NCBI GenBank assembly: GCA_009761415.1
Contig: QUOL01000004.1
Location: forward strand, 2,170,001 to 2,234,000
Direction: 5' to 3'
Length of the DNA stretch: 64,000 nucleotides
Origin: Sarcomyxa edulis
Lineage: Eukaryota > Basidiomycota > Agaricomycetes > Agaricales > Mycenaceae
The notes under the pieces are model-generated. The model worked only from the letters and a program-made list of their open reading frames with translations, had not been told where the DNA came from and did no database searches. Within the stretch, counting starts at the first letter, position 1. Every line of letters begins with the position of its first letter. Shown here piece by piece: positions 1-64,000 of the stretch. A program made the translations under genes and the position numbers.

Positions 1-2175
1 CAGTGCGCCAGAGACAGTGCACCTAGCTAGTGGGTGTACGAGGATGCAGATGCATCGAGTTTATCTAAAAATTGTAGGATATACACTCAGTGTCGCGTAC
101 AGACTATGAACAGCTCTCACTTACCACTCTGTAAGTGGGGAAGTACACCCGGAGTACGTACCCTAGTATAGGAAGGTCGGGGTGGTGCGCCAGAGACATG
201 GCGTCGAGCTGGCGAGTGTACAAGGATGCAGATGCATCAAATTTATCTAAAAATCGGAGGTTTATATTCAGTGTTGCGCACAGACTATGACCAAAGCTCA
301 CTTACCAGTCTATAGTTGGGGCAGTACACCAGGAATACGCATCATAGTAAAAGACGGCCGGGGTGGTGCGCTAGGGACATGACGCCGAGTTGGTGGGCGT
401 ACGAGGATGCAGGTGCATCGAATTTCTCTGTAAATTGTAGGATTCACCGTCAGTGTCGCGCATGGACTATGGCCAAAGCTCACTTACCAGTTCGTAGTCC
501 CGATAGGACACACAGAACGAGATGTTTCAAAAAAGAAAGGTCGGGGTGGATGGGCAGAGACACGGCGCCGAACTGGTGGGCGTACGAGGATGCAGGCGCA
601 TCGAATTTTCCTAAAAACTGGAGGATTTACCGTCTGTGTCGCGCACAGACTATGGCCGAAACTCACTCACCGGTCTATAGTTGGGGCAGTACACCAGGAA
701 TACGCATCATAGTAAAAGACGGCCGGGGTGGTGCGCTAGGGACATGACGCCGAGTTGGTGGGCGTACGAGGATGCAGGTGCATCGAATTTCTCTGTAAAT
801 TGTAGGATTCACCGTCAGTGTCGCGCATGGACTATGGCTGAAGTTTACTTACCAGTTCGTAGTCCCGATAGGATACACAGAACGAGATGTTTCCAAAAAA
901 GAAGGTCGGGGTGGATGGGCAGGGACACGGCGCCGAACTAGTGGGCGTACGAGGATGCAGGCGCATCGAATTTTCCTAAAAATTGGAGGATTTACCGTCC
1001 GTGTCGCGCACAGACTATGGCCGAAGCTCACTCACCGGTCTGTAGTCGGAGCAGTACACCCAGAACGCAGATGCTTGAAGAAAGGAGGTGGGTAGATGGG
1101 CAGAGACACGGCGCAGGGCTGGTGGGTGTATGAGGATGCAGGTGCATCGAATTCCTATGTCAATCGTAGGATTTATCGTTAGTGTCGCGCACAGACTATG
1201 TACGAAGCCCACTCACTAGGCTGTAGTCGGGCCAGGCCACCCAGAAAGCAGATGTTGCAAAAAAGAAGGCCGGGGTGGATGGGCAGAGACACGGCGCCGA
1301 ACTAGTGGGCGTACGAGGATGCAGGCGCATCGAATTTTCCTAAAAACTGGAGGATTTACCGTCTGTGTCGCGCACAGACTATGGCCGAAACTTACTCACC
1401 GGTCTGTAGTTGGGGCAGTACACCCAGAACGCATATGCTTGAAGAAAGGAGGTCCGGGTGGATGGGCAGAGACACGGCGCCGAACTGGTGGGCGTACAGG
1501 GATGCAGGTGCATTGAATTTCTCTGCAACTCGTAGAATACAACTCAGTGTCGTGCACGGACTATGAGCAAATCTCACTTACCCATTCATAGGCCGGGCAG
1601 GGCACCCAGAACGAAATATATAAAAAACGGAGGTCGAGGTAGATGCGCAGAGACACGGCGCAGAGCTGGTGGGTGTACGAGGATGCAGGTGCATCGAATT
1701 CAATGTAAATCAAAAGATTTAACGTCAGTGTCGGGCATGGACTATGAACGAAGTTCACTCACCAGGCCGTAGTTGGGTCAGGCCACCCAGAAAGCAGATG
1801 TTTCAAAAAAGAAGGTCCGGGTGGCTGGGCAGAGACACGGCGACACAGAACGAAATGTTTCCAAAAAAGAAAGGTCGGGGTGGATGGGCAGAGACACGGC
1901 GCCGAACTGGTGGGCGTACGAGGATGCAGGCGCATCAAATTTTCCTAAAAACTGGAGGATTTACCGTCAGTGTCGCGCACAGACCATGGCCGAAGCTCAC
2001 TCACCGGTCTGTAGTCGGAGCAGTACACCCAGAAAGCAGATGTTTCAAAAAAGAAGGTCGGGGTGGATGGGCAGAGACATGACGCCGAGCTGGTGGGTGT
2101 ACGAGGATGCAGGTGCATCGAATTCCTATGTCAATCGTAGGATTTATCGTTAGTGTCGCACACAGACTACAGGCA
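1..2175. repeat. 182-bp tandem repeat array (about 12 units)
   Basis: The phrase GTACGAGGATGCAG recurs about every 182 bp (near 36, 216, 398, 581, 764, 946, 1127, 1310, 1493, 1676, 1917 and 2099). One interval is about 240 bp because of an internal duplication near 1840-1860. Units 316-680 and 681 onwards match better as a 365-bp dimer, so there is higher-order structure. On the minus strand nearly every unit has an intron-like segment of about 60 nt, starting GTGAGTG or GTAAGT and ending in AG, followed by an exon-like segment of about 122 nt. The array starts before the window. Reading frames across units are inconsistent, so it is listed as a repeat and not as a gene. Confidence 0.9.
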
Positions 2176-2930
2176 AATGTCACGTACTTATACGCAGTCG
2201 GGGTAGACTGCCCAGACTGCCATGTATCGAACAGATTGAAAGAGAGTAAGGTGGACTGTAGGGGACGTGCACTGGATCCAGGTACATCGCCGATGGTCCG
2301 CACAACTCACGTCCCTCCTTCCGTGGTGCCAGGGAGCTATGGAAGACATTGGCGAAGATCAATAGTAGCCCACATAATGGAGCCATGGACACTCACGACC
2401 ACCTGAGACGTTCTGGATGAGAGGCATAGTTCATAGCAACCACGAAGAGCCCCGAACTATCATTCATTCAATCAACTAGTGTCAGTATTGGAAGGAACCA
2501 TTGGAGGGTTTGTCATTTTAGATGTAGTGGAAGAGTCAATAATCTAGTGGACGACAGTGCGGTTAGACCACAGATGGAGTGTATACAGCCGGCCGTATAC
2601 AGATAGACGCCTTTGTCGTTGTTGGGTTAGGCGCTTTGTTGTACACACTCGTAACGTACTAGAGAGTCCCACTTATCCGCGTTTGTGTCCGCCATCGTGC
2701 CATTCTTCCAGCATTCTTCTCCCTCTGCCTCCTCAACATCCACACTGCACAGTCAACGTGTCTCGAGTCAACTGTATGTATCAGTCCCCGAGAGAGCATG
2801 TGCACAGTTCTCTCGGTGATTTATTCAGCTGGGACACTCAAGACACGTGTACTTCAAGCAGACTGCATCCCTATCACATTCAGATTCATCATTCATCATG
2901 CAATACATAGCAATGGATATTTCTCAGTAC
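2176..2930. other. intergenic, no gene recognised
   Basis: No open frame here resembles a known family, and I see no convincing splice pattern. The stretch separates the tandem array from the GST fragment. Confidence 0.4.
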
Positions 2931-3150
2931 AAAACTAGTGAAAACCCTCTGAAAAGATAGTAAAATTCACCCTTGGATGTCGAAAAACTCACTCGAAAAT
3001 CGGGTCAAAATCAGCTTATGGTTAGCTCAGAAATGCGGGTGAAAGGGAAATCTGACGGGCTAAAAAAGCCCCCTTGATTTCGACCATGGTTGAAAACTAC
3101 TAAGTACGGGGCATTTTCACCCTTCCAGGTAAGTTTTCACCCGGTCTGAG
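2931..3150. repeat. possible MITE-like insertion
   Basis: A short stretch whose ends carry the inverted word GTGAAAAC / GTTTTCAC. Several further GGGTGAAA or TTTCACCC words lie inside. It sits exactly where the N-terminal exons of the neighbouring GST gene should be. No target duplication could be defined, so the assignment is weak. Confidence 0.3.
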
Positions 3151-3158
3151 CACCTCAG

Positions 3159-3675
3159 AGGCGAATCACTCGCAGCTTTAAACTACTTGGAAGAAACATT
3201 CCCAGATAGACGAGCTTTACTCCCACCTTTATCTGATCCAGTCTCCCGCGCTCACGTTCGTGAGTTAGTCTCTCTCATAGCAATCGACTTGCAGCCACGA
3301 GCGAACGACTGGATCCAGTATCGCATAAAGGCTATCGGTGGAAATCCTACAGCATGGGCGACAGAGGTCACGGAACGTGTTTTTGACGTGTATGAGAGAC
3401 TTGTGGGGTTGTATGCTGGGAAGTATTCGGTCGGGGATGAGGTGACTCTGACGGATGTGATGTTGGCGCCGGCAGTGGAGAATGCGATGATGGTGGGGAT
3501 TGATCCTACGAGATGGAAGATTTTATGTAGGGTGTGGAAGGAGGTGGATCAGCTCGAGGCGTTCAGGAAGGGACATTGGAGACGACAAGAAAATACTCCA
3601 GAGAATTTGAAAATTGAAGATGTCTTGATACCATCAATGCTTGGTCTTATTCTGCCGTCAGCAAATAGAACGTAG
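3159..3675 (+). pseudogene. 5'-truncated glutathione S-transferase (maleylacetoacetate isomerase-like), C-terminal part
   Basis: The frame reads ESLAALNYLEETFPD and then the all-helical GST C-terminal domain. The first part matches the end of the thioredoxin-fold domain in maleylacetoacetate isomerase/zeta-class GSTs. The protein ends with the family-like tail (HWRRQENTPEN...). These enzymes isomerise maleylacetoacetate in tyrosine breakdown or conjugate glutathione. The N-terminal thioredoxin half, about 70 residues with the glutathione-binding serine, is missing. An AG acceptor at 3157-3158 fits the exon start, but no upstream exon is visible; short inverted words suggest a small mobile element there. 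The first TTG of the open frame is not a credible start. It is probably a disrupted gene, although a distant upstream exon cannot be excluded. Confidence 0.6.
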
Positions 3676-3697
3676 TCTCGTGTCTACTATACACAAA

Positions 3698-5665
3698 TCA
3701 GATCGTACGAGCTCTAACTCCATTACTGATCCTATCTCTAGCCTGGCATGGAGTAATATGCGTCAGCGAGCCCATTACCACAACTACAACTGAAACGAGG
3801 ATGATACAAACGAACCTGATTAACAAGATCGTTTGGAATATCAGGCAGACCTTCCAATACTTCTCCATTACACGGTAAAACTTCCCAATTCGTAGGAGGA
3901 TTGCCGACACAGAGACAGATGTCCTCTGGGAGATGAGCGCCATGTTCTTCGTTGAAGTCTGCACGGAGTCGGGCCTCTTCTGCGAAGGAACAAAGCAAGG
4001 TACGGGTCTAAATAATGCGTAGCAGACACGATAGAATCAAACCTGCCTTCCGTCATGGCCTCCAATTGAGACATCATGCCCTTGACAATGTTCTCAGCTG
4101 CCTCTCGATATTGACGCCGACGTGTGATCTCCAATATCAAAGCGCTGAATGATGCTTGGAAGCACAAGAACCGATGGTGGAGCTGTTCCATGGTATTCAG
4201 ATGTTGGTGCAATATCGCAAGATGCTCTTCACATTCGGCCTGTGTTCCGACCGTGCAAAGATGAATAGGCAATTATATAGAAGGGAAGAGGGTGAGCGAG
4301 CGTACTTCGACAGTTTGCTGACATTGCAGCATTTCTTCCATGATTTCTCCTAGTTCATCCAGATTGTCTAGCGTATGGTGATGACGGTCTATATGTTCCT
4401 GAGCCTCGGCTTTAGTAGCAACGAGCTGGTCACTTGAATCACAGTAAGGGGATCGCAAGTCGGAAGTCTTGTACAGGTGCTTACTGGGTACATTCAATGG
4501 ATGCGACGCTCTCCTCCAATTCAGCCATGATGGAGGGCAACTCGTCAGTGTCGCGATTCATTTCTTTGGAAAAAGGTCAATTGTCGTCTCAATTCTATAA
4601 TGCAATGTCATACTATCAAGTGTACGAACCTTGCAAGTCCTCCTCACTAAAAGCTTCTCCGGCTTCGCTTTCTCGTAGAGCCGTTGCCATCTGTTCATAA
4701 TGGGAGGCGAGGCTTTCGAGATGCTCAGCCATGTTTGTTATTGCAGAGTCCTGAGACTTTATGACGTCTTCGATACTGGGAGGCGGGCCTAGTGGCGGGA
4801 GAGATTCCCGGATATTGATTATCGTACTATTCAGAGTTTCGGGATAGTCGTCTGTCGTTCCCAAGATATCCTAGATGTAACGCCCGTTAACGTAAATGCG
4901 ACGATCATCTGGGTTGTGCCAGTGGGTATGTTTACTTACATCAAGCGCGTTCCGGTCACTTTCCATGTTATCCAAGGCCTCCTCGATAGCCCTATCGTCC
5001 ACAAAGTCGCGTAGCGTCTTCCAAGTTTTTCTATCCGCGTGATTATTTGGCTTGAGGAACTTACGACCTGTCGTAGACGGAATGCGGTGAAACGGTGACG
5101 CCTCGATTTCAGTATGGCCATTTGGATATGGTTCCTCCTCATTATCAGAATGCTGGCTCCCAAAGAGAGAAGAGTCAGAGGAAGTTTGGTGAAAGTCAGG
5201 GGGCACCAGTTGCGAGCCTAGGGATTCCAAGACGTTGTCCAGAGCGTCAGCGCGTTGCACACGCAACGAGTCCCAGTCCTCGGGATACGGATAAGCTTCG
5301 TCGACGTGGAGTCTGAGACGTTAAGCAGCACATACTATGACTTGTTTTTCGAGCTTCGTACGTTTCTCCTCGATGCATTTAGCTACGATGGCTGCTAGCT
5401 AGTAACGATGATGTTGGTCTGGCCGAGCATAAGAGTGTCAAAATGCATCATCATGGCGCACCTGGAGCTGCTCGAGAACCGCTTCACTGATCCATTTGAC
5501 CTTTGCATCCAGAGCGAGAACATCTATGGCGCAGTGGGAAGACGCGTTTGAGAGTGTGTTGGCACGAGAACATAGCTGCTCGCCATGTTGCAGTGCTTTC
5601 TTTGATTGCAGGACTAGTGAAACGAGGTGAGGTTGTTCCGGACGCGCTGTAGGGGGGGAGGCCAT
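3698..5665 (-). CDS. atg17: autophagy-related protein 17 (Atg17-like scaffold)
   Basis: About nine exons: 5665-5462, 5398-~5343, 5312-4940, 4870-4630, 4563-4485, 4432-4306, 4239-4047, 3979-3816 and 3742-3698, giving about 494 residues. Atg17 is the elongated coiled-coil scaffold of the Atg1/Atg13 complex that starts autophagosome formation. The N-terminus (LVSLVLQSKKALQHGEQLC), a mid region (LRDFVDDRAIEEALDNMESD) and the C-terminal block (NEEHGAHLPEDICLCVGNPP) are family hallmarks. The protein is helical and acidic throughout. The intron at 4046-3980 keeps frame only as a GC-AG intron (donor GCAGGT). The exon 2/3 join is abnormal: reading through meets an in-frame TAA at 5323-5321, and removing it needs either an about 30-nt intron or loss of conserved residues. 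The start lies 156 bp from the divergent LysM gene, so a promoter may be shared. Confidence 0.85.
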
Positions 5666-5821
5666 GTACCAGAGTGTAGTTAGCAAGAGAGGAGTTTAGC
5701 GCCCGTCTCACTGCTTGCTCTCAACTTTCACTCGCATTTTATACATATCTCTTACATTCGACCTTGGGCGTCTAAAGCATCTCTTTGGCTCTCTGAAAAG
5801 TCCTCCAAGCTGGAATCAAAT

Positions 5822-6892
5822 ATGAAGTCAAACATCGACAGAAATACAACACTCTGTCTAGCCTGCTCATCATCTCTACCCCCCGGCAGTTCATTATTCA
5901 CAACCCCCTGTTGCAATCGGCCAATTTGCCCAAAATGCATATCCTCGAATCCTCGATTAGCAAGGTATGATCCCTGTCTAGCTTGTCTAGGTGGTGTTGG
6001 GGTCGTCGGCCTCTCAAAGGGTAAAGCTCGATTGTCCGACCAAGGTATACACCCAAATCTTGACGGCGCTGTGCGAGATGAAGACACTTTCGTTCTCGGA
6101 GATGATGATGAAGACGAGGATAATACAGAGAACTCTTCAACTCAGCTACCACCTCCGTATTCTTCTACTCCTGACCCTGAAACCGGACCTTCCGAAATTC
6201 GAGCGGGGATTGAGGAAGAGCAAGCTGCTGCTGCGGCCCTTCCTCCGAGCATACCAAAATACACCATCAAACACGGCGATACTTTGCAAGGGATTGCTCT
6301 GAGATTCAAAGTAGACGTACGTTTCTCTTCCAATTCTCGCAGCCAGTCACTCACAATCATCACGCAGGGCCGTGAACTATGTCGGCTCAACAAGTTGCCC
6401 CCAAGCACGTTAAGCACTACACCCCATATCTTATTAACCAGGGCCGAATTAATCCTCCCTCCTTCTGCCAAAGGCAAACACAACATTGAACCGCGCACGG
6501 AAGAGGATATACGCAGGGAAGCCGCGCGAGCACGCGAACGTGCTGAGAAACGACTACAAACTCTGACTAAAGAAGTCGACTGGAGGGTAGCTAAGGCCTA
6601 TGTCGCTCTTGCGGATGATCCCGACGAGGTCATGCACCGTGGTTCCAAGCAGAAAGAACATGGTTTCGGTGCCAGTTCGAAGCTGGGCCAGTCAAGCCTG
6701 GAAGGGCTAGCTGTGGATCAATATCTGGACGATAATGAGTGGGAGGAAACACAAAGAAAGGCGGGGAAATCTGTGGAGATACCACGGTTTCCGTATTTCG
6801 ATGGCTGTGCAGGCGATAAGATGGATTCAGGAGAGGGTTTCGGTAAGAGTCGGCATAACGCTGAACCTGAACGCAAGTGGTGGCAGAAATGA
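5822..6892 (+). CDS. LysM-domain protein with N-terminal Cys-rich zinc-binding region
   Basis: Exons 5822-6316 and 6368-6892; the 51-nt intron is in frame, so the uninterrupted frame is misleading. The spliced protein is about 339 residues. Residues ~12-55 hold CLAC, CC, CPKC and CLAC pairs that look like a small zinc-binding fold. An acidic linker follows, then one LysM domain of about 50 residues starting YTIKHGDTLQGIALRF. The rest is charged and helical (about 210-339). LysM usually binds N-acetylglucosamine polymers. Here there is no signal peptide, so an intracellular LysM protein, like the eukaryotic LYSMD proteins, is more likely than a secreted chitin-binding effector. It is divergent from atg17. 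The exact function is unknown. Confidence 0.8.
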   Translation: MKSNIDRNTTLCLACSSSLPPGSSLFTTPCCNRPICPKCISSNPRLARYDPCLACLGGVGVVGLSKGKARLSDQGIHPNLDGAVRDEDTFVLGDDDEDEDNTENSSTQLPPPYSSTPDPETGPSEIRAGIEEEQAAAAALPPSIPKYTIKHGDTLQGIALRFKVDVRFSSNSRSQSLTIITQGRELCRLNKLPPSTLSTTPHILLTRAELILPPSAKGKHNIEPRTEEDIRREAARARERAEKRLQTLTKEVDWRVAKAYVALADDPDEVMHRGSKQKEHGFGASSKLGQSSLEGLAVDQYLDDNEWEETQRKAGKSVEIPRFPYFDGCAGDKMDSGEGFGKSRHNAEPERKWWQK

Positions 6893-7650
6893 CTTGCGAA
6901 GGTGCTCTGTCCACTTGAATTATACTGCTAGACGAGGACCTCATTATTGTATTCGCTATCCTGTTCAATCAATATACCGAACGACGGACTAGGTACATAC
7001 ATCATTAATATTGTTTTTCACGGACTCCTCCTATCTTGATCTGTGTTCGTAGTAGTCGAACGCGCCCAACTTTCGATCTCTCCCAATCTGCCTCCGTTTA
7101 GCCTCCGTCTTCAAGCTTCGAGCCCACCTCATCATCTCTTATGTATAGGTTTAGAACGCATATTTCGTTTTGAGGCTTCTACCGTCCGTTCATAGAAAGG
7201 AGGACCGGTATTGGAGGACCAGGCGTCTTGATGCAACCTGCTATATTCATGTCCCAAGACACAATATCATCGGCCAAATGGCCTAAAGGAATAGCCATGA
7301 AACGACAATTCTCAGACGTAGAACCCACGAGAGTTCGGCGTCTAGCGAGAGACTGAGCGTTCGGCCCTGCCAAAAGGCAAAGTAAGCAGCCCCTCGGGCA
7401 CATTCCTTTTGTCATTGTGTCATTTTGGATGTCTTTACTCTGTCCTGTTTGACTCTTCACTCGAACCTTCACTCGAACCTTCACTCGAGCCTTAACTCGC
7501 AATTCATGCAACCTTTTAGGTCAGACTGGTAGTATTTCATCCTCGGACAAGATATATGGTTTGTACAGCGGTATAAGATTGAATAGGAAGTACATAATAT
7601 ACCTTGGATATATATCTACAGGATTAACAAAAGGTAGGCGAGTCATCGGA
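6893..7650. other. intergenic between convergent genes, with a small tandem repeat
   Basis: 3' flanks of the LysM gene and the convergent MFS gene. Near 7455-7498 a 12-bp unit (CACTCGAACCTT and variants) is repeated about four times. The open frame at 7179-7511 on the minus strand arises largely from that repeat and resembles nothing known. Confidence 0.5.
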
Positions 7651-9628
7651 TCATATAGGCGTCACTGGTCGTGAAGGAGTTCTTCTCCTCTCAACATCAA
7701 CATCAACATCGTCAATCTGCTGAACCCTCATCTTATCATCCTCATCCTCATCCCTGACGCTGGCGTTGTCCTTCTCCACCCCCTCCGCCTGTCGTCGAAG
7801 CTCAGCCACAGAAGTCGAGTGTCTCCCCCGGATGAAGATCCTCCCACCCGGTGCATCTTCCAACGCTCTCACAACCACATCCTTCTCAAACAAATACTTG
7901 ATATCCTCCAGGGCATACCCCGACGTCTCCGGCAAAAACACATACGCCCACACCGCCATTATAAGACAGCAGAACCCGAAGAGCAGGAACGTCCCATACG
8001 TGATATTAGCGAGCATGATTGGGGTTAACTTGGAGATGGTGAACGAGAAGAGCCAGTTGACGCCGATAGCGACGGACATGGCGGCTGTGCGGACGTGGTT
8101 TGGGGCTACCTCCCCTGCTACGACCCAGGGGACGGGTCCCCACCCGATACAGTAGAACACGGCGTAGAGGTAGACGGCGACGATGGAGACGTAACTGGCA
8201 GCAACGGGGGGACCGCTTGGGTGGACGGCGCTGTAGCCGCCTATCCAGAGCATCATGAGGCCTTGCCCGAGGCCGCCGATGATGAGGCATTTCTTGCGAC
8301 CTACAGATTCGACGGCGAACATGAGGACGAGGCCGACGGAGATGACCTGACAGCCGGATTTCAGCAATATATATCAGAACGACAGAACAAGGTGTAATGC
8401 ATACCTTGACCACCCCGTAGATGCCAGTGGCAAAAAGACCTGACGTTGTCCCATTGATTCCTAGGCCAGCAAAGATTTGCGGACTAAAATAATTGATCGA
8501 GTTGGTTCCAGACCATTGTTGGAAGAACATAACCAAGGAAGGGATGAAGCACCGAAGGGCTGTCGCACGCGATTCGCCCATCTTCTTGAACTGTTGCAAA
8601 GTCGACATCTTCGAACGGCCCAGGAAGTCTGCTTTGATTTCATCGAGGGTGAGGAGAACAGCTGGGTCGTCGACGTTCTTTCTGGCTACGAAGGCTAGTG
8701 TGCGGGCGGCGCGGTCGTATTGCTCGTGTTCGACTAGCCAGCGTGGGGATTCTGGTTGGAAGCACATGGCTATGATGAATAGGACTCCGGGTACCATCCT
8801 AGAATATGGTATAATGAGTGCTGCGTTGCGAGTGAGGATCTGGCGGCACGTACTGTACAATGAAAGGTATACGCCATTGCATGGCATTTGGTGCCAGGTT
8901 CTTCGAAGCGCTGTAGTTGACCCAGACTACAACGGCTGCATGTTAGCCATAGCAAGCAGATAAGAGAGTAAAGCATTACGTACAACTCAACATGATTCCC
9001 AGGTTATTCGCGAACTGAATCATCCCAGTGCATCTCCCTCTGATAGCCCTGGGGGTACATTCGGATACATAGGCAGTGACCAAGGCGCTGACCATGCCCA
9101 CTCCAATGCCACCGAGGAAGCGACTGAAATAGAGCACACGAAGGGCAACGTGCTGGCTACTTCCAAGACCAACCACGGATTGGATCAAGCTGCCGACAAC
9201 GTAGATGACGCCAGATGCGACGAGGCATGGTTTGCGTCCGAAACGTCCTGAGAAGTAGCCGGTGGAAATGGCCCCGAAACTGGCGTCGACGTCTCGGGTC
9301 AACAAGGACGATATGGTGGGAAGGACGGGTGGTTCACTCACAAGCAACCGGCCTGTAAGACTGAGACGATGTTTCCATTAAGATCCGCTTGCGCTGATGT
9401 GGACATCTTGTCCACGCCAAAGTATTCCTTGAAAGAGGACAAGGCCAAGATTCCACCAATCAGGCCACTACAATGAGAGTCCAATTAGATGATCTTAGGT
9501 CTTGTAAGAAGGGATAATGATACGAACATGTCCCATCCATAGAATATGCTGCCCATCGAAGCTGACAGCGCGAGGAGGTATGCATTTCGGTAACGAGCTA
9601 TCTCAGAGATTTCGTGCTTGAAGCCCAT
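7651..9628 (-). CDS. MFS sugar transporter (quinate permease/hexose transporter type)
   Basis: A plasma-membrane sugar or quinate/H+ symporter of the major facilitator superfamily. The start is ATG at 9626-9628 (MGFKHEISEIARYRNAYLL), followed by several short introns. Signature motifs in order are GRFGRKP after TM2, PESPRWL before the central loop, QQWSGTNSINYFSP in TM7, VGRKK after TM8 and PETSG after TM12, all diagnostic of the sugar-porter family. The cytosolic tail is long and acidic/basic with a DVDVDV stretch. Length (about 530 residues) and twelve hydrophobic segments fit the family. The substrate cannot be read from sequence; quinate permeases are the closest type I recognise. Confidence 0.88.
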
Positions 9629-10331
9629 GTCGATTGGAGGAGATGGAAAGAAGCCACAACCCGCAAAAATCGAGCAAGGGTGGGTTTATAAGGGAAAAGA
9701 CCAAAGAAAGTCACTTGATATCGATCGACGTAAATCTCTTCATTTCAAATGCGCTAGATCGGATACAAAATTAGCCCAGGAACTTGAACAACCTGCAGCT
9801 GCACGTCATTCAGGACATTTGACTGAATCATTCAAGTTCCTGGACGACACCAGTGAGATAGTACACGAAGCTGTTCACGCAACGTCGATGTTGAAGTGGA
9901 CCAGGGCTGACGGAGATGGTGTTCTGAGCGATTGTGGCATTGAACAGATGCGGGGTAGCGGAATTGGTAGATAACCGGACCGGTGGGGAACCCCATATTC
10001 CCCATACCCCCCCATGTTCGAACTTGGCATATCAAATTGCGTTCTTACTCCAGGCTGCGAACACACTTTTCAGAGAGATTTTTCCTGGTTGATTCGTCAA
10101 GCCAAGTTGAGACTGATATTACGGACCGGACATGGTGATACAGTTTGTAATTCCGGATCAATACGAGGGAAACGGTGAGCTATGTACCGCCACGTCAAAT
10201 ACTTTGCGTTGTCCCCTGTTAAATTTATGATCGACGTTTAGGATGGAGAATCGGTCCGGTGACGTTCGCGTGTAAGGAACGGACCGATCTCAAGATAGTT
10301 CTAAGCTCATGTCGATAGCTCAGGTATATCC
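9629..10331. other. intergenic
   Basis: Upstream region of the transporter gene and 3' flank of the PalI-like gene. The open frame at 9618-9974 overlaps the transporter start region and has no family resemblance. Nothing else is supported. Confidence 0.4.
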
Positions 10332-11276
10332 TTAATGGGTGGCGTGGCGATGATGCGAACGGTGGTGGTGGTGGTGGTGGTGATGCGACCGTGAGCGAGA
10401 GGCGGGTTTAACTTCAGGTGCGGGTCGCTGGCATCTCACCAACGTCCCACACCCGGAGTTGATAGTGACTATCATGAGCGCTAGCGTTGAAGCAAGAGAC
10501 ATCCAGGGCTTTTTGTTTTATTGCCAATGGTCAAATCAAACATAATAACAAGGTAAGTTGAAATACACGAGGCAGTATTGGACTCTCGATTTGACTTACC
10601 AATGGGCCGAAACTCGCTCCAAACCCCGCGTCCTCGAATCTCTTTCTCGCAATGCTCCATAGGGCAATCATGAAGGCAAATGCAACAAGTGAGGTCAAGA
10701 ATGACAGTAAGGCTAGGACTGAGAACAGCCCTCCCATTCCCACTTTACGGTTCGCGAGAAGAGGTATGAGAGATATCCAGGACAAGAGGCTGAATATAGC
10801 CGCTAGAATATAAATATAAATGTCAAGGCACAATTGGAGTGAACGAAACGCGTACATACAAATTGGATAAAATACCAACGGTATAGTCAGCTTTGCTATA
10901 ATCTGGGGGTCCCATGAATATCCCAATCTATGGTCAGATGGTGCAGTTAGCGAATGACGCGCGCAGGAAATTGCAAATACGACTTGAACGCACTGCAATG
11001 GTTTTGAACAAGTTCCGTCCTCGTCAAGACACCATCCCCAAATCCCAAAACGAACACCTCCCGCCTCGGAAGTGCGCAGGAAATAAAAATTCGATACTAG
11101 TGGTACCGAGCATGTTATTAATACACTGTGCATGCGAGATGCGCGTTAGTAAGACTCCTAAAGAATATATGCCTGTCGTATGCGGTATACCCGTATACTG
11201 GCAGAAATACATACAGAAGAACGAAAGAGCCAAAGGTCATGAGAAATGCCGGAAAGGCGGGATTGTTGTAAGCCAT
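10332..11276 (-). CDS. PalI/SUR7-like four-TM membrane protein with natural His-rich tail
   Basis: Built from five exons starting ATG 11276 (MAYNNPAFPAFLMTFGSFVL). TM1 is followed by the extracellular loop GGVRFGIWGWCLDEDGTC, a claudin-like G-x-W-G-x-C...C pattern of the fungal PalI/RIM9 and SUR7 family. TM2, TM3 and TM4 follow. The last exon begins after the intron ending AAAAAG near 10512 and encodes PWMSLASTLALMIVTI plus a cytosolic tail. The tail ends with eight consecutive histidines and more His/Arg before the stop at 10332-10334. PalI relatives act in ambient pH sensing and SUR7 relatives in eisosome membrane domains. Which one applies is unclear. Confidence 0.75.
10356..10382 (+). repeat. 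GGT microsatellite encoding the poly-His tail
   Basis: About seven GGT triplets. Read on the minus strand in the frame of the PalI-like gene they give CAC (His) codons, eight His in a row with the adjoining CAT. Length variation here would change the tail without shifting frame. Confidence 0.85.
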
Positions 11277-12873
11277 ATCGAGCTTGAATTTTCGAAGGAA
11301 TTCGTTACGCGTTATATTTTCGTAGGTTTCGTGGTGGTAGCGAGACTTGTCGTTCAGAATCCGAGGGTATAGTTAGTAAACGGAACGCTTGGGCAGAAAA
11401 GAGGAAAAGAAGGGACAATGTTGGAAAAATGCCGAGGCTGCGTGCGCTTCGACGCGCCTCGAGATTCTCGGGTAATATTCGGAGGTTCATTACACTCAAG
11501 GTACATTCCCGCACACCCTTGAAGCTTGAAGCTTGAAGCTTGAATTTCCTTGAAGATTGCAAGCTTACGCATCGCGACGAATACTGTCCTCAGGCATCAG
11601 ACATGAAATCTGTCATTCTAGGTGCAAATAACAGATGTTTTACTTAGGGATACGAACAGGGCCAGCCATCAGTTGAATACACGAAGAACGACCTCGGCTA
11701 TATTTTGAGAGATACTTGGACAACTGGCAACAACTTTTCACTTCGCTGTAATCGAACCGTGTAAGACAAAGCACATCAATATAAACGACCTGAAATGACT
11801 CACCTTCGAGTTGGTATTCAGTCCGAGTCATTTAGACATCATTTTTGCAGGCTGTCAATTGCAATGTTTGCATACGAGCGTTTCGTCGAAACCAGTCAGC
11901 GCTCAACGTAAGTGCCGTACTTGTGTAAGTATAAGTGGTAGTTGAGTGGTAGACGCCGGAGTTCCGGAGCTCCCCCATCGGAGTCTGTCGGAGTGTATTT
12001 TCGGCGCGCCGGAACTAGTCAGTACCGGAGACGCCACAATAATGGTGAGAACGTTCATTCAGCCAAAGCGTTCAATTTACTACGTAACCCGGATGAAGAG
12101 AGTATCATGAGATGGCGAGTACATGAAAGGCACAGATCACGGTAGACGGAAGACGTTGCTAAGAGACCCGAGGAGGAGAACACGCTCGCGGCTCTCGAGC
12201 AATTCCCGAGGGGAAATACCGATTGTACACATTCACCCACAACAAGGCTGTGCCTGACACCTGAGTCATCGGATTTTGTGTAGACAGGAAGACAGGATGG
12301 AGGTAATACCTATGGCTATTTTGGATTTGGATAGTACTTGCACTGACGTGGCGAGATGGGGAGATTCCTGGATGGAATTCTCTCGAGTCATTGCAATGTA
12401 ATACGTTCCCTCGAAGAATTGTGGATTGTTCGATCCAAAAGGGAATGGGCATGGGTGGGTGACTCGAGGTCAGTTGATCTGATCTGATGAGACGAATCGA
12501 GAGTCAATGTCATCTTTTCGGTTCCATCGGGGACAGTGAGCACAGAAAAAAACACAGAAATTCTGTCGTCGACGATGAGCTCGAAGCTGGAGGGGATTGA
12601 TACATCGACGGTAAAACCAGGAGACCGAGGAAGAAAAAGGAAAATTTTCGATGAGTCTGATGCCAGCCGTTAAGGCCGGTTCGGAAGATGCCGAGGGGGT
12701 GCAAACGCGAGCGACGCGACACAAGTTTACTCACCCGCGTCTTCTCCTCTCACATCCCTCCTCGACGTTCTCCTCGACGACAAGACCTCTTTCCTCGCCG
12801 CTTCAAACGACGAGCTCGCTCATTTACTATATATATCCCCTCGTCTGTGACAGGATACAATCGACGCGCTTGG
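11277..12873. other. long intergenic region
   Basis: No gene is recognised. The flank at 11519-11545 contains CTTGAAG repeated four times (an imperfect 8-bp tandem repeat). The open frames at 11640-11831 and 12159-12452 show no family resemblance and no splice support. From about 12650 onward it is likely promoter and 5' leader of the next gene. Confidence 0.45.
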
Positions 12874-15007
12874 ATGGCGACCCCTTCGTCTTCCGCGACG
12901 TCCGCATCACCGCCGACAGCATATCTCCAGGCCACTACCAACTCTACTCAATCCTCTACGTCTCCCACAACAGCTTCGATGGACCCACAAGAACGAGAAC
13001 AGCGAAAAAAAGCAGTCCAGAAATTCCTGGCAAGGGCTGAAGTATCCATGGTATGTGATGTGTAATCATCTTCGGACGCGTTCGCAGCGTTCGCTTTCTA
13101 TACACTTCCCATCGTCCAGATCCTGGTTCAATGTTCTGATAATGTGTAGTATAAACTAACTGATTGTCGTATTTCAGATCACTCGTGCTCTCCGAGCGCG
13201 TCTCTCTTACGCCTCCTATAAAGCTACGCACAATATCCCACACATGGCCCTGCGGGATCTAGAAGCCCAAACTGGAAATCAGAGCCAGACTGCTTCATTC
13301 TCTCGAACTATAGCCGCTAAACGCAAGGCAACAACATCAGCCCCAGTTGGAACTAACAATTACTACAATAACCCCGCCACGCAGGGTAACATGGGTGCCG
13401 GTCCGAGTACCCAACGGAGAGCTGGATCTGGCGCCATGCCTCCTCCTTCTGTCACTGCATCAGCTTCACGGTCATACTATATCCATACGAACGGAACTGC
13501 ATCCACGGGTACTCCCAACAACAATGCTACCAATCGTCCTGCAAACGGGGGCCAAACCTTGTACTCGTCCATCCTTGCACCGCCTCCCTCCAAACAAGCG
13601 CGCACGATTCACAATCCAAACGATCCTCCATTGCCCGCACCATCACGCCCATCGCCCGAAAGCCCTCGATCATCTCGTGCTTCGGGCTCGAGGTCGGCTA
13701 GGAGTATCGCGGAAGGTACACGAGCGCAAGCAAGGAGCCGGCGTGTCGATGATAAGCCTGCTACTAAATCAAAGGCCAAACGCGTTGATAAAGGCAAAGG
13801 GAAGCAGAAACAATCACAACATCGAGAACAACCTATAAATGTCGAATTGGACGGCGATATGGATATGAAAGCTGCCGCCACCCTAACTTCATTGCTGTTC
13901 CAGCATCGCCCGTCTATCACTAGCTTGAGTGCTGGCTCACATTCTCCCCGATCAACTGTTAGTATGGATGTGGATGGTTCTGAATCGGGATCTACCCATT
14001 TTGCGCAGAGCTCGGCGAGGACTACTACTGCTTCGGTTCCAGCTTCCATTCCTCCACCCGCTGATTCGTCGGCGTCTTCATTTATTCATGACACCTCTAC
14101 GCCGCCGCCGATAGCATCGAATGTAAATACAACCCCGCGACCGGCCCCCACCGATAACGAAGCGGCCGATCTGATGCTATACCTCGCGACTTCACCGTCG
14201 CCTGCTCGGCCCAAAGGAGGTAAAGACAGTAGAGATCAAGCGGCGTACCGTGCTTTGGGAGGCTCTGCTGTTAGCGGGGGCCTCGGGCTTCGGGCTCAAG
14301 GACGGGTGCTGTTCCCTGGTGGTGATGGAGTCGGGAGCTCGTCGGGACTCTCTAGGAGTGCTCTTGCTGCTGACGATAGTTTTACGTCTACCGTGTCGTC
14401 TCTTGCAGGCGAAGGGAGTAGAAGTGACCTCGGCAGTACTATCCAGCCGGGCAGTCGCCATGGTTCGATCCTCGCCACCGCTGAGCCTTCCGTGGCAACT
14501 TCGACCGCTACCCAACCGACCCCGTCGTCGTCCTCGCTTCCCGCAAGTACCTCTTTGCTACCTCCTCCGCCTTCACCTTCTCTCGCGCATGCCTCCAGAC
14601 GCTCCAGCGTAGAGTCTCATAGACCGAATACGGACCAGAAATCGGGGTCACCTGGGAATGACACAGCGAAACCGTCGTCTCCTCGTCTGCAACAGTCAGC
14701 AATGTCGGGGACTCTCTTCCCTGGGAAGCCCTTCAATATCAATGATTTCATCAATGTTTCGCCCTCGTCACCTGCTAGAAGTGGAAGCCTGGGAAGCCTG
14801 GGAGGAAGTGGAAGCTTAAGGGCCGATGTCGGAAGGAAATTGTTCGAGGAGGAACAGATGAGGCTGATGCATCAAGGTATGGGCAACAATGGTGCAGTAC
14901 GACCAGGAAAAGGAACCGAAGCGAGGAACGACGGGCCGGGAGGACAGGGCAAAGAGGAGCGAATGGGTCCGCCGTTGGGTGCAGGGATCGATTTGGTGCA
15001 GAGTTGA
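12874..15007 (+). CDS. Whi5/Nrm1-like cell-cycle transcription repressor candidate
   Basis: Two exons, 12874-13050 and 13178-15007 (668 residues); the 127-nt intron has donor GTATGT and acceptor TTTCAG. A conserved N-terminal block (ITRALRARLSYASYKATHN) is followed by long Ser/Pro/Thr-rich disordered sequence. At about residue 387 lies EAADLMLYLATSPSPARP, which resembles the short GTB motif by which yeast Whi5 and Nrm1 bind the SBF/MBF G1/S factors. Near the C-terminus TLFPGKPFNINDFINVSPSS forms another conserved block. Family members repress G1/S transcription and are regulated by CDK phosphorylation; many S/T-P sites are present. The assignment rests on short motifs and is a reasoned guess. 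Confidence 0.65.
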
Positions 15008-16361
15008 TGATTTCTTTTATCTTTATCTTTTGTCAAGGAGAATTGGCCGGACAGACGACGACGTTATATGAACGAAAACGACGACATACATAGACCCATA
15101 TGCCACCCCGGCTTATATGGAACTTTCCCGGATTGCATGGTTGACGTGTATCACCACCACTATCACCACCACCACCATTTCTCGCACCTTCCTTTGTTGT
15201 ACTAATGAAGCGGAACGTAAAGACATCTACATGTTGTATCACCAGCCCTTATCCATCTCGGTCCACGGTTCCCCGCTTCACCCTACTGTTCCCCTTCCCA
15301 CACAATCTCGGCAATCGTTAGTAACAACTATCCAGCACATACATATATATTTCGACCTCTTGTTTATCACTAGCCGTGCAAAGAATAACGACTCGACCAA
15401 TCTACCGCTATCTTTTATCCCAACTGCTATACATATATATTCCGTTGGCAATCTCTGGGAGTTGTCGAGCGTCGACCCAATCAAACTCGTGTCCTGTTGT
15501 ATCCATGCTCGATTTTCTTGTCTTGTGGTTCGATATGCAGATGTGGCGTATAAGCAATTCCGCGGACGGACGGTGTTTCGTTTCGATTACTAACTCTCTC
15601 TTCTTGATATCGTCCATCCCTTTTCTCCTTCTTGCCCATGAATTCTTGTCCTAATATCCCACAAAGTTCTGCAGATCTGTTCATAGTGCGCTCAAATCTT
15701 TTCTCGCTGTATACACGACGACGCGGTTATCCTCTCTTCCTTCCTTCTTTTTTGTTTACAATGTACTACTAATTATTAGCTGTCGACAACGAATCGTTCA
15801 ATCTCTTGCCTTCCTCAATTTCCTGCCGCTCCATCTCCATTCTAGTAGACTGCTTTTTCTTGACATCATCTATCGTCTTTATGTGAACAGCCAAACACCT
15901 CTTGTCCTCCCGATTTCAATCTGTCTGTCCATCGTCAATCGCAGCGCATCAATTACTTTGCTCAAGTTGTCAGTATGATCCTCGAGAACGGGGAACTTCT
16001 TATACTTAGTCTTGGAGTTCCCTCTGGTGGAGGAATGGAGCTAAGCACTTCGCGGAGGAATTCGAGTGGCCTTCAAGCTTCTTGGAAGAAGCATCGTTTA
16101 GTCCACGGTGTTGCCAAGCAGGGCCAAACTCAACGGTGATGGAAACATTGAGGATAAAGTTGAGAAAGAGTACGAATACGAGCCAAAATGCGCTAAGTGA
16201 ATATTGTATTACATGGCCCAAATCCACATCGAATATAAGTTGTAATAATATCTTGGGACATTTAGATCGTCAGGCCACATGAATAGGTGTGGCACAGAAG
16301 CCCGCCTTCACCAGTGATGTACCTGACTTGAGGACCGTCATTGCCTTTCATACACCACATT
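15008..16361. other. intergenic between convergent genes
   Basis: 3' flanks of the Whi5-like gene and NADAR gene 1. Pyrimidine-rich, with many short overlapping open frames at 15117-15684 on both strands, which is typical of noncoding T/C-rich sequence. A small CACCAC/TATCACC repeat lies near 15150-15176. No gene is supported. Confidence 0.5.
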
Positions 16362-17932
16362 TTATCGGCCTAACATAGAGAGGACACGACGCCAAGGATC
16401 CTTTTTTTGGGCAGCTGGCCATGGAGTCACAAAGGTAGGGCCAGTAGGCCATGCCGAATCTTTGAGACCGCAATCACGGCTGCAATAGTCATATCCAGGA
16501 TTTTTTGGATTTCTTCGGCAATACTGTCCGATTCTTCATCAGTACACCTAATTGAATATCGAGGATACAGAAACACATTCTCACTTTGCACAAGTCTTGC
16601 AGGCCACAATCGCGGCTACAATAATCGTAACCTGGGTTTTTTGGATTCCTACGACAGTACTAAATAGTGCAACGCTCCGTCAGCACATTCTGTGGGGGAT
16701 GTTTGTGCACAAAAAATATGTATTCACCTTGCATAAATCTTTCTGACCGCAATCACGGCTGCAATAATCGAAGCCGAAATTTTTTGGATTCCTTCGACAA
16801 TACTGAACAATGAAGTGCTATAGTAGCGATCGGCGAGTGTAGAAGAAGTCTACTCACTTTGCACAATAGTGCGGCTGATGTTCCACAAGCGTGACTGCAG
16901 TATTGAAAGCCACTCAACTTGGGGTAGATGCGACACCACTGGTAAATGCAGAAGTGAGAGGATTAGTGTCGAGACAACTTGGGATCCCATGCTGATACTC
17001 ACTATGCAGAGTTGATTTAGCGGAGGCACTTGATACGAGATTTGATATTGGGCAGGCCGAGAGACTATTGCAGGTGTAAGAATCGAGAAATTCAGAGAAA
17101 GAGGAGAGTACGCACGTTTCTGAGGAGTGACTGGAGTGATAGGCGTGTGGAGACTGCTACCATCTGGATATGGGTTGGTTCCTGCGCCAGATAGGTCATA
17201 TCGAAGATGCATAGCACTTACTCTGCAATTTAGCTCGCAAGCGTTCCAACGCTTCTCCAAATTCATTCTGGCCGTCACCATTAGGGCCTATACCCCAGAA
17301 GGCATCTTTTTCACTATCCTAAAGGTGTGTCAGTTCATGGTTAAGGGGGAATGTCTCTGTATATTTACCTCAACGAGTTCGGCATCCCTAGTACCAAGTA
17401 ATTGGGCCTTTAGGTCAGGGTGTTGGTCAAACTTGTGCCATAATACTTCGTCCATCTAAGCTTGAGTTGGATTATCGAGGTATCTTCGGAAAAAGGAAGA
17501 ACACACCTTTGCAATCTTCACGTCGTACCAATCGCCGCGAGTATACGCACTTTGTTCGCGAGCTTTCAGGATTGCTTTTTTCGGACTTTCAGAGCATGTA
17601 CGTATCATTTCTGCGATCGTAGGATGGTACTTTTGAAACTGGTAGCGGTCAGCAGAAAAGGAAAGCAGAACAGGGACACGACATACTTTAAACGATTGAA
17701 ATAGATGTTCCGACGTTGGGTATCTCTTCCCCTTATAGTAAACAGGATGAGGCGAAAAGTTCGTGAACCCATAGTAAGGCTTGTTTTTATGATGGAACAA
17801 GATACGAGGACGGGAAGTACTAGTGTTTATCGCTGGATTTTGAACACTGCCAGTCCTGCCGGACGGTCGATAGGGAACGCCAGGATTATATGCATACCGC
17901 GCTGCGGGATCGTATGAAGCTCCCTGGTACAT
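16362..17932 (-). CDS. NADAR-domain protein 1 with four Cys-rich modules
   Basis: The NADAR fold starts at RPRILFHHKNKPYYGF, then NFSPHPVYYKGKRYPTSEHL and QSFK, continuing over four more exons to DAFWGIGPNGDG and LERLRAKL. All NADAR hallmark motifs are kept. NADAR (YbiA-like) enzymes are N-glycosidases; family members are reported to remove ADP-ribose from guanine. After a short Pro/Thr linker come four Cys modules, each about 30 residues and nearly one per exon: CQWC...YCSHACG, then three of the form CRRNPKN.G.DYCSRDCG. They probably bind zinc. The tail after the fourth module is short and basic. The start is the first in-frame ATG (17930-17932, MYQGASYDPAARYAY); the open frame upstream of it has no ATG. 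NADAR2 has the same architecture. Confidence 0.8.
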
Positions 17933-18609
17933 CTCGTATAAGTCTTCGAATACTGAGCGCAGAGCAAGGGAGTAGACAGTAGACGAAGTACCACGAATGA
18001 GGGGCTGGGTTTCTTTAAGCAATCGTCGATTATCATGATGGGATCGTTAGGATGATTCCTTGGCGATAAGAGATCATGATTTAGTGAGCTTATGGGAGAG
18101 CATACTACTAATAGGGTCATAGACGAGCCTCATGTTGATGTCGGTCGCCGTTTGAAAGTATTTCGACCATAAATACTTGAGCTACTTTTTGACATCTATT
18201 TGAGCTATCTGATTCCAATCAATGAGACTCGATATCAGGGAGTTGATAGATCTCACCTTTCGATATATAGAGCAGAGAGTTTGGAAGCTTCGAGATGAGA
18301 ATCGACAGGTCTGGGAGTATGTTGAGTGCAAATAAAGAACCGGGACCGCCAAGGCCCAAAGACGCGACGCGAGGTCACACATCATCTCACTGTGACAATG
18401 TAACGGTTCTCCAACGGGTTTGACCGTGACTCTTTGAGTCCTTGAACCAACCTTGAACCTTCCCTATGTATGAGACTCGACCCTCAGACGACCCGGACAT
18501 CTCAAAATCCACTGGAACTGACTTACGGGTGTTTGGCCCTAGATATGTTCCTCGGGGATCGTACAACCCCGACATGCCCTTCCGTAAAAAACCCTCACTG
18601 ACTGATACC
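17933..18609. other. intergenic
   Basis: Upstream region of NADAR gene 1. No gene recognised; the open frame at 18387-18668 lies at the edge of the inverted-repeat element and is not coding-like. Confidence 0.4.
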
Positions 18610-19035
18610 AGGCCCCGGGAAGCTCCACCAAGGGCTTGTCCGGCCAAACCTCCCAGATCAGGCCTCAAAAAGGCAAACTTTCGGGCTCAAATATGCAAAG
18701 TCGGACAGCCATGTAACGTAGTCACACCCTGTGACTCTGCCAAGAGCGTGACCTTTCTCGGCCAATATACTTTTTCGTCCAGTTTTCGCTCACTTCAGCT
18801 TCTCTTCGCGCCGGTCAGCACAAGTCCTCCCAGAAACGAGACTGACATCAAATTTGACCTTGAACCTCCTGCATTGGGCCAGGTGGGAGACCTTTGGCCC
18901 TCAAATATGCTAAATCGGACAGAGGTCAACAAAATTTGGCTTCAAATATGCAAACTCTGGACAAGGAAAATGCAAAATTTCGCCCTCAAATATGCTAAAA
19001 TCCGGACAAGCCCTTGGTGGAGCTTCCCGGGGCCT
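18610..19035. mobile_element. MITE-like element with 34-bp perfect inverted repeats
   Basis: 18610-18643 and 19002-19035 are exact reverse complements over 34 bp (AGGCCCCGGGAAGCTCCACC... on the left). Inside are at least four direct copies of TCAAATATGC(A/T)AA followed by GGACA (near 18690, 18899, 18943 and 18984). No transposase gene is present. No clear target duplication was found, so the true ends may lie slightly further out. The long frame at 18466-19107 is a by-product of the repeats. Confidence 0.75.
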
Positions 19036-19417
19036 CTGATACCCCCATGGAGAGCTGAAAAGCGCGTCCCATATGTCGGACAAGAAGCTCCAAGAAAAAC
19101 GTGTTGATGCTTGCCCTCACATGCGTAAATATCTGGAGGAACGGACCGTAGACCGGTCTAATCGATGTTCTGGCAGCGATATCGATGACTGAACGAATTT
19201 AGCAGCGATGATCCTATTCACCTTCTTGTCAATTGAAGTCCACGGAACGGGATGACTGCTCCGTCGTCGATGGGCATTAATCAGTATATACACTTAACTC
19301 TGCGAATTGTGCTGTGATCACGAATCTCTTATGGAGTACGCGCGCGATCCTGGCATGGTCAGGTTTGTGATCGATGTATCTACTGCTGGAAGTACATCAG
19401 GTATGTTCCTTCTTTAT

Positions 19418-20676
19418 CTACTTGGTATACATGATGATGTATACAGGGATAATAGCATCCGAATCTTCCACGAAGACAGGTTCTTCGGCAACTTTCTACA
19501 CTCAAGCATCAATATGTCGCATGATCATGTGTGCGATAATTATTTCTACGCACCGATTTCGCTTCGGACTGGGTCACGACATCGCACATAATCATCACAC
19601 GGTAAGGAGAAGAAGTGCACGATGTTGCGAATCGGTCTGCCAGGCTTGGGTTTTTGTAAGAGTAGATTCCATCTCCCCATCTGCACCAGTTCGTTCAATG
19701 ATAAATCATATTTAGGTTCTAGATATGTACTCACCTTCCGGTATTATATCTTTCGCCAAAAGCGAGTTCTTTGAACGACGTTTTAACGATCCTACATATG
19801 CCACACGACGGGAACTTGCACAAGGCTGCGTCTTTAACGCCCAAGTCGCAGATGCATTGCGAACTATGGAAAGTTTGGATCTGTGAAACAGATGCTATGC
19901 TCGATATCGTTTTCCTGGATGGATGTCATGAGCTTGCGTTCAAAAGACGGTGCTGGAATTGAGGTACCGAAACGCGTCTTGTCTGGCTCTCACATCGCGA
20001 GGTACGATGATCTCATAGACTTTGTGGATCATGGGTGGTCCGCTTGATGACTCCCATTCGAAGCTTACAGTCTCGCGGACTGTATTAGTGCGTATAAATT
20101 CAGCCTTTGATGATAGAAATTTCTAATGATGACCCACCATTTTTGAACGTTGTGCTGTTAGGATTGAGCTCCCTGATACGAGGCCCCATACTTGCCGGTT
20201 GCGCTCGGGAACGACGAGCGCATGCTAGACAGAGCTCACCCATCGTTGGAGGTTGCATGTTGCATTGATTACATCCCTTAACTTGGCCGATGCGAACAGC
20301 TTCTCTGAAATGTTGTTCGACGATTGTCTCTAGAACGTTCAATTGGTCACAGAAAACCTGTCTTACCTTCCATGTGTCTCTGAGCAAAAGCCTGCAAATG
20401 CTGCCTTGCCCGTTGCGCGACAGCTACTCAGTGCGCATGCCGTCGGTGTCGCTCCTTCGTTTCGTGCACAAGTCCTGCTGCAGTACGGATGTGTGCGACC
20501 GTTTTCGACGAACTTGGGCTTTTTTCCGCATATCTACGCACGGATTGTATTAAAAGCCTGCTGTCTAAGGCATCAATGGTCCTTGTGTGGCTTACCTCGC
20601 ACATATCGTTTTGATTTGGACTCGGAGGTTTCGCATGAGAACCCCAGTTTACGACTGACTTGACAATAGATGCCAT
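19418..20676 (-). CDS. PARP-type ADP-ribosyltransferase A with Cys-rich N-terminal modules
   Basis: Spliced from about seven exons, about 300 residues, start ATG 20676 (MASIVKSVVNWGSHAKPP). A first Cys module CEICGKKPKFVENGRTHPYC is followed by SRTCA. A second (CNQCNMQPPTMGELCLAC) occupies the place where PARP B has CLMC...FCSKAC. The catalytic part then matches PARPs B and C: HKVYEIIVP, CICDLGVKDAALCKFPSCGI, IVKTSF, GDGIYSYKNPSLADRFA, and a final strand DAIIPVYIIMYTK. The donor-site motif reads FHSSQ where B and C have HGT, and the glutamate near the C-terminus is offset by one residue. It may therefore have altered or no catalysis. It lies between NADAR1 and the MARVEL-like gene, in the same orientation. 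Confidence 0.72.
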
Positions 20677-20944
20677 TGCGTATGAATTATCTAGTTGAAC
20701 AAGATGATGAGAGGATGGACTTGAGAAACAAGGCGAGAAACGAAGCTTTTTTGACAAGCCACGCCTCATCCTCGTTGGTCGGCGAGGTAGTGGCGTGGTA
20801 AGCTAACAATATACTTTGTTGACCCAAATCCTTCCTGCCAATCTCGATATCATTCCTATTGGATAGGTGGACATATGTATGCGATCAAAACAAAGTCTTA
20901 TTGGAAACGAGCATATCTTGCCCCAAGTCTGCCACCCCCCATTA

Positions 20945-22137
20945 CTACGCCACTGAAATCGGACGAAGGACATTGCGGCTAGATTGCCAGGCCAGCCATA
21001 TAATAGTCATCATCCCTCCTGTCAGCGTGACACTATAAAGCAGTGAATGTTAGCAACATGCATACGGTGGCATCTCCTTCCTTATAGAGTTGAAAACATA
21101 CATTTCGAGAACGGAAAGAGCTTGAATAGAATGATGTAAGCGATCGGTGCATGCATACGAGTTCAATAGGGACAGAAAACACACCAAATAGAGTCTGTAT
21201 CTGCCCACAATAGACCAAACCAGAGCAAATGCCGTTTCCGATGAGACGTGGAAGGGCTAAATTGAGGATGGCAGCACCGAAGATCCAAAGGAACCATGTC
21301 GTTAGAATCCAGACGGCCTGAGTACCGATGGATGAAATGGGGTGCTTTGACCATGTGGGATGTAGGAATAGTAAAGTGTAGCTGCCTGCAGTTGCGACGG
21401 TCCAGCAGGCCGCGAAGCTTCAAGTGAATTATTAGGATGAGGAAGGGGGCAGTAGAAAAGAAGAACTACTCACAGAAGGAGCTCGGCTCCTTTACGCGTT
21501 TCCGTGTTGGGGAAGTTCTGATTGAACCGGTATTGAAGAAGCAGCCAACTGGCGGTAGCGATCTACAGAAATGGTCGGTCTTTACAAAGAACACAGTGAA
21601 ACGGTCCAGTCGTTACCTCAGCAAGACTACCGAAGACCATGAACGCATAAACACCTACAAAGAAAAAAGACCAACGGTCAAAAATCCGGAATGTCGATCA
21701 ATGTAAAACTCACCGGGAGCATATTGCTGCAAGCGAACTCCAGAAGATTTGTTCAGCGGTCTCGGGTGCCGTTGAGCATAACGGTACGACCAGAATAAGA
21801 GGCAGAAGTATAGCAAAGCGATCATCGGTGTGATGCAGGCAATAATGGTGGTGATTGTGCTCGAGAGATATCTTACTCTCTCTGAGTCCGAGGATGAGTC
21901 TGCGACCAGCGAGATAGAAACTTGGGCGGGCAAGGTCATGATCATAAGATAGCTACAACTTGAAGACGGTGAAGTTAGTCGCTAATTCTTCTATGGGGTA
22001 CAACGCGTCGCTCACCAGAAGATGGTAAACGGATTCTTTAGCTAATACTCCAAGAAAAGAATACAAAGAAGTATGGCCAGGAGTACGCTACCCGCACCTC
22101 CTTGAATCAGAGCTGGAGGATGCATGGACATTAACAT
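20945..22137 (-). CDS. MARVEL-like multi-pass membrane protein
   Basis: Several exons from ATG 22137 (MLMSMHPPALIQGGAGS) to the TAG at 20945-20947. Hydrophobic segments appear in the order LKNPFTIFCCSYLMIMTL, an Ile/Thr-rich helix with CLLFWSYRYAQRHPRP, VYAFMVFGSLAEIATASWLL, and after NTETRKGAELLL the paired helices AACWTVATAGSYTLLF and VWILTTWFLWIFGAAILNL. The protein ends in TGGMMTIIWLAWQ. The pattern with W-x3-T-W and a terminal helix fits a large Agaricomycete family of small MARVEL-like proteins. Its function is unknown. The first exon join (45-nt intron with donor GTACTC) is less certain. Confidence 0.6.
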
Positions 22138-22638
22138 GAGGCTAGCTACAGGACCTTCCGGAACAGTGTGCTGGATGAAAACCTCGAGGATCGGATGTTG
22201 AGCATGCATTGATCAATGTCTTCGTATGATTTGGCCTTGGCGACTGCAATACCTACTTACAATTCGGAAGTTGACTCCGGTCGTTTAGATTTTCGTGGCT
22301 GGACTCACTAGTTCCTCGAAGACACTAAGAGGAATTGAGTGGTCAAAAGCTCTACACATTGATCAGGGATTGAAACTTACTCCCCATCATCTTCTGTTCC
22401 GCACGGTGAGAAGAGCATTGTTAAGATCTTAACCGCACGAGACAGATCCACGTAACGCAAAACAACGAGGTCACCAAAACATGAATGTATTTTTGAAAGC
22501 ATGGTGCATATGTGCAACGTGCAAAAGTACACGCGAATCGAAAAAGTAGATCATAGGTTGTCAGCATCATAAACCACACCATACCACATCCTTGTCCCCC
22601 TCCGGAATCACAACCAAAACCTTGGCCCACGTTCACAA
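22138..22638. other. intergenic
   Basis: Between the MARVEL-like gene (start side) and the rpl4 stop. No gene is supported; the minus-strand open frame at 22421-22636 lacks family resemblance. Confidence 0.45.
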
Positions 22639-24045
<1,407 letters not shown>

Positions 24046-24548
24046 TGTGTTTTAAATCTTGAGGTCTTGAAGTCTTCAGCAACGGAGCCGGTCGGTTTGT
24101 CCTGTCCAAAGATTTAAGGTTTGCCATAACCACTCAGCGCTAGCCAAGCACCGTCAAATACAGGCACGTGACACCTACGCGAGCCTGACAGGCGCGTTCA
24201 TCGTCTGTCAGTCACGATGTCTTGCTCTTTGAGCTTGAAGCTTATCGCAGTCCGCCTGGTCTTCTCGTTCTCATCAAGTGAACCTGCGTCAGTTTCTGAT
24301 AACAGAACACAAATAGACTCCCGTGAGGCTTGCACGAGGCCGCGCCTTGCGCGGATATGGACCACTGGCAGGATATAGTACTCTGCACTTCGTGATCTCT
24401 GCTTGAGGTCATTCTTCTCCTCGACACAGCTAACTCGAGATAACTCAACGGGGCCCTGATTTTTTTCTGTCTCCACAATTCTATTCCACTTACTTCACAA
24501 CTTCCCTCCTCTCGTGCGAATCGTTCACCGTCTGTGGGCTTCTGCGAC

Positions 24549-26012
24549 ATGTGCAACCAGAGCAGACCAACCACTATGCATGGTATCCAGGTGGATACCT
24601 CTTCACTGAATAGTACTAGTAATCAAAACCGTCAGATGGGCAGGACCTATGAGAATCAAACACCGACGACCAACAACAGCAGCCGACCTCGAATATTATT
24701 CTATCATAAAGACAAGCCTTATTACGAATTCGCCAATTTTTCTCCGCATCCCGTTTACTACAACAGTAAAAGATACCCCACGTCAGAACATCTGTTCCAA
24801 TCATTCAAAGTACGCCCTAATCCCTTTCAAGTTGGTTGTCGTGCTGACTATCGCTCAGTTCCAAAAACAGTATCCCACAATTGCAGAAATCATACGTACA
24901 TGCTCCGAGAGACCTAGAGAGGCTTTCTCGTTGGCACGTCAATATAAGCCATACATCCGGCCTGACTGGCACAGCATAAAGATCGCAAAGGTACGTCATT
25001 CTCACTTTCTCCCAGTGGCTTCTCCCCGATTTACTTGCCACCCACTATAACATAGATGGACGAGACGTTATGGCACAAGTTTGACCAACACCCCGACTTG
25101 AAGGCACAATTACTTGCAACTGGAAATGCCGAACTCGTTGAGGTGACATTCGGATATGATTCTTACTGCGTATCGGTGATTTGACTTGCTCGTAAGTAGG
25201 ACTCTGACAAGGACGCATTCTGGGGTATAGGCCCGAATGGCGATGGCCAGAATAGGCTTGGAAAGGCATTGGAACGATTGAGAGCTAAATTACAGAGTAA
25301 GCAATATCCTATACCGTTCTGAATATGTGTGTTGTGATCCTGATATTTGTTCAGAGAACGGTGCTAGTGTTTCCAACACGCCTGCTACACCTGTCACGCC
25401 TCACTCATGTATGTACTCGCTTTCTTTATCCTGGGTCCTCTGACTCAGCGTTGCTTGAGCAGTTCAATACCCACCATCACACCATGCCACTGCTTTCAGC
25501 CAACTCTGTAGTGTGCGTATATTGCCCCAGTATTCGTTTCGACCTTGACGTCCTCGTTTCCTTCGTCGTCAGTACTGCCACTCCATGCCGAAACGCGATG
25601 GCCATCAATACTGCAGTTACACGTGCGGAAAAGCAGCTAAGAGCATGTGTAAGGTGAGTCACGCTTTCTCTTCGCATTCATTGTCTTCTTCTTGAGCACT
25701 GTACTCTACATGTAGCATTGCAGCGTGAATCCGAGAAACCCGGGGTTTGATTATTGTAGTCGTACTTGTGGTCAACAAGATTTATGCAACGTGAGTGGAG
25801 ACATCTATATAACTCTGCTTGACATGGGCGTACTGACGGAGCATCGGGTCATTCAGTATTGCGGAACGAAGCCGAAACGACTTGGATTTGACTATTGCAG
25901 TCGTGATTGCGGTCGCGAAGACTTGGCGTTAACGGCTGGCACCGGCGTCAGAGCTGCACCTGCAAACCTGACGGGTGGTCAACGTCGTTACAGCTCCGTG
26001 TTGGGTTTCTGA
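24549..26012 (+). CDS. NADAR-domain protein 2 with three Cys-rich modules
   Basis: Start ATG 24549 (MCNQSRPTTMHGIQVDTS); the apparent frame start 15 bases earlier is GTG. The NADAR domain opens with RPRILFYHKDKPYYEF, NFSPHPVYYNSKRYPTSEHL and QSFK, then continues in further exons to DAFWGIGPNGDGQNRLGKAL. A linker (NTPATPVTPH) matches that of NADAR1. Three Cys modules follow, each beginning near an exon border: QYCHSMPKRDGHQYCSYTCG, then NPRNPGFDYCSRTCG, then YCGTKPKRLGFDYCSRDCG. The tail is GGQRRYSSVLGF and the stop is at 26010-26012. One residue differs from the other copies in the opening motif (EFANFSP instead of GFTNFSP). Convergent with PARP B, with 249 bp between the stops. Confidence 0.82.
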
Positions 26013-26261
26013 ACGGCACAAATGTCTGATGAAAAACAGGTCAATCTCGCGAGCCCGTTCCCCCACTATGCAAGCTTGTCCGATGCAATCTTCGAGGTAA
26101 ATATATTTAGATAGTGTGATATGTATACAATACATTCTTGTATCATCTCTCCGTTTAGGATATTGTTCGGTGAGGTGCTTAGACGGTCCCCGGAATCATT
26201 ATCCGAGTCCAAGCTCATCATTTCATAGAAGGTCATACACACGGGGTACATAAACTTAAAT

Positions 26262-28104
26262 CTATGGCTCGTACATTACGAGGAAGGACGGCCTTATCGC
26301 GTCATTCGTGTAAACGACCAACTCGTCGTAGTTTAAACTCCCACCCCTTTCAGCAAGTACCTGATGCACGAGAGCTCAGCCGCTACTATACAAGACAAGA
26401 GAGAGAGGGAAACATACCGAGTCATATCCAGGAGGTGGAGCGGTCAAAGTCGTACAGTCTTGAAGCATCTTGTAACCTTTCCCCACAATGACTTTATTCA
26501 GGAGCATTGCTTTCAGATTAGAGTGACAGTCGTTATGAGAATAGTCGTTTGACCTTGAAGACGAAAAAGGTCAGTAAGGTATGGGGTGAATTGGCAATGA
26601 TTCTACACACTTGGATGCTGTTGAGGAGGTATAAATTCCGCGTCCAAATCTATAAACGAATGTAAGCGCACGGTGGCCACTTCGTACGACAATGCCAATA
26701 CGGACCTTCCCCATTTAGTTTTCTTGCCGAATTGATTCAAGTCGAAAGAGGTCCGGATAATGGAGCACAACGAGCAAGTTGTCGAAGAGCAGAATTGAGT
26801 ATGACCTTTATCTCCAAGATTGCACTCCCTGTGTGTACCGTGCCACCGGCGATTCTCGTTTCCAGCTGATCTTCCAGCAGCTACGAATTGTCCGCGGGCT
26901 TCTACAGCTGCCCTGGAGGGACCTCAATTGGGTTCGCCCCGGTGATAATTCATGGAAACATACCGATACGCTTCATAATTAGCCAGAGAGGCCTGGGGAG
27001 CCATAATCTTGTAAACACGTTTCACGGGAGGACAACTGGACCCAGAGTGCCTCCATGACGCTTTGAACTGATCGGCCACTGAGATTTAAATTTAGTAGAT
27101 TGGAATATTCGGACCGGGTCAAGTAACTCACCACTCTTGAAAGTAACATGCCCAGCTGGTACTTCCAAAATCATAGGTCCTGCCTTCTCTGCCTGATCAG
27201 TGCACGCCTTGCTACAGAAATGCGACTTGGTTTGCTTCGGCGCTTGGCGACACATGAGACATATTGTCTCTCCGAGACTAGCTATATCATTAGGATGGGT
27301 ATGCATATTTGAGAACGTTTGACGACATACGTCTTATGAGCCAGGGAACAATATTCTCCAACGGTCCCATCTGCATTGGTGTGAGCTGGCTTCTGGCATC
27401 CAGGTGCTTGACAAGTATCTAGATGTGTGTCGCACATTAGTATAGGGTACGTACCACGATTTGACAGTCTTCGTACTTGTGGCATTGGTTCCAGAACCAG
27501 TGGCATGACTCCCTTTCCTTTGAGGAGTAGTCATATGCTTCGCACAAGCTTTGCTGCAGAAGGGATGAGTACGAGTGCCATCGTGCCACTTTGGGCGAAC
27601 GTGGCAGAACTAGATGTATACGCTCAGCGAAGCTCGAGGAGTGTAACACAAAGGACCTACATCACAATTTCCGGCCGAACCTCCAGAGGATCCATTAGAT
27701 TTGGACTTGATCTTGTTAGCGCATGCTTTGCCGCAAAATGGATGGGTCTTGGTGCCGTCGAAATATTTGGGACGAAGGTGGCAGCTCTGTAGAAATGTGT
27801 TAAGGTCGTGAATATGAAATATGGGAGACGAAAGACTCACATCACATAGAGTAGAAGAAGTATTCACGGGAGGGCTTGTGGACGACATTTGAAGTGGAGG
27901 ATTGGTGTGAGAGGAAGACGCGTTGGGAATATTTACTGGAGCCGAGGGAGTTGGTGCCGCGGAAGCAGGTATCGGCGCTGCTGGAGTCGAAACTGCCACA
28001 CTTGGTGCAGACGCAGGAGGAGAGACTGGTTGCTGAGGACTGGAGAACGTTGGATACTGCGAAGCCACACTGGCGAGGAAAGATAAAATAGGCAGTGCAG
28101 ACAT
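26262..28104 (-). CDS. PARP-type ADP-ribosyltransferase B with four Cys-rich modules
   Basis: Start ATG 28104 (MSALPILSFLASVASQYP), then an Ala/Pro/Ser-rich linker and four Cys modules in successive exons: SCHLRPKYFDGTKTHPFCGK with ACA, LCHVRPKWHDGTRTHPFCSK with ACA, CQAPGCQKP...YCSLAHK, and CLMCRQAPKQTKSHFCSKAC. The catalytic domain follows: KRVYKIMAP, GNENRRWHGT (NAD-binding His), CNLGDKGHTQFCSSTTCSLC, IIRTSFDLNQFG, RFGRGIYTSSTASK (second NAD contact, Tyr), AMLLNKVIVGKGY, and NYDELVVYTNDAIRPSFLVM (catalytic Glu). All three H-Y-E positions are present, so it is predicted active. An in-frame upstream ATG at 28206 is possible. Convergent with NADAR2. Confidence 0.82.
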
Positions 28105-28756
28105 AATAATAACGCTATATGTTGCTCTCGTCGGGCTTGAAAATGGGTTTATGGTGGTTCCGAGGGATAATGTGACCTTTATACAAAGGGACGGTTTTGA
28201 TAACATGCCCTTTTAGCGGCACCCACGGTGAAGGAACGAGGATCGTGCATGTTTTTCATTTTCCCCTACCTATCCGCCCAGAAGCCAGGACCTTCTGGTA
28301 CACACCTTTCTAGACGGTCGAGTGTTACGGACGGGCATCACACAGAAGGTGAGTTTCTCGTATAACGTTGGCAAGAAAGACATGCAGGAAATCAAAGAGT
28401 CCCAAGACTAATTGCACGCTTTGAAGTCGTGGACGGGTGAAAGGCAGTTTTCGAATACATATGTATCAGGACGCGTTTGGCACTATACCCGGATACGTGT
28501 GGAGTCTTCACGCAATACGCAGGAAGATGATAATGTCGTGGGCATCTGTACCCCAGAATACTTAGAAGGCTATAGCATCCAACATGAAATACGCACTCTC
28601 GCAAGATCTGAAGCCTCGTCAACGTTGTGGATATATTCACTATGCTTGTGTACCGCGTTGTTGTCGAACAGGGTTTGCCGGTTAATGTATGGGTCGACAT
28701 CACAGAAAACAAGAATTGAGAATTGAGTATATCAGATAACCACGAAAAGAGATCCA
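28105..28756. other. intergenic
   Basis: Promoter side of PARP B and 3' flank of PARP C. Overlapping open frames at 28392-28760 on both strands show no family resemblance. Confidence 0.45.
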
Positions 28757-29881
28757 TCAAGATGCTAACGGGGTTTTGAATAGCCTCACAACCAGTGCAG
28801 AAACTTTTGAGATAGGAACCTCCTTAGGCTCTCCATAGACGATGAGATAGGCCGGCCGTATAGCGTCGTTGTTGTAAACAACAGTTTCCTTATAATTGAG
28901 ATCTGCACCGACCTCTCCGATGACCTGGAAGGGGAGGGCGCAGGGGTATTCAGGTGATTGAATGGCTCGGAAAGGGTCGCACTTACGGAATGATATCCAG
29001 GAGGAGGTTCGGTCAGATGAGTGGCATTCGTACGCCGTTTGTGGGGCTTGCCGACGACAACACGGTTTAAAAGGAGAACCCGCAAAGGAAGGGCCTTATT
29101 TCCGTTGAGACAATAATCGTCCGCCTCTATCGAGTCAGCCTGATGAGCAATGCGACGAAAATTTGAAACATGAATCCGTACTGCTGGAACACGAAGTCAC
29201 ATATATGCCTGAACCAAACCTACATGTAATGCGAGGTCTAAGCACGAAGGACGAGCTCTGATTCACGATGCACATACCGTCGGAATTTGTGCTTCGTTCC
29301 TGTGCAACATCAGATTTCAAGACAGCACATGTCGAGTGGCGAGACACTAACCACATTTGCTGACATCGAAGGAAGTCCTGAGGATCATGCAAAGAGAGCA
29401 TTCGGGCAAAGAACATAGTCGTACATCGTCGATGTCCTCTCCTAAGTTGCACAATCTGTTGGTTCCATGGAAAAGGAAGCGCTCGTTCCCAGGTCCCTTC
29501 GATGAGTTTACGGAGGGAGATGCTTGTACACTCGCACTTGAGCATTTGCAGGTCAGTGGATGTTTCAGATGACTTAGAAGGAATGCATCATTACCGATAT
29601 CTCAGGTACGGTTGAAGAGTACCCTCAGGTGACAGGACTTTGAAAATGGCGTGCACGTATGGCTTAGGCTTCTCTGGGTGCTTCCAATGCTTGAGAAATC
29701 GACTCTCGACTGCAATAGCGATTCAGATTATCATGAATTCTACTTGGATGAGACACTTGTAGTACGCACCTTGGGCAAAAGTGGGGTCTTTACGCCTCAG
29801 ACGAAGGAGACGATTCCATCTGCCAGCAGAAAAGTTGTTAGGATTCTCGATACTGAATTCGTCGATCTCGTCGTTCGCCAT
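28757..29881 (-). CDS. compact PARP-type ADP-ribosyltransferase C (catalytic domain only)
   Basis: About 259 residues from roughly eight exons; start ATG 29881 (MANDEIDEFSIENPNNFS). It has no Cys modules at the N-terminus. Instead it opens with RLLRLRRKDPTFAQVESRFL and KPYVHAIFKVL. Catalytic motifs are GNERFLFHGTNRLCNLGED (His), CSLPECSLCMILRTSFDVSK, RRFGSGIYVTSCSSKADDYC (Tyr), RVLLLNRVVVGK, EPPPGYHSV and NYKETVVYNNDAIRPAYLIV (Glu). The full H-Y-E triad is kept. Every intron needed has GT-AG borders and falls at positions comparable with PARP B. It faces NADAR3 head to head across 709 bp, so the pair could share a promoter region. Confidence 0.82.
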
Positions 29882-30590
29882 CGCGTCTCAAGAATAGGTC
29901 AGTTGATCATGGATACTTCTGCCGAGTTTATCATATATCCCGTCGACGCATTGTTTGACGCAGGCATCGGCTGCATTGGATGAGAGGCATCCTTTGAGGG
30001 AGTACATGCTAATCGTGCCGAGGCTCAAGCGTTTCAAAACATCGTGGGTCCCAAGCACTGGTCATGGAAGCAGAATTTTTGGGCCGCTTCTCCGCATATC
30101 CCTGCGAACGTGATTCGAGTTAACCGGAAAAGCATACTTGGAGATCACAAATTCTTGCAATGCGTGGAGAACAGGAGGACGTTGATCATGTTCAAATAGT
30201 GACGGCCGGAGAAAAGACTCGGGATTCCGACTGGCCTCGGACTTCGAACTTTGAAGGTCCGATTACATTTAGCTCCAGCCTCCGAGTTGTCCTCTTTCTT
30301 CCCTTAAGTTCGGTGGTACCGTCCGGGTCGTCCTGCTCTCGTCAAACGCTCAGGAATCTGTTTCCTGATATGCCCCACACATATTGTTCAATACTTGTGG
30401 AACTTCTGGCCTGGCCACGAGGAATCCTGAACGTATATGCGAGGCAACTGCGTGTAATCCAGGACCTGCACGAAGCATATAAATCCCGAGCGGAATAAGT
30501 CATTGTCACCTTTTTCATTTGTGGAACCAGCTGCAGCTCTCATTACATATATCTCTATCTTTCGGTTGAACAACTCTTTCTTCATCTGCC
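29882..30590. promoter_or_regulatory. shared divergent intergenic region between PARP C and NADAR3
   Basis: 709 bp between two oppositely oriented starts. No gene is recognised inside; the frame at 30160-30498 has no resemblance to known proteins. No specific operator was identified. It is listed because a writer/eraser pair transcribed from one region would be co-regulated. Confidence 0.4.
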
Positions 30591-31624
30591 ATGGCCTCCC
30601 GGTCTCAAAAACCGATCACTGTTGTAACCTCCCCGTACGGTGAAACTACTGTATCTCCACCGACTCCTACAGCATCGAAACCAGGTGTCTTTCGTATCGA
30701 AGACCACCGTCGTACTGTTTACTCCGATGTTCCCTTGGATTCCCAAACAATCAATGAGCTCTTGAAGCTCACCGATATACCTGAAATATCATCTACATCG
30801 ACTGAATTCAACGTACGACGATTAGAGGATGGATCTCTCCATATTGTCGATCCATCTCAGCCCAGACGTGCCAGTGGAAGTCAACGTCGACCTTCCAGGA
30901 CTGATGCCACTCTGTCTCCTAACATCAACTCGTCTCCACCCAATACATCTCCTCGCGAGTCTCCTAGAGCTTCACCTCGGTCCCCTCGTACAACGTTCCG
31001 TCCAAAGATCTTGTTCTATCATAGACACGATCCTCATTACGGATTCACCAACTTCTCCCCACATCCTGTCGTCTACAAAGGGAAGAAATACCCTACGTCT
31101 GAGCATCTGTTCCAATCGTTCAAAGTACGTCGATGCATGATCTCGCTGTATCTGAAAGATTGGTTCTGACTCCATCACCGCAGTTTCATGGCCATCGCCC
31201 AAATCTAGCAGAACATATACGCACATGCTCAGAGAGGCCGAGCGTTGCGTTTTCTGAAGCTCGTCGTTTCCAACCCGAAGTGCGCCCTGATTGGATGAAA
31301 ATAAACGTCGAAAAGGTATATTCTTTCTTATTCTCTTTTGTCAGCTTAAAGAGAAACTGACTTCTCGTGTAAAATTTTAGATGGAGGAGACACTGGCCCT
31401 CAAATTTGATCAGCACGCTGATCTCAAGGAGGAGTTGCTTAATACTGGCGACGCCGAATTAGTCGAGGTAAGATAAAATTGAACTTCAATCAACTCGTAC
31501 GCTGACATGATTGTAGGATTCTGACAAGGACGCATTCTGGGGCATAGGTGCCGACCGACGAGGTCGTAACGAGCTCGGAAAGGCCTTGGAACGCTTGAGG
31601 GCCAAACTGCGCGACTCTCAATAG
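30591..31624 (+). CDS. NADAR-domain protein 3 (no Cys modules)
   Basis: Four exons, 30591-31124, 31184-31315, 31381-31467 and 31517-31624, giving 286 residues. The N-terminal ~140 residues are Ser/Pro-rich and disordered. The NADAR domain then runs from RPKILFYHRHDPHYGFTN through NFSPHPVVYKGKKYPTSEHL, HIRTCSERPSVAFSEARRF, VRPDWMKINVEKMEETLAL, LNTGDAELVEDSDKDAFWGI and LGKALERLRAKL. The protein stops right after the domain (RDSQ), where NADAR1 and 2 add a linker and Cys modules. Intron positions match those of NADAR1 and 2, so the three are paralogues. Predicted role: hydrolysis of an N-linked ADP-ribose product. Confidence 0.87.
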
Positions 31625-32450
31625 TTGCTCAATTCAAATGGTGGTAGCTTGCCGTGGTTCATATATAGATATATATATACATTAATCCTTCACGAGTTTT
31701 ACAAGTGACCCTGAATGTACTCTGTTTGTTATACCAGCCAAATGTCACTGAATATATCTATTCGGCGACGCGACGCGTTTGCACGTGCCGACAGGGCTCT
31801 AAATTTATCAATGAGCGGCTCCTCATTGGCTCTTCAAGCCTCGACTTCGAACGATTCAATGAATACGCATGGATGATGGGTGCTATCATGGTGCTATGAT
31901 TCAATTCTTGGAAATTGTCAAGGAGGTGATAGGATCAATAGACGCATCACGGGTAGAGACAGATAGGTACCTTCAAGAGAGACGTGTCAGGAGTTCGTGG
32001 TCGAGCTAGGCCGTCCATGCAACTATCCAAAGACGGAAGATTGTAGATGGCGAGACTATCAGGCAAAAACAGGTCCTATCAAAAAGACTTGCAATCAAGG
32101 AAGACCAATCAAAACTCAATCAGGTCACCAACATGAGAGGTACTCAATGCCAGTCCTCGGTGTGTGATGGAGTAGCAAACATGTAGAGAATCATTTCCTG
32201 TCGATGCAACTTCATTTCCACCAGTCTTTTCCCGCCGAAAACACGCGGGTCTGGTGGTGATAATATCAGTAGATCTGCCATATTCAAGGCTTGCGAGTCA
32301 GGGACTGACGAACACCATAGATGCAGGTGTTACAGAAATTTGCGTAGGCAGCTCGCGAGGCAGTGGGCAAACCAATGTATAACGCGGCGGAGGTAAGAGG
32401 CAATAGAAAGATTACGGGTACAAGCGAAGACCTAATGATATAGATCAGGA
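31625..32450. other. intergenic between convergent genes
   Basis: 3' flanks of NADAR3 and the hemerythrin-like gene. No gene recognised. Confidence 0.5.
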
Positions 32451-33409
32451 TCAAGCCACAGGGTATGGCGCGTATTTCCAGTATCTGGTGAAACATGCAT
32501 GAGCGCTCAACAAGATCAGACTGAGATTTTGCGACATACCCAGAGTATCTGGCGGCGAATACGTATGGTATCAATACTTTCCTGAGAATCCAGGGCATAG
32601 GCGGCCAAATATCCTTGTACTCGGGAGGGGTATGACTGAAGAACAAAATATCAATATGATACCAGATTAAAGAGAGAGTTTGCGTACCTCCGCATGTACG
32701 GAACAACCATGAAAGGGTTACCATGGGCTTTCGCATGTTTCTCGAGAGCAGCAATGATATTCATGAGAGTTTTCGCTTCGAACACCTTCAAGTGTTCTGG
32801 TGCAAGGTGTTCGACTTCTTCGTCTAAATGGGTATACTAGAGACACATTGACCGTCGGTTTGGTGACAATCAACAGAACTTTGAGAAATCATGTGTACGC
32901 ACAAGTGGGTCGCGAAGCGCTGTCATTTTGGCTTTCATAGTTGGGCCATCGAACTGAGTGGTATCAGCAGCGGCAGCGCGGATGTACGAGAGGAGATCAT
33001 CGAGGCCGGTGTGAATAACCTCGTGCTGTTCGCGTTCCTTGGACATGTCAATTTTTGTCTGAAGTACAGGGAAGACTGCCTCCTCTACATGTGGAAATAT
33101 GGACAGCGTCCAGTCAGAATTGATTCTATTGTGAGATGCATACGACGACTGACCTTCAGCATCATGATGGCCAGCAATCGAGTCAGCCCATGCTTCGCAA
33201 TATCCCAAGAAGTTTTTGAGGTCGTGCGTAGGAGGGTTGTCCAACAAAGGCAAAATAACGTCGTAACCAAGTTTGAACGTCTCGTGCGCTATGACAAGTC
33301 TGAGGTTTGTTTCTTGAAGCTTCAGAAAGACATTTCAATACTCACCACGAATCATGTAGTATTGCAAGATCTCGTATTGGTCGGTGGGGGGTGTTGCTTG
33401 TGTCACCAT
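32451..33409 (-). CDS. hemerythrin-like (HHE cation-binding) domain protein
   Basis: Start ATG 33409 (MVTQATPPTDQYEILQYYMI), stop TGA 32451-32453 after YWKYAPYPVA. The four-helix HHE pattern is clear: EAWADSIAGHHDAE, IFPHVEEAVFPVLQTKID, EREQHEVIHTGLDDLLSYI, and a later exon with PLxxHxxEE-like residues before VFEAKTLMNIIAALEKHAKA. The C-terminal part (PPMPWILRKVLIPYVFAARY) is typical of Agaricomycete members. Such proteins bind a di-iron centre through His and Glu and may act in oxygen, NO or iron handling. No signal peptide is seen. Confidence 0.8.
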
Positions 33410-34292
33410 CGTGATTGCAAGTTGCGGAAATTCAGAAAGGGAGGTCGATGGAGATGTACAACGACTTATTATAAAGCAGAAATATAAACCATCGCCTCGA
33501 CCGCGACCCCCATAACGTACATTCTCAACAATCCGAAACAAGATGCTTGAGAAGTTTGAAGATGATGGACGGCAGAAGGTCGGCACCGGGCACGTTTGTT
33601 GCCTTGTGTAGTTCACTAAGGGCTTGACTAAGGGTTTCAAACTTTCAAACCGGTTCGGTAACTCCTCCGACCCGGAGCCCGATCCCTCAGGGCGATCACT
33701 TTTTTATTTTGATCGTGACGACTCGTTCGGAGAATTCAAAAAGTCGAAATACCGTCACAGTGAAGTCCATGCGGTTCCCTTTTCACCTCCTTTAGCGCTA
33801 ACGCGAATGTCTAAAATTTGCACTAACTAGATTCTGAGATCCTAGTACTGATCATAATCACTCCATTGCAACCAGGCTCAATACAGAGCCACACACTAGT
33901 ATTCAGTACCGCGGTACCGCCTTGAGTTTTGATGTAGAGGTGAGTACGCAATTGATATTCATCCACCAATGCTGAGATAACCGTTCTTCCAGGTGGGGTG
34001 ATCCCCAAGTATCCATATGATCAAAAAAACACCGCCACATCGCGTCCTCATGGATAGGATGTAATATTGCCCCCTGGCGATCTCGATGTTCCGTTATAGT
34101 CGCTATCACTGGTATCAGATCACGGCTTTTCATCTCTTCGTCTTCTTCTTTCTGCTCGCTACATTTTTTCTGTCTTCCTCTTCTTGAAGCGCGTCTTTAT
34201 AACAACTTCGTTTTCTGTTTTTTTCTTCTTCCTCTTTGACATCGCACCTCCCGAGTCTTTCGAAGTCCCGTGAACGATTGCTCGTGTACAAG
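33410..34292. other. intergenic between divergent genes
   Basis: Region between the hemerythrin-like start and the membrane protein start. T/C-rich from 34140 on, consistent with a promoter and leader. No gene supported. Confidence 0.45.
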
Positions 34293-35596
34293 ATGGACCC
34301 CAATACAATCACCATACCTCTCCCTCCGGGCATGACTCCAGCAGAGTTCTCTTCCTTGCAAGGATCCATAGGTTCGTGGTATTCTGCCCACGCGTCTTCC
34401 TATAGCTTCTGACTTGCATGTTACAGTCACTATTGCGATTACCGTTGCAGTCGCATTTGCTGTACTTCTATGGGACTAGTAAGTCGATATAGTGCTCATG
34501 ATTCGATTTATCGTTAACCGTTTTACGAAGCTGCAATCTCTTGCCTGATGAGATCAAGTTGTATCAGACAACCGGGAAGGACGTCTGGAAGACTCCTGCT
34601 CCTTGGGCGTGAGTCATCAGTCCCATACTGGCTACAACATCGAGTCTTACTGTCGTCTTACAGATTCGTTCTCTTGCGGTACTCAGGAATTCTAGCAACC
34701 TTCCCTTCACTGTTCTTCACATCCATCCAAAGCAACTATTGCCAGGTTGCGGTTGTCTTGAGCCAGGTTGGAGTAGTGCTCGTAATCGCTTCCTCAGGGA
34801 TTATCTTCGCCTGCCGCGTCACCGCGATATGGAGTAGCAACAAAGCTGTGATGGGTGCGATTGGACTGATGTATCTGGTCATGCTTGGATGCTGGGTAAG
34901 TCTTCTTTTTCTGAAACTCGGTCTGAATGGAGACATCTGACACTTTGCTCCTAGATTGCCGTCGCAACCCAGTATAAAGCCACTACTGGTGCTCCAACCT
35001 CATTCGGGTCAAACTGCCAAATGGATCCCATTGTCTCATGGGCACCAATCAGTTACGCGTCGTCCGTGGCGTTTGACGCGGTGGTCCTTGCGTTCACATT
35101 ATCCAAGATTGGCTCCGAGAGCAGGCAACAATCCCGCATTGGGTATGTCATTTATCGCGACAGTCTCGGATATTTCCTTATCACTGCGGTCACCAACATC
35201 ACTGTCCTGAGCATTCAAGCGCTTGGCTCGAGTCAAGACCTGATAAAACCGACTGCCGTACCTTTTTCTACCCTCATAACGGTAACCATGGGGTCTAGGG
35301 TATTCTTGAACTTACGCCTGTTCAACCAGCGCCAGGAGAGGGCGAACAGAGGTCTTCCAACCACGTCGCAGGGCAGCAGTCACGTCACGGGGAACCTCAC
35401 TTTCAACGCACCACCGGTGCCTCCCATTGCACTGCAGCCTATCACCGGCGAAAAGAAGGTCGACCCGTACAATACCTTCCCCCCACCACCCATTCGCAAC
35501 TCCGGAGTCTCCGGATATTCTCAGCAGTCGCATGTAGCCAATAAAGACTCATTCGGTGCCGATTTCGTCACGCCGCGTCCAGGTCAATGGAGTTAA
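34293..35596 (+). CDS. seven-TM basidiomycete membrane protein of unknown function
   Basis: Start ATG 34293 (MDPNTITIPLPPGMTPAEFS); about five exons with introns of normal size. Hydrophobic segments are VTIAITVAVAFAVLLWDY, FVLLRYSGILATFPSLFF, QVGVVLVIASSGIIFACRV, MGAIGLMYLVMLGCW, ISYASSVAFDAVVLAFTL, GYFLITAVTNITVLSIQAL and a weak seventh near PFSTLITVTMGSRVFLNL. The block DEIKLYQTTGKDVWKTPAPW, FACRVTAIW and the C-terminal GSRVFLNLR match a large expanded family in Agaricomycetes resembling DUF6533-type proteins. The tail is Pro-rich. No known function; a receptor-like topology is possible. Confidence 0.7.
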
Positions 35597-36568
35597 ATCC
35601 TATTGCCTTGTCTATTACGAGTATTTATATCTGGACTCTATCCTCGCACGAACTTTCTGGTCGATTCTTCGACTCTGCGATATCACGAAAAGCTACGATA
35701 CATTACTGACTACTTGTTTGAATATTTGTTGTCTCGAGTCTGCAGTGCAGACGTAGGAACGTCTTTGCATGGTGCTATTTATTTATTTTTTCGATACCTG
35801 TAGAGTACTAGTTGACACTATTATTGCACCTTGTAAACTATCACCGTCGAGAGCCAAGTTGCGATTGCTACCAACCTTAGAAGACTATAGATCCCCGCAA
35901 ATTTGCCGCAAGTGAAGGTATTTGGTTCACGTTTGGTTTGGTTTTACTCCGAGTCTCGGGCCAAACCTCCTCCAGATCTCTCCGCGGAGGCATCTCCGGA
36001 TCCGGGTTTTAGATTTTGAAATTTTCATGGTGGTCAAATAGGCGTGCATCATCCATCAAAGAGATCGACCGCATCACACAACCACCACTGTTGTCTGATT
36101 TTTTTTCGGAAACACACCCGTACGTATCAAGCTGGAAGGAGTAAAATCCTCCGGCGATATTTGCGGTGCCTTGTCGGATACGCACGTTCAGTCAGCTTCA
36201 GCAGTGAGATGAACGCTAGCGTTGATGAGGAGTCAGTAGATCATACGATTCATGACAAAGCAGATGATTGAGGGTGCGGGGCGAGCTTGTCGTATTGGCA
36301 ATGTCGACGTCGACACAGGTTATCCAAGTTTGTATGTTCAAACTTCGCGATTTTACAACACAGCTTGCTAACACACAGTCTACTTGCAGCATCGCTTCAT
36401 AACTACTTTCCCATGGGTTTGTTTGAGGGTGATTTGTTGTAGGATGGTCTCCGGCATTTGAACCATGGCCGAATTCGTATTGAGATCATAGGCACACGCA
36501 CTCATTACTCCGGCTATGCATACGATAGGGACTCTTTTGACGAAAAGGGGGAACTATACCATTGGACC
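35597..36568. other. intergenic
   Basis: No gene is recognised. The short open frame at 36458-36640 runs into the inverted repeat of the transposon, so it is not a conserved gene. Confidence 0.45.
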
Positions 36569-36574
36569 CGTACA

Positions 36575-37272
36575 TACCGTGCACGAGGTGTATCAGGCAG
36601 GATTTTGATTTCGGATTTAATTTCTTACACAAAATGTTAAGTCTCCGATCAATTCCGGCTGATATTAATTACATAATAATCATTTTAGCGTAAATATCCG
36701 GTGATCTCGGCAACTTTCCGAACCTTTGTGCTCACTGTTCGAGACAGCGAGCACGCGTATCCCCTCGTTCTACTACCATTCTGCCTAGTTTCTTTTGTAT
36801 AGTGCTTCTATATGTACTTGTAGTGTATTATAAAGAATATATTTCGCTCTAAGAGACTCTCAGAAGGCAGTTAAATAAATATGTATTATTATTATTGACA
36901 AGAGAATATAACACTCTACATTGGAGAGGGTAGGGGAAGATCTGAAGAGGTATAGGGGTAGGTAAATATTATCTTTACATGGGGGAGTGACTGGATGAGA
37001 TCCTGTACATCAGGGGAAGGGGGGAAGCGGACATGTGTCCATTCTTAGGGGCAATATCCCTTTACACTAATTTCTGGAGACGGAGAGACATGTACAAACA
37101 TAGGAATATTGTATAAAATCATACATATAGGTATGATGTCGACGGGGAGACATCCGGAACCAGTGGTTCAGAGTGAATTTGATTTTCTGCAGGAGGAGGA
37201 GATGGAGTGGCTCACCAGGGTGTTCCAAGCTATCCATGTATCCAAATCCTCTATAGATTGTCTATAGGGTAT
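36575..37272 (+). repeat. left terminal inverted repeat
   Basis: The 698-bp arm matches the reverse complement of 39137-40271 after removing the LTR. It includes AT-rich stretches and short reading frames that appear twice, once in each arm. Confidence 0.92.
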
Positions 37273-37826
37273 CGACATGGATGGGGGAACACCTTGGTTT
37301 GTCTCTGGAAGGGGTGGGAGGGGCAGGATAAGAAGAAGAGGTGGAAGGCTTACCTTGCAGGAAGGGAGGCTCCCAGGTGCCTAGGAAGCTCACCAAGGCT
37401 ATATACCCTATGTATGCTCCTCTCAAATACCTCACTGAGAGCCCAGGAGCTTTGGAGTAATGTGGTGGGCCTCTAGGTGCAGAAGGTGCATTGGGGTGGT
37501 GCTGCTTGAGAGCTCCATGAATTGTCATGCAAGCATGGGACACTGTCAGGGGCATACAATAAGTATTATTGGCATCTGGATAGTCCTTAAACATATTGAA
37601 GAAGCATAACAGAAGTAGACTCATAACCACTCTGTACACGACTATGTAGAATGGCAAGCAATCTGTTGTAGACAGACGGGCGGATCCAAGTTTGAATTCC
37701 CTTTACGCGCAACTTTCCTTTTGGGTTCCCAATGTTTCTAATGAAAATCAGGAAAGCTTACTCGGATAAGAAGGCGTGTCAACAGCTTGCGTCCGCCCTC
37801 GTTTTGTCTGGTTTTTTTTTTACCCT

Positions 37827-38336
37827 TTTAGTATGGATGCTCCTCTACAATCCACTCAGGATGCTCCTGCAGTACCTAAAAAACATCGGAAAGCACCACA
37901 GATACCTATCCCTGTTCCCGGGGAATCTTTTTTTGCAGCTGTTTTGAGTCCTGCCCCCTCAACTTTGATGCTCGACAACTCTATCTCCACACCTGTATCT
38001 GCACCTTTCTTGAACGCTGAGGCTGGACCATCCTCAACCAAATTCACCTTCAAGAGTAAGACAGGTGAAATTTGGTTTTCTAGGAAGACTCAAAACGATT
38101 CGATGTTACCACCACCCGTACCGTTTTCAATGCCATACACACCTCCCCTACTTCTGTTCTCTTTTTCTTTCACTCCCAGCCCAAATCTCGCTTCGTGGAC
38201 TCCACCTCCTGTACCTTCATACGCGCCAACACCTCCGCCAGAGACCGAGACCAAAACCAAAGCTGAACGCGACGAGTGGTACAACAACAATTTTGACCGT
38301 TACGTCCAGGCGTTCACAGCTGCACTGATCCAGTAG
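37827..38336 (+). CDS. Pro/Ser-rich ORF inside nested element
   Basis: An open frame whose likely start is the Met before DAPLQSTQDAPAVPKKHRKA. Ser/Pro/Thr-rich with a Lys-rich patch; it ends ERDEWYNNNFDRYVQAFTAA and stops at 38336. I do not recognise a domain. It could be a remnant of an element-encoded protein or a captured gene fragment. Codon choice looks protein-like, but there is no evidence of expression. Confidence 0.35.
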   Translation, partial: FSMDAPLQSTQDAPAVPKKHRKAPQIPIPVPGESFFAAVLSPAPSTLMLDNSISTPVSAPFLNAEAGPSSTKFTFKSKTGEIWFSRKTQNDSMLPPPVPFSMPYTPPLLLFSFSFTPSPNLASWTPPPVPSYAPTPPPETETKTKAERDEWYNNNFDRYVQAFTAALIQ

Positions 38337-38654
38337 CTTGGGCAGAACCATGCACAAAGTCTTTCCAGATCCAGTACCGGCATTAACGGTAGCATCCTGT
38401 CCGTTCATAGTAGCCAGCATTGCGTCTAGTTGAAACCTTCGGGGAACAAGCTTGCGGTTGGTGACCATGTACAAAAGCATACAAGACCGGTATACAAGAC
38501 AAGAATCAGCATCTGAGAGGGTAGATAGATAGTTGTCCGCCGGCATAAGAGCTGTTGGAACAAAATCTTCGCAATCGGTCTTCAAGTCTTCCTTCAAAAT
38601 CTCTCGGATGATTTGCATCCATTCTTGACGCGATTTCATGCTGAGAAGCTCCAT
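38330..38654 (-). pseudogene. RecQ/DEAD-type helicase N-terminal fragment
   Basis: Starting MELLSMKSRQEWMQIIRE, the frame reaches RRFQLDAMLATMNGQDATVN and the Walker A motif AGTGSGKT, followed by LCMVLPKLLD. It is then cut off: the motif II (DEAD/DEAH) and later helicase motifs are absent, and the frame runs antisense into the neighbouring ORF. RecQ-like helicases of this sort are abundant in basidiomycete repeats. This copy cannot be an active helicase. Confidence 0.7.
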
Positions 38655-39136
38655 TTTGATGTGGTGAGCGAGGAAAGAGTGTATAAAATTGCATAGAGTC
38701 GACGCTTGACGCAACTTGTAAGCTATCCGAGTAAGCTTTTCTTATTTTCATTAGAAAAAACGGGAACTCAAAAAGGAAAGTTGCGCGTAAAGGGAATTCA
38801 AACTCAGATCCACAGGTCTGTCTACCGACAGTTGCTTGCCTTACATGTCGTCAGGTGTAGACAGGCCAGTTACAGGTCTATACCAGAGGAGTATCATGTT
38901 GAAATGACCTAAATGTGAGTCACTCGGGATTTAGCAGAAGACCCTCGCAAACGCGCAAGGATTGTAATACATTAGCTACCTACTTATATATGTGTAGAGT
39001 GCCAAAGGAAAAACAAAATGGCAAAACAAAGAGGAAGATATCAAGGATTAAAGTGGAGGCAAAAGGTAAAACGGCGCGGCCAGAGGTTAGCCCGAGCCGG
39101 CGAGTGCAACTGCTCGAACCAAAATTCCAACAGCCA

Positions 39137-40271
39137 ATACCCTATAGACAATCTATAGAGGATTTGGATACATGGATAGTGTCAGGAAACGACTCATTTT
39201 GGACTTTATCTTTGATCTTATCTTATCTTATCAGGGGGCTATAGTTATTCCTTGGGTTACCTTTATTCCTGCTGCTGACTGATGCGATTACTAAGGTGCT
39301 GCGGAGTTGCATCATCATCTTACTAATGGTGTTCCATTATGTTCCATAGGACTCTATAGCTTACCAATCATGTAATGTAGGTAGATATATAAAGGGCGCT
39401 ATGCACCCTGGGGATCCTCAGTTCAATCTCTCAGGATTACCGCTAATCTAGTGGGAACCTAAGTCATATAACTCCTGTAGTATCTTCTATCGCTTCCCTC
39501 TCCTCTCTCTTTCCCTCTGTACCTCCTCTCCTCCTCCTTCTCTGTTCTCGTCTTTTGCTCGTGACGCTTCAGTGGCCCGCTGGTCTTATATAGATTGGTG
39601 TTGCCCTGACAGATAGCTTGGAACACCCTGGTGAGCCACTTCATCTCCTCCTCCTGCAGAAAATCAAATTCACTCTGAACCACTGGTTCCGGATGTCTCC
39701 CCGTCGACATCATACCTATATGTATGATTTTATACAATATTCCTATGTTTGTACATGTCTCTCCGTCTCCAGAAATTAGTGTAAAGGGATATTGCCCCTA
39801 AGAATGAACACATGTCCGCTTCCCCCCTTCCCCTGATGTACAGGATCTCATCCAGTCACTCCCCCATGTAAAGATAATATTTACCTACCCCTATACCTCT
39901 TCAGATCTTCCCCTACCCTCTCCAATGTAGAGTGTTATATTCTCTTGTCAATAATAATAATACATATTTATTTAACTGCCTTCTGAGAGTCTCTTAGAGC
40001 GAAATATATTCTTTATAATACACTACAAGTACATATAGAAGCACTATACAAAAGAAACTAGGCAGAATGGTAGTAGAACGAGGGGATACGCGTGCTCGCT
40101 GTCTCGAACAGTGAGCACAAAGGTTCGGAAAGTTGCCGAGATCACCGGATATTTACGCTAAAATGATTATTATGTAATTAATATCAGCCGGAATTGATCG
40201 GAGACTTAACATTTTGTGTAAGAAATTAAATCCGAAATCAAAATCCTGCCTGATACACCTCGTGCACGGTA
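39137..40271 (-). repeat. right terminal inverted repeat (interrupted by LTR)
   Basis: Reverse complement of 36575-37272. It is split at 39179/39612 by the solo LTR, so the arm consists of 39137-39179 plus 39617-40271 and one copy of the GATAG duplication. Confidence 0.9.
39180..39611. mobile_element. solo LTR of an LTR retrotransposon
   Basis: 432 bp starting TGTCAGG and ending CCTGACA, flanked by the 5-bp direct repeat GATAG (39175-39179 and 39612-39616). Removing it restores the right inverted repeat exactly. A TATA-like box (TATATAAAG near 39388) lies inside, as expected for an LTR promoter. No internal retrotransposon genes are present, so recombination between two LTRs has probably removed them. 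Confidence 0.93.
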
Positions 40272-40467
40272 CGTACAGGCATCAAGGTGCGAAATTGATG
40301 GGTACTCAATCCATTCCTGTTTCGATCCGATTGCAGTTTTAGACTTTGTCACATCTGTACAGTGCAATACGAGTCCGTGTATCAGGTCTCCATATGTTGC
40401 GATGGACGGCGTCCGTTTGTTCAATGAATAAAGGGATGGGTGAGATCTCATTTTTCCCCAAGTCCAA

Positions 40468-43400
40468 ATGGCCATCTCTGATGTTGATACGCTTCCTCAG
40501 ACACTACCTGATCTGCTCATCGCTCAAGCTCGCTCGAGTAATGAAGCTCGAATCACCTTCCTCGACGCGGACGGTAATCCATCGAAAACGCTGTCCTACC
40601 AAGAACTCTACGACGACGCCTTCATATTGGCTCGACGCCTGATCGCGTCAGGATTGACGCGTTCTAACATCATACTTTCGAGCTTTCCCGACCATGAAAG
40701 TCATATTCGCCTCTTCTGGGCTTGCTGCCTATCAGGGATCCCATTCTGCCCCCTTCCAGCTCTTCACCCTGACCCAACCCGTCAGGCCATGCTTTTTAAT
40801 CACCTCCAGACTCTATTCCACCAACCGACACTCATCTCTCGATCTGATACGATACAGGCTGTACACGCCCTTGTCCCAGAGTTTCTGGCCAAGACGCTTG
40901 ATGACTTGACAGAGGGAACCGATGACCTTTCTGGTATCTTTCCCGCGCGCGTTCCCTCGTCCGACGATACAGTATGCTTTATGCTTACTTCGGGTTCCAC
41001 TGGAAATTCCAAGGCGGTCCAGTTAAGACACTCGAATCTCCTCAGCAGCATACGTGGTAAAAAACGTCACCATGGAACTACTTCCAACTCGAGATTCCTC
41101 AACTGGATTGCTTTCGACCACGTTGCCTGTGTCTCTGAGTCTCATCTCCAAGCGCTAGAAGTCAATGCTTCGTGAGTAGCGAACGTGTTTCTATTTTGAG
41201 AGATCTCTGCTAACAATCATCATAGACAATGGCATATAGCGCCTTCTGCAATCATCAGAAACCCTCGAGCCCTCCTCGAGCTGACCAGCTCCCTCAAAAT
41301 CACTTATACCTTCAGTCCTAACTTCCTCATCGCCCACCTCCTGCGCGACGTCTCTAATACGCCTATCGATCAACTTGATCTCTCCTCTCTCCGAGCATTC
41401 ATTTCTGGGGGCGAATCCGTCCCCATGACCACTGCCATCGCATTTGCAGATCTATTAGAGCGATTCGGCGCTCCTAGAGATACACTAAGAGCGGGTTTCG
41501 GAATGAGCGAGACCGGCGCAGGGTCCATTTATGACACTCGTCCTATCCCCGAGCGTCTGGCTCCAGATCAGCCAACCTATCTATCCCTCGGCAAGTGTTG
41601 TCCAGGAATCGAGATGCGAATTGTAGACTTGACTACTGGCAACGTTGTCCCAGCACGCCAAGTGGGCCATCTCCAAATCAAAGGGCCTACCGTTTTCAGA
41701 GGTTATTACGGCAATGCGCGCGCCACGAAGGATTCGTTCACCGAAGACGGATGGTTTATAACTGGTGATCTCGCGAACCTCGACGACGAGGGAAACCTTT
41801 TCATGGTGGGACGAGATAACGATTCCATCAATATCAATGGTGTCAAATATCTACCTCAGGATGTTGTTCGTTACATCGAGGATGCCAAGGTTGAAGGTGT
41901 GGTGTATGCACACATCTACGTCTGTCCTATGCGTCTAGATAATGCAGACACGGAGACATACGGCGTGTTTTATCAACACGATATTGCCGTCGAGGATGCC
42001 TTGGACGCAACGCAGAAACGTGCAATAAATGCGACCAATCGCATGATCAAAAACCTCTGCACCGTCTTCTGCTCTCAAGGGCCCCACGTGGTTCTCCCAC
42101 TTCCCCGAGCGTCTTTCGTTAGAACTGCGTTGGGAAAAGTGTCCCAGGCGCAATTAGTGAAAGCCTTTTTGCAGGGCAATTATAAAGGCATTCAAGACAC
42201 TCTTGAACTTCAGGAACCCACTTTGAACGATGCGAATTCCGTTTCCGACCTCGTCACCCCCGTCGAACAAATCGTTGCGGAGGCTGTCGCTTCTGTGTTC
42301 TCCACCATCAATCCCACTCTACTTCGTCGTTCTGATAACATTTTCGACCTTGGCGCGTCGTCGATGCATCTTCTTCGTCTAAAGCATGTTCTACAAGACC
42401 GCTTGTCCCTTCCCGATATCCCCACTATTGATATGCTCAAACGTCCAGAGATTGGCGCGCTGTGCGACTATCTAGCCGAGATGGTGCTTCGAGGAGACTC
42501 TGTTCTTCCCGTTGAATATCAACCTCTCGTATGCTTCAACAATTCTGGTACGAAGCCTCCTTTGTTCATGGTACACCCAGGGGTTGGCGAAGTGCTTGTA
42601 TTCGTCAACCTAGCAAGAGTGCTCTCTGATGATCGGCCCGTATACGCACTCCGTGCAAGGGGTTTTGACAACGGCGACACCACGTTTGATACATTTGACG
42701 ACATGACGCAGTGCTACACAGAGGCTATCGAGAAAGCCTGTCCTAACGGGCCGTACTATCTTGCTGGATACAGCTTCGGTGCTGCTGTCGCGTTCGAGAT
42801 TGGGAAGGTATTGGAGGCCAAAGGAAAACAAGTCGCGTTCATTGGTATACTCAACTTACCTCCAGTCATTCGGTTCCGTATGTTGGAACTCTCATGGTCC
42901 GAAGTCTTGCTGAATATCGGGATGTTCCTTTCCCTCATAACTCCTTCAGCCCTCGATCCATTGCGGAAGCAGCTCGTCAAGGACTTCCCAGAAATGCAGC
43001 TATTGGACACGCTACCCTCCGATCCTGTCGGTCCCATTGAGTGGCTGTTCAAGCAGAGCAATCAAAAGCGTCTCCAGGAACTTGACCTCAATCTCGACGC
43101 GTTTGTGCGATGGGTCACAGTCGCGTACAATATCAATCGTACCGGGAGGACATTCGAGCCGAAGGGGCGAGTCATTGGAGCGTTAACAACTGTTTTCTGC
43201 GCAATTCCTTTGCCTTCCATGGGTACGCGTGAGGAGTATAAGCGGGATAGGCTTTCAGCTTGGGCGGGATTCAGCGGGAAAAGGTTCGAGATGGTAGATG
43301 TCGATGGAGAGCATTACACGATGTTATCCGACGAGCACGTTGTCAGTTTTGCTTCGCATTTGAGAGCAGCGCTAGGTCGGGCTGAAGCTAGTCTACCATC

Positions 43401-44763
43401 CCCTGCTCCCGTCGCACCGACTTTGAAAAAGGATTTCGAAGCCGTACCTATTATCGATTTCTCTCTCTCCAAGACAAATCCTGGGGCTTACCTCGATCAG
43501 CTCAAGTTTGCGTTAGAGGATGTTGGTTTCGGGGTAAGTGTTTTCATGATTCAGACTGAGAACTCTTTTGATTGACATTGGCTCGTAGGTTTTTGTCAAC
43601 GTACCAGGATTCGAGGATGGATTCCAAAAGGAGATCTTTGCTCAAGCGCAGCAACTGTTCAGTAAACCTCAAGAATGGAAAGACCGCCTGGGTACTGCAA
43701 ATTCGCCTGCTCTAAGAGGTTATTTCCGGGGAGATAGTGGTTCTCACAAGGTATTATTCCAATTACACGGATCTCAAGCATCATAATGACCGTTCAACCG
43801 TAGGCCTATGCGGAAGCAATTCGATTTGGCGCGGAAAGGCCTGCTCCAGGTGCTCTCGATGATCCTGACGTTCCATTTTGGCTCAAACTACATGAAGGTA
43901 TGCATCTGCGCGATCCCTGCAATCCATGCACTTAACGATCAACCATTCCTCAGGTCCTAATCAGTGGCCCAATGAGCGTGATCTCCCAGGCTTCAGGAAG
44001 AACATGGAGATACTCTTCGAGCGCTACAGACTCCTCAATCTGGATCTGAACAAGCACATCTGCGAACTCCTCGATATAACCAATGCCACCCTTGACGACT
44101 TCTTCCCAAACAATATCGAATTCAACAGTGCCATCTGGCATTACTTCCCTGTTACTCCCGAGATCGTTGCAGAAGCGAAGAATGGCTTCGTTACAGGAAT
44201 GCATGAACATCGCGATCCCAGCACGTTTGTGACATGCTTGATCCAAAACAGGCCAGGTCTGCAGGTCCAAAATCACCGGGGTAACTGGGTCGACATTCCG
44301 TTGGTTGAGGGAGGTGTCGTCTGCAATATCGGTTTGTCTGGTTCTCTCTATAGGTCCTTCCATCGAATGCTAACATTTACATGATAGGTATGCAACTCAT
44401 GAAACTCACGGGCGGTAAACTTGTCGCGACCACCCATCGGGTGAATACACTCAAAATTGACAAGGACCGGTTCGTTCCTTTCCTCTACTTGCTGTTGTTT
44501 CGTTCTCAACCAGGTATTTTAGATTCACTATTCCTTATGTCTTGACGACGAAGCTTGAGAGGCCTGTTATCCCCTTACCTCAATTCTCATCACCAGACTC
44601 GGCCAAATCTCACGTCATCCCCAATCCAAAAATCCAGAAACTGATGTCCATCGAGGATCCGCTGATTCGTAGCGGCTATGCTAGGCTTACACTCTTCCCG
44701 GCTGCGACGCAGAAACTCTACCCGAAGGAATTTGCTCAAGCAGAAGAGATGGGAATTGTCTAG
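40468..44763 (+). CDS. NRPS-like A-T-TE synthetase fused to a 2-oxoglutarate/Fe(II) dioxygenase
   Basis: Seven exons, 40468-41171, 41226-43533, 43589-43750, 43804-43897, 43954-44331, 44388-44469 and 44523-44763; 1322 residues in one frame. Adenylation domain: LTSGSTGNSKAVQLRHSN, GMSETGAGS, GDLANLDDEGNLFMVGRD and a late Lys in RTALGKVSQ. Carrier domain: FDLGASSMHLL, with Ser at about 612 for phosphopantetheine. Thioesterase: GYSFGAA (Ser ~750) and GEHYTML (His ~929). A-T-TE is the layout of aryl-pyruvate-condensing quinone synthetases such as atromentin synthetase. From about residue 970 a second enzyme begins (VPIIDFSL). It has the H-x-D site in HEHRDPSTF, a distal His in ATTHRVN and the oxoglutarate Arg in RFTIPY, like isopenicillin-N-synthase-type dioxygenases. 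I do not recall a characterised protein with this fusion. It may oxidise the released quinone or furanone. Confidence 0.88.
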
Positions 44764-45031
44764 CGTCAGTGTTGAACGTGTTACTTATCTATTCTTATTA
44801 TGTATGGTGTCTCTATGTATAGTGCTACAAATTTGTCTGTTTATCCTTCGAAATATCTAGCCAGAAGACAGTATATTTTCGTTATTGGTGCCGTAGTCAT
44901 TGCCAAATCACTTGGTAGGTTTTGAGAAACACGTTAGGATCATACTTCGGTTCTCCCTGGACTGTCTCTGGGCGCTTGAGAATACTTCGCATCTTGGGAA
45001 AGGTGACATTAAATAACATATATTGTCTATA

Positions 45032-46531
45032 CTACAGTACAGCTTCAATGATCGAGTCGACGGCTCTCATATGCTTCACCTGAGAGACCTTGAAACCTGC
45101 CTTGATTACCAAGGCCTCCATCTCCTCCTGGGTCCGAGTGATACCGCTGTTGAGTGCCAGAAGCTGCATACTGGTCGTCCGCACAAAGCGAGAGGAATCC
45201 GGTTGAAGTAGCATTTCAACCAGCAAAAGCCGTCCACCATGTGCAGGCATGGCTTTCCGCACGAGGGTCAAGATAGTGACGACGTCTGCATCGGTCCAAT
45301 CGTGTAGAACGTGACGGATGATGTAGGTGGGCTTTCCGATAGGAATGTTTGCTTCTTCGACTGTCGGGGCCATAAAACTGCCTCCAGCGAAAGAAACTTG
45401 CGATGATGCAGGGTTGTTGTTCCATATCTAGAGCCCTTGCGTAAGCACCGATTAGTCGTGACTTGTCTTGAGATACATACCTTCGCGGCATTTTCGACTG
45501 TCTTTGGGATGTCAAAGATGATGAACTCCAAGTGTCGGTTCTTCTCAGATTTCATGATGGCCATCTCGAGTGCACCAATACCACCACCGACGTCGACGAT
45601 AGGGTGAGGGAGATCATGCCATGGGTAATCTAAAGTCTGTGTCAGTGACACAGTAAGAAAAGACATATAACAATGACGAACCCTCCGATACATGTATGTT
45701 AGCCACACTATGAAGCTGCTGCATAGCTTTCCCCAACCGTGCCCCACGCCAGGCGTGATCGGGACTCGACATCCATGAAAAGACGGATTCATCGAAATCA
45801 AATGCAATATTGACTGCTGGGACTCGTTTCCCGGAACCAGATATTTTAGCAGCATCGACGAGACGAGAGGTTGCACGGAAGCCCTCGTCACCTCTGGAGA
45901 AAGAATGGAAGGGTCAGCAATTGTATACGAGCTTTGTAGGCCAGCACATACATCAATCCTATAGCATCTTTCAGTGTAGACGGGGTGGCTTCGCGCAATA
46001 TTTGTGAAAGTTCGTTGTTCTTGTAAACGCGAGAACCGAATTTGCCGACTTCTTCAAAATAACCACGACCGACCACGCAGCTCATGGCAACACCTACACA
46101 CAAGTGGGAGATTAGTTATCTTGACTTCGTCATATTGAGCAGTACGAGAACGTACCTAAGAACTGTGGGTCGACCCCGGCTTTTTCGCTCAGTTCGTGAA
46201 GAGTAGCCTCTCCTTCTCCTACGAAGTCGGCAATACCAAGACTGGTCACGAAATGGAGGGCTTGACTCTCCTGGCAAGACTCTAGGGATTACGTTCACGA
46301 TTAGGGAAACCCGCAAGATGAGGAGGAATACTGACCGGCTAGAAGAACAGTGTATTCTGCAGGACCCATCGTCTTCAACAGAAGTTGGTCACACACATTC
46401 TGTATTTGGATCTTTGTGTTCCAGGTGGAAAGGTTCTGTTCGTCGGTATCATTCGAGGTCGTACCGGGGGTTTGTGCTATGGATTTTACAAGCTCGAGGA
46501 GATGCTCTGCAAGGGCGACGGCGTCTGACAT
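45032..46531 (-). CDS. SAM-dependent O-methyltransferase (COMT-like)
   Basis: Start ATG 46531 (MSDAVALAEHLLELVKSIAQ), multi-exon, stop at 45032. An N-terminal dimerisation/winged-helix region (ESCQESQALHFVTSLGIADF, TLHELSEKAGVDPQFLG) is followed by DESVFSWMSSPDHAWRGARL, the SAM-binding glycine motif VDVGGGIGALEMA, the acidic site FIIFDIPKTVENA, and RHVLHDWTDADVVTILTLVR with the catalytic-type HDW. It ends with LLVEMLLQPDSS and VKHMRAVDSIIEA. This family methylates hydroxyls of small aromatic metabolites. Tail-to-tail with the synthetase gene (268 bp apart), it is the natural tailoring partner of its product. Confidence 0.88.
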
Positions 46532-47031
46532 GATCAGGAAAGTCTATCATTATGATGCATGAGTGTATGTGGAAAACAGAGAACGACGTATGACTTGCTT
46601 GTTTGTAGTGACTCGAGTCGGTGAGACTTCGAAAGTATGAGCATCCATAAGGTCATATACGGTGTCCAAAAGGGTTTAAGAGACTGTTCCTGACTACCCT
46701 CTAAAAGATCTAAACGGCGGCTCGCATCAATACCATCACGGACTCCGGAGACGCACGGAGTCGAGTGCGGAAACATTTGCGATCGGAATGCGATGCCACT
46801 GAACCGAAGTTTCAAACAAACCTACACGAACCAAGTGACGAATTCGAACTGTCTCAACTGAGTCTTGTTTTGCTCCCGGCGAGCACGCAGAAACTGTAAG
46901 GCCAGGGCTGGAAGTTTCGGAATCAGTCATAGTGATTGGACTATCTGGAAGGCACTAAACCACAACGGTAGAAGAAAGAACATCGCAAAGACTGAAATAT
47001 AGGATCTTCATCGAATTCTGAGTCATCGCAG
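46532..47031. other. intergenic
   Basis: Upstream of the O-methyltransferase, and immediately downstream of the Cys-module gene, where a PARP catalytic domain would be expected by comparison with PARP B. I see no remnant of such a domain here. Confidence 0.45.
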
Positions 47032-48031
47032 TCAATCGAGAGGCTTGCTCATCGCTTCGTCCCTACATGCCTTCCCACAAAAGTAACTGTTTCCGCTCTG
47101 CGGTAACGTCAGGCACATAATACACGGCTGTGCGAGTCCTGAGGTTACTGCCTCTCTGTGAACGAAGAATCAAGGTCACGGGTCAGGGTTTTGAAGACAA
47201 AAGGGAAGCTGAAGACGCACTCGCGATGCCTCATGGAGCAATAATCACTTGACTGATACCCATTCGAGTCGATGTGTACGGGTTGCCCGCATCCCGGAAT
47301 AATGCATTCCAAGACAGCTGGAGACCCGTGGTGAGCTGTTGAGTTCAATGGAGCTCCAGCATTCGACGATAGCGGTGTTGAATTTGTTGCGAGGCCGATG
47401 AAAGGGTTATTGACGGGAACTCTGGATGCCTGCGTCGTAGGGGGTTGCGAGGTAGGAGCAGAGTTGTTGACCACAGAGTTCAACAAGACTTGTGCTTGGG
47501 GCGGCAGATGTTGAGCTAGCTCTGAAAGACGAAAGTCTTGTCAAATGCTAGGAACATTGTCACTCAATTGCACACTTACGCGCTAATACAACAGGGATCT
47601 GGGGTGCCTTAGGTTGCGATTGTTTCTGCGAAGGCCCGGGAAGGCTAGTGCCTTTTGTAGACGGGCCTTTGCTTTTCGGAGGAGGCGCTGATTGAGGCGG
47701 TAGGATGCCGCTCTGCGTCTTGGTGCCGGCTAACCCAGCACAGGTCTTTCCACAATAGTCGAAAGTCCCGTGTTTTTGCTTCTTATGACAATACTGTAGG
47801 TAGAAGCCCATGAAACATCATGCAAGAGGATACTCGCGTGAGACCGACCTTGCACAGAGAGGCGGCTTGAGTGGCACATGTTTTACTGCAGTACTGGTAA
47901 GTCCCAAACTTGGATTTCTGGCCGCAATACTGATGCAGAGAACAGATCAGTGCAATTTGACCACAACGAGAAGCCTGTATACGTACGTCACAGAGCTGGA
48001 GAGCTTGTTGAGTTTGAGTACGAGTGGACAT
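47032..48031 (-). CDS. Cys-module protein related to PARP B but lacking the catalytic domain
   Basis: Start ATG 48031 (MSTRTQTQQALQLCD). Modules in order: CDYCGQKSKFGTYQYCSKTC, CKYCHKKQKHGTFDYCGKTC, a Pro/Ser/Lys linker, an Asn/Ser/Thr-rich linker, CIIPGCGQPV...YCSMRHRE, and CIMCLTLPQSGNSYFCGKAC. The protein ends RDEAMSKPLD. The order and the distinctive third module (C-x4-C ... YCS-x-x-H) match PARP B, but the stop falls just where PARP B passes into its ADP-ribosyltransferase domain. The first two modules resemble those of the NADAR proteins. It could be a truncated PARP or a stand-alone adaptor binding the same ligand. It lies 15 kb from the main cluster. Confidence 0.68.
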
Positions 48032-49765
48032 TTGAGACAAAGGATCGTTTGAGGTGCGGTGAACGTAAAGCCGAACTTTAATAGAAAAATGTGCGCGTAT
48101 AGCACGAGGCTTCATGGACAAAGTCCACGCGTCAGCGCTTTGGGGACCTCGTTTGATCCATGCCTAGACAGATATTTGAAGACGTCGAAACGCGTGCTAG
48201 AAGTTATACAAACTCACACGCAGTACTAGCAAGGTGTGTGCTTGATCGAACAAGACCCGTTACCCTTTGAGCACACGCAGCAACATAGTGAGACTAGATA
48301 ATTTCCAAGTATCTCGAAAGATCAAGGGCCTGCCGGTCCTTTTGCAATTTTGTGTCGGCATCTCGTAGACGGCGTCCACATCGTGAACCCTTCAAGGTGG
48401 TAAAGATTGAAAGAAAGTTTCTCGTCCATCAGCTAGACGGAATAATGAGCAGAATTCGCAATAGCGACCAATGGTTAGCTAACGAGGCTTCCTGCCGTGC
48501 TCCGAGCCTGAGTATGATGCCGGTCTCTTCTCTCTCAATCCGCGTTCCAAGAATACAGACCAACTCACGTTCGATCAAGAAGGGTGAATCACAGAACATC
48601 GGCACGTTTCCATCCAATATTCGAAATGTTGAATGTCAGGACAGTACGATGGTAGTAGACCGTAGGACTAGGAGTCGGTTGGGAGTCGGTTTTGAACTTT
48701 TCGAGCTGTGGCTATGCCGCTTACGCTTCTTATCTCCTTATCTCTCTTTAGATTTTGCAATTTTGCCGTTCTTGGGATACAGTTTGTTGACAGTCTGAAT
48801 ATCTTGTCAGGCTACACTCAAGTCTCTGCAAATGTATCTTTGCGAAGCCATGTACCCCAGGTTGTTCTCGGATTCGGAAATGCACTTCTCGAGCATCTCT
48901 TGCGTGTTCTGGACGCATCATCCGACCACCTCATCGGAGCTCGTTACCATCGTGCGGAGCAGCGCTCGCCTACTAGTGCCACCCCGAACCCCGCGCCTGG
49001 TGAAACATATCTCTGTTCATTCTTCATCACCATCTCCAGTCGGAACGCAAAGTCGGTCGGTAGAAGACACACTGCAGATAGAATCAGTGGAATCCCCAGA
49101 TGCTATGGGTTGCTTGCGGTCGATGTTCATTACAGCACCCATCTAGAACTTTGTAGCCCGTCTTGCACCGATCTCGCGAATAGGCAGCTCAATTGCGACT
49201 CTAAAGGTATTACCCGCTAGTCGTCCTTCCTCTGAACGTGAATGTTCGACTTGGATCAGAAATACGTGCCAGACTACTCGCTTTAGTTTCTTCTTTGTAC
49301 TGGAGAACATGAAAAGCTACGAATATGGATCACAAGATCGGATCCAAGGGACTTAGTAGGTACACACGATACAATACCTCGATCTTTTCCATTCTTCGCT
49401 CATCATCGTCATCCCAGATAAGCGTTATGCTCAAGGTCTTACGATATCTCCAATTTTCTAGAATAAATCTAAACCTTATGACTCTGCGTTGATAAGGACT
49501 CCTGTCCACGGAGTTGAAGCGGCCAAATCACATTCCTGAGGCCACCATTACACGATGCCTCGATCCGGAAAACTCACCGGGGTCATTTGTGTACATTCTG
49601 TTTTCATATAAACCAAAGTGGCACGTAAGTGTAATATCCTCCCTTCATCTGCGCTGTCATCATTCCTTCCATTCCGTTGGCTTTGGGTCCTATGTCCGAT
49701 TAGAACCCCCCCAAATTGCTTTATAAAGAGGGTTGTTGAAATCGTTCACATTCATCTTTGACACC
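48032..49765. other. unassigned region
   Basis: Over 1.7 kb between divergently oriented genes. Open frames at 48352-48798, 48708-49220 and 48832-49146 (plus strand) are of moderate length, but I recognise no domain and cannot join them by convincing introns. A poorly conserved gene is possible. From about 49640 the sequence is likely the promoter of the alcohol oxidase. Confidence 0.35.
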
Positions 49766-52481
49766 ATGTCATCCCCTGATTCAAGTGCAGATGCTGAAAT
49801 CTACGACATCATATTTTCTGGGGGCGAGTACGGTGTTCTTTTTCCTTGAGCACGCCCCTGATACTGGACTCTAGGAGGAACTACCGCGTGCGTAATTGCA
49901 GGACGGCTCAATGTGGCTGATCCCTCGTTGAAGGTATGTGCCCTTTGATCCCTCTCCTGCTTTGAAAAAACCTCGATTCCTGTATCGATTAGATACTCAT
50001 ATTGGAGATGGGGGCTCATACCCGTGGCCTGCAAGAACACAACCAACCCGCCCGCTACCTCAGTCATCTCGCTCCCACAAGCACAACTTTGACTTTCCAC
50101 CCAGGAAAAGAGAGCCCTTCTTTGGGTGGCCGTGCTCCCGTCGTGACTTCAGGCCGTTGCATAGGTGGCGGGTCTTCTGTAAACTGTACGTGATTGCAGA
50201 CTCGCTTTTTATCTGTATATTCACTCCACCTCAGTTGTCATGTACACTCGTGCTTCTGCGGTGGACTACGATGACTGGGAGACTATCCACGGTAATCCTG
50301 GATGGGGATCGAAGGACTTAATTCCGCTCTTACAGAAGGTAAAGTACCTCGTCGTGTTTACTTTTGGTCTGTTCTACTTACACAATTCCAGGCCGAGAAT
50401 TACCAGGTCCAACCGAATCAACCTACTCATGGATATTCCGGTCCTATCAAGGTATCATACGGAGGTGCTTTCACAAACGTTGGTAAACAGTTCCTCGACG
50501 TGGCTGCTCGATATGATAAGGATCGTGGCTTTACGGAAGATCCAAACGATATGTATTCCTGTAATGAATATGGCGTACGTAAACCTTTCATCTCGAAAAT
50601 ACTCCAGCATTGACAGGCACATGCAGCGTTGGCCAAAGTAAGACATCTTCGCGAGCTTCGGTCTCGAAGTCTCATATGCATCTACAGGTATATTGATGCT
50701 GAGTCCGGGAGGCGTTCAGACGTGCCTCATCATTATATCTACAACCTCGAAGATAACCCGAACTTGAAGATCCTCACCGGAACTCGCGTAGTGCGCGTGC
50801 TCTTTGAGTAAGATCCTCGTCTTCCACTAACCCATGTGGCATCCTGTTGAATTGTCTTGATAGGGGGAACCGTGCAGTCGGAGTGGAATACATTGACGAG
50901 TCTGTTTCTCATTCCGGAAATGCTCAAATATCTTCGACAGCATATGCTTCGCGACTCGTTGTTCTATCGGCTGGCGCTTTTGGGTCTCCTGCTATCTTAG
51001 AACGATCCGGGATTGGAGCCAAGGAAATTCTGCAGAAGCATGATATCCCAGAGCTCGTAGACCTCCCCGGCGTCGGGGAAAATTATAACGGTAAGTAGGC
51101 GCAGTAGACGTCTAGTCGTGGGATCTGTTATTTATGCCAAGATTGAAACAGATCACAATGTAGCCTTCGTTCCGTTTCTTGCAGGGGAAGACGCTGACAG
51201 TCTGGACGCGATCTACCGTGGAGAACAAACCGAGGAGCTGAATGGTGAGTCTCGAGTCTCGAGTCTTTCTCTCATTCTGATCCTTCTTCCTTGTTGGCTT
51301 TAGATCATATTGCTTTGTGGAAGAACAAAGGGACAGGTTTGATGGCACACAAGTTTGGTGATATCGCTACGGTGTAAGTTATCTAATGGCTGACCATTCC
51401 ACCCAGCGGCGTAGATGTAGGTATAAAGATGCGCCCGACGGAGAAGGATCTGAAGGATATTGGACCAGAATTCGCGGCTCGTTGGGCAGCACACTATGCC
51501 AATCCACAAAGGCCTGTCATATTTCTCGGACCACTCGCCGGGTATGTGAATACGGTATCTTTGACCCAGAAACATTTGACATTTTTTTTTCCGAGTTAGA
51601 GCTCTTACTGCACATAGTATCCGACCCATTCGAAAATATTATACTATCTTATATTACACAGTTGCGTAGAATTCGTTTTCCTCTCGTCGTTATACAAAGA
51701 CTGATCATAAACTCAAGGAGCATCCAGCATCAATAGGACGTCTACATATCGCTTCAGGTCATGACACTCATGCTCCTCTCGACTTTGAGCCCGGCTTCCT
51801 CGATGAGTGAGTCCTTCTCACTGGAAGTTGATGTTCTGTTCCTCAAAGCTTGCATCGCACTACATAGTGCTGGCGACCTAGCGGTCTTACGCTGGGGGTA
51901 TAAGAAAGCACGCGAAATGGCCCGCCGTATGCCACTCTACAGAGGCGAACTTCAATCTGGAAATCCTGAATTTCCTGAAGGAAGTGATGCAAGATGTATC
52001 GAGACTACTGGCCCTGTTCCTGTCACAACACCGGATATCGTTTACTCGTCGGAGGATGACGAAGCGATTGATACATATCATCGAAGAATCAGTACGTAGA
52101 TTTTGGCTCTAATACTTCCAGAAAAATCATAATTCATACGGTTCCTCAGTCGCAACTAGTTGGCATTCGGTGCGTTCCGTATAGTTGAGCCTACACGATG
52201 GGCCTTATATTGACAACCATTGCCGTAGCTTGGCACTTGCGCTATGACATCCCGAGAAAAGGGAGGCGTCGTCGACTCTCGTCTCAATGTATATGGAGTG
52301 CAAGGCCTCAAAGTCGCAGATATGTCAATTGCGCCTGGTAACGTCGGGGCGGTGAGCGTTTTTGGTCTTTTCGGTGAGCGTCAACTGATAGAGAACCCAG
52401 AATACATACAACACGGCTCTAGTCATTGGTGAAAAGGCCGCTACTATTATAGCAGATGAGTTGGGTATCAAAGGGGTGTGA
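49766..52481 (+). CDS. GMC-family alcohol oxidase (methanol oxidase type)
   Basis: FAD-dependent peroxisomal-type alcohol oxidase, R-CH2OH + O2 to aldehyde + H2O2. Start ATG 49766 (MSSPDSSADAEIYDIIF). The GMC dinucleotide motif GGGTTACVIAGRLNVADP is restored only if intron 1 (49824-49874) is a GC-AG intron. Further markers are SPSLGGRAPVVTSGRCIGGG, SAVDYDDWETIHGNPGW, LVVLSAGAFGSPAILERSGI, DLPGVGENYN, IRPIRKYYTILYYT spliced to EHPASIGRLHIASG, the catalytic pair WHSLGTCAM (His) and NTYNTALVIGEKAA (Asn), and a helix LGIKGV. At least a dozen exons, some very short. Read without splicing the gene looks broken, but every join uses standard signals, so it is probably intact. It may supply H2O2 or oxidise an alcohol in the neighbouring pathway. 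Confidence 0.85.
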
Positions 52482-52647
52482 AATCCAGACTACCAGTCGG
52501 TCTGAGCGGAATGCAGCTCGATATCTTGACATGTATCTTCCCTATAACGATATGACGATAGCTATGTCAACGATATCTGATAACTGTCCATTGTGATCCG
52601 CAATCTAATGATGAAATACAATCTGTCTACACACTCGTGAAGCTAAT
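52482..52647. other. short convergent intergenic
   Basis: 166 bp between the alcohol oxidase stop and the aldo-keto reductase stop. Confidence 0.5.
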
Positions 52648-54085
52648 CAGAGCGCGTAGTGGGCTATACCCCCTTTGATCTTTGCCCAAGCTTGGTCGAT
52701 GAGCTGGGTAATATCTTCAGGAAGTGGTCCTCCCTCGCTATCGAAGACGGACAAACATTAGATATGATAATAACAGCAATTTCGATATGACTTACGCATC
52801 CTTGAGATTGGACTCGAGCTGTGCGTTGGTGCTTGCCCCGATGACGACAGCATCGGTAGGTCCTAGAAGACTATGGTGTTGAAGCCATCGTAGTCCAGCT
52901 TGGGAGAGCGTGATATCGTGTTTCTCCTGTAAAATAATAGTCCTCGAATTAGAGGCTGATAAATACACATTATGCGATCATGAACACATACCAAGACAAC
53001 CTTCAAGTCTTGGAAGATCGGAAGAAGCGGGACGTAGATTTTACGCAACTGTCCACCGGTGATAGAAGAGTTCCAACGACTTCCCGCGGTATCATTGTCC
53101 ATATCTTCGACTGTCAAGATACGGCCGGCTAAGAGTCCAGCGCTATTGTCAACCAGTCAATATTGAGCCATGAACGAAAAGTAAGCGAAAGATCAACGTA
53201 CGCTAGCGGACTATAAGCGTAGAACCGAATCCCAAATTTGCGAAGACAGGGGATGAGTCTGGAAAGGTGGAAAAGAGGTCAGACGTTTAGCCGTGTCAGA
53301 TAAAAACGGTGCGCACTCGGTTTCGACGCCACGCTGAAGAGCATTATATACACCCTGGTATACAGTAGGCAATACCCAACCATGGGATTTGGCGATGTAG
53401 TAGATCTCTGCGACCTCCCAGGAGTTGTAGTTGCTAAGACCAAATTCCTTGCTATATTGGGAGACAGAGGTCATTTACAGTTGTATCTCGAAGGTCTCGG
53501 TGGCACTTACAAGAGTCCTTTCTTGTGTAAATCGTTGATCTCACGTAGGGTGTCCTCGAAGGGAACGGAACGATCAGGGGCATGCAAGTAGAATATGTTG
53601 ATCTTGTAAGGACCAAGGGCCTTGATGGACGCCGCGATAGAAGCACGAAGTTTCTCAGGAGAGTGGTCTCCAGGAGTGACAGGGAAAGCCCTGAAAATGC
53701 ATGTCATGAATTTCTGCACCAGAGTGAATTGACCATGAGACGACGTACTTGGTGTCCACCAATGCACCTTTCAGATCGATCTTTCCTAAGAACTGGAATG
53801 ATAGTCAATAACTCAGAGCGCGAGATATAGCTTCAGACGCTCGTACTTCTTCAGTGGTGCCAGACCCATAAAGACGAGAAGTGTCGATTTGTTTGTGTCC
53901 ATGACTGACGAAGACGTCAATCGCGGCCTGGGCGTCTTCGAGGGTGGTAATTTTAGCGAAACCCTTCTCCTCCTTGACGCCGATTATGCCAGATCCCTGG
54001 AAATCAAGAAGACGCGTAAGCCAATCATAGATTGAATAGAACAATAAGTACGACGAACGTAGATGAGGGGGATTCTTGTGCTCAT
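52648..54085 (-). CDS. aldo-keto reductase, AKR7 (aflatoxin aldehyde reductase-like)
   Basis: NADPH-dependent reductase with (beta/alpha)8 fold. Start ATG 54085 (MSTRIPLIY), first intron immediately after. Markers: ALEDAQAAIDVF-like helix, HKQIDTSRLYGSGTTEE (catalytic Asp and Tyr), FPVTPGDHSPEKLRASIAAS, NIFYLHAPDRSVPFEDTLRE (catalytic His), FGLSNYNSWEVAEIYYIA, VYQGVYNALQRGVETE, RFYAYSPLAGGLLAGR, and GASTNAQLESNL for the NADPH tail. Stop TGA at 52648-52650. It reduces reactive aldehydes and ketones. Next to an alcohol oxidase that makes aldehydes, it could detoxify or interconvert the same substrate. Confidence 0.87.
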
Positions 54086-54631
54086 TTCGATTTCGAGGTA
54101 GTTTCCTGGGTAGAAGGCTTCAGGGGCTGGAAAGAAGTGTGAGTTTGAATCCGATTCTCAGACTTCTTAAATAGCTGGAAGTGAGATCATCAATGCCACT
54201 GACTAATTTACCAGTACCCGGCCAAAATCTGCTGAGCGACCAGCCTATTGCTGAGTGATTTACCGAACGCGCGGGAAATAGGCCTCGCGTCCTCGGCAGG
54301 ATTGAGAGCTTAGTAATGATAGCACACAATCATGGTGCTAGCTGTGGCCATGGTCGATCTTTACCACCAAATTTCATGCGTGGCGGGATACGGACCACGA
54401 TGCAACGTCGACGGTTGGTCGACTTTATCGAATCCTGGATCACGACAAAAGAACGAATTCTTTTTCATGAAATAAACTTTCGAAGAATCTCGCTTCATTT
54501 GCACTTATTGTCCAATGCCCTTAGGTCGATCTAGACCGGAGTCCGAGGTTCTCTAGTCTTTCTCCCGAACGTTAACTGCTGAGCTCTGATTTAGCAGAAG
54601 TTCCACTGACTGAAACTTATTTCTGACGCAA
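54086..54631. other. divergent promoter region
   Basis: Between the AKR start and coq4 start. No gene supported. Confidence 0.5.
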
Positions 54632-55674
54632 ATGTCTATCACAGCTACCGCCATACGTGCTTTGCGAGCACCTTCTACTCCGGCCCTGAGTCGTCTTTCA
54701 AAAAACGCACTGACATCACGCGTCGTCCAAGGCTCACTAACTCACTCTCGTTCCTTGAATACACCTACCCCGGCCTACCCAGGTCACATCCCTCTGAATT
54801 GGTTCGAAAATGCCTTCTTGGCTGTAGGATCTGCATGTATGGCCTTGGCAGATCCCCGTAGGCATGGTGCGTCCAATCACACCACTATTTCATACATCGT
54901 CCATGTTGTTCATATATTGCACAATTGCTTGAAAGACATGGTCGCAACTTTGGCGGAAACCACAGCTGGGCCCAGTCTTCCCAGGCTTCGGGATCGTATG
55001 CTCGAAAGCGCGGAAGGCAGACGAATTCTGAAAGAAAGACCACGTATCAATTCACGGACGGTGGACATGGGACAACTGGCGACATATCCCGATGGAAGCC
55101 TTGGGAAAGCATATGTTACATGGTTGGAACGCTGTGGTGTTACACCTGATACACGCGCACCTGTAAGTCCTGTTGGGAGGGTCTGATTTCCGGTGGTCTT
55201 TCCGATATTGAACGCGTGGCATCCATTTCAAAGGTACGATACATAAACGACCCCGAGTTGGCCTATGTAATGCAACGATATCGCGAGTGCCACGATTTCT
55301 ATCACTGCATCACCAACCTGCCCGTGAACGTCACCTCCGAACTTGCTGTCAAATACTTCGAATTCGCCAACCTGGGGATCCCGATGACAGGTATATCCGC
55401 CGCGTTCGGTCCTCTGAGGCTGACGCCCAAGCAGAGGAAGAGATTGTTCGATGAGTATGTTCCGTGGGCTCTGAGGTGTGGTGGCAGTGCTAAGAGCTTG
55501 ATCACGGTTTATTGGGAGGAGAGATGGGGACAAGACGTGGAGAGTATCAAGAAAGAGCTAGGGATCTGGGATGCTCCAGAGGCAAAATGGAGTAAACCTT
55601 TGAGTGAAGCAAAGCTGGCTGCTGAGAGGAGAGGAAAGGAGACGGAGGCTACTGCTGCCGCATCGACGGCATGA
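54632..55674 (+). CDS. coq4: ubiquinone biosynthesis protein COQ4
   Basis: Three exons, 54632-54866, 54936-55162 and 55234-55674; about 300 residues. The N-terminus is rich in Arg/Ser/Ala without acids for ~45 residues, a typical mitochondrial presequence. Conserved blocks are HIPLNWFENAFLAVGSACMA, DMVATLAETTAGPSLPRLRD and ILKERPRINSRTVD. The family's metal-binding HD-x2-H is in RECHDFYHCITN, followed by EFANLGIPMTGISAAFGPLR and WALRCGGSAKSLITVYWEER. COQ4 scaffolds the coenzyme Q synthesis complex on the inner mitochondrial membrane, and recent work implicates it in the oxidative decarboxylation of the ring. The C-terminal tail (ETEATAAAST) is not conserved. Confidence 0.93.
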
Positions 55675-57284
55675 TCACTTCGTGTCGTAAATTGGCCAAT
55701 GATTCTGATTCTTTTTGTGTACAATCACGCAGATGTGAAGAGGTTCTGGCGCTAGGTGCAGTCACTTTTCGGCGGGCCCAAGTTGAAGTTGGAGTGCGCG
55801 CCGAACCCGTTTTCCCAAAGAGCTCTCTTTGGAGAGTCTTCAGACCATTCAAGCGTACTAACGACATAGAGTATCATACCGGGGGTAACAGAATCTTTCA
55901 TATAGACTGAGTACATCAAGTCTAGGTCATATAATTGTATTGAAGACTTCCAAAAAGTCGCAATATGACTCCAGGTCGTTGATGGTCTAATCTTTTCCGG
56001 ACTTCGCAGCGCGAACGAGGTTGGCTTGAGGCTCTGAAGAGTCAAGTCAACAGGTAGTGGCAGTGGGTTAATTTCTGGAGGACACTTGAAGGTTCCTACA
56101 TCGTCAATGGCAGCTTCATCTCAGCCGAACCTAGCCGAACTGGTTAACTCCGCAGATCTATTTTAGAATTCCGACTTCCGATCATCTCATCATGATCATC
56201 TTGTCCTTGTTCAAAATCTTAATCCGATTCTCTCAACATTGTTGCTCTCGTGTTTACTCGCTCCAACGCTTCTCTCAAAGCTCTCATCTATACTAAGTCG
56301 TTCTCCAATCTATTTCTGAAGTTTCCATATCGACAGTCCTTTGATGATCTGGTCGTGACCGAAAATGAAGACCGGCTGCTCAGCGCTCAATTGCTCAAGC
56401 TCTGCGATGTACAGTCGGCGGCCCTGGGTGACCACATGCATTGTTTCGAGGACCACAGCTACTCTCTGTTATTGACCGGAAGGCTCCGATGCCGTTCTCT
56501 ACTCGAATGTCGCGCTCTGACCGGATTTTGTCTTATACGGCTGTCTGTAGAAAGCCGATGTCTTCCTTCGAAGTTTGTTCCGATCTATCCGTGCCAGTCG
56601 CCGAAAAACGACGCTGGTGGATATATTATGTTCAATGGTACACAAATCCTCACTACGGACTTGTCAGAACAAGGCGTATTGCTTCATTCAAAACCCGTTT
56701 GGTACAGGAAGGTGCGTCTACATTACCATATAAACATGCTATACGGCAGGCCACTGAGAGAGACGTGCAACCATAGCCACGGAGGTCCTGATAGGATCAC
56801 ACTTTAGACGCGTTGTCAAATTCCACGGTGGCTTCAATTGCAGGCTCTGCCTTCCACCTCCGCTCGTTTCGATTTTCTCCATACGCTTGCGCCTGAATGA
56901 ATGTGTATCCAGCGATTCTGATTCTACCTGCATGTATCCACAAGCAGAAATCGGAGAGAAATGCGATAGCGAGAACGACGCTTTGCTACCTGTGAAACCG
57001 CACAGTCACCATCGGTGACGGGGGATGCCATGGCTCTGCATCTCCTCCTTCTAGGCTATCTGGGACGAGTATAAAGGGTCTTCCTCATTGGCGAAGTTAC
57101 TCCTCAGTTTTCTTCAGTCTCAAGGCTTCGCGCTGGTGAGACCTCCAGTTCACTTATTTATCTCTTCTTTCATTGCATCTGACGGCTTTTTGTCATTCTC
57201 CAGGTCGTCAAAGTCTCTTATATCCTCTCTCAACCGTACTAACTCTCTCTTGACTAATTCACGAATCTCACGAATCCAACGATC
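55675..57284. other. unassigned region
   Basis: 1.6 kb between coq4 and the secreted protein gene. An open frame at 56250-56807 (plus) begins MFTRSNASLKALIYTKS, but no domain is recognised. T/C-rich sequence from 57080 is probably the promoter and leader of the next gene. Confidence 0.35.
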
Positions 57285-58939
57285 ATGTCTGGACCACAAA
57301 ATTCGCTTGCCAAATATATATTAGCTGGATTGACCATCCTCCTAATCGTATCGAACGGTGCCGCTGGTCCGCTCCATCCGACGAATAATGCTACCTCCGT
57401 AGAAGCTACCCCGAGATCCTTAGACCCCCTTCCTGTGGCACCTCGCGGGAATTCGGGGACACATACCACAAAACGCGTCAAATCCAGTCCGACTGCGAGC
57501 CACACTCAGATAGTCAAGACTGGGACCTCTACCAACTCCAAGGGTCATTCCACCACTAGGGCAACCGCGACACCGACGAATCCAGCTGCCACCCAAGAGT
57601 CTAGTTCAACCAGAGGAAGCAGCCATTCCACCGCGAGCCGCACTCGGACTGGTACATCGCCGACATCGACGAAGTCAGCTAGTCATAAGTCTAGTTCAAC
57701 CAAAGGTATCAGCCATTCCACCGAAACCCGTACTCGCACTGGGACAACCCCGACACCGACGAACTCTGATAGTCCATCTGATTCTTCAGTGCGTATAATA
57801 TCTCTACTCAGAAGATCACGGGTCGTTGATGTCATCTGTTGACAGTGTTTACTTCCCGCTAAAAGTAAAACTAAAAGCAAACAATCGAAGCGAGAGCCGT
57901 TGTCACACCCAAGTGCAAAGGACACCATCACGTTGTTCCATGGGACGTACACTGAAGACGACGCCGAAAGTCTTGAGAGACCTCTTCTGGCGCTCACTGA
58001 CAAGAAGGGGGATTTCAATTCTGGCCTCAAGGGTGGGTGTGACGGTTTACTTCTGAGGCTCTTTCTGGTTTTGATGATTATGTTCACTAGGCAGGTCCCC
58101 TGGAGGGTTTTATCTCACTGATAGTCTTCTTGCTGCTGCACAATTTGTGTGCTACGGCGGTGGCGGCGGAGCCGACAGTGACAAGGATAGCAATGAGGAC
58201 AGCAATGAGGACAGCAACGGGGATAGTGATGGAGGTAGCAATAAAACCGGCAGCGATGACGACAGACCCGATACGGCAGTAATAGTCGGTGAGCACATCC
58301 CAAGCTTGAACAGAGATGCCTGAAGCATGACTGACGTGCCGTGATATATTGTAGAGTATACCTGGACTCCTGGGACGTCATACGCCGATCGTATTTACGA
58401 GTTTGCTGACAATAAAGGCGATTATAATGATGTGCGTGTATTTTCAGTTGTGTCTGACTAGGATCTGATCAACGGTCAATCAGTTCGTCGATGCAAACTT
58501 GGATTATGGCTCTGACAAAGCTGATCCATCCAAGGAAGAAGTCGCCCGGAAGATATTCCAGAACATGGTTATGATCACTGGGTTTGTATCTCTTCCGCCT
58601 TCGCATCCCTTCGAGAACGCTTATGACTGTCTATTTCTAGACCAATGGGCCTTTCTGTAGACGGTGATTATACATCTATTGTCTCGTTCTATCAAATGAC
58701 TGACACACAATCCTCTCGCAGACAAGAAACTTACAAGAGATTTCTGGCAGTACGCCCTTATCGATCAAAAAGCGATCGATGATGGCCTCAAAAAGACGAC
58801 GGTCTACAACAACATCCTCTGCAGTCAAATACCTAAAGGAAAAGGCCTTTCCTCGGAGCTTTACGCCGAAGGACAAAGAACCAACGCCAAATTTGAACAG
58901 AGGGTGCATGACTTGCAAACACCTGGATGCGCGACTTGA
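57285..58939 (+). CDS. secreted protein with ADP-ribosyltransferase-fold-like domain
   Basis: Start ATG 57285. Residues ~1-28 form a signal peptide or anchor (LAGLTILLIVSNGAAG). A Ser/Thr-rich, probably O-glycosylated linker to ~168 contains an imperfect repeat ending RTRTGT(S/T)PT. After an intron the domain begins DTITLFHGTYTEDDAESLER and continues DFNSGLKGRSPGGFYLTDSL, then LAAAQFVCY. An F-H-G-T strand followed by a GGFYLT...A pattern is what DUF3990-type proteins of the ADP-ribosyltransferase clan show. An acidic Gly/Asp/Ser insertion (NEDSNEDSNGDSDGGS) separates it from EYTWTPGTSYADRIYEFA. The end is helical (DFWQYALIDQKAIDDGLKKT) with stop TGA 58937-58939. I cannot identify the catalytic glutamate, so activity is uncertain. 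Confidence 0.58.
58166..58231 (+). repeat. GACAGCAATGAG-type coding microsatellite
   Basis: Imperfect 12-bp repeat (GACAGCAATGAG, then GACAGCAACGGG and variants) coding the acidic Asn/Glu/Asp/Ser insertion in the secreted protein. Confidence 0.7.
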
Positions 58940-59395
58940 ATTTTACGATCTTCAATATTGTAATCTACTCACTAATTCTAATTGAATTGGCCTTATTGTC
59001 ATATCAGCAGCAAATCATTAGTATGGCTTGCAAGTTGCGACAAAGGTTTCATTTTGATGGTCTAACGGTTTGATTTTGAAGTTCAATATCTGCTTGGCCA
59101 TATTTTGCGGGAGGCTCCGCTAGCACCGCCTCACTCGTCCCGGAAGCTCACTGCGGCTTGCTCGAAGCCTTGTTGGTATCTCCGTCTGTTGCGACTGGCA
59201 CTCTCAGCTGCGTTTCTCGAAGCCTTTGCAAGACTTGCTCCATGCTAGTCATACAAAAGTTTCTCAGAGGTACCAGGACCACGCTAGAGCTCGTTTTCTA
59301 TGACTTGGAGCAATTGAAAACATACATAAGTACTACCTGGTGAGTCATGCCGTGGGGGAACTGACGTGGATACCGTCAAAAGTAATGCTATCTAG

Positions 59396-59547
59396 GATGC
59401 TCCAGAGGCTCATAGAATGAACCTCCGAATGGAGGCAATCTGGCTGCTAAAAAGAGAGGAAAGGGAACGGAGGCTACTGCTGCGCTGATGCAACACGGCT
59501 CGTCTATTACTTGCCGTGTACTTGGCCAATCCTTTCTTTTGTATACT
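59396..59547 (+). pseudogene. decayed duplicate of the coq4 3' end
   Basis: Starts GATGCTCCAGAGG and follows coq4 55570-55730 for about 150 bp: the shared stretches include TGGCTGCTAA/GA, GAGAGGAAAGG, CGGAGGCTACTGCTGC and, past the stop, TTGGCCAAT and TTTTGTGTAC/TATAC. It has substitutions and small gaps and no upstream coq4 sequence. It lies 3.8 kb from the intact gene in the same orientation. Confidence 0.75.
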
Positions 59548-59743
59548 CCCCCGTGCCAGGCACGAGTGACGCACGTATTCTCAGGCTGTGCATCTAGCTG
59601 GTGTTCTGTGCACAGCCTGACTAGAATATATAAAAGCGAGAAGACCCGTACCAAGGTCATCACCGCAGTGAACTTACCAGCGCCGCCCTTGCAATTGTTA
59701 ACGTTCACGAATCACCCCAGCTATACTCAGACATAGAATTGAT

Positions 59744-61036
59744 ATGACCGACGTCCCTAAGACAACATCACTTTCTCCGCCATCGCCCCATGGCCAGTTC
59801 CATACGACATTCGCATGTCTTTCACTACATGAAAGGTATATCTTATCAGGTTCATGTTCGTTGCACCTCCACTGACGCGCTTGCTTTTCAAGTGATAAGA
59901 TACGCATGCTGTCTTTCCCGAAAAGTGCTATTGAAGTAGTACGAGCCGGTAAGCATAGTCGTTCTTCTCTGGAATCGCACATAGTAATTTATCTATGACA
60001 GCGATCAATAAGTCGTGGGGAAAGGGTATCCAGGTTGGTCGAAAGTCTTACTTTCTTTCGAGTTTACACACGTTTACCATCCTTCTAGGCAGAGCAGGAT
60101 TATTATAGTGCTCACCAGTTTAAACTACGAGGAAACCCTTGGAGCGGTCAAGGAAATGATGCAGTTCCTTCCCGCGTTCTATTGGCAAGTATATTTTTCC
60201 AGTCACGTCCGGTTAACGAACCAACTCAAGTACCTTGACATTCAGTGCTGTGTTCTCTCGTCACTCTATAGTATCGGTTGGATCATGTGTGTTTCCTTCG
60301 ATGTCAGCAAGAAGTTGGTACGTCAAGAAACCCTTTACCTGATAACTTGCCCAAGATACGAGTGAGTTTCTCTCGTACAGTACGACAAAGACAGCTTGAT
60401 CTTCCGATACCAAGACCCTCTACCTAATCCCTGCACTTGGTTTGCTATATCCTTCAATCGCTCAGATCTGTTGCGCATCATCGGAGCACCTGACGAACTT
60501 ATTACACCTTTCAGTGCGTATCTCTATCTACTCGTGAGGACTTGATCTTGACTCTATTCGCATAGAAACTATGCTTGGTAAGAGGATACAACGAGACGGT
60601 ACGTCTGTTGCCATTGAACCTTGATTTGTGGCAAATGAAATGAACGTGGCCACTCATTTCATCAGGTTGGAAGGAACCGGGAGCATAGTACGCATTTCTC
60701 TCTCGCCTCCTCCAATCTACTAGTTGTGCTTACACAACTACTTCCGTCGATCTTCTCATGAAGTGAATTCAAGTTGCGAGGTAACCCTTGGTGGGCGTCA
60801 GGCGGCGAAACTGTCACGACGCGCATGCTCCTCCTGCAGATATTCCAGGTCCTTGAGACCTACGGATTCAGTATATACGCCTCGATAGATCAAAGCATGG
60901 GTGTAAGTGAGTCTGCGGCACATTTAGTCTTTCGTTGAGCGTTTTTTTCTTTCAGGGACGGGATACGAGCGAGACAGATACCTGGTACTGTTCCAGGGAG
61001 ACGTCCTGGACTCCTGGGGCACCTGTTTTCCATTAA
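59744..61036 (+). CDS. uncharacterised Agaricomycete protein with two FKLRGNPW repeats
   Basis: Start ATG 59744 (MTDVPKTTSLSPPSPHGQ), about ten short exons, stop TAA 61034-61036 after WTPGAPVFH. The first part reads SDKIRMLSFPKSAIEVVRA and INKSWGKGIQ. Two similar modules follow: HQFKLRGNPWSGQGNDAVPS with SSLYSIGWIMCVSFDVSKK, and EFKLRGNPWWASGGETVTTR with FQVLETYGFSIYASIDQSMG. Between them is YDKDSLIFRYQDPLPNPCTW and a helix FNRSDLLRIIGAP. One intron appears to be GC-AG (donor GCAAGT near 60185). I recognise this as a common family in mushroom genomes but know no function; each module looks like an alpha/beta unit. No signal peptide. Confidence 0.65.
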
Positions 61037-61378
61037 TCACCGCCATGTTGTATTGTTTTTTCACTATGCTTTCAGATACCATTTGCATCCTTCGGGTGTT
61101 GTACTATTCTGTAGCAACTAGGCACGGACGTTCAGACTGAATATTATAGGGCCTATATCTATTTACACATGAGCGATACTACGGGAAGTGAACGAAAACT
61201 ACGAAGTGTAAATGAGATTGTCGAGTTTGAACTATGTTTGTAACCAATGAGTAATTACGGTTGGGATGCAGGATGTGGGTGGACGATGCTGTTGATTTAT
61301 GCTTTGGGAACGAAACAATAATGATAGATATACCAGGTTGAAAGCGAAGGGAAATGAACACAGATTGTCTTGTTTGTA

Positions 61379-64000
61379 CTATAAAGCACGTCGAGTAGGG
61401 ACAGGAATTCCTCTGCTTACACCTGTACCGGCCGTCGAAGTCCCAGGCATTCGTATCCTGCTTCCTGCTGCAGACGCAGATGTAAGAGCAGGTAACCTTG
61501 AAGTTGGCCTCTGTATCCCGCTGGTCTGAGTCTGAGTGTTGTACTTTGCCGGCGGTTTGATTCCGCTGGCAATAGCCCCAGTTCCATTGGCGTTGGAACT
61601 AGGTATCCTAGAGGTCGGTCTGTTTGCATTCGGTCCCGGATTCGCAGGTCCCGTCGTCCTCGCAGGTGCTTTTCCAATCCCAGTCACTTTTGCATGGGTT
61701 GGTGCGTGAGTGGATGGGCCGGGCATTTTAGACACAACTCTCGAGGTTCCCGCTCCAGGTTTGACGACGGGAGCAGCGTTAGATACTGGGACCCTCCGCG
61801 CAGTGATAACAGGCACGGCGGGTTGACTTTGTTTGATCGCGACTGGGTGGGAGTCGGTCAATGGAACTCGGCGAGGACCGCCTCCGCCTACAGTGATTCG
61901 ATTGACGGTTGCGGTAGGAGCAGAAGAGCCAGAAGAAGAGGATTGGGGCACGACTGAGCGCATAGCCATACAGTTTGGTCGAACGGTAGCAGCAGCAGCA
62001 GGACGAGCTTCAAGACCGATGTTGCTACTTCTGGGAACAGAGGGTCGAGATGTTTGACGAGAATGGAGAGGAGCAATTGGTGCGGGTGCCGCGGGAGCTT
62101 TCGCGCGCTTAACAATTCTGAGTCCTGGGACAGGAATAGGTGCTGGGATCACAGGTGGTGGCGGAACGAAAACCGGTGAAGGAAGAGTGGCATCGAGGTT
62201 CGTTTCCAGGTTCGGGTTCGATGTGCTTGCCGTGCTAGCGAATGATGGTGATTGTGACGCGGGCATCTGTGGAATTATGGGACTTTTGACGGTGATTTCG
62301 TTTTTCTGTGGAGTTGAAGGTTCAACGCTATGCTGAGGCGGAAGACTGGCACTGGGATCTGCAACGACTGGAGAAGCTGGGGGTATGCCAATTGGAGACG
62401 ATGGTGCCTCGATAACAGGACTAGAGCCTGAAATCATGCTAAGTTCTCTTGATAAGTGCAAAGAAGAAATAAAATGCGTACTGAGGTCGTCCTCATCCTT
62501 ATTCTTCTCCACCTTGAGTTTCTCGTCCTTCTCGTCCTTCTCCCCAGGCCGATTCACCATACTCCCGACCAAGAAATCCATCCTGTCTTCCTCTTCCTGC
62601 AAATCGAAACTTCCATTCCCCAGATCATCTTCATCGTCCAATAAACTCCTACTCCCTCGAGACCGACTACTGAAGAACGAAATCTTGTCGTTCAACAGAT
62701 CGAACGACCCGTCCTTCCCCAGGTCAGATATCTGGAACGAGGACGAGAGATCGACAGAGTCCCTCGCGTTGGCCCTTTCGCTCCTCTTCTTGCGGTCGAA
62801 TGTGGGTGGTGCCAGGGTATCACTCTGTCGACGTTCTTCCAAAGTAGATACGGGGAGACTGTCACGTCCGCCGCCGTAGCTACTGCCGTAGCTACATGAT
62901 ATCTTTGCGTTCAGTATATCGAAGGACTCCGACGAGTCCTTGAGTTTGAATGAACTCGATAGAGAGAGAGAAGCGGCATTGCTAGGAGATGAGAGTGGTT
63001 TGCTACGTGGGACTGTCGAGGGGGAGAGCAATGGTGTAGCAGTGGGAGGAGAGTGAACTTGAAGAGTCATGGATGATGGAAGTGGATGGGATTGAGATTC
63101 AGTGACGACATCGACGTTACATTGAACAGCGTGTGCTGGCTCGTCGGTATGGATTTGAGTAGCATCACTTTCGACCGGTGATGGTGAGACCGATATAATG
63201 ATTGCTGGTGTGGAAAGGGGACTCTGAACGTCAGGCTTGGGCTGTGATTCTGGGAATTCATCTTCCTCCTCGGCCAATTCTAACGCAGACGAAAAAGTCT
63301 GGCCTCCATCTGCACGCGCTACAATGGGTGAAGGTACTCCTCGAAGAATGTCTACCTGATGTGGCGAGTTGTTCAGAACGTGCGCGATAGAAATTGTCTC
63401 GTCCTCTTCGGGTTCTTCTTGCAAATCCTGTGACTCCTTCGTCGATTCAACTTCGGTTATGGTAGGAGGGGGCGCATCAAGACGTGTCTGAGCCTCACGC
63501 ATGAGGGGCTTGACCTTCTTACGCGCCACGGGAGTGAAGAAGACATCAGTGCGCGTGTGATCCAAAGGTAATTCGCCCAGTGGTGTACGAGGACTTGGCT
63601 GCTTCGCTATCATTTGCCTCGGACGCGGAGTATCTGAGGGTGTCTCATCGTTGTCACCGTACTCGTCGTCCGTCTCGTTCAAATTGAACCCAGCCGTTTC
63701 GTCATCTCCTGCTTCCGCATCCGCACTTTCTTCCTGGATTACTGTGACATCCCCCACATCAACTAATCTCCGTCGGAGGACAGGATTTGGGATAGGTTTC
63801 TGTGGGATTTTCTTGGAATAAGTACGGTTGAAAAAGGCGGTCAATGTAAGCTCGTTGTCGTTGAGATTGCCATGAAACCGGTTGACTGGGGTGTTCTCTT
63901 TGTCGGCGTCAGGAGAGAGAAGGTCTCTAGAAGGAGGACTAGCGTCTAGATCTGTGTTGAGTGGGTCGAAAAGATTGAGGATGCTGGGTCTGGGGCCGTG
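61379..64000 (-). CDS. long Ser/Pro-rich disordered protein, 5' end outside the window
   Basis: An open frame of over 870 codons continuing past the right edge (SILNLFDPLNTDLDASPPSR... DKENTPVNRF at the edge). The internal TTG at 63844 is not a start. Composition is acidic at the N-terminal side and basic, Gly/Ser/Pro/Arg-rich at the C-terminus (RIRMPGTSTAGTGVSRGIPV). A short motif recurs: SSFKLKDSSESFDILNAKIS, then SSFQISDLGKDGSFDLLNDK, then GNGSFDLQEEEDR. Many S/T-P and R-x-P-x-S sites suggest phosphorylation; the basic tail resembles microtubule- or DNA-binding tails, but no domain is identified. Confidence 0.7.
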   Translation of the reverse strand, partial: HGPRPSILNLFDPLNTDLDASPPSRDLLSPDADKENTPVNRFHGNLNDNELTLTAFFNRTYSKKIPQKPIPNPVLRRRLVDVGDVTVIQEESADAEAGDDETAGFNLNETDDEYGDNDETPSDTPRPRQMIAKQPSPRTPLGELPLDHTRTDVFFTPVARKKVKPLMREAQTRLDAPPPTITEVESTKESQDLQEEPEEDETISIAHVLNNSPHQVDILRGVPSPIVARADGGQTFSSALELAEEEDEFPESQPKPDVQSPLSTPAIIISVSPSPVESDATQIHTDEPAHAVQCNVDVVTESQSHPLPSSMTLQVHSPPTATPLLSPSTVPRSKPLSSPSNAASLSLSSSFKLKDSSESFDILNAKISCSYGSSYGGGRDSLPVSTLEERRQSDTLAPPTFDRKKRSERANARDSVDLSSSFQISDLGKDGSFDLLNDKISFFSSRSRGSRSLLDDEDDLGNGSFDLQEEEDRMDFLVGSMVNRPGEKDEKDEKLKVEKNKDEDDLSTHFISSLHLSRELSMISGSSPVIEAPSSPIGIPPASPVVADPSASLPPQHSVEPSTPQKNEITVKSPIIPQMPASQSPSFASTASTSNPNLETNLDATLPSPVFVPPPPVIPAPIPVPGLRIVKRAKAPAAPAPIAPLHSRQTSRPSVPRSSNIGLEARPAAAATVRPNCMAMRSVVPQSSSSGSSAPTATVNRITVGGGGPRRVPLTDSHPVAIKQSQPAVPVITARRVPVSNAAPVVKPGAGTSRVVSKMPGPSTHAPTHAKVTGIGKAPARTTGPANPGPNANRPTSRIPSSNANGTGAIASGIKPPAKYNTQTQTSGIQRPTSRLPALTSASAAGSRIRMPGTSTAGTGVSRGIPVPTRRAL

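What the first reader, a model, noticed from the sequence alone, without database searches (positions are those of the whole stretch)
16362..31624. Interleaved NADAR and PARP genes: a candidate ADP-ribosylation write/erase locus
Three NADAR genes (16362-17932, 24549-26012, 30591-31624) and three PARP-type genes (19418-20676, 26262-28104, 28757-29881) lie within 15 kb. Two PARPs keep the full H-Y-E set. PARPs attach ADP-ribose, and NADAR proteins are reported to remove it from guanine. Placing both activities together in several copies suggests a system acting on nucleic acid or free bases, perhaps in defence against viruses, mobile elements or nonself nuclei. Only the gene content is seen; the system itself is inference.
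Basis: partly seen in the sequence, partly recalled or inferred. Interest (0 to 1): 0.88.

Follow-up and report, generated by a model that had tools for sequence, protein, structure and literature searches.

The report
Mushroom ADP-ribose write-erase gene neighbourhood
A mushroom chromosome carries, side by side, enzymes predicted to attach ADP-ribose (PARPs) and enzymes of the kind that removes it (NADARs), several sharing the same small zinc-finger-like motif; the grouping recurs in many related mushrooms, but whether the enzymes really work as a pair is not yet shown.

Summary
All six genes splice into intact GT-AG models at exactly the stated coordinates. The three NADARs score 123-132 bits (cut-off 35.1); PARPs B and C pass Pfam, A is recognised only by a relatives' profile. 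B and C keep H-Y-E.

Beyond the finding: (1) NADAR1, NADAR2, PARP-A and PARP-B share one small cysteine finger that Pfam does not recognise. A PARP-derived profile finds it in both NADARs and 34 of 120 listed NADAR homologues, 0 of 120 RPL4 proteins, 0 of 270 shuffles. (2) A missed seventh gene at 47032-48031 is finger-only and matches the tail of an Agrocybe NADAR protein. (3) The 13 best of 14 finger hits in this 35.6-Mb genome lie in this window. (4) In 30 of 37 named species listed for both, a NADAR and a PARP sit on the same contig (expected about 1).

The control weakens the link: RPL4, a housekeeping gene inside the cluster, stays with PARP in 15 of 21 species, so conserved linkage alone is not specific.

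Best reading: an undescribed Agaricomycete ADP-ribosylation writer/eraser neighbourhood with shared targeting fingers, analogous to bacterial DarT1-NADAR and YarT-YbiA. Guanine chemistry and defence remain inference.

The parts
16362..17932 (-). NADAR1: 10 exons, 360 aa; YbiA-type NADAR domain plus a C-terminal tail of four small cysteine fingers, about one repeat unit per exon
   Evidence: gene model; NADAR 122.7 bits; finger profile E 8.5e-14; four fingers located (single-finger E 2.4e-6 to 0.0018)
19418..20676 (-). PARP-A: 7 exons, 303 aa; N-terminal finger and diverged PARP-like domain (H and Y kept, HSS for HGT, E out of register)
   Evidence: finger E 1.6e-12; PARP-clade profile E 1.4e-16; below the Pfam cut-off
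22639..23947 (-). RPL4 (uL4 ribosomal protein), housekeeping neighbour used as control; first exon not modelled
   Evidence: model; PF00573 93.2 bits for its main exon; best homologue 93% identical
24549..26012 (+). NADAR2: 9 exons, 331 aa; NADAR plus three fingers; sister of NADAR1 (99/94 support)
   Evidence: 131.7 bits; finger E 2.9e-11; tree
26262..28104 (-). PARP-B: 10 exons, 450 aa; three fingers, an EsV-1-7-like C-x4-C...C...H element and a PARP catalytic domain with H-Y-E
   Evidence: (51.4 bits)
28757..29881 (-). PARP-C: 7 exons, 259 aa; PARP catalytic domain with H-Y-E, no finger
   Evidence: (59.0 bits); orthologue annotated in one protein with PARP-B in two species
29882..30590 (.). 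709-bp space between divergently transcribed PARP-C and NADAR3; possible shared promoter (inference)
   Evidence: coordinates of the models
30591..31624 (+). NADAR3: 4 exons, 286 aa; N-terminal extension plus NADAR domain, no finger
   Evidence: 126.8 bits; groups with Amanita, 95/89
47032..48031 (-). [not shown]
   Evidence: finger hits; model; in a comparison with three sequences, 42% identity and 2e-53 to P0046, 4e-14 to the NADAR1 tail, 1e-12 to PARP-B; filters off

Best explanation
The locus is an ancient Agaricomycete gene neighbourhood for reversible ADP-ribosylation. Shown: intact PARP catalytic domains (two with H-Y-E) beside three YbiA-family NADARs with the published catalytic residues; a common finger in members of both families and in a stand-alone finger protein; conservation of NADAR-PARP linkage in at least four orders. 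Inferred: the PARPs are writers, the NADARs erasers, and the shared finger brings both to the same target; PARP-C and NADAR3, divergently transcribed 709 bp apart, are a co-regulated core pair; NADAR1, NADAR2 and PARP-A are a lineage-specific expansion (the tree supports this for NADAR1 and 2 only). By established YbiA/NADAR chemistry the NADARs would break N-glycosidic ADP-ribose bonds, guanine-linked being the reported kind; whether these PARPs make such a bond is unknown.
Against: RPL4 keeps its place about as often (15 of 21 with PARP, 9 of 12 with NADAR), so the linkage may be inherited gene order. NADAR3 and PARP-C have no finger. Adjacent genes can swap exons without working together. 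None of the 240 listed homologues shows both Pfam domains (120 listed of 613 and of 275). No activity, expression or binding data. ADP-ribosylation of guanine bases by a PARP14/tankyrase-type enzyme is not reported in the passages I saw. The P0123 model is poor over the catalytic domain (mean pLDDT 63.8).
Confidence: 0.45

Rival explanations
1. Inherited gene order without joint function. An ancestral Agaricomycete block around RPL4 happened to hold a PARP and a NADAR; local tandem duplication multiplied them and local exon shuffling spread the finger. The NADARs do metabolite repair (riboflavin intermediates) or general clean-up and the PARPs modify proteins independently.
For: RPL4 stays with PARP in 15 of 21 and with NADAR in 9 of 12 species; 15 of 21 is indistinguishable from NADAR-PARP 30 of 37 (Fisher p=0.52); in 8 of 10 species with all three listed they share one contig. 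NADAR1 and NADAR2 are sisters. Finger exons in NADAR1 are tandem copies. YbiA-family enzymes act on riboflavin intermediates (PMC11543638).
Against: The finger was kept in both enzyme families and was found nowhere else in the genome below E 0.4 (lower bound). Fingered NADARs recur in separate lineages, which needs repeated chance.
Confidence: 0.38
2. A eukaryotic toxin-antitoxin-like or antiviral defence module: the PARPs ADP-ribosylate invading nucleic acid or host RNA on infection and the NADARs protect self, like DarT1-NADAR or YarT-YbiA.
For: Bacterial ART-NADAR pairs act as toxin-antitoxin systems (PMC11543638, PMC11125620; passages). The PARP-B catalytic domain resembles PARP14/10/12 by fold and ZAP by sequence. 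Local duplications are seen.
Against: Slow, syntenic inheritance across orders is unlike a mobile or fast-evolving defence island. No defence-specific domain appeared among the six neighbouring window ORFs scanned, with Pfam only; no defence library was run. No toxicity data.
Confidence: 0.1
3. NADARs guard against foreign guanine-ADP-ribosylating enzymes from competitors, and the PARPs are a separate protein-modifying stress system targeted by the same finger.
For: NADARs reverse guanosine ADP-ribosylation made by ScARP in RNA (PMC11833690, passages) and in DNA (PMC11125620, passages). Several NADAR copies would fit dosage or compartment needs (inference).
Against: Does not explain the shared finger or the linkage.
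Confidence: 0.07

Closest known systems
DarT1-NADAR (DarTG1) of bacteria
   Same: An ADP-ribosyltransferase gene next to a NADAR gene; NADAR catalytic E and K kept
   Different: DarT is described as highly diverged from PARPs (PMC11833690 passage), here PF00644 enzymes, two with H-Y-E; NADAR here is YbiA-type (E at the E125 position, where DarT1-linked NADARs have D); eukaryotic, multicopy, with shared fingers; no toxin-antitoxin behaviour shown
YarT-YbiA of myxobacteria (PMC11125620, passages only)
   Same: YbiA-family NADAR linked to an ART
   Different: YarT is a small ART reported as a toxin; no fingers mentioned in the passages seen
Stand-alone YbiA-family NADARs (E. coli YbiA 2b3w, P. 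nicotianae NADAR 8bau)
   Same: Fold match TM 0.83 and 0.68; same catalytic residues
   Different: Here joined to a finger tail in two of three copies and linked to PARPs
PARP14/PARP10/PARP15 and tankyrase catalytic domains
   Different: No macro, WWE, SAM or ankyrin domain found by Pfam; N-terminal fungal fingers instead; cysteine-rich stretch between H and Y
Fungal PARPs of Clades 1 and 6 in the 2010 survey (PMC2964712, abstract and passages)
   Same: That survey reports Clade 1 and Clade 6 PARPs in some Agaricomycotina, so mushroom PARPs as such are known; the C1 gene looks like Clade 1
   Different: Whether PARP-A, B and C belong to Clade 6 was not tested; no NADAR or shared finger is mentioned in the passages seen

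Membership tests
NADAR superfamily (PF08719) | Score above the curated Pfam cut-off over the whole domain | tested here: met
   122.7, 131.7 and 126.8 bits against 35.1, profile 2-163 of 163
NADAR superfamily, YbiA subfamily | E at the position of P. nicotianae E125, plus E43 and K50 | tested here: met
   Residues from PMC11543638 section 12 mapped onto EH.....K and LVE....D..W in all three gene models; 118 of 120 listed homologues
NADAR superfamily | Hydrolysis of guanine-linked ADP-ribose | not testable with these tools
   Needs purified protein
PARP (PF00644) | Score above the curated cut-off | tested here: met
   PARP-B 51.4 and PARP-C 59.0 bits against 26.7. PARP-A, 14.1 bits, does not meet it
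PARP (ARTD) with H-Y-E triad | H, Y and E at the canonical positions | tested here: met
   PARP-B and PARP-C; H 124, Y 125, E 122 of 125 aligned rows. PARP-A has E out of register
Canonical PARP1/2 (WGR and regulatory domains) | WGR and PARP regulatory domains | tested here: not met
   Pfam finds only PARP catalytic (and a sub-threshold EsV-1-7 match) in A-C; a PARP1/2-like gene sits on contig C1 (read by eye)
DarT-NADAR toxin-antitoxin system | DarT-type ART toxin | tested here: not met
   The ART partners match PF00644 and the PARP fold
DarT-NADAR toxin-antitoxin system | ART toxic when expressed, NADAR rescues | not testable with these tools
   Needs growth assays
Clade 6 PARPs (PMC2964712) | Placement in the Clade 6 tree | not tested
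   No Clade 6 reference sequences were compared
EsV-1-7 motif (PF19114) | Score above the curated cut-off | tested here: not met
   PARP-B residues 177-199, 18.9 bits against 25

The most novel reading that the evidence does not exclude
Mushrooms carry a dedicated eukaryotic system of reversible base ADP-ribosylation: finger-PARPs write ADP-ribose on guanine (RNA, DNA or free nucleotides), NADARs with the same fingers erase it, and a finger-only protein reads or competes at the same sites.
Probability: 0.22. Interest if true: 0.88.

Novelty: new variant of a known kind. Interest (0 to 1): 0.62.

Why it matters
According to PMC11125620 (passage) the physiological roles of eukaryotic NADARs are unclear. 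A chromosomal partner PARP that shares a targeting domain gives mushroom NADARs a concrete candidate substrate-maker, and makes the question testable in tractable species; Coprinopsis cinerea has a PARP-B homologue (P0172), its NADARs were not among the rows listed.

Tried and rejected
Fungal NADAR-PARP fusion: none of the 240 homologues listed shows both Pfam domains (lists capped at 120 of 613 and 120 of 275). P0121 and P0126 look like long fusions but are PARP-C and PARP-B orthologues annotated as one protein, useful as evidence of tandem adjacency, perhaps a gene-prediction artefact. The same caveat applies to the NADAR-Z protein P0046.

Linkage as proof of function: rejected as sole evidence after the RPL4 control.

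A finger half-pattern over the genome (305 matches against 251 in the reversed control) was not informative. The finger set was first collected with one motif for both families, which is circular; I replaced that by scanning whole NADAR proteins with the PARP-only profile, with RPL4 and shuffled controls. A first regular expression for the PARP glutamate gave 88 of 120; it was too strict and was replaced by an alignment column. A bacterial promoter scan of the PARP-C/NADAR3 gap found nothing and does not apply to fungi. Foldseek gave the fingers no convincing known fold (only a MYND domain at E 2.0).

For one search I kept only RPL4 rows (25 of 120) whose species occur in the other tables. 'Same contig' is inferred from equal longest-contig length within one species; no cross-species length coincidence occurred. 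The 7 misses of 37: Collybia nuda, Dendrothele bispora, Ephemerocybe angulata and Lentinula raphanica (the latter two with locus-tag prefixes of different assemblies), Mycena capillaripes, M. epipterygia, M. leptocephala. The 6 RPL4-PARP misses of 21: Lentinula detonsa, L. raphanica (both possibly different assemblies), Leucoagaricus, Marasmius oreades, Mycena kentingensis, Plicaturopsis. Genome size of 50 Mb was assumed; with 35.6 Mb the expectation is 1.3. Three of nine species with short (<200 kb) NADAR contigs are misses.
Full report
What is there. The window lies on contig C34 of a 35.6-Mb genome in 40 contigs; its closest named protein relatives are Agaricomycetes. Six genes were modelled by hand from the sequence. 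All introns are GT-AG, 40-68 bp, all frames close, and both ends of all six genes agree with the finding. From low to high coordinate: NADAR1 (-), PARP-A (-), a small membrane-protein gene (from ORF reading), RPL4 (-), NADAR2 (+), PARP-B (-), PARP-C (-), NADAR3 (+). PARP-C and NADAR3 are divergent with 709 bp between them.

Catalytic state of the NADARs. PMC11543638 section 12 (read) names E43, K50, E125, D130 and W133 among the residues of the P. nicotianae enzyme that contact ADP-ribose, E125 marking the YbiA subfamily. All three NADARs here carry EH.....K and LVE....D..W. So do 118 of 120 listed homologues. The only other NADAR found in the genome, on contig C12, reads ATH for SEH and IIY for LVE, so both glutamates are lost. 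Every catalytically complete NADAR found in this genome is therefore in this cluster.

The shared finger. NADAR1 ends in four and NADAR2 in three copies of a small motif, C-x2-C-x3-P-x6-YC-x3-C, about one repeat unit per exon. PARP-A has one and PARP-B three of the same kind. A profile made only from PARP fingers finds NADAR1 (8.5e-14), NADAR2 (2.9e-11) and 34 of 120 listed NADAR homologues, but 0 of 120 RPL4 proteins and 0 of 270 shuffled NADARs at E<1e-3; single NADAR1 fingers score 2.4e-6 to 0.0018. No Pfam family reaches its cut-off there. NADAR3 and PARP-C do not have it. In the genome a composite finger probe finds 14 places at E up to 10; the 13 best lie in this window and the last (E 0.47) is likely chance (the tool scores only its best candidates). 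Two of the 13 reveal a seventh gene, Z, at 47032-48031 (-), 254 aa, with fingers and no catalytic domain. It is 42% identical to the second half of Agrocybe chaxingu P0046, whose first half is a NADAR; its first two fingers resemble the NADAR1 tail (49% over 49 residues) and its end resembles PARP-B. Metal binding by the finger is inferred from the cysteines. A NADAR tree puts NADAR1 and NADAR2 together (99/94), NADAR3 with Amanita (95/89), and fingered copies of Amylocystis and Agrocybe beside finger-less ones (95/90, 99/90). NADAR-finger joining or loss thus happened more than once; most forks of that tree are unresolved (24 of 40 open).

Linkage in other fungi. No genomic context could be fetched for fungi, but the homologue tables give the contig length of each protein. 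The species include Agaricales (Amanita), Boletales (Rhizopogon), Jaapiales (Jaapia) and Polyporales (Abortiporus). Six of the nine species with NADAR contigs under 200 kb are linked. Locus tags are close: Amanita phalloides 007645 (PARP) and 007648 (NADAR), Stygiomarasmius 010021 and 010019, Jaapia 40054 and 40058. Two species annotate PARP-C and PARP-B orthologues as one protein, so that tandem looks conserved too; the tree separates a PARP-B clade from PARP-C and its two orthologues (94/80).

The control. RPL4 lies inside the cluster and has no expected connection. It is on the PARP contig in 15 of 21 species and on the NADAR contig in 9 of 12, and all three share a contig in 8 of 10. Amanita phalloides RPL4 has tag 007641 and Candolleomyces eurysporus has RPL4 g4583 next to PARP g4584. 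15 of 21 is not different from 30 of 37 (Fisher p=0.52). The whole block is old and stable, so linkage by itself does not show that NADAR and PARP work together. The stronger argument is the shared finger and its confinement to this cluster, although local exon exchange between neighbours could also produce it.

How it most likely works. Shown: gene identities, catalytic residues, folds, shared finger, conserved neighbourhood. Established for the families: PARPs transfer ADP-ribose; NADARs, including YbiA-type ones, remove it from guanine in DNA and RNA (PMC11543638, PMC11125620 and PMC11833690, passages) and YbiA-type ones act on riboflavin intermediates. Inferred: the fingers target writer and eraser to a common partner. 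I give 0.45 to a functional writer/eraser couple, 0.38 to inherited gene order without joint function, and less to defence or guarding roles.

Known or new. Bacterial ART-NADAR pairs are known (DarT1-NADAR; YarT-YbiA, PMC11125620, passages). The searches for NADAR with ADP-ribosyl, with PARP and fungi, with DUF1768/YbiA/fungal, with PARP/Basidiomycota/gene cluster, and for PARP in Agaricomycetes or mushrooms (listings only, open-licence papers only) showed no paper on a fungal NADAR-PARP neighbourhood or this finger. The 2010 survey of PARPs (PMC2964712, abstract and passages) reports Clade 1 and Clade 6 PARPs in some Agaricomycotina, so mushroom PARPs themselves are not new; whether the finger-PARPs are Clade 6 was not tested. 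PMC9503650 (passages) surveys NADARs in viruses, and PMC12477816 (passages) reports NADAR domains in Ectocarpus retrotransposons; neither passage set describes this. I rate it a new variant of a known kind.

Noticed in passing
18610-19035: Perfect 34-bp inverted repeats 358 bp apart with internal short repeats, between NADAR1 and PARP-A: looks like a small non-autonomous transposon.
   Followed up: partly
40444-46543: NRPS-like ORFs with AMP-binding, carrier and thioesterase domains, an oxygenase-like ORF (by eye) and an O-methyltransferase ORF: likely a small secondary-metabolite cluster between NADAR3 and gene Z.
   Followed up: partly
L056 4472-5670 (contig C12): Fourth NADAR found in the genome has lost both catalytic glutamates (SEH to ATH, LVE to IIY), so it looks like a pseudo-enzyme.
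   Followed up: yes
Proteins P0001, P0002, P0003, P0005, P0006, P0009, P0010: Mycena, Cyathus and Crucibulum proteins carry two NADAR domains in one chain (by eye); the second copies of P0001, P0005 and P0009 are long branches in the tree.
   Followed up: partly
30591-31000 and P0015, P0020, P0036, P0044, P0069, P0082: NADAR3-type proteins share a conserved N-terminal stretch (such as TITIVTSP...YRIEERKRTVYV) with no named domain (by eye).
   Followed up: no
[not shown]
   Followed up: no
32870-33334: Hemerythrin-like exon just beyond NADAR3, below the Pfam cut-off at 18.8 bits.
   Followed up: no
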